Of a stretch of DNA of 64,000 nt, positions 1 to 64,000 are shown one piece after another (the stretch's first letter is position 1; every line of letters begins with the position of its first letter). Source of the DNA: Rosellinia necatrix (taxonomy: Eukaryota > Ascomycota > Sordariomycetes > Xylariales > Xylariaceae); the NCBI GenBank assembly GCA_021209875.1, contig JAGYVD010000003.1:5580001-5644000 (forward strand). Direction: 5' to 3'. The notes under the pieces were generated by a model. The model had not been told where the DNA came from. It saw nothing but the letters and a program-made list of their open reading frames with translations, and ran no database searches. A program made the translations under genes and the position numbers.

Positions 1-2769
1 TAAACATTAAAAAACTTATTTAATATTTTAATTATAACAAAATATACATATATATAAATTATGCCGCGATCATATAAGCTTTTTAATCGATTATTAAACG
101 TTTAAAAAATTTAATCGTTTAATTAATTAAAAAATATTTCTAGCTAGATATAATAAAAGATTTAAATATATTATATATTAAATAAAACATTTGTAAATAT
201 TAATATATTTTTAAACTATTTTAATTAAATAATGCTATTACTCTGCTTATATAGCTTTTTAAGCTTTTTAAAGCTGTATTATTTTTAATAATAATTTAAC
301 AGCAAGCTAAAAAAAAACAGCTTGTAATTAAAAAAGTTAAAACAAATTAAATTACTGCAGTATAAAAAAATGTTAACGCGTTAGTTAAAACGTTAAAACT
401 TAAACATTAAAATATGTAACAAATATTTATACTATAATAAATTATAGCAATACTAGCTATACTAAAAATAGAAATTATATTATAAAATATATAAAATATA
501 ATAGTATTAATAATATATATAATATTTAAAATATAAAATAATATAATAAAAGCTATATAAACTAACTATATATTTTATATAATATATAAACGTTTAATAA
601 AACTATATAAAAATATTAAAACAATTAAAAAAAGCTTATTATTATTTTATATATATTCTGCTATAATTTAAAATTTAAACTAATATATTATATAAACAGT
701 AATAAAAATAAACTAGTTATTTTTGCTATTATTTAAATTAAAACACCACAAACAACACATAACAATTAAGCTTATTTTAAAATATAACAGACAGCTAACT
801 ATTTATAATTTATATTATTTTTTAAATATTAAAAACATGTTATAAAATATATTAAAGCCTGTTTTATATACACATTAATAAAAAACTAGGCATTAATTAT
901 ATAAAATCTTTAATTAATTAATACTTTATGTATACTTTTTTATATTATGTTTTAATTTTATTGTTGGACTACTAGACTTTATAAATAAAAATAACGTAGT
1001 ATTAGCAGTAATATATAAATTATTTAAATTTATTAAATATATTATTAATAAAGATTTATATATTATAAAAACTAAGCTTAACTATATATATTTTATATAT
1101 ATTTTAATTAAAATTACTAAACGTTTTTATATTAAATACTAATTTTAAACTAATAAATAAACTATAAACAGCATTATATAAAAAAACAATATTAATATCA
1201 AAATAATAGTATTATATTATTAAGCAGCTAATAAACAGGTTAAATATATTATTTAAATATTATAAACTTTATTAATTATTATATTAAAAAAGCTTAAAAT
1301 TAATAATTAGAAAACTTTATTAAACATGTTATATATTATTTTAATATATTTAAATCTGTTATTATTAAATAAATTCTATATAAATTATTATAAAAAAAAT
1401 TTAAAACTTTTTATTAATTAGCTTTAAAATTAAAAATGATTATATATAAACATAATAAATATTATAACAAAAAACAGCAGATATTATAATAATTATATAA
1501 ATAAAAATAAAAATATATTATAATAATAAATATAATAAACTATTAATTATTAATAATTATAATTTAATATATATTAAACTAGCAAAGCTTAAACAGCTTA
1601 AATATTATTTATAAAACCAAACTAAGCTTACTTTTTTAAAATTAGTCTGTTTATATTTAAAAAAAACTTAGCAATTTTAAATATTATATTAAACTATTTA
1701 AATAGTTATATTAGCAAAAAATATTTTAATTAAATATTTTAAGTTAGCAAAAAAATATATAATTATAAAATATTAAAACTAAGCTGTTTAAATATAAATA
1801 GTATTAATAAATAAATTATTAAAAATATTATTAATTATATAAAAACATGTTTAATTTTATTTTTAACAGCTAAAATATAACTATGCTATAAAATTAAATA
1901 GTTTAAATATTTAAAAAACATAAAAACTAGTAATAAACTTTAAACAAAATATTTTTAACTTATTATAATAATACTATAAGCAAACTAAAATTAAAATATT
2001 TATATATTAACTTAAAATAAAAAATTATTAAAATAACTATATATTATTATAAAATGCTTAAAAATAAACGTTTAATATTTAATATTTATTTTTTCGTTAT
2101 TATTTTAATATAATATTAAAAAGTATAACAGTTTTAAATATAATATTAAAAAGTTTAATATAATTAAAAATAATAAGTTTTTATAAGCTATATTTAATTA
2201 ATTAAAAAGCTAAAATAAAAATAATACCAACATAAATATATTATATTTATATAAACATATAAAAAGTTTATAAAACTTTTAATATTTTTAATAATATAAA
2301 TTATTTTTTTTTTTTTTAATTTATAATATATACATATTTAATAATAAAAATACTTTAATACTAAGTAAATATTATATATCTTTTTATATTTAAAGCAAGT
2401 ATTATATATAACTTATAATTATATCTGTTAACTTATATTAATTACGTTTTTTTTAAAATTAGATTAATAAAAATAACGCATAAATTATAAATTAAAATAA
2501 CTTTGTTTAAAATAAAAAAAACCTTTTTATTTTTATTACTTATTTATACAGCTTATTATATAATTCTATTTTATTATAAGTTTTATTTTTTATATGTGAT
2601 AAATACGCAGCTTACTTATAATTATTAAAAAACATTGTTTTTTTTTATTAAGTTATTTTTCTGTTTATTATATATTAAAAAAATTATTATTAAAATACTA
2701 GCATACGCTTTTTTAGCGCTAATCAGCGTAAAAAATAATTTTATGTTAATTATTATTAATAAAACTAAA

Positions 2770-3025
2770 TGTTAGAGTAGGCAAGGGGTGCCAGGCATAG
2801 CACCACCAGTTGCCCCACTGTAAGATTAGATAAGGTGGCCCAGGCCACCTGGGCTAGCCCACTTGGGCTAGGCCCACCCACCTACCTGTACTAGTAGGTG
2901 GAATTCTAGGACTGCACCTAGAATTCCACCATCTTCATCACCAACTACATACAACACCACAAACTAGACCAGCATACAGCAAAATACAGCTATTTACAGC
3001 TTCATACCCCTGACCAGACTTATCA
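2770..3025 (+). repeat. 256-bp hairpin-rich TG...CA element, copy 1
   Basis: Begins TGTTAGAGTAGGCAAGGGG and ends CTTATCA; the inverted end resembles the start (imperfect terminal inverted repeat of about 19 bp). It is flanked by a 5-bp direct duplication CTAAA (2765-2769 and 3026-3030). Internally it has several hairpins, including GGTGGCCCAGGCCACC and GAATTCTAGG/CCTAGAATTC. Two other copies of exactly 256 bp occur at 42.6 and 45.0 kb. TG...CA ends plus a 5-bp duplication fit a solo LTR; the imperfect inverted ends would also fit a MITE. Confidence 0.8.
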
Positions 3026-3728
3026 CTAAAGCACTAAAAAAAAAATTATTATAATTATTATAAAAAAAAATATAAAACTATTTTTATTAATAATTATTAA
3101 TATTTTTAAGCTAATAAAATAATATATAATATTATATTAGCTATATATTAAAATATATATATAGTAGAAAATGTTTATATAATTATTTATATTATTTATA
3201 TATTTTTATAGATTATATTAATTATATTTAATTGTTTAGCATTAAAAAAATATATTTATTAATTTTTATTTAATTTTAATAATGTTAACGTTAATATAAT
3301 TTATTAAAAACTTATTTTAAAAGCAACTTTAGATTATAATATAAGTAATATTATGCAGATATAACAAAACAAGTTTAACAACAAGCTTATCTTAAAAAAT
3401 TAACAACTAACGTTTATTAAGCTTTATTTATAATATTTTTAAAACAATTATTAAATTATATTTAAATATATTAAATAAAGCTTGTGGTAATGCAATAGTT
3501 TTCTTATTTATTTTAATTTTTTTGTATTAAATATTTTAATATTAATTACAATTATATATAATATTAACATTATAAAACAATTAATTTATATTTTTATTAT
3601 AACGTTTTTAATTATTATCAAGTTAATTATAGTTTTAAAAATTAAATATTTATATAATATATAAAAAAAAATTATAAAAAAAAATGCTTTTATTTTATAT
3701 ATTTTAATAAAAACACCTCTAATAAAAT

Positions 3729-4281
3729 TGCTACAGAAAAGGATGGGGACTAACTAGTTAGTTGGCTGTACAGGTATTACAGGCTAAGTAGGGCCATTTA
3801 TTTGTCTGTCTATTTTCTACCCCTGGTATACTGTAGCATATACCGGGCTTAAAAAATACTTTTTAATAATTTTATTAGTTAGCAGGTTATTTTATATAGC
3901 TTTACTGCCGCGGACTAATTTTTTGCAGGCTTTATTGCTATAATTAAACTTTTAGCTTTTTGTTATAAAAATAAGTTTTACTGCTAAGCTGTTTAAATTT
4001 ATTGCTAGCTTATTTAAGTTTATTAAAGTTTTATTGCTAGCTTATAAAATATTTTTTCTGTTTTACGCGCTTAAAATTTAAACTTATTATTTAAAAATTA
4101 TTTAGTTATAGCTTATATAAACAGTAGCCAGGCCTATGCGTCCGATCTAACATATATTTTACTGCACTATTTGCTACAGAAAAAAATAGGGACCAACTGG
4201 TTAGTTAGCTGTACAGGTATTACAGGCTAAGTAGGGCCACTTATTTGTCTGTCTACTTCCTACCCCTGGCATACTATAGCA
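3729..4281 (+). mobile_element. TRIM-like element: LTR(110)-internal(333)-LTR(110)
   Basis: Two direct 110-bp terminal repeats (3729-3838 and 4172-4281), each starting TGCTACAG and ending TAGCA, enclose a 333-bp non-coding internal part. The whole is bounded by a 5-bp target duplication AAAAT (3724-3728 and 4282-4286). Short LTRs with TG...CA ends, a tiny internal domain without genes and a 5-bp duplication match terminal-repeat retrotransposons in miniature (TRIM). The LTRs keep more G and C than the internal part. A related compound copy lies at 13.6 kb. Confidence 0.8.
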
Positions 4282-4514
4282 AAAATTAATGCTTTAAACT
4301 TAAGCCAGATTATTTTAAATATTTTATTAAATATTAATATTATTAATAAACACGCTTATTATTATATTTAAAACGTTTTTTGTATTAATAAAATAAAATA
4401 AATTAAAATATTATATATATTAATAATTATAGCTTATATTATTAGTTTTATAATTTTATAAAACTTTGTTATTAGTTTTATCAAAATTAAATAAAATATA
4501 TTTAAATATATTAT

Positions 4515-4700
4515 TAGTAAGGTTTACTAGGGGTAGTGTGGTTAAGTCTGTAAAAATATAATATAGAATTAAAGAAGGAAGGGCTTCTGGTCCTGCAAGG
4601 ACCAGAAACTTTAGGCTAATACTTTATTTAATTTATATAATCTTTATTTAGCTAGCTGCGCTAGCTAAATAAAAAGCCTTTTTTTTTTTAACTATATTAA
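4515..4700 (+). repeat. 186-bp double-hairpin element, copy A (RIP-affected)
   Basis: Shares its full length with 12,539-12,725 and 41,668-41,853. It has a hairpin around CTTCTGGTCC...GGACCAGAA and a second palindrome TAGCTAGCTGCGCTAGCTA. Differences from the 41.7-kb copy are mostly C-to-T or G-to-A. It could be a non-autonomous element; the GGGTAGTGTGGTTAAG segment near the start is loosely like a tRNA A-box, so a SINE origin is possible. Confidence 0.7.
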
Positions 4701-7700
4701 ATGCTAAAGCTATAATAAAACGTTATTATTTTTAATAATTATATAACTTTTTTTTATTGTTTATAAGGTTAGCCACAGCTTTTTTTTAATTTTTCTAGCT
4801 AAAGTTTATTTTTTTTTTAATTTTAATATTTTTTAATTAGTTTTTTAATACTATATAATTATTACTTTAATTTTTATTAGTTGTTTTTATAACTATATCT
4901 TTTTATTTAATAAAATAATTAAATCTGTTTTTCATATAATTTATTTAATGTTTAAAAATTATTTTAATTTTAAATAAATTGCTTTTTTTAAATCTTATTT
5001 TTAAACATTAGCCCTAGTGCTAGTATTTTTAATAAAAAGATTTTTACTAGTGTTTTAAGTAATAAATATACAACTAAAATAATAAAATAAATATTAAAAG
5101 TTTTTAATAATTTTAATTTATAAGTTAATTTATTAATTTTTTTAATTTTTATAATTTTACGTGCTATTAAAAGTATTTTTAAACAGCTTTTAAAACTATA
5201 ATATTTTTAATAAAGTTTTAAATATATTATATTTTTATATTAAACTTTATTAATTTATGCTTATTATTATAATACTATTTTATATGCGCTGTTATAAAAT
5301 TTATAGCTAATTTTATATTTTTATAAAAATATTTTTATATAAATTAAATATTTTTAATAGTTATACTTATTTTTATATTAATAAAAAATCGTTTAATTTA
5401 AATAATTAAAATTTAAAAGCAGTTTATAAGTTAATAATTTAATAAGTTTTAAATATATTTTGTTTAACTTTTACTGCAAAAATAGCAACATATTTATTTA
5501 ATTGCGGTTTAAATATATATATATATAATATTAAATAATAATTTTTACTGTTTAATTTTTTGTTTAAATAAACTATTATTTTATAAATAATAAAAGTTAT
5601 TATTAAAAGTTTTATTTTTATAGCTTTTAAAGCTCTGTTTAAAATTTAAAAGTAAATTTATAATCCCGATTAAAAATAATACCGCTTAATATATTTTAAT
5701 TAAATAACAGAAATTATTTAGCTACTACTTCTGCTTAGTTTTTAATAAAAGATTTTTTGTTGCTTAAAATAAATAATAAACGTTTTAATATAACATATAT
5801 TATTATTATTAATATATTATAATAATTAAATTTTTTAATTGCTATAGTATAACTAAAAATAATATTTTAAATAAAGTTATAATAAAATCTATTATAATTA
5901 TTTTTATTAGCTTAATATTTTTAGTTAAATAAATTAATAATTATTATGCGGTTTTTTTTGTTAATACTATATAACTTATATTTGTTATAATAATCTAAAT
6001 ATACTTTTATTTTACAAGTTTTTAATTTAATTATATAAAGCTTTAATTTTTTATTATATGCTGTTTATTAAAATAATGTTTATTATTATATATTATTGCT
6101 AAAAATTTAACTATTTGTTTTTAAATATATATAATTTATATTTATTTTTTAGTTAATATTATATAATAAATTATTTATAATTATAAAAAATATTTAAGTA
6201 TAAAAAATTTACAACGTTTTTATTATTTTTATAAATCGCTTTTAATATTTTTTAATACTTAGGATTTTTAACGTAATTTATTATAATTTTAGCTTTTATT
6301 ATTTTTTTATTATTAGTTTTAAATATTTTATTTATATATTATTTAATATTAATTTTTATTTGTTTAAATTATTTTTTTTAGCATTTATTAAATTAGTAAT
6401 ATTTTTAATTAATTAAATATATTTGAAATAATATTTAATCTATTTAATATATAATATACTTATAGTTTATATTATAATAAATATATAAACGTGTTAATTA
6501 AACGTTTGTTTATACGGTTAACAGATTTATTATTAACTTTTATTTAATTTAATATATTTTTATTGCTAAATAATTAATAAAAAACTATTAAATTAATTAA
6601 AGCTTTAATTATAGTTTACAAGCGTTAATATATTTATATTATATAAGCTATTTTTAGTTTAAAAGTTTATATTTTATTTTTAGTTATAATATGCAGCAAT
6701 ATAAAAATATTATTAGTAATATTTATATATTTAAAATTATTAATTTTAGTTTTTATATATATTTATTTTTAATATAAAATAATATTATTTTAAAGTTTTT
6801 TTCGCAAGCTATTTATTTATATATATAATATTTTTATAAAATTATAATAATAAAATATAATATATAAATAAATTAAGTTTTAAAAGTTTTAAATAATTTT
6901 ATTTTAGCTATAATTAATTTAAAATATATAAACCGATAATATATTTAACGCTTGTTATAATTATTAATTTTATATTATTTTGTTTTATATTTTTATTAAA
7001 TAATTCTGTTTTATATTTTTATAAAAGTTCTGCAACTTTAGCATAATATAATAATAATATATAAAAAATCCTATATTTCTTAAATATTATTTTAAAGCTT
7101 TTAACTAGTTAAAAATTTAAAGTTTTTAAATATTATTAATTATTTTTTATTATTAATAAACTTAAAACGTTTTTTAAAAATTTAATAGTTTAATAAAAAA
7201 TATATAATAAAAGTTTTTTAGCAATAAAAAATTCTTTTTTATTAAACAGCGTGAAAATATTATATAAATAAGCTAAATAATCTGTTTTAATATTTAAAAA
7301 ATAATAATATTATTAATAAAAGCGTTATAATAATATTTATAAAAGCAAAATAATTTATTTATAAAACGTTAAATATATGCAGACGTATTATAAAATCTTA
7401 TTAAAGCTATTATTAATTGTTTTAATTTTTAGAAATTTATTATTATAAATTAGTTTTAATAGTTAAAATAAACTATAAATTAATAAAAAAAGCAGTTATA
7501 TTTATAAAAGTTAAATATTTTTTTTTAATTAAAGTAATAACTATAGATTATAATAGCAATAAATAGTTATTTAAAACAATTATTTTGTTTAAAACTTATA
7601 AATTAACTATTAAATATAAATATAGTTTTTTTATATATAAGCTATATAATAAAAGTTAAATATATAAATAAAAAAAGCTGTTAATTTATTTTATTTTATT

Positions 7701-10700
7701 TTATTTATAAAGCTTATTAAATACTATATTAATTATTTTTAATTATATACGTTAAAAAATATAATTAAAAATTTAGTTTTATTTATTATTAATTATTAAT
7801 TAAAAAATTTTTATTTGTTTTTTTAAAATATATTAATAATGCTCTGGTTTTTTAAATATTAAGTATTTTTGCAACAATTTAAAAATTTTAATATTATAAT
7901 ATCTTTTTATATAAATAAATTATTTATTTAAAGCTTTAATTTTGTTTTTTTATTAAGCTTTTTATATTTAATATTAATAAAATTTTTAGATTTTAAGCTT
8001 TAGCGGTTTATTTAACTATTTGCCTGTTTTTATTATAAGCGCGTTTATTATATAAATCGCGTTAATTAAATCTGTTATATTAGTTATGTTAGCTATTTTA
8101 AAAACTTTATCGGAAAAAAAGCCCGTTAAAAAAATACTGTGTTATTTTAACGCGTTAATTATTCTAGCGATGACGCTAATTTTAATTACGGTTAGGTCTA
8201 GCTTTTAAATTATATTAGGCTTTTAATACGTATTAAAAATAATAGCTGTAATAATAAAAGTTATTAATATAAAATTTATTAATAAATATACGTTTAATAA
8301 TTTAAACTTATCAAAAATATATATTTTATTTTTAAATATAAAAATATTAAAATTAATACTTGATAAAATGTTTAAAAACGCGTTAAATAATAAGCTCGTA
8401 TTAATTAGTAATATATTAATTATATTTATAGCTTTAGCTGCTGTTAAGCTTATAGTTCTTTTATAGCTTTTAAAAAAAATTTTATATATTTTTAATATTT
8501 AATTTTTAACATTGCTATTTTTAAATTATATTTATTTAAATGTTTTTAAAAATAGTTTTAGTTTTAAAAACAGATTAGCAATTATAACGTTTAAAAAGTT
8601 ATAAATTTAATTAAAGCTGCTATATTATTTTTTATAATAATTTAAATATAAAGTTTTTATTTTTAAATAATAGTTTATATTTAGCTAATATTAATATTAA
8701 TATTTTAAACGCTAAAATAACTTTTTATATTAAAATTATTTTATAAATATATAAGTTTGTTTTAAAAATATTTAAAAAATATTTTAAAATTTTTAATATT
8801 AATAAAAATAATTAAATTTAAACTATAATTAATTAATATTTTGCAAATATTCAAAAAATATTTTTAATAACATTTTAATATTATTTTTTTTATAATTTAA
8901 ACTATATTTATAAATTCTAGCAATTATAAAAATTTATAATTATTATTGCTTAATATATAAAATTTTAATATAGCTTTTTATTTATATTTAATTTAGCTAT
9001 TTTTATTTTTTAAATCTAGCCTGTTTATTTTTAAAAATATATTTAAATTTATTTAATAACTGTTTTATTATTATTAAACAAATATAATTTATATTTAAGC
9101 TTATAACAACATTTTTATTATTTATAAATTTTTATTAATAATTTTAAAATATAAAAATTATTATTTTTATTATTGTTTTTTAAAATTATATAACCTATTA
9201 AATGTTTTTAAACTGTTAATTTAATTAATTTGTTCTTTTGTTTAAAGTTTATAATTTTTTTATTATTATATTTTTAATTAATTCTATTAAAAAAAAAATT
9301 TTTTATAATTTTTAATATAATATTAAAACAATTATATTTATATAAATATTAAAACAATATATTATATAATATAAACAATATATTATATCGCTTATAAATA
9401 TATTTAATTAATAATAATATATTTTAAATATATTTAATTAAACGTTTAATATAATATATAATATATTAACTTTAATTATATATTAAATTAAACATTTAAT
9501 TATAATATTTATATAATTAATTATAATTAATTATAATAAACGCTTTATTATTATTTAATTTAAAACTAAATAAAATATAAAATAATGTTATATTTAATAT
9601 TAATAAGTTTAACTTAGCTATATTAGCACGTTTTTTTTAATAGCGATTATATTTATTTTTACGTCTATTCCAGCTGTTTTTTTTTTATTATTTTTTTTTT
9701 TATTTAAGCTTACAGCTTTTTTTTTTATTTTTATTATACTATTTTTTTTTATTTTTATTTTTATTTTAACCTACGTTTTTTTAATGTTTATTCTTTTAAT
9801 TGTTAGATTTTTTATTATAGTTTCAATTATTTTTTTTAACTTATAAATATTTATTTTTTGCTGCTGTTATTAAAAAAAGCTTTGTTTTAGCAACTTAAGT
9901 TATATATTTAGCTAAAATATTTTTTATATTAAAAGCTAAAAAATATTATTTAATTTTAAAATCTATGCTAATTTATATAGTAATTATAACACCGTATTAA
10001 TTTCTATTATCAGCGTTTAAAATATTTATAGCTTAAGCATATTTTAGTTTTTTTTATAGAAATATAATAAAAACAGTATTTTATTATATAATGTTTTTTA
10101 ATAATAATTTAGTTTAAATAAAACGTTCTGTTATTATAACAGGTTATATATTAAATTAAATAGTTATTTTATTTAAAATAGCGTTTAATTTTTATATTTT
10201 AAACTTAAGTTGTTTATTAATAATTAGTTTATTGTTTTATTATAAAACTACTAGTTTTTTAATAATTTTAAAATATAATTAAAATCTATTAAACATTTTG
10301 TTCTGCTACTTTTAAATTTTTAAAAATAAATTAACTTTTTTTATAAAATAAAATACGTTAATAAAAATAAGCTTATTTTTATTAGCTATTATTTTATATT
10401 ATTTTTATTTTTTTATTTAAGTTAAACTAGCTAATATTAGCCCGTTTTATACGATTATTATATAATAAAAAGTAACGCTATTAAATATTTAATATTTTTT
10501 TAATTATTTTTTGTTTATATTTATAGTTATTTTATTATTTCGACTTTTTAATTAAAAGTTGTTTTAAAAGTTTTTTTACTTTTTTATTATTATTTATATT
10601 TAAACTATTTAAATCGTTAAAATTATTATTTATTAAAAATAATTTAAATAAGTTTTTATTATTTACTAAATATTACAGTTTTAAAAGTGTTATAGCAAAA

Positions 10701-12538
10701 ATATTGTAAATATATTATATTTAAACTAATATAAAATAATAAACTTTATATATTGCTGTACTGCTTTAATAAATAAAGCTTTTATTAATAAATATATAGT
10801 TTATACTTTAAAACAGACTATTAAAATAACAAGTATTAATATTATTAAAACTTATATTAATTTTATTAAAAATATTAAAATAAACGATTTAAATAACAGT
10901 TCTAGTATTAATATAGCTGCGGTTAAGTATTAATAACTTAAATGTTAAAATTAAACAGGCAGTGCTTTTATATATTTAGTCGTGTTTAATGCAGCTTTAA
11001 ATAACTAATTAGCAGCGCTATAAAATATTTTAAAAGCTAAAGTTTTTATATTGGCTGGCATTTTAGTATTATTTAGTTGTTGTATTAATTAATCGACTAT
11101 TTTTGCTGCTTTAATACTTTCGGCATGCTTTTTTATTTTAGTTATATTATTTTTTAATTTATTATGTTAATTTTATAAAAGATTTATAGCTAAAATAAAT
11201 AATTTAAAAGCTTGCTTATTTAATTTAAATTTTAACTTTTAATTTTATAATTTAAATTATTACTATTATAACAATTTATTTATATTTTTAGCCATATAGT
11301 TTTTAAAATTATTTATTTTTTTAAAAAAATTAAAAATTATTATAATTATTAAATATTATTTTTTAGCTTTAAACTAAATAATAATTTTAAAGTTTTATTA
11401 AATTTTTGTTAATTTTATATTATTTTTTAAACAGGTTTAAAATATAAACCCACGATTTTTATTATTATTTAATTTAAACTTATTGCTAAACTTATTTTAA
11501 ACTATATTTTTTTTAATATAAAATATTTAATATTTATAGTTTTAGTTTTTAATTTTTATATAAATTAAAAAATACTAGCTTAATAAACTTAAGTTTTATC
11601 GGCAAAAAATAACGTTTTTTTATATTATTTTTAAAATTAATAATTTAAATTAGATTATATTAAGGCTAAAGATTTTTTAGCTTTTATAAGCTTTAAAGTT
11701 AAATTTTTAACTATTAAAACTCTTTTAAATTCTTTAAATATTAAAAACTTTAAGTTAGTTTTATGTTCTAACATATTAATAATAATTAAATAAATTAATA
11801 GCAAAATAAATATATATTAGTTATTTTATAATTAAGCTAACAAATATTATTAATTGTTTTATAAATTTATATTTATATATATATTTTAAAACAAAATTAA
11901 ATTTTAAAATTAAAAATAAAATAAAAAATATAATCAAGTAGTATTAAAAACCTGCGTGCTTATTAAAAACTTAATATTAGCTTTTAAAAAATAAAGCTAA
12001 TAAAAATTATATTTAAAATATAAAATTACTACTATTTAAATATAATATTAATTAAAATTTAAAAAATAATTAATTATAATATTATAATTATTAAATATTT
12101 GATACTAAAATAATTAAAGTTTAAAAAATAATAAATTATTTTAATATATTAATAGCTAAATATAGTAATATATAAACAACTAATAATTTAAACGGTTTAA
12201 AATATAATATAAAATTAAATTTAACTGCTGTTATATTTTCTGCTTTTTATATTAATAAAAATAAAATAATCGTCAGGTTAACGCAAAATATATTAGATCG
12301 ATTAATTAATTAAATTTATAAATTAATAAACATTAATAAATTTTGCTAGTAACAGCTAAGCTTAAAAGCTAATAATTCTGTTTTTTTTAATAAACAGCGC
12401 TGCTTAAAATATAAAAAAAAGTTATATTAAAAATTAAATATTTGCAGACGTTAAAAAATTAAACGTATTTTATCTGCTAGTACAAAAAAAATAAACTAAA
12501 ACATAAAATCGTATAATCACAGGGCTTACCGCATTACT

Positions 12539-12725
12539 TAATAAAGTTTACTAAAAATAATATAATTAAGTCTATAAAAATATAATATAAAATTAAAAAA
12601 AAAAAAAGCTTCTGGTCCCGCAAGGACTAGAAGCTTTAAGCTAGTACCTTATCTAATCTACACAATCTTTATCTAGCTAGCTGCGCTAGCTAGATAAAGA
12701 GCCCCCCTCTTCCTAACTGTGTTAA
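12539..12725 (+). repeat. 186-bp double-hairpin element, copy B
   Basis: Second copy of the element at 4.5 and 41.7 kb. The 5' third is heavily AT-converted, while both palindromes (around CTTCTGGTCCCGCAAGGAC and the CTAGCTAGCTGCGCTAGCTAG core) are well kept. Confidence 0.7.
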
Positions 12726-13585
12726 TTATATTATATAAAATTAACTATATATGTTTTATTAATATAAATATAATAAACAGCTATTATATTACTATTAAGA
12801 TTAATAATATTTAATATAGCCGCTATAAGTTTTATATTAGATATAAATATTAATATTATATTAACGCTATTAATAGTTATATTATATTTGCAAATATCAA
12901 AATTAAATACCCTGCTTTTAAACAACAGCTAATTATTATTAAAATTAACAAACAAAAAATTTGTTGATAAGCTAAAAATAAAAGCTATAACAATATAGCT
13001 AAAGCATTTTTATATTTATCATTATTAATAAAAATATTAATTAATATAATAGCTAATATTAATAATATTTCTTATATTTATTGTAATTTAGTAATAATTA
13101 AGCTTACCGATTTATACAGCAAAAATTTTATAGATATTTTACAAAACATTAATACAGCTATAGCTGCGTTAAATCTACTTTAGCTGTTTTAAATAGCGCT
13201 ACTTGTTTATAATAATAAATTTAAACAAGTTATAAATATTTTCGTTAAAAAATAAAAACTTTGCAACGTTAATTTATATAAAACTTTGCTTTAAAACATT
13301 AAAAATAATATTTTTAAAACATTAAACAAGCTTATTAATTATTCCAACGTATATTTTAAATAATATAAAAAAGCTAATATATATTTAAAATTTATTAAAA
13401 GATTTGTTTATTTGTTATATAATACTACTTATAAACTTATGTTTTAAAAAAAAATAATAAAACTTATTTTTTGCCGACTTATATATATAATAGCTATTTT
13501 AATACCTGACTTAATTAAGCAAAAATATATAACTATATAACTAATTATATTATTTAATTTTTGCGATTTTTTTATACTTTTCTGA

Positions 13586-14581
13586 TGCTACTGAAAAGGA
13601 TGGGGACCAACTGGTTAGTTAGCTGTACAGGTATTACAGGCTAAGTAGGGCCACTTATTTATCTGTCTACTTCTTACCCCTGGCATACTATAGCATATAC
13701 CGGGCTTAAAAAATACCTTTTAATAACTTTATTAGTTAGCAGGTTATTTTATATAGTTTTACTGCCGCGGACTAATTTTTTATAAGTTTTATTACTATAA
13801 CTAAACTTTTAGCTTTTTGTTATAAAAATAGGTTTTACTGCTAAGCTGTCTAGACTTACTGCCGGCCTTTTAAGTCTATTAAAGCTTTATTGCTAGCTTA
13901 TAAAACATTCTTCCCGCCTTACGCGCCTGGAATTTAAACCTATTATTTAAAAATTATTTAGTTATAGCTTACATAAGCAGTAGCCAGGCCTATACGTTTA
14001 ATTTTTACATCCATTCTACTGCACTATTTGCTATAAAAAAAGATAGGGACCAACTGGTTAGTTGGCTGTACAAGTATTACAGGCTAAATAAGGCCACTTA
14101 TTTGTCTGTTTACTTCTTACCTTTAGCATACTATAGCATATACCGGGCTTAAAAAATATTTTTTAATAACTTTATTAGTTAGCAGGTTATTTTATATAGT
14201 TTTACTGCCGCGGACTAATTTTTTACAGGTTTTATTACTACAACTAAATTTTTAGCCCTTTGCTACAAAAATAGGTCTTACCGCCAGGCCGTCTAGACTT
14301 ACTGCCGGCTTTTTAGGTCTATTAAAGCTTTATTACTAGCTTATAAGACATTTTTTTTGCTTAATACGCTTAAAATTTAAACCTACTATTTAAAAATTAT
14401 TTAATTATAGTTTACGTAAGCCATGGCCAGGCTTATATGTTTAATCTTTACATGCACTCTACTGTACTATTTGCTGCAGAAAAAAATAGGGACCAACTGG
14501 TTAGTTAGCTGTACAGGTATTACAGGCTAAGTAGGGCCACTTATTTGTCTGTCTACTTCTTACCCCTGGCATACTGTAGCA
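13586..14581 (+). mobile_element. Compound TRIM-like element: LTR-int-LTR-int-LTR
   Basis: Three 110-bp terminal repeats (13,586-13,695; 14,029-14,138; 14,472-14,581) alternate with two 333-bp internal parts, giving a 443-bp periodicity. It is the same family as 3729-4281. The flanks carry TCTGA on the left and TCCGA on the right, a 5-bp target duplication apart from one C/T change. Such LTR-sharing multimers are known for TRIM elements and suggest recombination between copies or tandem template structures. No coding capacity. Confidence 0.8.
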
Positions 14582-15365
14582 TCCGATTTAATAACGTTTT
14601 AAAAATAAAATTTTAAAACGTTAAATATATATTATTATAACTTTTAAAAGCTATTTTTAATAATATAAAAACTAAACAGATTTTTATTTACAATATAATA
14701 AAAGCTATATATGCAGAATATAATATTAATAACAAGTTATAAATATATTAGCAAGCTTATATTATATAATATTTAAATATTATTATTTTCTTTTAAAAAA
14801 AAACAGAAAAAATAGAATTTATTAATATTTAAACAGTATAAATATTATTATATAAAATAAGCAGCAAAAAAAAAAGCCTGTTAAATTATAAAGTATATAT
14901 TATCAAGTAAATCTACGCTTTATAAAAATTAAATTACTTGCTAGTATTAACAATAAAAATATTAATTTTACTAGCTTATAAAGCTGTTTATATTTAACTA
15001 AATAAAAAATAAAAACATAATAATATTATAAAGTTTATTATTTTTACTCCAGCTTATTTATATTAACAAAAAAATAAAAACTTTTATACTTATTAAAATT
15101 AAAATTTTTATAATTTAAATTTAAAAAAAACTATAAACAAATATATTTATAAAAAAGCTTGCATAATATAAAAATAAACTAAACGCTACTATTAAACTTA
15201 TTTAATTAATATATAAAAACACTGCGCTAGCTAAAATAAAAGCTATAATTAAAACAATAATATTAAGCGATATTATAAAAAAAAAGTTAATTTTTTATTA
15301 ATATTTAATTAACTTTAATAATAAATATATAAAATATTATAATATTACAGCTTTTTTAATAATAT

Positions 15366-15678
15366 TGTTAGAACTATGGCAATTAGTTATAGTTACTTAC
15401 AGCTGTTATACATATATATATTTTATATAAGCATATGGCATATATGTTATATATATACATATAGCGTGTATGCTTTATATATAAAACAAACTATATTATC
15501 GCTGTTATTTTAATAGGTTGTACGCTAGCAGAATTTTTATATAAGACTTAAAATAATATTACGTATAATAGTTACTTAGATAGAATAATCAAGCATAATA
15601 AACATTATATAACAAGAAGTTGTATTCTGTTTTACGCGTGAACAGTACATGCATCGCATGTATGAAGCCCATTCAACA
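15366..15678 (+). mobile_element. Copia-type solo LTR, 313 bp, copy 1
   Basis: Starts TGTTAGAACTATGGC and ends CCCATTCAACA, ends typical of Ty1/copia LTRs. It is flanked by the 5-bp duplication AATAT (15,361-15,365 and 15,679-15,683). No internal retrotransposon sequence adjoins it, so it is a solo LTR left by LTR-LTR recombination. A second, more decayed copy of identical length is at 49,078-49,390. Confidence 0.8.
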
Positions 15679-18600
15679 AATATAATATTTAATTAATTAT
15701 ATCGACAGTAAAAACGCTGCAAAAAATATAAATTTTACTGCAGTTATTTAAAAAGTTAATATAATTTAAAACAAACAGATAAATACTATCAAAAAATTAT
15801 AAATAAATAAATAGATTAAAAAACAAAAAACTTTAATAAAAATATTGATAAAAATATTAACAAAAAAAAATATATATATATAAAATATTAAATAACGCTG
15901 TTTAAGTTAATATTAACATATAAAAAATAGTAGCACAAATAAAATTAATATTAATATATTTTAATATATAATAAAATATAATATTAATATTGTAAAAATA
16001 TTAAAACAATGAAATATTATATAAAATAAATTTAATCGCTTTTTTATAAAATATTTACGATTAAATAATAAATAAAAAAAGTTTATTATAAACGATCTTT
16101 AAGTTGTATTATATAGCTGCAAACTATTAATAAAATATTTAAAAAGCAAAAAATTAGTATTAAAATATTTTTTTTTTAAATTGCTACTATAAAATACAGC
16201 AGACCAGCATAAATTTAAAATAATATAATTAATACTAGTTATTAAGCAATAAATAATCTGTTTTTTATATTTTTATAACGTATTAAATAATTAGTTGCTA
16301 TTTTAATATTAAAGCTGTAATTTTACGGCTAGACTGCTATTTAATTATATATATATTACAGCCGTTATGTTTAATTAAAACAATAATCAGCTTAATAATA
16401 TTACAGCTTTTTATATATAATATTTATAAAACTATAACTAATAAAACTATTTTATATTATATACGTTTTAATTATAATAATAGCAACAAAAAAAATATAT
16501 GCGGACTTTATTAATATATATAGCTATAAAAACTTTGCTATTTTGCTTAAGCTAAAAAAACTACTAGCAAAAATTATATAACGCGGTTAAACAGCGTTAT
16601 ATAAAAAAAATATTCTTTAAAGTTTGTTTAAATTAATTAAAACTGTTATAATAAAATATTTAAAATAACGTTATATATACTTAATTATATAATATATTTT
16701 AATTAATCTGTAAATTTATTAGCAGAACGTAGCGTTATAAAAAAAAACAAGCAAAAAATTATATAAAAAATTGCTAAAGCAGTTAATTAAAACGTTATAT
16801 TAACAGGCTAATATTATAATTTATACTTTTTTATTATATTAATTTTAAGTACTACTATTAACTTAATAATAATTTAAATTAATAAAATATTTTATATTAT
16901 TAAATTAAATATATTTATTTTTTAATTAAATAATTTAAAATATTTATATAAATATTTTTAAATAATTTTAAATAAATATAACTGTTAATTTTTTAATATT
17001 ATTATATATAAAAAAAACAAAAAACTAAGCTTTTTAATTTATTTGTTTAATAAATAAAGTTTTTATTAGCAGCTAAAATAAAACAAGCTAAAATAATACT
17101 AGTTTATAGCTTAACTATTAATTATAGAGCTAAAAAAAATGTTTTTTTATTTGCTTTATAGATATTTTAAAACAAGCAAATAAAAAATTTTATATTAACT
17201 ATAAAAATCTTATAATATTATAAGCTTAAAATTCTTTTATAAACTAGCCGCATTAAATATGAAAAAATTATTAATTTTTTAATTTTAAAAAACTAAAATA
17301 AAGCTTTAAATAATATTAATATTTATATTATAGTTTATATAAATTATATTTAAAATATTATTATTTTTATTTTTGTTTTTAATTTAATATATTTATTAAA
17401 ATAATAATTAAATATTATAGTTATTATTTATTATAAAGCATAAGTTATAGTTTTGCAGCAAAAATAAATAAACTATTTAAAACTAAAATATACTACGATT
17501 TTATTTAAATATATATAGTTTAAAAAGCTTAAAATAATAAATTTTATATTTTTATTATTAATTTTATTTAATTTAATAAAACAAAATTTATTAAAAATAA
17601 ATATTTAATAACTATTATATTAACTTGCAGATTATATATAAATATTTAAATAAATAATACTTTTATATAAAATAAAAAAATCAGAAAAACAGATTTATTA
17701 AATAGCTAATTAAATTAAAATTATATTATTTTAAACAGGCTATAACTTAAACATTTTTAAAAATAAATAAAATAATAAATATTATTATTATAAAAAATAT
17801 ATAAAAAGCAATAAAAATATTATGCCTGATTTTAATACGTTAATTATTAAACAGTATATTATATTTAAAATTATATAAAAATAATTAAAACTTTAATAAA
17901 ATTATTTGTTACGCTAAAACAATTTTAAGTTATTTAAAAATAAAGCTAAAAAGCTATTTAATTAAATATTTATTTATATATTATTAAAAGTTATAAAATA
18001 TTATAAAAACTTTAAAAAATTAAAAATAAAAAATTAAATAATAATAAATTTTATAAAGCTTAATTTTATAAAGCTAGTTTAAACATAAGTTTAATTTAAA
18101 ACCTGATTAACTATAAAATAAAAAAAATTAAACAAATAAAAACTATTATGTAAAAAACAAAATTAAATATATTTTAAAAATATTGAAATATTTCTTGATT
18201 TTTATAATAATATATTACAGGCTTTAATAATTAAGCTAATTAAAAACTAATCGTAAAATTTTTAATTTAAAAATTAATTAATAACACTTTATTAAAAATA
18301 ATATTTAGCAATAAAACATATTATTAAATTTTTATTATATAATATTTAAATACTAATAATTTAACTAGCGTATAAAATATATTATATTTATAATAAAAAC
18401 GGTATAGCGTTATTATATATTATTTATAATAAATAAAATATAAAATATAAAAATAATTAATTATTAATATAAAATATATTATGCTGTTTATAAAATATAA
18501 ATTTTAATTTATATATTAAAAAATAGTAAATTTTTTGTTATAAACATATATAACTAGTTTTTAATATAAACATTAACATAAAAACAAAATATTATTATAA

Positions 18601-18860
18601 TAACATTTAAAACTATAATTAAATATAATAACTTTATAACCACGATTAATAAAAAATAATAACAATTTTTAATATAATTATAAAAACTTATTTATTAAAA
18701 TTAAAATTGCTTTTATTATTAATTTTGCTACTATAAATATATAAAGTTTTTAATTAAAATTAATATAAAAAAAACTAAATAAAAATAATAAAAAAGCAAT
18801 ATAAGCAGTAATAAATGTTTTAATAAATAATTATAAAAACATAATTAAATACAGAAAAAA

Positions 18861-19115
18861 AATTATTAAAATATAAAAATATAGATTAAAATATAAAAAT
18901 ATATTATTTTACAAACTTATTTAAAAATCTATTAATAACCTACGAAATCTTTTATGCTTTTATTTATAAACTGCTATATTATTAGCTTCACTTTTTTTTT
19001 TACTAACTAAAAAATTAAAATCATATATTGGTCCCAATTTAGAATCCTTGTCGTATTAGCTGTAGCCAGCAATACAATACTATTATTTTGCGTGCCGCTA
19101 GCCCTTACAGTAGAA
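18861..19115 (+). repeat. Left boundary direct repeat (outer half RIP-decayed, inner half intact)
   Basis: About 255 bp that align without large gaps to 40,393-40,650 in the same orientation, 21,532 bp apart. Up to about 18,968 this copy carries T/A where the right copy has C/G; from 18,974 on this copy keeps C/G and the right copy is converted. The switch lies in the stretch ATAAACTGC (18,966-18,974). It marks the exact edge between the AT-rich flank and the gene island. Nature of the repeat unknown. Confidence 0.85.
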
Positions 19116-19179
19116 GCCAAATAGAGTCGCACTGGCTACTATACGTTGGAGTTCTAGCAATGTATTAGTGAATATAAGA

Positions 19180-19500
19180 AGAAAATGTCTTACCGTAGAT
19201 GGTAGACATAAGAATTAATAGAATGGAGCCTTGCCCCTATGCTAAGCTATCTACTTGCGACCCATCTCTGATCCTCCTGTGACGAGCCTTCACAATGGAC
19301 ATCAAGCACATGGTATATATATGTACATGAAATTCCGCCCTAATGGCAATGATGGGAACCATGGGAGATACCCCGCCTCCTGGATGCAGCCTCTGGAGCT
19401 TGAAATTTCTAGTTTTGTGCAGCTATCAAAATGCCGTTAATATCAATAGACGAAAACGAGACCTTCAACTATTTCCACCCTCTCTTCGAGCTGGATAGTA
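19180..19500 (-). pseudogene. Decayed C-terminal fragment of an O-methyltransferase gene
   Basis: On the minus strand, about 19,430-19,340 reads TRNFKL then a PGGGVSPM-like stretch, resembling the end of fungal COMT-type methyltransferases (pattern RFK followed by PPG). Upstream, near 19,490, EERVE recalls the ERxxEDW segment. The DNA at 19,185-19,290 aligns imperfectly with the 3' end and downstream region of the intact methyltransferase at 19,980-20,090 (shared blocks TAGATGGTA and GCTATCTAC). Frames are broken by stops. I infer the remnant of a duplicated methyltransferase truncated at the island edge; the match is weak enough that this remains tentative. Confidence 0.45.
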
Positions 19501-20073
19501 GTGAAGTGAACCACTTGTAATAAGAGGTAGCAATGGCGGCTCCGTTGGGGATAAGTCGCCCTTCCGCTTCCGACTGTAGATCGTGTTACTTGCACATATG
19601 GGGAACCAGTTGAGCAAGGATATGCGGGATCATAGAAATCAATTAGGATAATTCATCATAATCGCCGAGGCCAAAAAACGAGCTGAAGAAGTAAAGCTTC
19701 AAATTTTGCATAGACGATTCCGTACCCCGTTTTATTCCACTCGGGTTAATTTAGCCCCTTAGTATCCATTTCCCTATTTACCCAGTTACAATACCCCACT
19801 TCACTACTGTGAAGGCAAAACGGAACCGTTCCACCTTTTTAGTTATGTTGGTATATATGCAAACTACTCCGTGACAACTACATAATGCCATTGTCAGGTA
19901 TATGGATCACATGGCGAGGCACCAGCTACCCCAGAGGGTAGCTCTAAGGGCATATTTGTGTATATAAGGACTGAAGGCCTCCCACCTAGATGGTAAGCTC
20001 AGGAATCAATGATATTGAGCCCTATCCCTATACTTGGCTATCTACCTGCTGCCTAGTTGCTACCTCATAGTGA
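19501..20073. other. Intergenic, no gene seen
   Basis: Normal base composition, no open frame with recognisable content. The right part (about 19,900-20,073) is the downstream region of the methyltransferase and resembles 19,120-19,290. Confidence 0.5.
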
Positions 20074-21624
20074 CTAAACCTCACTCTGGGCATTCATAAC
20101 ATGACAGCCATCCTCCGCAGAATATCCTCCCGGGGTCCATTGTGCTTTTATGAGCGCCTCTTTACTTCCAGGTGGCGTTGTTATACCCAGAAACTTGAAG
20201 CGGGTATCAGCTTTGGCGAATAGAGACTTCCAGTCCTCCTGATCACGTTCTTTGCCGTTAGTGAAGCATTTCATGACTATGTCATATCCCCTGTTCATGT
20301 GGTTAGCCGTTTAGTATATGATTTTGGATAGTTGAGAAACCAATCACCTCAACCATTGCTCTTGGTATAGACTAGCAACACCCTTAGGGGGAAAGCAGGC
20401 ATCGCTTATAATGATCATGGCACCCTCTTTCAATGCCGGTATGAGATTTCGGAGAATCTTCACGCCATACTTATCACTCCAGTCATGTAATATCATGCGG
20501 AAGAAATACACATCTGCACCCTTGACTGGCTGTTCAAGAAAAAAGTCGTGAGGAACGAAGTGTATTCTCTCAGCCAAATTCTCTGGGAGCTCTTGCCTCC
20601 CGACGGCGATTGTACGAGCCGAGTCTTGCACGATAAACCTCCAGTGTTGATAGTTCTGTGCCAAAGCAATGCTTACATGACCTTTGGAGCCGCCAACGTC
20701 CACGAAGAGTGGACTTTCGGATTTGTTGGCGCAAACATCCCCGAGGACATATATCGCTTGAAAACCCACGTTTGAATAGACGTACTCCATGCCATCAGAG
20801 AATCTTTTGATTCTTTCAGGGTCTTGCTCCCAAGTTTCAAAAGCTGGTTTTACCAAATCGTGTGCAATCGCGTAAGCCTGGATAATGATCAATATGCCTG
20901 TTATAATATTAAGTGCATCTTTCGGCAACGTACAGATTCCAGCGGCTCTTCGGACCCAGGGTATTTTTTAAGCGCTTCAGTGATCTATCCAATGTAAGTA
21001 AGCTCCAACTGACGTTCATGCGATATAATCACACTAGGAAACACTCACCTTTAGCATAGGGGGCCAGTTTTCTTTCGTCATGAGTCCAACCCAAGCTGAA
21101 AGCCCGGGGTCATTCCCGAGGAGGAAGGACGAAGCAGTATGTGTGACCATGCCATCTCTTGTCTCGTCGAAGAGGTGATGAGCCATAGCAAGTCGAAGCA
21201 TCCGCCTGGTGTCCTCCTTATCCAAGCCGCATTCTTCGGCGAGCTTATCATAGGTAATTTTCTCATCCCACTTTAGGCCATACCCAACCTTGTAGGTGTA
21301 GATGAAATCCAACGCCATTGCTCGTGTGCTCTACCTGGCCTTGGTTAAACAGAGCTTAGTGAAGAATTGGGATTAATTACGAACAGCTGGACCAGCTTCC
21401 ATGACTATTTCTGATGGGGTCGCAAGAAGATTTTGAAGGTCGTGGCAGGCCTCCTTGGCCGCTAGACGAGCTATCTCAACTTCATTAGGGAGGCCTGAGG
21501 GCGTCGTTGATGGCTGAGAGCCATGGTTTGGCCAGGGTATTTCTCGTGAGATATAATAATCTTGGTAAGTTCCAACATTCTTTAAAATAGAAGACAATAG
21601 CTCGGTAACCTGTGAAGAAGACAT
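20074..21624 (-). CDS. SAM-dependent O-methyltransferase (COMT type)
   Basis: Five exons on the minus strand: 21624-21381, 21320-21049, 20984-20934, 20877-20348, 20290-20074, joined by introns of 56-64 bp, give 437 residues, a normal length for fungal O-methyltransferases of the PF00891 family. The N-terminal part is the dimerisation/winged-helix region (ECGL...RRMLRLAM...HTASS, about residues 112-150). The SAM site VDVGGSKGH is at about 248-256 and the catalytic-base region LHDWSD at 319-324 with the expected His320. The C-terminus has the ERDQEDW and RFKFLG segments. All key residues are present, so it looks functional. It presumably methylates a hydroxyl or other nucleophile on the pathway product in the cytoplasm; the substrate is unknown. 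The exon 1 acceptor was chosen to keep frame and is the least certain junction. A decayed relative lies just downstream. Confidence 0.9.
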
Positions 21625-23271
21625 GATCTATTCATTCAGTGTCAACAAGAAGGTGTGCATGTACGTGTGTCTGTGTGTGTGTACCTTGAGATCTGAGTCA
21701 GTGGAAGTTGTGAAATCGTAATGATACAACATCAACTACGGTCGGTTTAGTATTCACCCACAGAAAAAAACAAGCCTCGTGACAATTTGTGATGTAACGA
21801 TGTCAGCAGTTGGGGTTCTGGGTCGTAGGAGGCCGCTCAAGGTGTTCTAGCATCTAACAGGGGCTCTGGGGTACTCTGCTCCAGATAGAGTGATTGGCAA
21901 TGGAGAGATCAAATTCAGAGCACGGGCAACAAGACATTTAATTTCCGGTTATTATTACAGTAACCGGAGGTGGCAAATTTATTTTCTGGTGGATGCTACT
22001 TATATCATGTAATGCAATATAAGCATGACCTACGTATGTGGATGGAAGGTTTGTCTGATTTTGTAGGCGAGAAGCCTTCTCTCCTCCATACAGGTAGCTT
22101 TAGGATTTTGTATGTCGATGCATCAAATAATCATATTGTCTTGTGTGTAGATAGTACCTTGATCATGAAGGTGTGTGCGTATGGCATTCAGGCAGCCAGG
22201 TAGGTGTCTCCAAAATGTCATTCTGCAGGAGGGGGGGGGCGGTGTTCCGCAGCCTAGACTGATGATTTCTTCGAAAGTATCGCCGCCTACTTGACCAACA
22301 AGTGGCGGTGAAGGGAATCGAAATGCGCAGCTAAACTGTCCTAGGGTTGCGTGCCTAACTATGCAACCAGCTAGGTCATTCGCCACCACCATTTAGATTA
22401 GGTACGTCGTATTAATTCGGATACCTTACTTAGTTGCGGCAGCTACTCCAAATATCCATTATGCAGTAGCATACACTATCTTAAGCCACCTACTACCTAA
22501 ATGGTTATCATGTTGGGTTTAAATATTAACGTATGGTCCCCACATACTCTATTTGAAAGCACGCCTCTATGAGATGTAATCAACGCGCTAGTCGGCTGTT
22601 AAAGGTTAGAGATATATATAGGCTGGCGGGTAAGAAACGAATCCGCATGACACAGGCATTGGCTAGGTGACATAGATAGGAAGTAGTTGCATGCTATTGA
22701 GAACTATCTTAGGTATTTAAGTAGCGTAGCAATAATGTTGCTAAGTCCTGATAGGCATAGTCTACACTGAATAAGAAAGCTATTTTTAAATATAGATTTG
22801 TGAAGCGAGAATATACTAATAACTAAGGCGACTTCATGTACAAACCCCTACCGGGTCAGCAGCTTTTATGTTAATGGGTGTTTCGAGATGCTGCCTAAAG
22901 TATGCGGGGGACCATTTTTAGCTGTTGCTCAGGCATATATTGCTATAGCTATTTTGAAACTTTTCCTGATTAGGTCCGCTACCGATCTGTATTATTGGCT
23001 TCGATTGATATCGGGGTCCTCGCGACTTAAGCGCCAAAGTATATATTTAGGTACATAAGCGTGTCTGTCTTAGGCAGGAGGAAGATAAATCCCGAAGCTT
23101 AGGTAGATCAAGGTACATTTGGCACAAAGCCCGGGGGAATTCCCTTCTCCAGTCTCCCAACACACGCACACACTCGGCGCATCAAGATTTGATAGACTAC
23201 AAACTTCAACACCCCCGACAATCCCATCTTCGATGCAGCTGCTAACTGCACATGCCAAACATGAACCGTTC
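21625..23271. other. Intergenic, 1.6 kb, no gene supported
   Basis: Separates the methyltransferase start from the 3' end of the peptide gene. Short open frames on both strands (for example 21,970-22,203 and 22,123-22,392) overlap each other, match no family I know and have no supporting introns. It must contain the methyltransferase promoter near 21,625 and the peptide-gene 3' UTR near 23,270. A G-run lies near 22,232. Confidence 0.5.
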
Positions 23272-23499
23272 TTAGCCTTGCTCGGCATAAAGCCCAGCAT
23301 CGGGGTATCGGATGTCTTCATCCCGATCAGGGTAGCGGATCTGCTCATCATTGTCATGTCGTGCCATGATGCCGTTGTTGGTGGCTGCTGTTCGTTAGTG
23401 CCTGGAATATTATACTGCTGTACACAGCTTACATTGAATGGGCTGGGCCGAGCAACAAAACCCTAACAAAACAACAATAAGGATAGAGAAATACATCAT
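23272..23499 (-). CDS. Candidate RiPP precursor peptide: signal peptide plus two IRYPD repeats
   Basis: Two exons (23499-23433 and 23387-23272) around a 45-bp intron with GTAAGC donor, CACTAAC branch site and ACAG acceptor encode 60 residues. Residues 1-18 form a signal peptide (MM, hydrophobic ILIVVLLGFCC, then SAQ for cleavage). Residues 36-44 and 45-53 are tandem 9-mers of the form DE(Q/D)IRYPD(R/A), followed by AGLYAEQG and a stop. The two units differ at three synonymous third positions (GAG/GAA, CGC/CGA, CCT/CCC) and one amino acid, strong evidence that this frame is translated. Secreted precursors with repeated Tyr-containing cores are the hallmark of UstYa-dependent fungal RiPPs, and three UstYa-like genes start 0.7 kb away. 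Unlike UstA-type precursors it has no KR/RR Kex2 sites. I infer it is the pathway precursor; the exact core is not known. Confidence 0.72.
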
Positions 23500-24167
23500 G
23501 AAATTTTAAGAATGCGTGTAGTATAGAAACTGTTTTTGTTGAAGTAATTTAGAGATAGCGAGATTAGACTCTAGCTGTAGCCCTTGGTGTCATAAAACGT
23601 CTACAACACGGGATAGACATGCCTCTTATATATCGAGGGCAGGGTGGATTTGTAGCGTCTGACTTCGACAGGGCTCCTACGTGGTGTGGGAGATGTGACA
23701 GTCCATTCATACGATTATGATCCCCGGCCATGATCCTCGGCTTCCATTAGTGTATCTTTATGTCGTTTATGCAACCCACAATAATACCTACCCCGCGGAG
23801 TATACGTTCCCCGTGTAATACATGAAACATCATGTGTGATGTACATGGGATGGGTTACGAACTTCACCTGCAGGACCCACCCTCCGGATGTCAACAGCTT
23901 ACCCCCCCAATGCATCCCTCACTCTATGGAAGCCGAGCATTTTTTTCTCCAGCCGCCGCTAGCTTAAGCCACAAGGGCGCTTAATATGTGCCTTCCTGCC
24001 AATGTTACGCCAGCATGCGGTAGCCGGTATGCTCGTCCTAGACTGCATAGCCGGCTTTCCCGTAAGATAGGCGGGACCGATTTCTTTGCGTGTAGCATCA
24101 TTCCAGCTTTCTGTTTCTCCTCTCTCTAACAAGCCCTACAATCACTTTCCGGTTCTCGAGTGTGGCT
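23500..24167. promoter_or_regulatory. Divergent promoter region, peptide gene / UstYa-like gene 1
   Basis: 668 bp between the divergent starts of the candidate precursor gene (-) and the first DUF3328 gene (+). A shared regulatory region is inferred from geometry only. I see no binding site I can name. A short open frame at 23,715-23,915 (-) has no support. Confidence 0.4.
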
Positions 24168-25099
24168 ATGGATCGATTACCACAAGCCGATCCCGAAATA
24201 GAGCCCTTCATCAAGACCGAATGTGATGAACACTCCCGATCAACCTCTAAGGATTGTAGCTTCGTGGCGTGGTGGACTGGGCTTTCCTCAAGAGCGAAAG
24301 CCCTCGTCCATATTGGCGTCATTCTTTTTTACACGTCCTGTCACTTGGTCATTCTCTTTACGAACAGTGGAGGGGAAATGCACCCAAACAATGGTAAGAT
24401 TCGCGTGCTATTTATATTTGTGATCGTTAATGGCCAACAACTTGAAGCATTAGAGAACGTACAATTGCGATGGAAGCCCACCATGAGCCTCACAGCTGGT
24501 GCAAGTCCGTTTGCGGGAGGACCAAGCGACGCTGTTGATAGTGCGTGGAGTGAGCTCATGGAGAAAATTAGCATAAGGGCGACTCAAGATGAACTCAACA
24601 AAAATGGAAACCATCAAACTTCAGTCAATCTTCCTGCCGGGGGCGGAAACTTGGTTTGGTTGGGGGTATTCCACCAGTTGCACTGCTTAGTACGCATGTC
24701 CCGCTTTATTAGCTACTCACATCTAACAATAATGGCCACAAGAAAATGCTGCGCCAGTTAAATTACAGAGAGAGTTATTTCCCAAACCAAACCGACGCCG
24801 ACACAAAAGATCTCGAAGTCCATCTCAGTAAGTCTGCTCAAACTTCACCCGAATGCTGAAAACGGCATTGTAGTAATCAATATTTAGATCATTGTGTGGA
24901 AAATTTGAGACAGGCAGTTATGTGCTACCCGGACACCTCTTTCACAACATTTGTTTGGACTCACTCAACCCCACGGCCGGTCCTAGATGTCCGAACTTTT
25001 GAGAGGAAGTGTGTTGATTGGGAGCATTTCATGCGTGAGATAGATCCAAGGGTAGTGAGCTTCGAAGAGGTGGATAGTTTGAAAAATCCCCTTCTGTAG
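24168..25099 (+). CDS. UstYa-like DUF3328 oxidase 1
   Basis: Exons 24168-24393, 24454-24689, 24743-24827 and 24888-25099 (introns 53-60 bp, the second with branch site CTAAC) give 252 residues. I start at ATG 24,168; an upstream in-frame GTG is not needed. Layout is that of the DUF3328/UstYa family (PF11807): short cytosolic N-terminus, one membrane helix at about 45-64, then a lumenal domain with the two signature motifs HQLHC (149-153) and HLNHC (181-185), and the later pattern CYPDTS plus a conserved Cys near CVDWEH. In ustiloxin, phomopsin and cyclochlorotine pathways such proteins are copper-dependent oxidases that cyclise or otherwise oxidise peptides. Here it diverges from the candidate precursor gene. 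Both motifs are intact, so activity is expected; which bond it forms cannot be read from sequence. Confidence 0.9.
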
Positions 25100-25272
25100 T
25101 CGTGTTCATCGGTTGCCTTTCCAAGTCATATATTCGATCCGGTGCTCATAGCAAACATGTTGATTCATCAGAGGTAGACTAACAATAAACATTATCTCAT
25201 GGCCATTTTTACTCAGCCTCTATTCACTCCATATACACCGGTTCATAGCCTCAACGTGTAATTAAGTAACTT

Positions 25273-26054
25273 CTACAAGCTAGCGGTTTGACTTTTTTGT
25301 TGAAAAACACTCCAAGCCACAACATCATCCCATACTACGCATTGATGCTTCCCATCGAGCCCAGTAATACCACCGAGAGATGGGTTTACATATTCCACAG
25401 TAAGGTCTGCATTGCACATCAACATTTGACGTAGAAAGTCAATACAGTGCCTCGTGTGCCAATCCGTCTGATAATCGTTTAAGTCCGAGAAGGTTACATT
25501 GACCCCCTGCATAACGGCATCAAATAGAACATAGTAGGCTTGTCTGATAGCATCAACGCAATGTAGTTGATGATATACTGCTAGACTTGCGCCATGAGGA
25601 GCAACTGTAGGATTGTGAAAAAAACCTCCATGGGGTGGAAAGATGGACTCCCAAAGCTTATTTGTTTCTGGCGATGGGGCCTCGGCGAATGTCTGATTAT
25701 AACTGAATAAACTAGTTGTAGTGCGAACTTACACTTTGTAAGCTTGCGCCGCAACAGTACCCGCAGGAATTACTTACAGGTAGAATTCAAAATTGATCTC
25801 GTTTCGTTAACACAGGTGCTTCTATGGTAAATTTGGCCAATAGAATATCCAACAGTGCTTCCGATAGTGAAAGCAACGAGGCTTAACAATATGCACAGAG
25901 AGATTCTTGGGCCCGGATTCTTTGTGTGCAGCCCCCCGGTTTCAGTGACGTGCTCTTCGTCGTCAATAATGCGAGTGTAAAGGGCCGGCATGTCTTCGAT
26001 TTCGCTGTTTTTTTTTTCATGTAAAATTCTAACGATAGTGGGATTGAAATACAT
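25273..26054 (-). CDS. UstYa-like DUF3328 oxidase 2
   Basis: Exons 26054-25778 and 25727-25273, split by a 50-bp GTAAGT...GTAAG intron, encode 243 residues. One membrane helix lies at about 51-73. It is followed by the SYNQTF and NKLWESIFP segments typical of DUF3328 and the motifs YHQLHC (144-149) and HTRHC (183-187). The C-terminal part has MCNADLT and GLDGKHQCVVWDD, matching the family's C-terminal Cys/His pattern. The start at 26,054 follows an in-frame stop; Met22 is an alternative start. It is convergent with oxidase 1 (173 bp between stops) and divergent from oxidase 3. The role is as for the family: oxidative ring closure or desaturation of a peptide substrate in the secretory pathway. 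Confidence 0.9.
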
Positions 26055-26513
26055 CCTAGAAGGATTTTACCCAGATGATGAATTGAGAGAATAATGAGAT
26101 TTAGGGGAGAGGGGGGAGGGGAAACCCCTGAAATTCTGGATTGCATATTCTGATCAAGACTACAGCCCACATTAACACCAGCAATATATTGCATAGGCGC
26201 AATTTTTCCATGTAGCCAGGGATAGTATGGATAACCAGTGTAATTGATATGCAGGTTTTGGATTAACATGGTCACTAGCCTATCTGCTTTGATGGCATGG
26301 CACCCTTCAAGGATGTCAGGATGAGGCGCAGTTTTGCCGACATAGGAAATGTCCTTCCTGCTCCCGACCCTAAGTGACGCCAGTGAAAGTATACTTAGTA
26401 ACTAGGATCACTGCATCATTCATGGTTTCTAAAAACTCCCCTAGCTCCCTATAATTACAACGAGAAATTATAACCTTCACAGTTGAGAAAACAGCGAATA
26501 ACATGAAATCACC
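26055..26513. promoter_or_regulatory. Divergent promoter region, UstYa-like genes 2 and 3
   Basis: 459 bp between two divergent DUF3328 genes. A purine-rich run (GGGGAGAGGGGGGAGGGG, about 26,103-26,120) lies about 50 bp upstream of gene 2. Shared control is inferred from position. Confidence 0.4.
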
Positions 26514-27243
26514 ATGAGATTCTTCAATGCATCTAGGTCACCACGATACTCTCCGTTGTCGGCCGAGGGCCAATGTGAACGCTGCCGGGTGAAGGCATCA
26601 TACAAACGAGTATCGTATGCCTTACTTTTCCTTCTCCTGGCCATGTCTATAGTCGAAGGATATCGGCTTTTTGGAAATCCCGGTCCGAAAGAATCAATCC
26701 TTGAAGGTACAATGGACCTTTCCTTCCCTTCATGAAAACACTGACGCTTTGTCAGTGGCTACCGTTGCGAAAACATTCAGATACGATCGAAACTTCTCGT
26801 ATCCCCCAAGTAATACAACAGATTCTGCATGGCAAAGCTTGTTTCCCAAAGGCGGGGGGTTCTTCTCCCACCCGCCTGAACTGCCATCGCGTGTCACTAT
26901 ATCGATCTTTCACCAATTACATTGTTTGGTATGCCCTTCGCCCGGATTCTAAATGGGGATCTACCTGCCAACTACCATATAGGATAGTGTTCGCCGAGCT
27001 TATTGGATTCTCCACGATGCAGCTCGAAAGGGACAAAGGCTGTCGGATGAGGACTTTCCGGTGATGACTTCGCCGTCGCATGTAAGGCACTGCGTCGATC
27101 TAATACGCCAGGCTTTATTATGCCACTCGGACACGACAATAGAGGCCAAGGATGACACAGGGGGGGTTAGCGGGTTTGGGGTAGCGCATGAGTGTATTGA
27201 TTATGCAAGGCTATTGGAGCGCATCGAAGGATGGCAGGATTGA
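26514..27243 (+). CDS. UstYa-like DUF3328 oxidase 3
   Basis: Exons 26514-26706, 26756-26928 and 26983-27243 (introns 49 and 54 bp) give 208 residues, at the short end for the family. A membrane helix spans about 33-50. The lumenal part has FRYDRNFSYPPS, then DSAWQSLFPKGGGFF, HQLHC (117-121), RAYWILHDAARKG, HVRHC (155-159) and the C-terminal CHSDTT...HECIDY pattern. Both HxxHC motifs are intact. It is the closest of the three to a textbook UstYa sequence. It is followed by a 1.07-kb gap before the convergent P450. Expected to act with oxidases 1 and 2 on the same peptide; specificity unknown. Confidence 0.9.
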
Positions 27244-28313
27244 TGCACCCAGGAGGCATGTTTGCGGACATCGCATACAACTACGCGGGTATTGAGTAGT
27301 GTTTCGAGCTTATTTTATTTCCGAGCTTATTTGATTTCCGCCCCAACCTAGAAAATGCAGCCACCAAAACCTATCAGGCGTGATCAGGCATAAGCATCCT
27401 AATGGTACCATCGTATTGACGCGCACGCAATGTTCATCAAGGCGGGGGGAGTGATTAGCGTACACTAGGAGGCACCGGCAATTAGTTGGTTCGCCGCAGC
27501 CTTGTCTTACCGTTACCAGTAATCAATTCACAGCGGTGGCCGAGTGGGGAACTAACCTGCAGCCACTTTACGTAGGTAGTAGTAGTAGTAGTAGTAGTGG
27601 CACTAATGCCTAATCTAGGTGGCTGAAACGCTGGTTACATTTGGGAGGCCGGCGTGCTTACCGGAATCACACCCGACGCAATCACGGGAGCAACCGCCCG
27701 CCAAGTGGATAGTTGGAAGTCCATCGCATAACAGCCCGCCTTTTTGTGGTAGGCTAACACACCTATTATATATATCACATGGCCACATCAGGCTCGACAC
27801 ATGTTTTTTTTTTTTCACGAGCTACAAAGTTGGCATAAGCCGGCCGGAGAGGGTGCATTCTGTGCACCGAGCCACCACGAAACTGAACTGATGGCAGGTT
27901 GCATTCGGTCTTTTCGCGGGCCTACATTTAGTATGCAAAAGGACCATGATGATATGTGGCATCTTTGATTGGCGCACCACACGGCCTGCCTCAAGTAGTA
28001 GTGTATGTGCCTAAGGCGCAGCCCACGGCGTGTTGGAGGAGTACGAAGCGCGCGCTGAACAGGTGCCTATCGGGTTATCCGGAATAAACCACATATTGGT
28101 TCAGAGCAGAGGTCCTATAATGTATAATGTGGTACCAGGTACAGGTACTTGTACGTTTCACACCCAAGTTCGGCTGCAGTCGCATGCATCTACACTATAC
28201 AGATAATTATGCATGATCTATCCGCCATGGCTACATATAATTACAGTACATTCGACACGGAGGGCAGAGGGCAGACGGCACCGCCATGTCAAAGGGCGAC
28301 TCGACAGGAAACT
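27244..28313. other. Intergenic between convergent genes; short TAG microsatellite
   Basis: About 1.07 kb with no gene I can support. It contains a (TAG)n run of about seven units near 27,577-27,598 and a T-run near 27,805. Small open frames at 27,615-27,891 on both strands have no recognisable content. Confidence 0.5.
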
Positions 28314-30054
28314 TCAGGGTTGCACTTGACGGAATCGTGCATCCAGCCCAATGTGATCGAGCATCCAATACATGGTGATCTCGGGCGGGGTCTCGGGATG
28401 CGCAAAGCTGATATCAAACGTTTTCAAGACCTCGGCTAAAAGCATGCGCAGCTGGACCATAGCTAAATCACGCCCAACGCAAGCGCGGGTGCCCCTGCCA
28501 AACTCAGGAGGAATTAGCTTTTTCGCGATTTCAAGGGCGGGGGATAATTACTTACTGCAAGGAAATTGCGCTCCATGAGTTTCAGGCTTGGCTCATCCGC
28601 CTCAAGCCAACGCTCGGGTCTGAAAACGTGTGCATCCGCACCATACACTTTGGTATCGCGATGAACCGCATATTGTGGGACGCTGACAATTGTGCCACCA
28701 GGAATATGGCGGCCATTGACCGACATACCACCCATGGGCACAACCCGTTCCATCGGGGGAGAGTTGGAGGAATAGAGCCTCAGTGACTCCTTGATGATAG
28801 CGGTTCTGGAATGGAATGTTTCTTAACACCAGAACTACCATTCTGTCGGGCATATATGATGACTCACAGGTACGAATTCTTCCAGGCTGCTACGTCTTGA
28901 GGGGCGCCACGAATCTGCCCAACCAGGCGAGAGTAAGTTTGGGGGTTACTGAGAAGGCAATAAAATGTCGTTCCTAAAGTAACAGCGACTTCGGCAGCAG
29001 CGGCAAAACTAGTTGCGCATAAGATAAAGCATAACCATTTCCGACGCATTTGATAACTTACAATGTCTCAAAGAGGATATTCACAGCCTCAGCATGCTGG
29101 TCTATATCAGAGAGGCTCTTTCTATCCGCAAGGACTTTACATATGAATGTCTTGTCGCAGAGATGAGGGGTATTGTCATGAAGTTTGATTCTATTTTCGA
29201 CTTCCTATTCCGAGTTAGAAGGATTCTGTAAGGCAACGAGGCAAGGAGAGCTACCTCCATGAATTCCTGGGTGGGGTCGGGGAATCTTTGAAAGCGTCGG
29301 AGGAAGTTCATAACTCTGTCATTCGCAAGGGTCCATGGGCACCATTCTGGCTTCTGCCCGAGGATTGCGGCGAACCCCGTGATAGTCTTGAAGGTGTATA
29401 TCCATTTATTCCAGTCATCCCTTCTTGTCATATAACCGTAATGATCCCCGAATACGAGTGCAAATGTGATATCAAAAGACCAAAAGAATGACCAGTAGGA
29501 TAGGTCTATTGACTGATTTTGGGATTTCATCATTTGGTCAATAAATACTGTAATGCTGTCCTTTATTTCATCGTGAAAAAGCGACGAGCATGTGGTCAAG
29601 TTCTTGCAGAGCGTTACCTTAAGCCTTTTGTTACGGGCCACATCCTGCGTTGTGAACACAGTGTCCATGGGCTGGCCGCGAAACAACGGCCGGAAAACAT
29701 TATAAAATTTGCTCTTCGATCCCGTTAGCCGCATCCATGATGTATCATCCGCAAGGAATCGTTCCGACTCACTTTGGCAAAAATGTTTCTTGTATCATAC
29801 ACTATAGGTATGAAAGAAGGGTCGGCGATAGAGACATGGTTTGGTCCGGTCTGGACAACAAAGCCATACTTGCGATGTAGATCAGCATAATGGATTGGAC
29901 CTTTCCCATCCGCTAGCAGCCAAATGCGATAGAAAGAAGACAATCGGGCCGGGATTGGACCGGGGAGCCGTCCAAGACGAGGCCAGCAGAGTCGAAAGAA
30001 ATACTTAGAAGCTAGCAGTAATATAGGAAATAAAAACACGAGAAGAAATGACAT
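28314..30054 (-). CDS. Cytochrome P450 A (pisatin demethylase/benzoate hydroxylase-like)
   Basis: Six exons: 30054-29773, 29713-29255, 29204-29062, 29008-28868, 28805-28556, 28502-28314, introns 50-62 bp, 487 residues. Start at the ATG of MSFLLV; residues 3-20 form the ER anchor, followed by the proline hinge RLPGPIPA. ExxR is ESLR (348-351), the PERF region is FRPERW, and the haem loop is FGRGTRACVG with Cys433. The I-helix reads FAAAAEVAV (296-304) where relatives have A-G-x-D-T-T, so the usual acid-Thr oxygen-activation pair is altered. Overall style is that of fungal plant-pathogen-type P450s such as pisatin demethylase. It diverges from P450 B across 424 bp. Likely oxidises a pathway intermediate, but the I-helix makes ordinary hydroxylation less certain. 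Confidence 0.88.
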
Positions 30055-30478
30055 GATAAACTGTTGCAATATTCATGAATTTGACTTATCAGTATGAGAA
30101 AACTGTAGGGTCCACACTTCGACGCATTTGTCTTCTATTTGAACTCCATGGGGGGATCAGGCCCTGAAACACACAGTCCGTGGTACAGTACAGTTATCGC
30201 TATATCAAATTCCGATAAAGCGATTACTTGGCACTTAGGTACCTGTCAAGAAACACCAATTGCTCAAGGGGTTCGTCCATGCGAATTCTATTTCAACTCC
30301 CTTGTTCAAGCCACGCCCAGGTATGCGCTACCCCCCCTTTTGGGGGCTGGGAACCTGCGGCAGGCTGCTTCCCCCTCGCCCATTTCTAGATGTCCGCTGA
30401 TCTCCAATTCAACATGCCCATCGCACTCCTCCTTCGCTTCACTTCACTCGGTATCTCGGTTTCTCTAGTTCACACATC
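30055..30478. promoter_or_regulatory. Divergent promoter region, P450 A / P450 B
   Basis: 424 bp separate the two divergent P450 start codons. Contains a C-run followed by T-run near 30,331-30,341 and pyrimidine-rich DNA just before the P450 B start. Shared regulation is an inference. Confidence 0.4.
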
Positions 30479-32029
30479 ATGGAGCCCAAAACCGCCTCTA
30501 CACTCCTATGTGTCACATTATTTGCGCTCTTTCTGTTCAGGCGTCAACGACAGAGAGACACCATCGCCCGCAACCAAGGATGTGATCCCGCAGTCTCTCA
30601 TCGCCCCATGGAGCCTTTTTTGGGGTTTGACTTCCAGATGAAGATGTACTCACAAATTCCATTTCTCTACCGGCTCCATCGAAAACACGGCGACACCTAC
30701 CAAGTACCCTCTCTCATTAGCGCCCCTACAATCTGCACAATCGATCCTGAGAATATCCGAACGATCAACACATCAAAAGATTATGGCGTAGAACCCCAGA
30801 GACTTCCAGGATTAGAGAAGTTTTGTGGGCGTGGATTCATAACCACCGATGGTGACATCCGACAACAGGCTCGGAAACTACTGAAGCCTTCATTCGATAT
30901 AAAGAACATTCGTGATTTGGGCATCCTGCGAATCGAAACCGACAAGATTTTCCAGGGAATAACGAAAGGGACCACTGTCGACCTACAGCCTCTCTTATAC
31001 GTCATGGTCAGTCGTGCTGGACACTCCTAGTTTTACCCATCATCTAAGTCGGTCTCATAGTTTCTTAATTCGGCACTGCACTTTGTCCTCGGCGTTAGCC
31101 CATCAACGCAAGCATTCGATGCACCCAGTACGGCGGACGAGTTCGTCAAGACATTCCACTCTGCTCTGTTTTACAGCATGTTTCGGGTTATACTAGGTCG
31201 CGCATGGAACCTTCTACCCCAGAAGAAATACAATGAGGTGTGTGCCGCGGCGCATAGGTATCTCGACTACTACATCAATGAGGCACTTGAGAGTGATTCC
31301 AAACAGCAAAGCGGAAGTCTGATTCAGGGGCTTTCGACACAGACCGAGGATCTAAATTTCATACGTAGTCAAGTCATCCAGGCTATGATGGCAGCTCAGG
31401 ACACCACATCCGAGCTGCTCACCAATGCATTGTTTGTGTTAGCACGCCATCCAAACTATTGGGAGCAGCTCCATTTGGAATTTACTGGGAAGTCAGACGA
31501 AGATCTTTCGGCAGACCGTCTCCTCAAGTCTAAATTAGTCATGAATGTCTTACATGAGAGTAAGAGCCTTCAATCTGTCACTTTGCTACGGGATTTCTAA
31601 TGATGATTATAAGCTTTGCGACTATTCCCGATATTCCCACTGCTAGGCCGGGTTGCGCTACGCGACACTATTCTTCCGGTCGGAGGCGGCCCAAACCATG
31701 ATCGTCCCATCTTCGTTCCTAAGGGGTCACCAGTGGTGATGGCCTATTACGCGCTCCACCGGAATACTTCCGTGTTTGGGGACGATATCGAAACATTTAA
31801 ACCGGAACGTTGGAACTCATTCAAGCCACGACAGTGGGAGTTCTTGGGGTTTGGAAATGGCGATAGGGCGTGTCTGGGGCAGCAAAAGGCCACAATTGAG
31901 GCTGCTTACGTGCTCGCTCGATTCGCCCGAGAATTTTCGAAACTAGAAAGCAGGGATGCGCGCGATTGGAAAGGCGAATTGAAGCTGACTTGTAAGAGTG
32001 CACACGGATGCAAGATTGCCGTATACTAG
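30479..32029 (+). CDS. Cytochrome P450 B (CYP52/alkane-hydroxylase-like)
   Basis: Exons 30479-31006, 31061-31559 and 31614-32029 (introns of 54 bp each) encode 480 residues. A short N-terminal anchor (LLCVTLFALFLF) precedes KHGDTYQV and the family segment FCGRGFITTDG. The I-helix has AAQDTT (287-292), ExxR is ETLR (342-345), followed by RLFPIFPLLGR, the FKPERW segment and the haem loop FGNGDRACLG with Cys429. This set, including the DTILPVGGG loop, is that of CYP52-like fatty-acid/alkane hydroxylases and relatives recruited to secondary metabolism. All catalytic residues are present. It is paralogous to P450 C at 38.5 kb, with shared intron positions. Confidence 0.9.
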
Positions 32030-32612
32030 GTGCTCCTAGTTAGATCTCCAAGCCTCAAAGGCGGACTCGATTAAATTGTGACCTTTTCTTCTTCAGTACT
32101 CTCCCACCCTCGCACTAGTGTCTTCACGCGTTATTTAACAGCAACGGAGAGCCCGCCACCTCCGGTTAGCTATATAAATCAATAAAACCCCAGAATCTGA
32201 ACTATGAGTTTACAAATTTACCAAGCCTGTTGGACAAGGTCTATAAACTGAACGAAGAGATCGGATTTGAGAGTACATATTTTACGTGACGATATACTAA
32301 ATAGCAAACAGGACCACGGCGCTAACAGGATATTGTGGGACCGTTTGGGTCATTTCAAGGGGTAGCCGAAAAGGCACCCAAGGGCATACATTGAAAGATT
32401 TAGCTCCCCAGCACAGGAATGAGCTCTAGCACATGTTATCTTTTCAAACCCATGACTTTATTTCATCCACTAAACATGACATAGGAAGCAACTAGGTTCA
32501 AAAACGCTGTCGTTTTCCCTTCACCGCATTTGTAAGCTTAATCTTCAAAATAGTGAGATCTCATTCCGAGCTATCAATACCACATCAGGATGGAGTCCAA
32601 CATCATATAGCC
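32030..32612. other. Intergenic between convergent genes, nothing recognised
   Basis: About 580 bp between the stops of P450 B and the rhodopsin-like gene, presumably their 3' UTRs. No open frame with family content. Confidence 0.5.
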
Positions 32613-33988
32613 TTAGACTTTAGAAATTTCATGGTGGGATCCAAATGTGTCATGTACAACAATGACGTCGCCGCTTGGAACTTTGCCGGTTTCATTTGGG
32701 TCATATTCGGAGGATACTAGATGACGTTCCGAAACGGATGTCGTCTGATACCATGTCTGTTGCTCTTTCCCCGGCTCATCTGTGGTACTTAGTTGATTTG
32801 AAGGTATCGAAAAAGCTCTCTGTGAAGTGCTCCGAAGTGAAAATACAGATCTCACTTTCCCGACAAGACTCATAAGGTCGCTCTTGTCAGTAAATAGGGG
32901 GCGGAGAGTTGGCAGACATGCCGTAAACACCGAGGCGTAAGCTTCAATATGTGCCCAAAGATCGTTGCTTTCCGATAGATCTAACCAAATTAAGAAAATA
33001 TTAGTCACTAATGTCTTTTCCATAAGACTTTTCGTGATTGCGTACACCTCTTTTGCTCTATAGAGCTTCCAGTAAACCCCGCAAGGGCATGGGTGTAGTA
33101 TAACCTGATGACTGAACACACAAGACAGCTAAGGGAAGATTTCTTTTTTAGTTATCTCACTGTATCTGCATTGGAAGAATACTTACAATCCACCTAAGAG
33201 GAAGATAGCAGCAAGAGCAATCTTCCTTTTCCAAGTCAAATGCAGGCTCTTGATAATTGGGAAGTGGAAGACTTAGCACCGCTAAGTCTAAAGCTACATC
33301 GACCGCTGCGAAGGCAATGATGCCAGTCGCTGGGTTAATCACATATTCAGTGCCCTCAAGCTCTGCAGGGGTAGTCCAGAAAGTCGAAACGCCTCTAGCA
33401 GAGAAAAGGAAGGTCTGTTTATATTAGATGCACGTAACAGCAATTTAGGGGAATTCATGTCTCACAAAGAAGGATACGATCATGTAAATTGATATCGCAC
33501 CAATTGTAATGTTAGCGGCCACATTGAAAGATGAATCGATAGTAAATATCCTCTTGTAAAACAGCACAACAGATATCTTGATGAGGCCATAAACAAAGTG
33601 ACAAATGAGGATTGCTGAGAGTTGAACCTAACCCTCCCTTTTAGCGTTTTTAATAAAGATAATCTCAGTCCAGGCTCACCTTTCTGGACTTTACAAAGTC
33701 ATCAGGCGAGATGGAAGACCACGGGACTCCGTAGAGGTGCGCAGAGACAATGTACACAAAGCTTGAGAAAATTCCAATACACAAGACCTGCGAATCATTT
33801 AGAGAGTGACTCCGATGAATTGCAATGGGAAGACTAACAAGCGAGAAGAGTATGGCCCAGTCATCGCTTCTAAAAGGCTGTCGAGCCTTTCGGCGGATGG
33901 AGAACCGAAGAATGACTACAGTGCTCGCGAGGAGCAAGAGAATAACATTAGCACTAAGATGGCCAATGCTTTCCGGCGAAAGAGCCAT
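32613..33988 (-). pseudogene. Rhodopsin-like (Pth11-type) integral membrane protein, one-base frameshift
   Basis: Exons 33988-33680, 33627-33466, 33414-33187, 33128-33046 and 32980-32613 would give about 382 residues but for one extra base. The protein is of the fungal rhodopsin-domain family (PF20684): several membrane helices, the DDWAILFSLV segment, GLIKISVVLFYKRIF, the TFW and NPATGI stretch, a DVALDLAVLSLPLP helix, then KRKIALAAIFLLGG, VIRLYY and the signature ACLPTLRPLF. At about 33,255-33,258 the reading frame shifts by +1 immediately after LPLP: the next family residues IIKSLHL are read one base later. The summed exon length is 3n+1, in agreement. It may be a pseudogene or a sequencing error. 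The fourth intron donor (GTACGC) is uncertain. The role of such proteins in clusters is unknown. Confidence 0.75.
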
Positions 33989-35124
33989 GGTGAATTTTAA
34001 TAGCAAGGCGAAATAAGGTATTCAGATTGTAAGTGAAAATGGTAACTTGATAAAGATGACGATTGAGGGGCTCCGTACTTTCATGGAATTTCAAATCTAG
34101 TTAATAGCGCGCTGATAAGGCTTAAGATTCCCACTCTCCGTCCCCCTCTCCTCCATCTCTAAGCTTGTCATGGGCCATCCCCAGGGAAGGATGGCGGAGG
34201 TAAGCTGCAGAGATAAAAATAGAACCAAGTTATGGATGAAATATCCCATTCTCCGCTACAACAATGCAGGTGCACAGATGACTGGAGGATCTTGTAGCGA
34301 AAGCTCGGGGCCAGCTGTAGTTCAAGAGATAGGTTGCAGCCGGAATAGAATGGATTGAAGCCAGTCGATTTACGCCATAATTACATGTTTCCACCGCAGA
34401 AACCGAAGGCCCCCACCCCCCCGATCACACACATATCCACTACCTAAGTCACAACTCATGGCACGCGACACAGCCCACGGAGCGCCGCCAGAAGATGATA
34501 GCGCCGGCCATGTTACATCCCGCGCCACGCACTTTACAGCCTGCATTTCCCCCAACTCTGATTGTCACAGTGTGGTTCCCTTGCCAAGAAAGCCTTGTCA
34601 GTCAGTTGGCCAGCTTGAGCATCCCGGACCGGCTAGGATTCGCGGCATGTAACCAAAATTGATTCACTGCGCTACGAAAGTACCTCATACAACCAATCTC
34701 TAAAGGGCAACATTCCATTATCCGAATTATAGGATTAAATGGCTATGTTGCAACGAATGGTCACAGATGCGCTAGCCACAAGGATGTAGGTATTAATCAT
34801 GGAGACCACTTGTCGCGCTCCGATTAGCCGCCGGACGCATAGGTGCGTGCATCTAAGTCTCACCAAGCCCTCGACTTCGCTGTTAATGTATAGGAATATG
34901 ATCTTCTTCATTTATCCTAACAGCGGAGCTCCCTTACTAAGGAACTTTACTCGTCACCTTTTCGTATACGCCCAACGAGTCACATAATTCTAACGCTATG
35001 GCATGGGGACCACGGCATCGATTGAAATAACTTGAAAACTACTTCTATTCCTCAACATTCGTACAATTTATACCCTATACTCCAGTGCCGACGATGATAT
35101 GAGCTCAGGCCTAGTAGGTAGAAT
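33989..35124. other. Intergenic, 1.1 kb, no gene supported
   Basis: Lies upstream of the rhodopsin-like gene and downstream of the exporter gene. Small open frames (34,170-34,358; 34,370-34,652; 34,799-34,987) show no family features. A pyrimidine-rich run lies near 34,140-34,165. Confidence 0.5.
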
Positions 35125-36899
35125 TCAAATCGATTCTGCGGCAGGACTAGAAATCTTGTCTTGCGTGGACATAGACTGTGTATTGTTGCCTGATCCAATT
35201 GTAACAGGGCTAAGCTTCTCACGTCTCATTAGTAGTGACAGCACAATAGTTAGCCCCCCAGCAAAGATGGCTATGTAATAGACGTTGCTAATGGTTTTGG
35301 TGATTGCTTGCAGTACCAACTCATGTTTGTCAACCGGAATTGTAGCAAAAAAGCTGCCAAATACTCCTGTAACCGCTTGCTGCACGAGCGCTCTAGGCGT
35401 TGATGGGAGGACGTCTGAGATCATGTTGGTGGCTTGGTTTAAGAACACGCTACCACTGACCGTCAGGGACAAAGAAATCCCCATGATATGACCGTATCCA
35501 ATGAAGGCAACAGTCTTGGGGATCTCGGCAGGGGTAACGAGGAGCTGGGCTATAGCGTATCCTGTTTGAGCATACAGTCCAGAACCAAGACCAATCAGAA
35601 CACAATACCCGTAAATGGCGGCGACGCGAGTGTTGAGAGTGACGAGATGTAGAAGGACTCCTCCAATAAGAGACAATGTACCTCCGACTAAGTACCAAGG
35701 AAAGTAGTAACCGATGGGAATGGTTAAAACTCCGCTAAGGATAGTGGCGAAAACCTGGAAGATGACGAGAGGAAGCAAATGTACGGCGGACTTCAATGGT
35801 CCGGCATTCCAAACAAATTGGAAATAAAGGGGAATGAAATATAATGGGATGTATACAACGGCAGCCGCACACATAATTGTTATGAATAAAAGTACCAAAT
35901 CCCGGGATTTGAGATATTTGACGGGGAATATCCTATTTTCATCTGTTGTGAAGAGGGAAAGGTACTGTTGGGCAGTGAAGGCAGCCCACAGAACACCAGA
36001 GGTGACAAATAACCCAATAATCTGTCCGGAGGCCCAGGAATACAGGCCTCCCCCGAATGAAATTGCCATGACTAATGACACGGCAGCGCCGGCGTTTATA
36101 ACGGCCCCAACCCAGTCAACTGTTTTCAGACGTGACGGGATAGTTCCGGACGCAGGTGGATTTTGGGCAGGGAGAAGGAAGAGATAGATGGGGGCCATAA
36201 CGCCCCCGACGACAAGATTAATGTAGAAGCACCACCTCCATGTGGCTGAAGATTCTGTGAAAGCGCCGCCAATGGCCGGGCCGGTGCTATTTGCAAGTCA
36301 GAATGAGTTATCGAACACAGAACCAGAGGATATATCAACGCACATGGTACCAAGACCCCAAGTTATACCTAATAAACCAAAGTATCCAGGTCTTTCAGCC
36401 TCCGTTGTCATGGCAGACAACAGGTTCAGGACGCCAACATAGATACCACAGCCGCCGAGGCCACATACGACTCTTCCGATTATGAGGGCCGACATAGATG
36501 GTGACGCTCCACATATGGCCGATCCAATTTCAAACAGAATTATACCACTAATGTATAAGATTTTGTTGTCGAACAACATAAATAGATTGGATCTAGAAAC
36601 CACTGAGTGCTCGGCATACAAACGGGTGATCTTTCGGAGAGTTCGGACAGTACTTACTGGAGAAGGTAGAAGCTCACAACCCCTAGGGGATATGATACCG
36701 ACACCCATGGGAGCAAGTCGACATCGCCGAGTGATTTTATGATGCTAGGCTGGACGTTGGCCACGATCGTGTTGTCCAGGGCAAATAGATAGATCGAAGT
36801 CATCAGGGATGTCAATACACACGCCCACGACAGTTTCCGCTCCGGTCGGTTTGGGGCCGTTTTGGCCGCCATGGGAGACTCTGTTTCTTTGGGGTCCAT
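35125..36899 (-). CDS. MFS exporter, DHA14/TRI12-like, 14 membrane helices
   Basis: Exons 36899-36658, 36592-36344 and 36286-35125 (introns 65 and 57 bp) give 550 residues, the usual length for 14-helix drug:H+ antiporters. Start at ATG 36,899; the frame is open further 5' but without an ATG. Helix 1 carries FALDNTIVA (the DNT motif), helix 2 the WVSVSYPLG segment, then GRVVCGLGGCG, ITWGLGT, and motif C as TGPAIGGAF followed by WRWCFYINL. The rest alternates hydrophobic helices and ends in a polar tail rich in Ser/Gln/Asn. TRI12-type transporters often sit in metabolite clusters and export the product or give self-protection. It diverges from P450 C across 1.6 kb. Confidence 0.92.
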
Positions 36900-38489
36900 A
36901 TTATCCGTGACCAGCCGTGTTGTGGTAGGCAGAGCACGAATTTCATTCAAAGATAAGTAAGTAAGCGGGCAATTAACGAAAGCCTGGACTGCTCCCGTTA
37001 TAAACTGATGGTTGCGAGGGCCTTCCTAGATCAAATTTCCGGTCGAATTTGACACTCGCTCCTCCGGTGCCCCCGACCTTGAGCACACACTCTGTAATAG
37101 GACGCAGCACAACTTTTGTTTGGTAGTTTCTCACAGCCCCAGGCAGTGAGGACAGTAAAATGACTGAAGAGCCGCCATTGTCGCGCCAACAGATACAGTC
37201 CCTAGTTATTTATTGCCATGTGATGCAACATGGATATTTCAAATGCACAGATGATATGTGATATGCCGAATCCGGCCAGTGGCTTTATTTGCCCGTCATG
37301 CGTAGATCTGCAGGCCAAGTACTGTACTTGTTCACAAGCTAATGCGGCAGGCTGGGAGGGCGCGATCGCAGTCAGATCTACCATCGACGTAGTGTACTAT
37401 GTACATCTATGGCAAGCAGCGAGGGTGTAAGCCTAGTGCTGGAGCTTGTATCTAAGCCAAGCCGCCGGACGACTAGGGTCAATCCCTTTTTACCCTCCAA
37501 TTTTCTGTTGCGGCTGGGAATGCGGGGGAACGTAAGGGTCCGCGCCGCTAGGGAATTCGCTTAAGGCGTCGTTTGGGTTGCATTAGTGTATGGACATATC
37601 CTTTTACACTACACCAGTTACCTGGGGTCCGGTATTTTCTTTTTTGGATCCGAGCAAACATCGGGAAGCCAATAAAACAGTTGCCGTGTTTCATATAGCC
37701 AGCAGGTCCCCGAACAGGGCTGCAGTACTGCCTACCTAGGGAGGCACCTAGGTAGTGTATATAGTAGTTATTGATTAGGTGCACACTATGAATGTGCCGC
37801 GGTTACCAGCAGGCTCTGGTATTGAGGATACTACATATGATCGAGGGCTATGTAATTGGATCGATGCTTGCCATCGCTGATTCCGACACTGCTGATACTT
37901 ACGGACCTACGTTCAGATAAGCACGCCACACGATCTCATCACCGTAAGGCTGTAATCATTCCATGAAAAGCCATCCTCCCTCTCCCCTCCCTCCCCCCCC
38001 TGCCTCCGCCGTGTCGAGCATCTCCAAGCTTGACACCTGGTGTATGTGGGAGAGCGGCAACGCCGGTGTATTAGAAGATAATACATGCCGTCACTTACTC
38101 ATGTAAAGTAGGACATTTGAGATAGCAATAACACTAATGGATACTCTCAAGGCCTAGCTTCCATACCTCGTAACATGATACCCTAAGCCATTCAAATTCC
38201 AAGGCTATTTACATATCTCGATACAGAGTGTCGTATTAAAAGTGTTAAAATGCCTCCTGACATACATGCACGCGTTTGTCTCGCTTCAACGATATCCTTG
38301 TAGTTAGGTAAAGATGTACAATAGACTCTTTAGCTATAATAATGGTCTTTTTATAAGAACATATGACCACCTTTAAAGAAATAAAACTCGCATAATATCC
38401 CGGATCAAACGCAAAAGAAGGCATCATCCTACTTACCCCCTTCTAATAATTACGGCATTGTATTGGCCCCATATCGTACCATTTCCAAA
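36900..38489. promoter_or_regulatory. Long divergent intergenic region, exporter / P450 C
   Basis: 1.59 kb without a supportable gene between divergent starts. It holds a pyrimidine-rich tract at about 37,974-38,008 (long C-runs) and two CACCTAGG/CCTAGGGA-like stretches near 37,733-37,752. Open frames at 37,202-37,430 and 38,245-38,427 have no recognisable content. Presumably includes both promoters. Confidence 0.4.
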
Positions 38490-40135
38490 ATGAGCACTAA
38501 TTATGGTTTAATCGTCATCTCACTGACTATCTTCATCATTTTTGTGTCGAAGAAGGCTATAGGAAACTTTCGGCAGAGTCGCATCGAGCGCATGTTTCCA
38601 GAATGCCAAAACCCTCCAATGTACCCTCATATAGACCCAGTCCTTGGGATGGATCTTGTGATTAAGACCGCCAAGCTTATACGCCAGGATAGAAACCTGC
38701 CAGCCCTCGCAGAGCGTCACTCTGAACTTGGTCAAACCTACGTAGTCAATTCCATCGGACAGCACACTTTCCATACTATAGACCCGGAGAACTTCAAAGC
38801 TGTGTATGAAACACGATGGGCTGACTGGGGCGTAGCACCGGCCAGGCTGAAAGCCATGGAGCCATTCTGTGGGCGGGGTTTGATGAATACGGATGCGGAC
38901 GACTGGAGATGTCTGCGAGACTTGACAGCCCCTTGCTTCTCAAGATCGTCTATTGTCAACATGGAATCTTTTGGCTTGACGTTAGAGAGATTTCTGGATC
39001 GCGAAATTCAGAGCGGAGAGACCGTCGACCTGGCACCTCTCTTCTACCGTCTTGTAGGTCACTCAAATGACAACATTATTGCTCGAGTTGCACTCACGAT
39101 TATGAAGTTTCTTGACATAAGCGGAGAATTCCTCGTGGGTGAGCGGTTCGAGACTATATTAACACGTCACGGACCCCCGCCAGTGAGCCCATCACAGTTT
39201 CTGGATGCTTTTCATGGAGCACTTTCATGGTTGACGGTTCGTGTTTATTTTGGCACTTTAGGACGTATATTGCCAAACAGGGCCTTTCACAGAAATTGCC
39301 ACATAGCGCATTCTTTCCTGGACTATTACATTAGCCTTGCCATCGACAACGAGAAGCGAGGGGATACTGAGAGACTCTCGGCGAGCCAGAATCAAATGAA
39401 TGAACCTCTGCGTTTCGGCATGGCTGGCATCCTGGCACATAAAGCAGACAGTCGCCCCATGATTCGTTCTCAACTCCTTCAATCACTCATGAACATGCAA
39501 GAAACAACCTCCATTTTAGTCAGCAACACGGCGTTTCTTCTTTCACGACATCGCTCCATCTGGGTTCGCTTGAAAAACGAGGTTGCCCAAACAGACTTAT
39601 CAACGCTCACCTCAGAAAGACTAAGATGTCTGACACTCGCGTGGAATGTGCTAAGAGAAAGTGAGTTGTCCCCCCTCTGTATCAATGCGCCACCAATGCT
39701 TATGATTTTGAAGGCCTTCGCATATACCCGGTCCTCGCGACGGCCGGCCGGACATCTCTTCGAGACACGGTCTTACCACGAGGGGGCGGAAGCGACGGGT
39801 TATCTCCGGTGTTCGTACCTAAAAATTCAAGGATTATCACACCATACTATGGCCTGCATCGCAACGCCAAAGTGTTTGGCGAAGATGTAGATGTATTTCG
39901 GCCTGATCGGTGGGTTCATATTCGACCCGGCCCTTGGGAGTATCTCCCGTTTGGTAATGGCCCTCGAGTGTGCCCCGGCCAAGAGAAGGCCATGCTTGAA
40001 GCAGGGTTTGTTATCATTAAGTTGGCGCAAAAATATGAGAGGCTTGAGAGCCGGGACGACCAGCCATGGGCTGGGCGGTGGGCACTGACAGTGAAGAATG
40101 CGAATGGGTGCAAAGTATCACTCTGCACTTCTTAA
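38490..40135 (+). CDS. Cytochrome P450 C (CYP52-like paralogue of P450 B)
   Basis: Exons 38490-39053, 39108-39660 and 39714-40135 encode 512 residues. The start is the ATG of MSTNYG; the open frame extends upstream only through a TTG. An anchor helix (LIVISLTIFIIFVS) is followed by FCGRGLMNTD, the counterpart of the P450 B segment. The I-helix is MQETTS (318-323), ExxR is ESLR (372-375), then FRPDRW and the haem loop FGNGPRVCPG with Cys459. All core residues are intact. Both introns occupy the same places as in P450 B, showing a common origin. The first intron (54 nt) contains no stop and is a multiple of three, so unspliced message would stay in frame with 18 extra residues; I splice it because P450 B aligns across the junction. 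Confidence 0.9.
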
Positions 40136-40392
40136 GTCCCAATAGCTCTCTCGCGCCCCCGACAGCAACCGTATCTCTACCCGAACATGAAATTTTTATG
40201 TCAAGCAATATTTCTATGAGCGCATCTCTAGATTGTAGAAGTCGATTATTTAAATTGACTAGTTAGCAGTTGTCCAGGGGGTGAGATTGTGTCATTTATA
40301 TAGAGAGACCTCTCGGAATGATATATATTAGTCCGATCCGTGGGTGTTGTGATCCGCCCAAGGCGCAACATAATTCCAAGCCACTCGTCCCA
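40136..40392. other. Downstream region of P450 C up to the boundary repeat
   Basis: About 257 bp of normal composition and presumably 3' UTR. Nothing else recognised. Confidence 0.5.
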
Positions 40393-40650
40393 TATTGTTA
40401 AGATACAGAAGTACAGATTGAGATACGGAAGTACATCACCTTACGGACCTATTTAGAGATCTACTAATAACCTACTGGATCTCTTGTGCTCTTATTTACG
40501 AACTGTTATATTATTAGCTTTATTTTTTTTTTTCTTATTAATAAAAAAATTAAAATTATATGTTAGTTTTAATTTAGAATTTTTATTATATTAGCTGTAA
40601 CTAATAATATAATATTATTATTTTATGTGCTGCTAGCTTTTATATAATAG
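40393..40650 (+). repeat. Right boundary direct repeat (inner half intact, outer half RIP-decayed)
   Basis: Same repeat and orientation as 18,861-19,115. Here the left half (to about 40,500, ending TTTACGAAC) is intact and the right half, from 40,506, is converted to AT. The switch falls at the same aligned position as in the left copy, within about 6 bp. One transversion (TACTGG versus TACGAA context) shows some older divergence. Confidence 0.85.
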
Positions 40651-41667
40651 CTAGCAATTATTTTAAACGTTTCTGCCTGCTAGAACAATTTTTAATAAAT
40701 AAATTTAATTTATTATTATAAGATTTAATTTTAAATAAATAATTAATTTTAATTAATCTGTTCAATTAAATTATTTATTAAATTTTTAATAAAAATTTTA
40801 TTGTTAATTTTTATTATTAATATATTATATAATAAAATTATATTTAATTTTTAAAGTTTAATATATATAAAATGATTTATTATTATTATTATATAAAATA
40901 AGCAATAATTTTATTAAAAAATTTAATTATTAATATAATATTTAAATATTAAATATAAAATTATAAAATTTTTAAGTTATATTTTATTAAAAATTTTAAA
41001 AAAATATTTAAAATTTTTTATATATATTAATTATTTATAAACAATAAAAAACAACTATTTTAAAAATATTAAAAATAATTTTTAAAATAAAAATAATTTA
41101 TTTTTATTTAATATATTAAAATAAAAGCTAAAATTAATATTTAATTTTATTAAATTTAATATTATTATTATTATTATAAAAAAATTTAATTTTTATTTAT
41201 TTTGTTTAAAAATTTTTATATTAAATTTAAAATAAATAAATTATTTTTAATTAGCAAATTATTTAAAATATAATTAATAATTAATTAAAAATATTAATAA
41301 AATTTATTTATAAAATTTATAAATAAATTAAAAAAAATTAATTTTAAAAGTTATATTTTATTAAATATATTACTTAATCTTTTTAATATTAAAAGGAAAT
41401 AATTAATTTTTTAATTAAATTAAAAATAAAAATAAAAAATATTTTTATTACTTTTATAAAATATAATATAAATTTTTAATAATAAATTTAGCTATTTTTA
41501 TATTAATTTAAATAATAAAAATTTAATTAAAAATTATTTAAAAGTTAATAAAAAAAAATAATTAATATTTTTATATTAAAACAATAAAACATTATTTTTA
41601 TATTTACTTTTTAAATATTATTTTATTAAAAATAATACTATTTTTAAAAACTTATATTAATAAATAT

Positions 41668-41853
41668 TAGTAAGGTTTACTAGGGGTAGTGTGGTTAAGT
41701 CTGTAAAAGTGTGATGTAGAATTGAGGAAGGAAGGGCTTCTGGTCCCGCAGGGACCAGAAGCCTTAGGCTAGTACCTTATCTAATCTACACAATCCTTAT
41801 CTAGCTAGCTGCGCTAGCTAGATAAGGAGCCCCCCTCTTCCTGACTGTGTCAA
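41668..41853 (+). repeat. 186-bp double-hairpin element, copy C (best preserved)
   Basis: Best copy of the family also at 4.5 and 12.5 kb. It carries the perfect hairpin GGCTTCTGGTCCC / GGGACCAGAAGCC with a GCA loop region, the palindrome ATCTAGCTAGCTGCGCTAGC, and the start TAGTAAGGTTTACTAGGGG. It appears little touched by RIP although embedded in decayed DNA. Confidence 0.75.
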
Positions 41854-42581
41854 ATATAATATTTATATTTATAAAAACAGAAAATTAATTATATAAAATT
41901 ATAAAATTATATTAAGTTTTAATATTTTTAAATTATTTTTTTTAAATAAACTTTAAAACCTGCCGGTAAAAATTAAAACAAAAAGAATGAAAGACTTTAA
42001 ATTAAATATAATTTATTAGCAAGAAATAAAAAAATAAATAAAAAATAAAAAATTAAAAAGTTTATAAAAGTTTTTTTTTTTTTTACTGTTATTATTTCTA
42101 TTGTTTTTATTTTTTATATTATAATATATTAATTTAAATTATAAATAAAACGCCACTGTTATTTATAAAATTATTAATAATATAAGCTTCAGTTTATATT
42201 TAAAATTACAATATTTAATAAATAAAAATATTTAGCTAAAAGCTTATAACGCAATAAAAATATAATAAATAATAAAAAATATCGATTAATATAAGCTTAT
42301 AATAAAATTCTAGCTTTTATTTAAAATAAAGCTAACTGTTTTTAAAATTTTATTTATAGATTTAAACAGTTAATTAATTAACTAAGTTTAAAATAAATAT
42401 TATTTTATTATAGTTTATATTATAAAATATTATTAAATATTTATTTTTAATATTTTTATTTATATTATAAATTTAATTTAATATAATACTGCAATTATTT
42501 TTATCATTATTTATTATACTGCAACTATTTTTAATTTTATTAATAATATTATAATTATTTTAAAAATATTAAATATTATAT

Positions 42582-42837
42582 TGTTAGAGTAGGCAAGGGG
42601 TGCCAGGCTTAGCACCACCAGTTGCCCCACTGTAAGATTAGATAAGGTGGCCCAGGCCACCTGGGCTAGCCCACTTGGGCTAGGCCTACCCACCTATTTA
42701 TACTAGTAAATAGAATTCTAGGACTGCACCTAGAATTCTACTATTTTTATTACTAACTATATATAATACTACAAACTAGACTAGCATACAGCAAAATACA
42801 GCTATTTACAGCTTTATACCCCTGACCAGACTTATTA
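42582..42837 (+). repeat. 256-bp hairpin-rich TG...CA element, copy 2
   Basis: Same length and ends as the copy at 2770-3025, with extra C-to-T changes in its 3' half (for example GAATTCTACT for GAATTCCACC) and terminal TTA for TCA. No matching 5-bp flank duplication is visible. Confidence 0.75.
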
Positions 42838-43129
42838 AATTAGTGCTTCTGCAACGATTAAACTAAAAGTACTTTTTAAAGCAGCTCTTGCAAACTATTT
42901 ATTTAAGTTTTGTGGTTAAAAACGGCTTTTTTGCCCTGCGGCAGTTTATACTGCGCGGCCAAGTATAAAAAAACTAATAGAATTAGCTGCAAATTGCGTT
43001 ATTCTACTAACTAACTAATCAGTTAAGTCCTTAACTAATTAACTAACTAATTAAAGCCCTGGATTTATTGATTCTAGCCAGTCTTACCGATTTTATCGTT
43101 TTTAGCGTTTTTAGCCAGATCTGTTAATT

Positions 43130-43265
43130 CTGGCTAATTTAACTAAGCTATTAATTCTACCGACCCTAGCCCTAGCCGACCTAGCCTATTCTAGCCTAGC
43201 TTATTTTAGCCCGGCTGATTTAGCTTAGCCTAGCCTAGCCTAGCCGGCCAGCTAAGCCAAGTTAT
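43130..43265. repeat. TAGCC-type short tandem repeat patch
   Basis: Irregular repeats of TAGCC/TAGCCTAGCC (densest at about 43,195-43,245), noticeably richer in G and C than the surroundings. Not a telomeric TTAGGG array. Confidence 0.6.
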
Positions 43266-43599
43266 AGCTTCTACTAGTTATTAAATAAAAGCTGTTTTAA
43301 TAAATAATATATAGAAAAATATAAATACGTTATAAAAACGCGTTAATAGTTTAAATAAAAAGTACGATAAATTAGCTGCAGATATTACTAAATTAAAAAT
43401 ATTTTATATTAAGTTATAAGCTACAACTAAATTTTTTAACTTAAAAGTAGGTGCTTTAAATATAAGACTAAGCTTTTTAGAGTTAAAAGTAGGCTTTATA
43501 AGTAACTGTTTAAACTTATTAATCGGTTATATATAAAATAGCAGTAGCTTTAAAAACTAAACAAACAATTAAATTAAAACAGCCCAAGCTAACAAGTCT

Positions 43600-44865
43600 A
43601 AAGCTAATAACTCTACCGAAGCTAATAATATTAGCTTAGAGATTTTATTTATAGGGCCTCCAACTACTGAAAATACTAGTGTTAGCTTTTTTTTTATAAA
43701 TACTGCAGCTCTAGTTAATCCGGCTATATATTATAAACTGGTTATATATTTAGTTATTAATACAGCTACGTACCTTACTTATAATCCAGCTAATCAGAGC
43801 TATTTATATAATCTAATATAGCTAGTTAACCTAGTTAACTAGGCCGATCCAGCTAATTAAATATTTAGCTATTTTAACAATCTAGCCTATTAAGCTAGTT
43901 GTTTTAATCTAGTTAATTAAGCTAGCTAATTTAATATAGTTAACCAGACTAATTAAGCTGATCTAACTAATTAAAGCTTTAGATATATAGTTTGTTTAAA
44001 AGCTTTAGACATAAGCTATTTTAACCTTAGTTATTCCGACCTAGCAAATATTAAAATAATAACTGCTAGAAATAATATTATTTATATAAATATGTAGTTG
44101 TTTATAAATAAACTACAAGCTTTAATTAAAAAATAACACTTTTTTTAATTAAATTTTTAGCTGGATTAATTGCTTATTATATAGTTAAGCTTTAAAATAA
44201 TAAAACAGCAAATTGCTAGCTAACTAATAATATATTTTACGTAAAACCGGCTTAAATAAAATTATTGCAGCTTTAAAAAACTGTTTTAAAATATAATTTA
44301 AACGTATTACGCGTTTATTTATAACTAATAACCTGTTTTTATATAATATAACTAAAAATAAATATATAATGCTTTAATTTATATAACGCAAGTTATAATA
44401 TGTGCAGGCTAATAAAACTTTAAAAAAAAATAATTTTAATTAGCTAAAAATTATAATAATTATTAAAAACTAATAAAAAAAGCTTATTTTTAATTATATA
44501 AAAAAACTAAAAGTTAAAAAAACTTTAAAAAGCTATATAAAAAAAATTAAACAAGCTTGTAGTAGCTTTAAACAAAAAAATTAAACGTTTTTATAGCTTT
44601 AGCTCTAGCTTTAACTCTGGCTTAAGCAAATAAAAATATTAACAACAACTATATAAACAAAATAATTTCTGAAATATTAAAAGCTTTAACTACTTTAATA
44701 AAGCTAGTAGTTCTATTAGTTCTAATACGCGTAGTTAAAACCGCAGAAGAACTAAAAACGGCCAGAACCGCAACTAAAACAGCAGCTGCAGCCAGACCGG
44801 CAGAATTCCCGATTAAAAAAGTAGTTAACTAGCATACTAGCTAAATAACAGTTTGTTTTTTATTG
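43600..44865 (+). pseudogene. Possible decayed retrotransposon gag-like coding region
   Basis: Less AT-rich than its surroundings. Plus-strand stretches read as fairly ordinary protein (for example ISLEILFIGPPTTENTS near 43,628) interrupted mainly by TAG and TAA where CAG or CAA would be expected, as RIP would produce. The distal part (44,740-44,860) is rich in Asn/Arg/Gln codons, as in a basic gag tail. I cannot name the family. Confidence 0.35.
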
Positions 44866-45029
44866 CGTTTTTATATAAATTAACATTTAAAAAAGCTTAA
44901 AGCTAAGTTAAAGCTTTAAAACTAAATAAAAAGCTTAGATTAAACTAATAAAATTTTAAAGAATTAATTAGCCAGCCGTTACTAAATAGTTACAAAAAAC
45001 AGCAACTGCTTTTCAAATGCCCAGCATTT

Positions 45030-45285
45030 TATTAAAATAGGCAAAAAGTGCCAGGCATAGCACCACCAGTTGCCCCACTGTAAGATTAGATAAAGTGGCC
45101 CAGGCCACCTGGGCTAGCCCACTTAGGCTAGGCCCACCCACCTACCTGTACTAGTAGGTGGAATTCTAGGACTGCACCTAAAATTCCACCATCTTCATCA
45201 CTAACTACATACAACACCACAAACTAGACCAGCATACAGCAAAATACAGCTATTTACAGCTTCATACCCCTAACCAGACTTATCA
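45030..45285 (+). repeat. 256-bp hairpin-rich TG...CA element, copy 3
   Basis: Third copy, 256 bp. The first bases are RIP-altered (TATTAAAATAGG for TGTTAGAGTAGG), while the centre with its hairpins is nearly identical to copy 1. Confidence 0.75.
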
Positions 45286-46927
45286 TATATAAAATATAAT
45301 TATATATTTTTTATTTAAGCTTATTAAATAATAAGCTAAACAATTTAAGTTTATAAAATAATAAATTATAAAATAAAATATATTATAAAAAACGTTTAAT
45401 TAATATATAAATTATTATATTAATTATTAAATAAATATAAATATTAAAAATTTCAACTATTAATAATATGTTAACCTTAAAATTAAAAAATAAATATATA
45501 TAAAAATAAAGTTTATAATAAATTAAAATTTAAAATATTTAAATATTATAATTTAATATTAATTATATAATATATTAATAAATTAAACTATTTAAAAACG
45601 TTTAAAAATATTAATTATATTTAAAAATTTAATATAAAAATTATAATAAATTTTTATTAATAAAAATATATTGGTTTAAAAATCTAACTTAGAACTTAAA
45701 AACATAAATTATTTAAAATTTAAATTTTTTAAAACAAAGCTTAAAAAACAGTTTTAAAAAATTAAACTTAAAATTATAAAAATAACATAGAGTAAAAACA
45801 TGATTTTATTAATAAAACAAATAAATTAGTTAATAAATATATTAATCATAAAATTAAATATTATAATAAAATAAAAAGCGCTAATAAAAACTATATTATT
45901 TATTATATATTTAATAATTTAAATAATTATTTAAAAATTTTAATTAAGCGTTAAAAACTAAAAAATATTATAGCTAGTTTATAAAATTAAATAAACACTT
46001 ATAAATATTTTGCTATAAAGCAGTAGCATATTATTTATATTAAAAAAAATATATATAATTAAAAATTTAAAAATTAAAAATCTAGGTAAAAAAAGCAAAA
46101 AAAAATATTAACTTAAATATTAATTAATTTTAAATAAAATATTGGTGAAAATATAATAATAGACCTAATAATAACAAATTATTTTTATTTTTAAATATAA
46201 TATTTATATTTAATAATTTTTTAAAAAATGCTAAACTTATTTTAATTTTAAACTTAACTTTAAACTATTTTAAAACAAAATAATAAAAAGCAGAAAAAAA
46301 TTATTAATATAGTTAAAAGTTTTTAAAAAATTATAATAATTGCGGACGTAATAATTAAAAAATCGTAATTAAAAAACCGTAATTAAAATAAAAAAGATTA
46401 ATTAAATATATTTAAATAATTAGCAAAAATAGCATAAATATATATATTAATAAATGATTTAATATATTACGATTTAAAAACAAAAAACTTTTATATATTT
46501 AAACGCGCTATTAAATAAATAAAAAAGTTTAAACTTAACTATAACCCTGATTTTAATAATATTTTTAAAAATAATAATTATAATAATAATAAAAAACCGT
46601 TAAATTAAAAAACATTTAAAAAACGCTATAAAAAATATTTTATTAGGCAGTAATGCTATATTATTTTTTATATATTATTAAACATAAATACAGCAGACAA
46701 TAAACAAATTTTAAATTAAATATTTAATACTATATTAAATAACACGTTTAATAAAAAAAAATATTATTAAACTGTAATTATTTCTTTTAAAACTTTTAAA
46801 AATCGCTTTAAGTTATTATTATATATAATACTAAAAAAAACAGCAGAAAATATATATTAATATAACTTAAGCATAAATTCTACTGAGAGGTGCACTATAG
46901 GGGGGGTTAAAAGTGTATTATAGAAGA

Positions 46928-49045
46928 TGTGACAGTAGTGTAGAACGCCTTAGCAATTAAGCCAGGAATCTTTATTTTAGGGATCTCTTAAGCAAAGGAT
47001 GCATATATGCAAAGTGCAGTTCTAATGCCGTACTCATAAACGTTACGCGCTTAAAGCAAAAACAACCCTTAAGATCGTTCTTATTATATAATTAATATAT
47101 ATAAATATTTATAGCTTATTATATTAAATATTTTAAAATATTATTATATTTTTAATAATCAATAAATTTTTTATAAATCGATTTATATTTTTATTAAAAT
47201 TATAAGCTTAGTTTATTATTAAACCGGTGTTTTTTTTAAAAGCTATAATTTATTTAACTTTAAAATATAAGATTATATATTTAAATTTTTATATAGCTAT
47301 TATTATTTATTTTAATTAAATTTTTATATTTTAGTTTTAAAGCTTTAAATTTTACTAGAGCTTTTAAAACAAGCACTATGTTATTTTTACTTCTGCAATA
47401 ACAGCTTTAATTATAATAATTAAAATAAATGTTTTTTAAAAATTATTTATAACTAAAATTACTAGTACATCTATTTAAAACATTACGTTTAAATAAAAAA
47501 TATTTAAACGTTTATTAATTTTAATAATAAAAGCTTAATATATAATTTAAATTTATTTTTATATAATTAACGCAAAAATTAGCTGCGGCATATTTTAAAC
47601 AAATAAAAAAATATAACATATAAAAATATGTATATAAAAAGCTTTATATAAAAATTTTAACCGCGGAAACTTTTAATGCTTAATATTTTTAAACTTATTA
47701 TTTAAAAATTATTATTAAACTTTTAAATATTTAAACAAAATATTTTATTTAACTTTAAAATAAAGCTTATTTTTAATCGCGTTATATAATTATATATAAA
47801 TAAATTAATAAAATAATTAATATTATATATATAAAAATTATTATTAATATAAATATTAAAAATTTTGATTTTATGCTTAAAATTTAATCTTTGTTTTATA
47901 TAATATAATTACGCTTGTTTTATTTTTTTTTTATATTATTATTGCATAAAAATATTAAATAATTATTACGAAAATTTTTAAAAATAAAGTTAAAATAATA
48001 ATATAATATAAAAATAAAAATAAATATATTAAAAGCAGTAATTTTAAAGCTTTTTAATATAAATAAAATATTTATAATAAAAATTTTTTAACAGCAGTAA
48101 ATATTTATATAACGTTTAATTAAAAGCGTTAATAATTTATTATATTAATTAAATATAAACTATTAAAAAATATATTTATTTTAATAAAATATAGCAAAAT
48201 TTTTAATGCTATAATTTATAAATATAAGCTAAAAACAAAAAAATAAGTTTAAAATGTTTATAAGCTTAATAAGCTAATAAATATAAAATAAATTTTAGCT
48301 AATATAATAATATATTAAAAAAATAAAGCTTAAAAAACGCGTTAAAATAATCTAGCTAGCTAAAAACATTATAAATGCTTATATTTAAATAAAACTAAAA
48401 ATATTTATTTTTAATTTTTTAAACTTTATAATAAGCTTTAGTTTATAATTAATAAAACTAATATATACTAGCTAAATAAAATTTAAACTAATATTGTAAA
48501 AGTTAAAAAATTAAAAACAGTAGTTTTATATATATTATAAAAACTTATATAACAAAATTATTAATTTAAGTTAAAAAATTAATAAAAAAAAATAACAGTT
48601 TAAATAACATAATAAATTTTAATAATAAAAATTAAACTATTTTAATTTTAATATAACTTTTATAATAATTAATTTAATTTTATTAAAAAATTATTAATAA
48701 TTTAAAAATATTTTTATAATTAGATTTAAAAATATATTTTAGCAGATAATATATTAATTAATAATTATAAAACATTATATTTAATTAATAATAAAAAGTC
48801 ATTAAAATTTAAATATTTTATTTTAACTAAAAATAAAAATAAAGTTTACGTAGGTATTTTAAAGTTTTTATTTTAAACAAAAGCAGAAAAATTATTTAAA
48901 AATATTATTTAGCTTTAAAAAACTTATTAATAAATATAATATTTATTAATATAGCATTAATAAAAAGTTTTATATAAATATTATTTTAAAAGCTTGTTTA
49001 ATTAAAAAAATTTAATATTATAGTTTTAATTATTTATTATATTTT
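46928..49045 (+). repeat. 2.1-kb RIP-decayed repeat, unit 1 of a direct pair
   Basis: Starts TGTGACAGTAGTGTAGAAC and includes a distinctive less-decayed segment (AAGCCAGGAATC...GGATGCATATATGC). The following 2 kb aligns along its length with 49,585-51,743. Likely a retroelement or its LTR plus internal part; no translation is possible. A partial third match lies at about 57,210-57,490. Confidence 0.65.
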
Positions 49046-49077
49046 AAAAATATAAAAAACAATATTTTAATAGTTTA

Positions 49078-49390
49078 TGTTAGAACTATGGCAATTAGTC
49101 ACAGTTACTCACAGCTGTTGTACGTGCATATGCTTTGTATAAGCATATGGCGTACATGTTATATATATGTATATAGCGTGTATGCTTTGTATGTAAAATA
49201 AGCTGTATTATCGCTGTTATTTTAGTAGGTCGTACGTTAACAGAATTTTTATATAAAACTTAAAATCATGCTATATATAATAATTATTTAAATAAAATAA
49301 TTAAATATAATAAATATTATATAATAAAAAGTTATATTTTGTTTTACACGTAAATAATATATATATTATATATATAAAGCTTGTTTAATT
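49078..49390 (+). mobile_element. Copia-type solo LTR, 313 bp, copy 2
   Basis: Same length and start (TGTTAGAACTATGGC) as 15,366-15,678. The 3' half is strongly AT-converted and the end is degraded. It sits just after repeat unit 1 and before unit 2. No clear target duplication remains. Confidence 0.7.
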
Positions 49391-49584
49391 TTAATTAGTA
49401 GTTGTAAAACATAATTATAAATTAGCAAAAATAAAAACAAAGCATGCTTAAAGTTTAATAAATTTAAACAAGTTTTTATATCATATTTTAAAAATTTTGT
49501 TTTATATAAACGAATGATTTTTATATAATAAAAGCTTAAAAAAATTAATTTTAAATATTTATATTTTTATATGTTTTATTATAT

Positions 49585-51743
49585 TGTGATAATAGTGTGG
49601 AACAACTTAGTAATTAAGCCAGGAATCCCTATTTTAGGGATCTTTTAAGCAGAGGATGCATATATATAAAACGTAGTTCTAATGCTGTATTTGCAAGCGT
49701 TACACGCTTAAAACAGAAACAACTTTTAAAATTGTTTTTATTATATAATTAATATATATAAATACCTATAGTTTATTATATTAAATAAAAACTTTTAATA
49801 AATTTAATTATTTATATTAAATATTTTTAAAATATTATTATATTTTTAATAGTTAATAAATTTTTTATAAATTAATTTATATTTTTATTAAAATTATAAA
49901 CTTAATTTATTATTAAACTAATGCTTTTTTAAAAGCTATAATCTATTTAATTTTAAAATATAAAATCGTTTATTTAAATTTTTATACAGCTATTATTATT
50001 TATTTTAATTAAATTTTTATATTTTAGTTTTAAAGTTTTAAATTTTGCTACAGCTTTCAAAATAAATACCGCGTTACTTTTGTTTTTATAATAACAGTTT
50101 TAATTATGATAATTAAAATAAATGTTTTTTAAAAACTATTTATAACTAAAATCGTTAATATATTTATTTAAAATATTACGTTTAAATAAAAATATTTAAG
50201 CGTTTATTAACTCTAATAATAAAAGCTTAGCATATAATTTAAATTTATTTTTATATAACTAATATAAAAATTAGCTGCAGCATATTTTAAACAGATAAAA
50301 AAATATAACGTATAAAAATATATATATAAAAACTTTATATAAAAATTTTAACCGTAAAAACTTTTTAATACTTAATATTTTTAAACTTATTATTTAAAAA
50401 TTATTATTAAGCTTTTAAATATTTAAATAAAATATTTTATTTAATTTTAAAATAAAGCTTATTTTTAATCGCGTTATATAATTATATATAAATAAATTAA
50501 TAAAATAGTTAATATTAAATATATAAAATTATTGTTAATATAAATATTAAAAATTTTAATTTTACGTTTAAAACTTAATTTTATTCTATATAATATAATT
50601 TTGCCTGCTTTATTTTCTTTTTATATTATTATTTAATAAAATATTAAATAATTATTATTAAAGCTTTTAAAAATAAAGTTAAAATAATAATATAATATAA
50701 AAATAAAAACAAATATATTAAAAAGCAGTAATTTTAAAGCTTTTTAATATAAATAAAATATTTGCAGCAAAAAGTTTTTTAGCAGCAGTAAATATTTATA
50801 TAACGCTTAATTAAAAATGTTAATAATTTATTACGTTAATTAAATATAAGCTATTAAAAAAAATATGCTTATTTTAATAAAATATAGCAAAATTTTTATG
50901 CTATACTTTATAAATATAAGCTAAAAATAAAAAAATAAGTTTAAAATATTTATAAGTTTAATAAATTAATAAATATAAAACAGATCTTTAATTAATATAA
51001 CAGTATATTAAAAAATAAAGTTTAAAAAATACGCTAAAATAATCTAGCTAATTAAAAAGTTATAAATATTTATATTTAAATAAAGCTAGAAATATTTATT
51101 TTAGCTTTTAAGCTTTATAATAAGCTTTAGTTTATAATTAATAAAACTAATATATGCTAACTTAATAAAATCTAGACCAATATTATAAAAATTAAAAAAA
51201 TTAAAAAGCAGTAATTTTATATATGCTATAAAAACCTACGTAATAAAATCGTTAATTTAAATTAAAAAGATTAATAAAAAAAAAAAAACAATAGTTTAAA
51301 TAATATAATAAACTTTAATAATAAAAAATTAAACTATTTTAATTTTAATATAACTTTATAATAATTAATTTAATTTTATTAAAAAAATTGCCAGCATTTT
51401 AAAAATATTTTTACGATTAAATTTAAAAATATATTTTAACAGATAATATATTAATTAATAATTATAAAACATTATATTTAATTAATAATAAAAACTATAA
51501 AAACTTAAATTTTTGTTTTAGTTAAAAATAAAAATATAGTTTATAAGAGCATTTTATATTTTGTTATTTTAAATAAAAACAGAAAAATTATTTAAAAATA
51601 TTATTTAGTTTTAAAAAATTTATTAATAAATATAATATTTATTAATATAATATTAAAAAAGTTTTATATAAATATAGTTTTAAAAGCTTGTTTAATTAAA
51701 AAAAATTTAATATTATATTTTTAATTATTTATTATGTTTTAAT
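49585..51743 (+). repeat. 2.1-kb RIP-decayed repeat, unit 2 of a direct pair
   Basis: Direct repeat of 46,928-49,045, offset by about 2.66 kb at its start. It begins TGTGATAATAGTGTGGAAC and shares the segment AAGCCAGGAATCCC...GGATGCATATAT. The pairwise differences are mostly transitions and small A/T-run length changes. Confidence 0.65.
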
Positions 51744-54700
51744 AGCTTAATTTATTAAACATTATAACTTAGTTTTTTAAATATAAACTTAATTTTTAAT
51801 ATTTAAGCAAAAATTTTATATTAAATATAAGCAAAATATTATAAATAATTTTAAAAATGCTGCTAAATTAATTATATTTAATTAATTTTAATATATTTTA
51901 GATTATAAGCTATTTTAAAATCTTTTAAGCTAAAAAAACTTTAAAAGTTTTTAATATTAATAATTAAAACATTTAAAAGTTATATTTTATAAATATTAAT
52001 ATTTATAGCTAAAACCATATAAATTAATAAAATCTTATATATTAAATATATAACATATGCTATTATATATATAATATAATAAATATTTAAGCAACTTTTA
52101 AATAAAAAACTGTTTAACTTTTTAAAAGCTACATTAAAATCTGTTTAATTATTTAATAAAATATAATAAAGTAAACTAAACTTTAATAATTAAAAATAAA
52201 TATATTAAATTAATTTATATATATTTTTAATAAATAAAATTATTATATAAGTTTTTTAAAAATTAAATAATTTATATATTAAATAAAAAAACGTTATAAG
52301 CTTATAGTTTATATTATTAAAGTAATTTAAATATTTTATAATAACTTATAAAAATAAAACTTAATATAAGTTTTAATTAAAAATAAAAAATTAATAACAA
52401 GCTTTTTTATTTTATATTAAAAAGCTTGTTAAAAATATTAAACAAGCTAATAAAAAATAATTAATAAAATAAATAAACTATTTAATAAAGCTAGCTTATT
52501 ATTAAAACTATAGCTAAAAATAATTTAAACCGTTGTTTAATAATATAATAAAACTTTTTAAAGCTTAAAACTTTTACGTTTTTATTATATATTTAAACGT
52601 TAATTAATATAATATTATTAATAATATAACCTCGCTTAAATAAAAGCGCTAATAAATAATTTATAATTAAATTAAAACAGAATATATATATATAAATGTT
52701 GCACGTATTTAATAAAAAAAAAAAAACTTGCTGCTAAAAAATAGTAAGCATATAAATTTAAACTTTAAGCTTATATTAAATATTTAATTAAAAATAAAAT
52801 AATTAATTTTTACCGTGTATAAGTTTTTAATTATAAAAATAATTATTACTAAAAATATAAAATTTAATAAAAAGCTGTTTTATTTTAAAAACAAAAAAAC
52901 TAGTTATTAAAATTAAATAAGCAGCAGTAAAACAACTAAAAGTTTTAAATTTAATAAAAAATAGCAGCATAAAATAAATAATAAATAAAAACTTAAAAAT
53001 ATATTATATATAGCTTTTAAAAATATAAAAATATTATAAACATTTTTATTTATAATTTAATTAGTTAAACTAATAAATATAAATTAAAAATAAATATATT
53101 AATAAAATAAATTTTAAACTAAAAACTAGCTTTTTAAATATAGCAGCAAAAATTTATTATTTTAAAAATAATTTTAAATTAAAAATAGCTTTAGTAAAAG
53201 TTTTAAAATAAAACAATTATAACGTTTAAAAACATAGTTATTTATAACGTTTTAAAACCTTATAAATTTTATAATAATAAAAATATTAATTATTAAACAA
53301 ACTAATAAAAATTTAATTTTAGCTAGTTAAATAAATAATAAAAATTAAAAAAGTTAAATAAAATATAAATATATATATAAAATATTTTTATTTATAAATA
53401 GATTAAGCTATAAAATTAAATATAAAAATGAAATAAAAACTAAAAATAATATAAAAAGCTTAATATTTATTATAATAATATATATAAAACTAAAAATTAA
53501 TTTATTAAAAATTATATTTAAAACATTTTTATAAAAATATTTTTTAAAATAAATAAAAGCTTTATATTTTAAAAATCGCAAGTATAAAATACTGCATGTT
53601 ATATTTGCAGCTATAATATAATAATATAAAACTAATTAATTAAAAGCTAGTTTAAAAATTAAATATATTAGAATAATTTTATTAAAAACTTTTATAAAAT
53701 AAAAAAGCTTAAAATTATTTTTAAAACAACTTTTAAAAAAAAATATATAAAAAATATTTATTATATAAAAAAAAAATTATAAAAATAGTTTTAATAAAAA
53801 AATAAAAACAAGCTATTATTATTTAAATAAATATTTATATATAAATTTAATAAAAGTTTTTTTAAAAGTTTATAAAATAAAACTAATTATTTAAAAAATC
53901 TATGAATAATAAATATGTTTTAATTAATATATATTATAATATTTATAATAAATTTTTTTAAATAATAATAATAATTAATATATATTTTAATATAAAAATT
54001 AAATAGTTTAATATAATATTAATATTTTTAAATATTTTAAAAACAGTAAACTTTTATTATATATTTAATATTAAATAGTTTTAAACAGCAAAAAAAACTA
54101 TATTATTAAATAAAACTTTATATAAGCTGTAAAACTTTTTATTATTATAATATAAAAATTTTTAAATATTTTAAAACGTTTTAAATTAATTATATTTAAT
54201 AAAAACTATATTTATATTATATTTTAAATTATAAAATTTTTATTATATTTTATATAAACAATTTTTAATTATATATAAACAAAATAATAAAAATTAGCTA
54301 AAAAATTATTAATAAAATTAAAAAGCTTATAAGCTTAAAAATAAAAAATATTATTTAGTTTTTAAAAATTAAAATAATTTATAACTATATAAAAAAACGA
54401 TTATATTAATATATAATTAATATTTTAAAAAATCGCTGTTTAATTTAATTTAATTAATAATATTTAAACTTTAAAAATATTATTTTTATATAAAAAGCTG
54501 TTAAAATATATAAAACAAGCTTTAAAAAAAATTAAAACATATTAAAAAAAATCAGCTTAATATTTTATATAGCAATTATATTATAATTAAATATAACGTT
54601 TATAGCTATATTATTATTAAAATATTTTATAAACTTAAGTTTAAATCATATAAAATAATTAATTAAATAATCTGTTATTTATATTATATAAAGTTTTTAA

Positions 54701-56329
54701 AATTATATATAAAAATAAAAATTTAATAGTTTAAAGTTTATTAATTATAAAAATATATTATTTATAAATAAGATAAAAATTAAGCGTTTTTATATAAATA
54801 TATTATATTTTTATTTAAAAATATAATTTTTAAAAATTATTAAATAAAACATAATTTTAATTTTTATAATAAAAACTAAAATTATTGCTATAAACTATAT
54901 AACTAAAAAATAATAGCTTTAAAACAATTTTTAAAAATTTTATTTTAAATTTAAAAAATATAAATAATTTAGTTAAATAATATTAAAATAATTTATTTAA
55001 TAATTAATAAAAATAAAAAATTATTATAAAGCTTAAATATATAAATATATAAAATATATAGTTTAAATAAAAATATTAAAAAGCTTGTTTAAAATAAAAT
55101 ATTTTTTATTAATTAAATATTAATAAATAGCTTTATAAAAACTTTATATAAATATAATTTAAATATTTTAAAGTTTTATCTAATTTAAACAATTTATATT
55201 ATAATATAAAAAATTTATAAGCTGCTAGCTTAAATTTTTAATAATTAATTAAAACAATTAAAAAATTAAAATATTTAAAAACTTTTTAATTTTATGCAAC
55301 TTTTAAAAAACGTTTTTTATTTTTAATTTTATTAAGATTTGTTAAATTATTAGATTTTTAAACATATTAAAAAATATTTTAAAATTAAATTATAATAAAT
55401 TTTTAAACAGCGTTTAAAAATATAAGCTATATAATAAAAACAAATAAAAAACTATAATAAAATAAAAAAAAATATAAAAAAAAATATAAAAAAAACAACC
55501 GGTTATAAAAATATAAGTGTTAAAAATAGCTAAAAATATATAAAAATATAAAATCTATAAAAATAAACGTTTTTAAAACTAGAATATTTTATTTTTTATT
55601 AAAATATTAAAAATTTAATATAATAAAATTTTAAAATTTAAAATAGTTTATTTTAAATTAATTAATAATTAATAAAAACTTATAATAAGTATTTGTAATA
55701 ATATTAAAAATAAAATAAAAATTATAAAAAACGTTTAATTATTAATTAAAAATATAAAATATTAATTTTATATTATTAATTATATATTAATTAATTAATA
55801 AAAATATATAAAATAAAATATAAACTAAAAACTATATTTATATTTAAAAATATAATATAAATATAAACTATTATATTAAATAGTTTTATAATATAATTTA
55901 TTTAATTAATTAATAAATATAAAATTAATATAGTTTAAATAAAATATTTTTTAAATAATATTTATTAGTTTTAAATATAAATAAATAAAATAAAAACAAC
56001 GTTAATAATAATAATAATAATATTATTTATTATATAATATTTTAAATTAAAAACAGCAAGCAAAAATAATATATATAACTATATAAAGTTTAATAACAGC
56101 TGTTTAATAATATTAATTATAATATAGCTTTAAAAATTTAAAATAATATATTTTTAATATTTAAATTTAAATTTAAATTAAATAAGCTTAATAAAAATAA
56201 ATTTAAAAATAAACATTATTAAAACTAATTAATATATTTTTTAATTTTAAATATTATATTTAAATAAATTATAAATAAATAAAAAAATATTAAAAATATT
56301 ATTTATAATAATATAAACAGCTAAAATAA

Positions 56330-56465
56330 TAAAAGCAATAAAAACAGCGTTAATAGCAGCAGTAATAACAAAAGCAGCAGCAGCAGCAGCAAAAATAGCA
56401 GCAGCAGCAAAAGCAGCAGCAGTAGCAATAATAGTAGCAGCAGCAGCAATATAAACATAAGCTTA
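56330..56465. repeat. CAG/CAA-type short tandem repeat
   Basis: Imperfect (AGC)n/(AAC)n run with long blocks of CAG, dense in CpA, which is the preferred RIP target, yet largely unconverted in an otherwise decayed region. A smaller AGC patch is at about 63,800-63,825. Confidence 0.7.
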
Positions 56466-57209
56466 ACAATAATAAAATAATTTTAATAATTATTTATAAT
56501 AATTATTAATAATTTAAATATATATTAATAAATAAATTATATTAATAATTTATAAATAAAAAAATATAATTCATAAATATAATATATAATAAATTATAAT
56601 AATATTTATAAATTAATATAATTATAATAAAACTTTAAAATTATAGTTTTAATAAATATAAATAATAAATTTATTAAAAAATAAAAATATATTTTAAAAT
56701 AATAAAAAAAAGTATATTTTATATTAATATATTAAAAGTTTAATAAAAATATATAAACAAAAAATTATATATAGCTTATATATTTAAACTTAAAAAAAAA
56801 AAAAAACGTTAAAAAATAAAAACTAAATATTAATTTATAGTTAAACTATTAATAAATTATTAATTATTTTTAAACATTAATAAAAAATTATTAAATTTAA
56901 TTAAAATATAAAGCAATAATATAATTAAAATATATATTTAAAAAATATTTTTTTTAAATATATTAATATAATTAAAAACAAGCTATTTATAGCTTTAAAA
57001 AAAAGCTGCATTATATAATTTTATTTTTATTTATTATTATATATAAATAAATTAATTATATTAATAAAGTATATATATTATTAAAACATAAGCTAATTAA
57101 TTTATTAAAAAATGTTTAAAAAAACTAATTTAAATAAAAAATTTAAAAAATAATTAAAAATGAAACAATAAATTAATTAATAAATTAACTAATTTAAAAA
57201 TATATAATA

Positions 57210-57490
57210 ATTATATAAAATAATTTAATAATTAAGCTAGAAATTTTTATTTTAAAACTTTTAAATAAAAAATATATATATAAAATATAGTTTTCATATT
57301 ATATTTATAAACATTACATGTTGAAAACAGAAATAACTTTTAAAATTGTTTTACTACATAATTAATATATATAAATATTTATAAGTTATTATATTAAATA
57401 AAAACTTTTAATAAATTTAATTATTTATATTAAATATTTTTAAAATATTATTATATTTTTAGTAATTAATAAATCTTTTATAAATCGATT
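57210..57490 (+). repeat. Partial, strongly decayed third copy of the 47/49.6-kb repeat
   Basis: Aligns with the start and following 200 bp of the two 2.1-kb units (AATTAAGC...AGAAA, then ACATAATTAATATATATAAAT), with more C-to-T conversion than either. Confidence 0.5.
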
Positions 57491-60400
57491 TATATTTTTA
57501 TTAAATATATTTTAAAGTTATAATATAAAAATTAAATATTAAAAAGCAATACTATATAATTATATAAAACTATTTATTATATAAAAGCTAAACAATATAT
57601 AAATAAACTTTTAAAAACCTGTTTATTAATTTATTATTAATATTTGTTTATTTATTTTTAATATATTTTATAATAATTTTAAAATAATTATATAATAAAA
57701 AACTTTTATTATATATAATAATATTAAATAATATAATAAAATCGTAATAAATAATAAAATTTATAAACGTATTATATAAAATATTATTAATATATAATAT
57801 TAAAAATAAAAGCTTAATATTATAACTATAACTCTGATTATATTTTAAAATATAAATATTTAAATATAACCGGCTAGCTATTATAAAAGTTATATATTAA
57901 AAGTTTTAAACCATAAATATATAAAATATAAAACTTATTTTATAAGCTGATTTAATAAAAACTGCTTTATATATTAAATAAAAAACGTACGATTTAATAA
58001 TAATAACAGTTTTATATAAGCAGTTAAGCTTATATAAATCGTATAAAAATAATATATATTAAATAAATTAAAACATTTTTGTTTATATTTATATTAATGC
58101 TTATATAAATATTTAATTTATTTATTTTAAATTAACAGCTTTATATAAATATAAATAAGATAAGCATTTTATAGCTTAAAATATTATTTAATATATTATA
58201 ATTAAAACTAATATTTAATATATATTTTTAAACTTTAAAAAAAAATTAATAAATTATTTATATAATTAATAATTAAATATAAATATATTTTTAATTTAAT
58301 AAACAGACGTATAATATTTATAAAATATTAATTAAACTTTTAATTAGTTTATAAATACTTTATTATATTTTATTTTTATAAACTTTTAAATAATTATTAT
58401 ATATATATATAACATTTAATTTAATTATAATAAACATATTTTTAATTTTTTTTTTTTAAACATATAAAATAAAAAATATTTTTAATAAATATGTTATTTT
58501 TAAAAAAAAAAAAAAAAACTATTTTAATAAGCTGTATAATTTATTATTTAATAAAGCACAGCTGTTTATTAGTTTATATTAACAATTTAAAATAATAAAA
58601 ATTAATATTACGTTATATTTTTAATTATATTAAAAATCTAGCTAAAAACTTTTATATATATAATATTAAACTAAATAAAACTTAAAAAAAATTTATTATA
58701 TAATAAACATTTATTTTAATATAAATATAAATTATAGCTAATATTAAACCGATTAAATTAATATTATTTTTATATAAATAAAATAAAACAATTTAAATTT
58801 AATTATATATAAAATATTAAATTTAATAATTATTAAACTAGTAAAAATATAGCAAGTTTTAAAATAAATTATTAAAATAAAATCTAGCTAAATATAATTA
58901 TTATGTAAACATGCTAAAGTATATTAAAATTAATAACAGTTTTATATTTTAAAAATTTATATATAAAAGCTTTTTGCCGACTTAAAAACATGTTTATAAG
59001 TTATAAATAAAAATAAAATAAAATATTGTATATAAAAACAAATAATATTTATTTTATTAATTAAAAATATAAATAAAGCAATAATATAAAAGCTTTTTAA
59101 TTTAAAAATATATATAAACTTTTAAGCTAGCTTAATATATAATAGAACTTTTACAACTTAAAAAATAGCTTAATTATAGCGTTTATATAAATAAAAATGT
59201 TTTATATATAAAAAACGGGCTGTTAATTAATAAACTATATATTTTAAAAAAGCTTGTATAAAAAGCATATATTTTAATTTATATAAAATAATTTTTAATT
59301 TTTTTATTATTTAATAATTTTTAATATATTTTATAAAATATAAAAAATCTTTTAAGCTAGATTTAAATAATAATAAAAAAAATTAACAATAAATAAAATA
59401 TATAGTTAACTTAATTTTTAATAAATAATATATTTATATATTATATAATAAAAAAATTATTTAAAATTAAAAATAAATATTCTGTTTAATTAATTTATAT
59501 TAAATAATTAATATTATATAAAGTATTAAAATAAACTATAAAATATAAACGCTTTTAATTATTTAATAATAAATAAAACATAACTAAAAGCATATATTTA
59601 AATAAACTTTTATATATAAGCTAAATAAATAAAAAAACTGTTTTTATATAATTTAAAAGCAGAAAAACTATTATATTAATTAAAACAGTTAAAATATAAA
59701 ACATTTTTAATATAACAATATATTATATTTTAAATATTTTAATATTATTTTTATTTTTTTAAAAACGTAGACTGTTTATAAGCTTATTTTAATAATATAA
59801 AAAACGTTATTATATAATAAAATAAAAAATTATATTTATTATATATAAATAAAAATTTTATTTTTTAATATAAACTTTTAAAAACTAAAATATATTTTAT
59901 TAAAATAAAGCTAAAATGTTTATACTACTGCTTTAAATATTTTTATATAAAAAATTATATTTGCTGTTAAATTATATAAAATATAATATAAATTAAAAAA
60001 AGATTTTTAAAAGTTTTATTATAATTGCTGGTTATATAATTAAATATTAAAACATTTTAAATTTTTAATTAAAAACAACTATAATTTTAATTATAAAGTT
60101 ATAATTAATGCTATATAAATAAATAATAAATAAATGCTTGATATTATTAATGCTGCAATATTATTTTAAGCTATAATATTTTTAAAATTTATATTTACGC
60201 GCAACGTTTAAAAACATTATATAAATATTAAATTATTATATATTAAAAACTTTTTAATTATATTATATATAACTTAAATATAAATTTTTATTAAAAAATT
60301 TTAAAACTAAGCTAAAATAATTAATATATAATATTATATAATGTTTATTAAAGCTTATTAAATAATAAGCAAGATTAAATAAACATATAATCTATTTTGC

Positions 60401-62464
60401 TGTATATATAATATATTAAAACGGAAATTAAATATTATATAAAATAAAAATTAATTCTATTAATAATAATTAAAGCTTTAAATAATACCGCAGGTTTACA
60501 TGGACTAGTACTTATTCTGCAAATATTTAAAATATATTTTAAAATTAACTAAGATTTATTTTTTATTAAATATTATATAAAAAATAGAAATAATAAAAAA
60601 AACTATAAAAATATTATATAAAAAACGGGCCAAAGTTAAAATTAACTATATAATTAATAAATATAATAGCTTAGTTATATATAATATATTTTTGCTGCTT
60701 TTAAAAACAAAGTTTTAGTATAAAAATAAAAAAGTTAGCAAAAGCTATATAAGATTTAATTAATTAAAAGATTTAATATAGTAGTTAATTTAATTAATAG
60801 CTTAATATAATTTTAATATCTTTAAATTAAACTATATTATTATATAATAAATAAATAATAAACTAATAAATAAAAATATTTTAAACTGTTTAATTATTTA
60901 TTATATAAAAGCGTAATAAATTAAAAAAACGCTATTATAAATACCGATATATAAGTTATATTTATATAAAAGCTAGATAATATTTTTATAATAATAAAAA
61001 ATAACAGGCGTATGTTTTAATAATAAAGCTCTAGGAAAACAATATAATTATTATACCGAAAATATTATTTAAAAAATTAAACGCAACTAAAATTAATAAT
61101 TTTATTATATAAAAATATTTTAATTTATTAAAATATTAAATTTAAATATAGCAAAGCTTAAATTTTAAGTCCAAACTTATATAAAAATAAAAATAAAAAT
61201 AACCCGATTATATAAAAATTAAAATTTATTATATAAAAATATAATAACGCTGAAAAAAAATATTTATATAATTTTTAATTATCTAGTAAATAAATTAAAA
61301 ACTGCTGCTAATATTTAAATTTTGCTAATTTATAACTATAATATTTTAAATAAATTTTAAAATATTATATAAGCGTATATATAATTAAAAACAAATTAGC
61401 AAAAAGATTTTTATATAATTATTTAATAAACTTAAGCTAAAATATTTTAAAAAATAATTTTAAAATTATATAACTGCTGTATAAACTAGTAAAATTAAAG
61501 CTATATTAGTTTAAAACTTATTATTAATATTATTAAAAACGATTAAAAATGTTTATATTTATATATAACTTATATTTATTATATATAATAAAATAACAAA
61601 AGATTTTTAATATTATTAGTTTATAAATAAACGATATATTTAGTTTTATTATATTAAACTTTTAAAAAAAAAAATAAGCTAAAACAAGCTAACTTTTATA
61701 TAAAGCTAAAGAAAATATTTTCATTAAAATATTTAATTAAATTTAATAGCGGCTAAATTATATTATTATATAAAAAATATAACTTTAATATAAAAAAATA
61801 AAATAAACAACCAGCTTAAATTAATTTTATATAATAAAACTGCTTAGAACTATGCTTTATAGCGGGCCAAAAAAGCTTATATTAATAGTATATATTAATT
61901 AAAAGCTTCGTATAATTTATTAATAACTATTTAAATAATTAATCCAGGTTTAAACAATATTAAAAACTTAAACTAAAAAATCTAACAATAAATAAATAAC
62001 TTTAAGCAAAGTTTAACTTTTATATTATTAAACCTAAAATATATAAAACTATTTATTTTTATTAATAGCCTTTTATAAATAATATTAATATAAATTTTAG
62101 CTTAAATTTTTATTATATTAATAATAAAATATTATATAAAAAAAAAATTCAGTTGTAAAATAATTAGAAATATTATATATTAAAACTTTAATAAATATAA
62201 AAAATTATTTAGAATGTTTTAATAAATAAGCTATATAATATAATTAATAAATTTAATAATATAATAGTTTTATATATAACGATTTAAAAATTTTAGTTAT
62301 TTTAAACGTTTTTTTAGTTCTAATAGTTTTATGTTTAAACTTAAAATTATTATATAATTATTTAATTAAGCTAGGTATAATATAAAAAAGCGTTTAACAA
62401 TAAATATTATATTGCTTTAAAAATTATACAAAAAAAGAATTTTTAAAATATAAAAATTAATAGT

Positions 62465-62494
62465 GCTAATAATTTAGCAGATATATTTACTAAA
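62465..62494 (+). pseudogene. Remnant of a Ty1/copia polyprotein end (ANNLADIFTK)
   Basis: The plus strand reads ANNLADIFTK, matching the conserved ADIFTK motif near the end of the copia RNase H domain. It suggests that the DNA upstream is a RIP-destroyed copia element on the plus strand. The rest cannot be read. Confidence 0.55.
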
Positions 62495-64000
62495 TAAAAA
62501 CTAAACTAAGCTTTAAAAACCTAGTATTTATAAATAAATTAATTATATAAATTAAAACATATATAAAATAAACTAAAAATAAAAATAATAAAAAGCGGGG
62601 TTTATATAATAATAAATATTATTTTTTATATAATAGTAATATAAACTTTATTTTATTATATAATAAAAATATAAGTATAACTAAAAACCTAACTTTTTAA
62701 AAACAGGCTTTAATAATATAATAGTAATATATATTATATTTAATTATTATATAACATAGGTTTAATTTTTAGCTAAAGCTTGCAAAGTTTAAAGTTTATA
62801 AAAAATATTATAAACCTTAGATTTTATGATTTTTTATTATTTTTTATTTTTAAATATTTTTATTTTTTTTTATATAACAACAGCTTAAATTTTATTTTAT
62901 TTATATAAAAAATATATAATTATTATTAAAAGCCTGACTTTTTAAAAAACAGGCCTTAGTAGTATAGTAGTAATATATACAATAGTTAGCTGTTATATAT
63001 TTTAAATTTAATTTTTAATTAAAACTAATAAAGCTTAAAGTTTATAGTTTATAAATAAACTAATATAATAAACTTTAAGCTTTATATTTTTTATATATAA
63101 TAATTAATTTTTTTATATACGAAAAAAACTATATATAAGCTATATTTTTATTTTTACGTTTATACAGACTATATTTTTATTTTTATGTTATTTACGCATA
63201 AAAAAGCAAAATATAAAAAAAGGCAAAAAAGCAAATTTATTTATTTTTTATTTTTTTAGTTATAATTAAAATATCGCGTTTTATATAAACGCTAAATATA
63301 AAAAATAAACATTTTTTAAAACTAAAAACTTAATAATATAAATTAAATAAAGTTTTTTAATTATAGAAGCAGCTATTATATAATTTATATATATATATTT
63401 TAAATATTAAATTTTTAGTTTTAAATTAAAAAGCTTAAAAATAGTTTTTATAATAAATAAATTTAGTTTAAACGTTTATAAAAACGTTTAAAGCTGTTAT
63501 TTAAAATAAAATATTATATAAAAACAGTAGTAATAATATTTTTAATATTTTATTGCACGGAAAAACTTATTAATAAAAAAAATAAAAATATATAAATAAT
63601 TATCTGTTTAAAAAAAAATTATATATATTAATATATAAAAACTATATTAAAGTTTAATAAGCTTAAGTTTTTATAAAAGCAGTAAATTTTTATTTAGCTG
63701 TTTTTTTTTATATAAATAAAATTTATAAACTATAAAATATTTTTTATTAAAAAAAGCGTAAAATAAAAACAAAGGCGGGTAAACGGCATAAAAACAATAA
63801 TAGCAGCAGTAGAAGCAGCAGTAAATATTATTATTATTATGATTATTATTAATGCGATAGCTTTTAAAAGTTAGTATTTATATTATATAAAAAAAAAACT
63901 ATTGTATATATATATATATATATAAAAAAAAAAAAAGCAAATAAAACAGCAGAACAAAAGGTTAGCTATAAATAAAGCTGTATATATATTTAAGCAGCAG

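Follow-up and report, generated by a model that had tools for sequence, protein, structure and literature searches.

The question raised by this locus of Rosellinia necatrix is whether a small, intron-split reading frame lying beside three UstYa-like genes encodes the precursor of a modified peptide, and how such a precursor could be processed. The window, i.e., the whole stretch of 64,000 nucleotides analysed here, covers positions 5,580,001-5,644,000 of 5,863,781 on contig C7 of a 49.1-Mb genome in 12 contigs. Between about 20 and 40 kb of the window the GC content is 44-50% in 2-kb steps, and in the flanks (1-19900 and 40200-64000) it is 7-26%. Because the GC-poor flanks contained no stop-to-stop frame of at least 100 residues, the cluster is considered to be a 20-kb GC-normal island with natural edges (Table 1). 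Based on the results of this study, the probability that the small gene encodes the precursor of a RiPP which is modified by UstYa enzymes and works like a dikaritin is roughly 84%, and its product is probably a previously undescribed modified peptide. Its architecture speaks for a secreted precursor, and its position, repeated at a second site of the genome, for a UstYa substrate.

Table 1 Coordinates of the features of the island and of the sister gene (window positions unless another locus is given)
Feature	Position	Strand	Remarks
O-methyltransferase (Methyltransf_2)	20074..21624	-	PF00891, 3.2e-25; approximate gene model
Precursor gene	23272..23499	-	two exons; 60-residue product plus stop; open once one intron is removed
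Exon 1 (67 nt)	23433..23499	-	signal-type N-terminus MMYFSILIVVLLGFCCSA, then first part of leader; mean Kyte-Doolittle value 2.6 over residues 4-18
Predicted intron (45 nt)	23388..23432	-	donor GTAAGC, branch-like CACTAAC, acceptor CAG, in this order; two in-frame stops if retained
Exon 2 (116 nt)	23272..23387	-	remainder of leader, R32, acidic segment, two units, tail, stop
Repeat unit 1, DNDEQIRYP	23329..23355	-	7/9 residues as in unit 2
Repeat unit 2, DRDEDIRYP	23302..23328	-	7/9 residues as in unit 1
C-terminal tail AGLYAEQG	23275..23298	-	near-invariant in P0001-P0013
Divergent promoter, precursor/U1	23500..24167	.	exact 12-nt inverted repeat, 23736-23747 / 23926-23937
UstYa gene U1	24168..25099	+	four exons; HQLHC and HLNHC; PF11807
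UstYa gene U2	25273..26054	-	two exons; HQLHC and HTRHC; PF11807, 1.1e-21
UstYa gene U3	26514..27243	+	three exons; HQLHC and HVRHC; PF11807, 4.9e-13, last exon
Cytochrome P450 a	28314..30054	-	PF00067, 9e-33; model unreliable near 3' end
Cytochrome P450 b	30479..32029	+	PF00067, 7.5e-41 on model from 30390; alternative ATG at 30479
Fungal rhodopsin-domain membrane protein	32613..33988	-	PF20684, 1.9e-23
MFS transporter	35125..36899	-	PF07690, 3.4e-12, last exon
Cytochrome P450 c	38490..40135	+	PF00067, 1.9e-31
Sister gene	L012:4082-4317 (G000:C1 about 6671581-6671816)	+	exons 67 + 116 nt; 60 residues

The initial annotation had proposed a 60-residue precursor that appears only after removal of a 45-nt intron, and both its coordinates and its product (MMYFSILIVVLLGFCCSAQPIQSATNNGIMARHDNDEQIRYPDRDEDIRYPDAGLYAEQG, minus strand 23499-23272, after predicted splicing) were reproduced exactly. 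Among seven scorable frame-keeping GT-AG candidates that left the core intact, the 45-nt intron and a 48-nt form tied at a score of 7.8, with the next candidate at 4.4; the longer form uses the next CAG and would give a product of 59 residues. The layout of the product is a signal-type start, a short variable leader, and then HDNDEQ-IRYPD-RDED-IRYPD-AGLYAEQG. The signal peptide claimed at the outset is likewise predicted here, from the hydropathy of the N-terminus and an A-x-A-type site in the relatives. Neither KR, RR, KK, nor RK occurs anywhere in the 60 residues, and between the units there is only the single R44.

Residues D34-P42 and D43-P51 agree at seven of nine positions and their codons show four synonymous differences. 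In the register first suggested for the repeat (D36-R44/D45-A53) the three synonymous differences were found as described, but there are two replacements (Q38/D47 and R44/A53) rather than one. When residues 23-60 were shuffled 100,000 times, two of the shuffles reached seven or more matches at periods 5-12; this comparison was made post hoc. Moreover, in a six-frame tandem-repeat scan of 19501-40300 the IRYPD pair was the only one above the thresholds.

A 45-nt intron must nevertheless be assumed and the repeat is short, so that the frame could be suspected to be open by chance, with no gene at all. This explanation, whose probability is negligible, was ruled out by homologues sharing the core. 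A search with the single precursor sequence gave seven matches (best E 2.2e-16), and a search with a profile built from these first matches gave 16 at E<=10 (best 5.8e-31), 15 of them at E<1e-3; P0015 is marginal (3.9e-4) and P0016 not significant (0.26). The status of 23272..23499 as a gene is based on these homologues, which carry the same core. Byssothecium circinans (Pleosporales) is a named source among the 16, and four of the matches are annotated as 'hypothetical protein'. In P0001-P0004 and P0006-P0008 the signal-type start and the core are in one frame, as in the spliced product of the window. The window precursor, P0002, P0007, and P0011 matched no family in NCBIfam and Pfam. A protein search of the own genome with the module returned only the precursor gene itself (one match). 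Relatives were also sought by pattern in contig collections of viruses (14 matches) and of prokaryotes (47 matches), and none of these was confirmed.

It had been expected that the leader would vary and the IRYPD units be conserved among orthologues. This was borne out by the mean pairwise identities over aligned columns, 0.42 for the leader vs 0.89 for the 28-residue module (8 sequences, 28 pairs), but the RDED spacer and the AG[L/I]YAE tail proved about equally conserved. The comparison used 8 of the 17 sequences, i.e., the window precursor, P0001-P0004, and P0006-P0008, with P0006 trimmed to an inner Met; P0005, P0009-P0013, P0015, and P0016 were left out for lack of a signal-type start and P0014 because it diverges after unit 2. 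The 22 invariant columns in the first alignment of eight were all at or beyond R32; this alignment contained a P0005 row without a leader, so that leader columns were unable to score as invariant there. In the wider family the spacer and the tail change little while residue 2 of the units varies (R, V, or E in unit 1; R, T, E, or V in unit 2), and the variants of unit 1 retain [I/V]-x-[Y/W]-[P/S]-D around the variable x. Tyr is present in both units in 15 of the 17 sequences (the window and the 16 matches), the exceptions being P0013, with Trp in unit 1, and P0016, without Tyr in unit 2. RR or KR is found in P0008-P0011, ahead of the acidic segment or module only, where the window has AR.

The three adjoining genes had been called UstYa-like from their letters, and PF11807 matches bear this out. 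The models of U1, U2, and U3 comprise 252, 243, and 208 residues with two HxxHC motifs each. The UstYa (DUF3328) trio lies 0.7-4 kb from the precursor, U1 being only 668 bp away, and the mutual identity of its members is 28-34%. Identities to counterparts in five records were considerably higher (59-74%). All three counterparts were found on contigs of equal size in Periconia macrospinosa (P0018, P0021, and P0029; 101,044 bp) and in Zopfia rhizophila (P0032, P0028, and P0031; 445,352 bp), and pairs on equal-sized contigs in Glonium stellatum (6,857), Pleomassaria siparia (1,557,938), and one more record (9,134). Contigs of equal size are taken here to be one and the same, and the trio thus looks like an old unit that recurs whole or as pairs in other fungi. 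Counterparts of U2 were also present in Astrocystis sublimbata (Sordariomycetes; 68%) and Neopestalotiopsis clavispora (54%); the best match of U2 to solved structures (E 0.33) was not meaningful. None of 47 UstYa matches shared the size of its longest contig with any of the 16 precursor matches, in a weak comparison of longest contigs only, with proteins shorter than 132 aa excluded and 420 candidates scored. Byssothecium, which holds the precursor, was absent among the 47. The outcome, weak as the comparison is, does not favour a link of precursor and UstYa genes in other species.

The remaining genes of the island comprise one Methyltransf_2 gene, three P450 genes, an MFS transporter, and a rhodopsin-domain membrane protein (Table 1). 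P450 b and c are paralogues with 35% identity over 520 aligned positions. Of the island ORFs and models that were scanned, none had a Pfam match above the cut-off to an NRPS, PKS, tyrosinase, or peptidase family. Similarly, 24 further ORFs with lengths of 60-130 residues, located between genes or across the precursor and drawn from 122 ORFs of at least 60 residues in 19.5-40.8 kb, gave no Pfam match over the cut-off, the best score being Peptidase_M57 at E 0.09. Tyrosinase (PF00264) and subtilisin/kexin (PF00082) do match elsewhere in the genome; among the matches listed none is in the window, the nearest on the contig being about 2.4 Mb away and about 122 kb outside, respectively. At gathering scores, Rfam had no match between 18 and 42 kb, and blastn of the island against itself reported no duplicate.

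These gene contents bear on a further explanation, namely that the UstYa trio acts on a small molecule, non-ribosomal or of another kind, and that the small gene is a bystander. There is a precedent in cyclochlorotine, a non-ribosomal peptide which is hydroxylated by the DUF3328 protein CctR, according to PMC12435403. For this locus, however, such an explanation is very improbable: NRPS and PKS matches are missing from the island ORFs and models scanned, the flanks of the window are free of ORFs of at least 100 residues, the precursor is conserved elsewhere, and a sister gene of it, described below, also lies beside UstYa genes.

In the divergent promoter of the precursor and U1, the arms CTCGGCTTCCAT and ATGGAAGCCGAG of the inverted repeat are 178 nt apart, and an exact 12-nt inverted pair was given by 17 of 2000 shuffles; the repeat is a possible site for a regulator. 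As to a motif common to the promoters of the cluster, no 9- to 11-mer occurred in more intergenic regions than in shuffles. The numbers of shared 12-, 13-, and 14-mers were 11, 6, and 4 vs shuffle means of 4.9, 1.8, and 0.5, with a GTA microsatellite included in the counts. The 14-nt word GCCACCTCCGGTTA is common to two intergenic regions, in opposite orientations (21961-21974 and 32155-32168), which may be by chance (shuffle mean for 14-mers, 0.53 words).

As an in-genome control, the 13 other UstYa sites listed were each scanned over 9.5 kb for repeats in six frames. Multi-copy repeats were found at 6 of the 13 loci. Four of these loci have dibasic-delimited repeats, namely L010 (near 6429, plus strand; PWPLYVAKDAKR, with PWPLYVAKDA), L015 (near 5132, plus strand; SESDIDVADAFKR, with SESDIDVADAF), L018 (near 2885, minus strand; DAITFRYPIFRVAQG...KR), and L019 (near 3173, minus strand; LEKDNDDIWLWKK, with LEKDNDDIWLW), and their repeat ORFs are probably further RiPP precursors. 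At the other two the repeat is beside the UstYa match and was not dibasic-delimited in the scan (L014, near 6192, plus strand, FNYSNNIDNAV; L016, near 4942, minus strand, DNIIDPAKELHDAYGIKAR). Nothing was found in the scan at L011, L017, and L020, and only weak or low-complexity repeats at L013, L021, and L022.

At the remaining locus, L012, the scan gave a two-copy match, IVYPEPDLDDA/VVYPEPDPDSG, which belongs to the sister gene. Its product after predicted splicing is MRSSLVFILVHSMAIITTALPHGDVDEMIVYPEPDLDDAVVYPEPDPDSGVIYPDLYTDD; the predicted intron (53 nt, GTGAGC...CTGAC...TAG) follows a signal-type exon, and exon lengths, product length, and the place and phase of the intron are the same as in the precursor. 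The units of the sister product are IVYPEPD, VVYPEPD, and VIYPD, with acidic spacers. The gene is located between two UstYa genes, one closest to U1 (47%) and the other to U3 (46%), and two Methyltransf_2 genes are close to it. A pair of [I/V]-x-[Y/W]-P units spaced by 3-9 residues, a pattern chosen post hoc after both genes had been seen, occurred at 1 of the 13 UstYa loci (L012), once in the window (the precursor), and at none of 16 other loci (L023-L038, 3.3-3.9 kb each). When the 13 loci were shuffled 200 times, the pattern arose 28 times, i.e., 0.14 per set. A protein search with the sister module found only itself; since neither module finds the other gene in this way, the homology of the two is based on structure, motif, and neighbourhood. 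The tail of the sister product is DLYTDD rather than AGLYAEQG, which weakens the idea that the tail is a general recognition tag, and no Lys or Arg is present beyond residue 2.

With both genes in view, a secreted but unmodified peptide for signalling or defence must be weighed, i.e., a linear module whose adjoining UstYa genes serve another substrate. Such a peptide would agree with conservation of the entire module beyond the repeat alone, with KR and RR in the relatives standing only ahead of the module and never between the units, and with precursor and UstYa genes not being found on one contig elsewhere in the weak comparison of 16 and 47 matches. On the other hand, the precursor adjoins U1 and has a divergent promoter in common with it, the sister gene of like design is also situated between UstYa genes, no other repeat passed the island scan, and the aromatic residue is retained while x varies. 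A linear peptide is therefore considered improbable, though less so than a bystander gene.

For the UstYa-modified precursor, the following route can be proposed. The signal peptide would bring the precursor into the ER/Golgi lumen, where it would meet membrane-anchored UstYa enzymes; according to PMC12435403, CctR (DUF3328) is a binuclear copper enzyme associated with membranes, and its HxxHC residues bind copper and are required for activity. Proteolytic trimming may then occur behind the basic residue that stands ahead of the acidic segment (R32 here; KR, RR, or SR in relatives), although the sister product lacks Lys and Arg beyond residue 2. The UstYa enzymes would then oxidatively cross-link Ile and Tyr in each I-x-Y-P unit. 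Judged from the pattern of substitutions, an aliphatic/aromatic cross-linking step acting on [I/V]-x-[Y/W]-P with a free x has a little less than an even chance of being correct. The methyltransferase and the P450s would decorate the peptide and the MFS transporter would export it. The product could be a pair of short rings or a single longer peptide bearing both rings; separate units could be freed only by cutting at the monobasic R44, and the sister product offers no basic residue for such a cut.

More tentatively, and with a somewhat lower probability than the cross-linking step, the two genes could represent a Kex2-independent class of UstYa-RiPPs. In this class the UstYa enzymes would modify the secreted module whole, placing like [I/V]-x-Y rings one after another on one peptide (two here, three in the sister), and signal peptidase, with no more than one additional cut, would release it. 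Without Lys or Arg beyond residue 2 the sister precursor could not have its units released by Kex2. Such genes could be widespread but unseen, because they are 60 residues long, split by an intron, and not dibasic.

No description of the precursor family was found in the literature searched. The core strings IRYPD and IVYPD occurred only in papers with titles unrelated to fungal RiPPs, and four other core strings had no occurrence; subscription papers and supplements were outside the scope of the search, so a table of such cores may exist. In a 2025 survey of lichens, two UstYa clans without a recognisable precursor were reported, for which a single-core precursor was one possible reason (PMC12048977). 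The present family indicates one way in which precursors hide, i.e., 60 residues, a short intron, two or three units, and no dibasic sites. It also provides a search pattern for fungal genomes, namely a short spliced gene whose first exon measures 67 nt and whose product carries [I/V]-x-[Y/W]-P units; within this genome the pattern led to the second hidden gene at L012. Moreover, the frame is fixed and has one position that varies in nature, which makes it a clean substrate for studies of recognition by UstYa enzymes.

Among the known systems, the initial annotation had compared the gene with UstA-type precursors. The signal-type start, the repeated Tyr units, and the nearby UstYa/DUF3328 genes are indeed as in the dikaritins (ustiloxin, phomopsin, and asperipin-2a), whereas there are just two units here, no dibasic Kex2 sites between them, and a conserved C-terminal tail. 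With two units and no dibasic sites the gene is not a UstA-type repeat precursor of the classical form. Ustiloxin and phomopsin require tyrosinase, as stated in PMC7329392, but the cluster in the window has three P450s and a Methyltransf_2 gene with no tyrosinase match. The missing tyrosinase match, like the lack of dibasic sites beside the units, counts against the reading as a UstYa-modified precursor. According to the same source, their cores (YAIG, YVIG, and YVIP) are cross-linked between Tyr and Ile; the order is thus Y-x-I, as opposed to I-x-Y here, with Ile ahead of Tyr. The I-x-Y order fits by sequence the epichloecyclins (GigA), in which, according to PMC9233826, Ile is N-terminal and Tyr internal. 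GigA differs in having repeats of 27 residues, products that are octa- and nonapeptides, and a four-gene cluster which includes a kexin gene; the unit here has nine residues and no kexin-family match was listed in the window.

The kingdom-wide survey of KEPs considered annotated proteins with at least three repeats of at least eight residues between KR, KK, RK, or RR (PMC7329392), and a study of Venturia set a minimum repeat length of 10 residues, with kexin sites between the repeats (PMC9632046). The present gene resembles KEPs in being a secreted precursor with repeated peptides, and differs from them in copy number and in the dibasic rule. As it contains only two units and no dibasic sites, the published KEP criterion misses it. 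For the same reasons the gene is not filed as a KEP here, but is best regarded as a variant precursor that probably works like a dikaritin.
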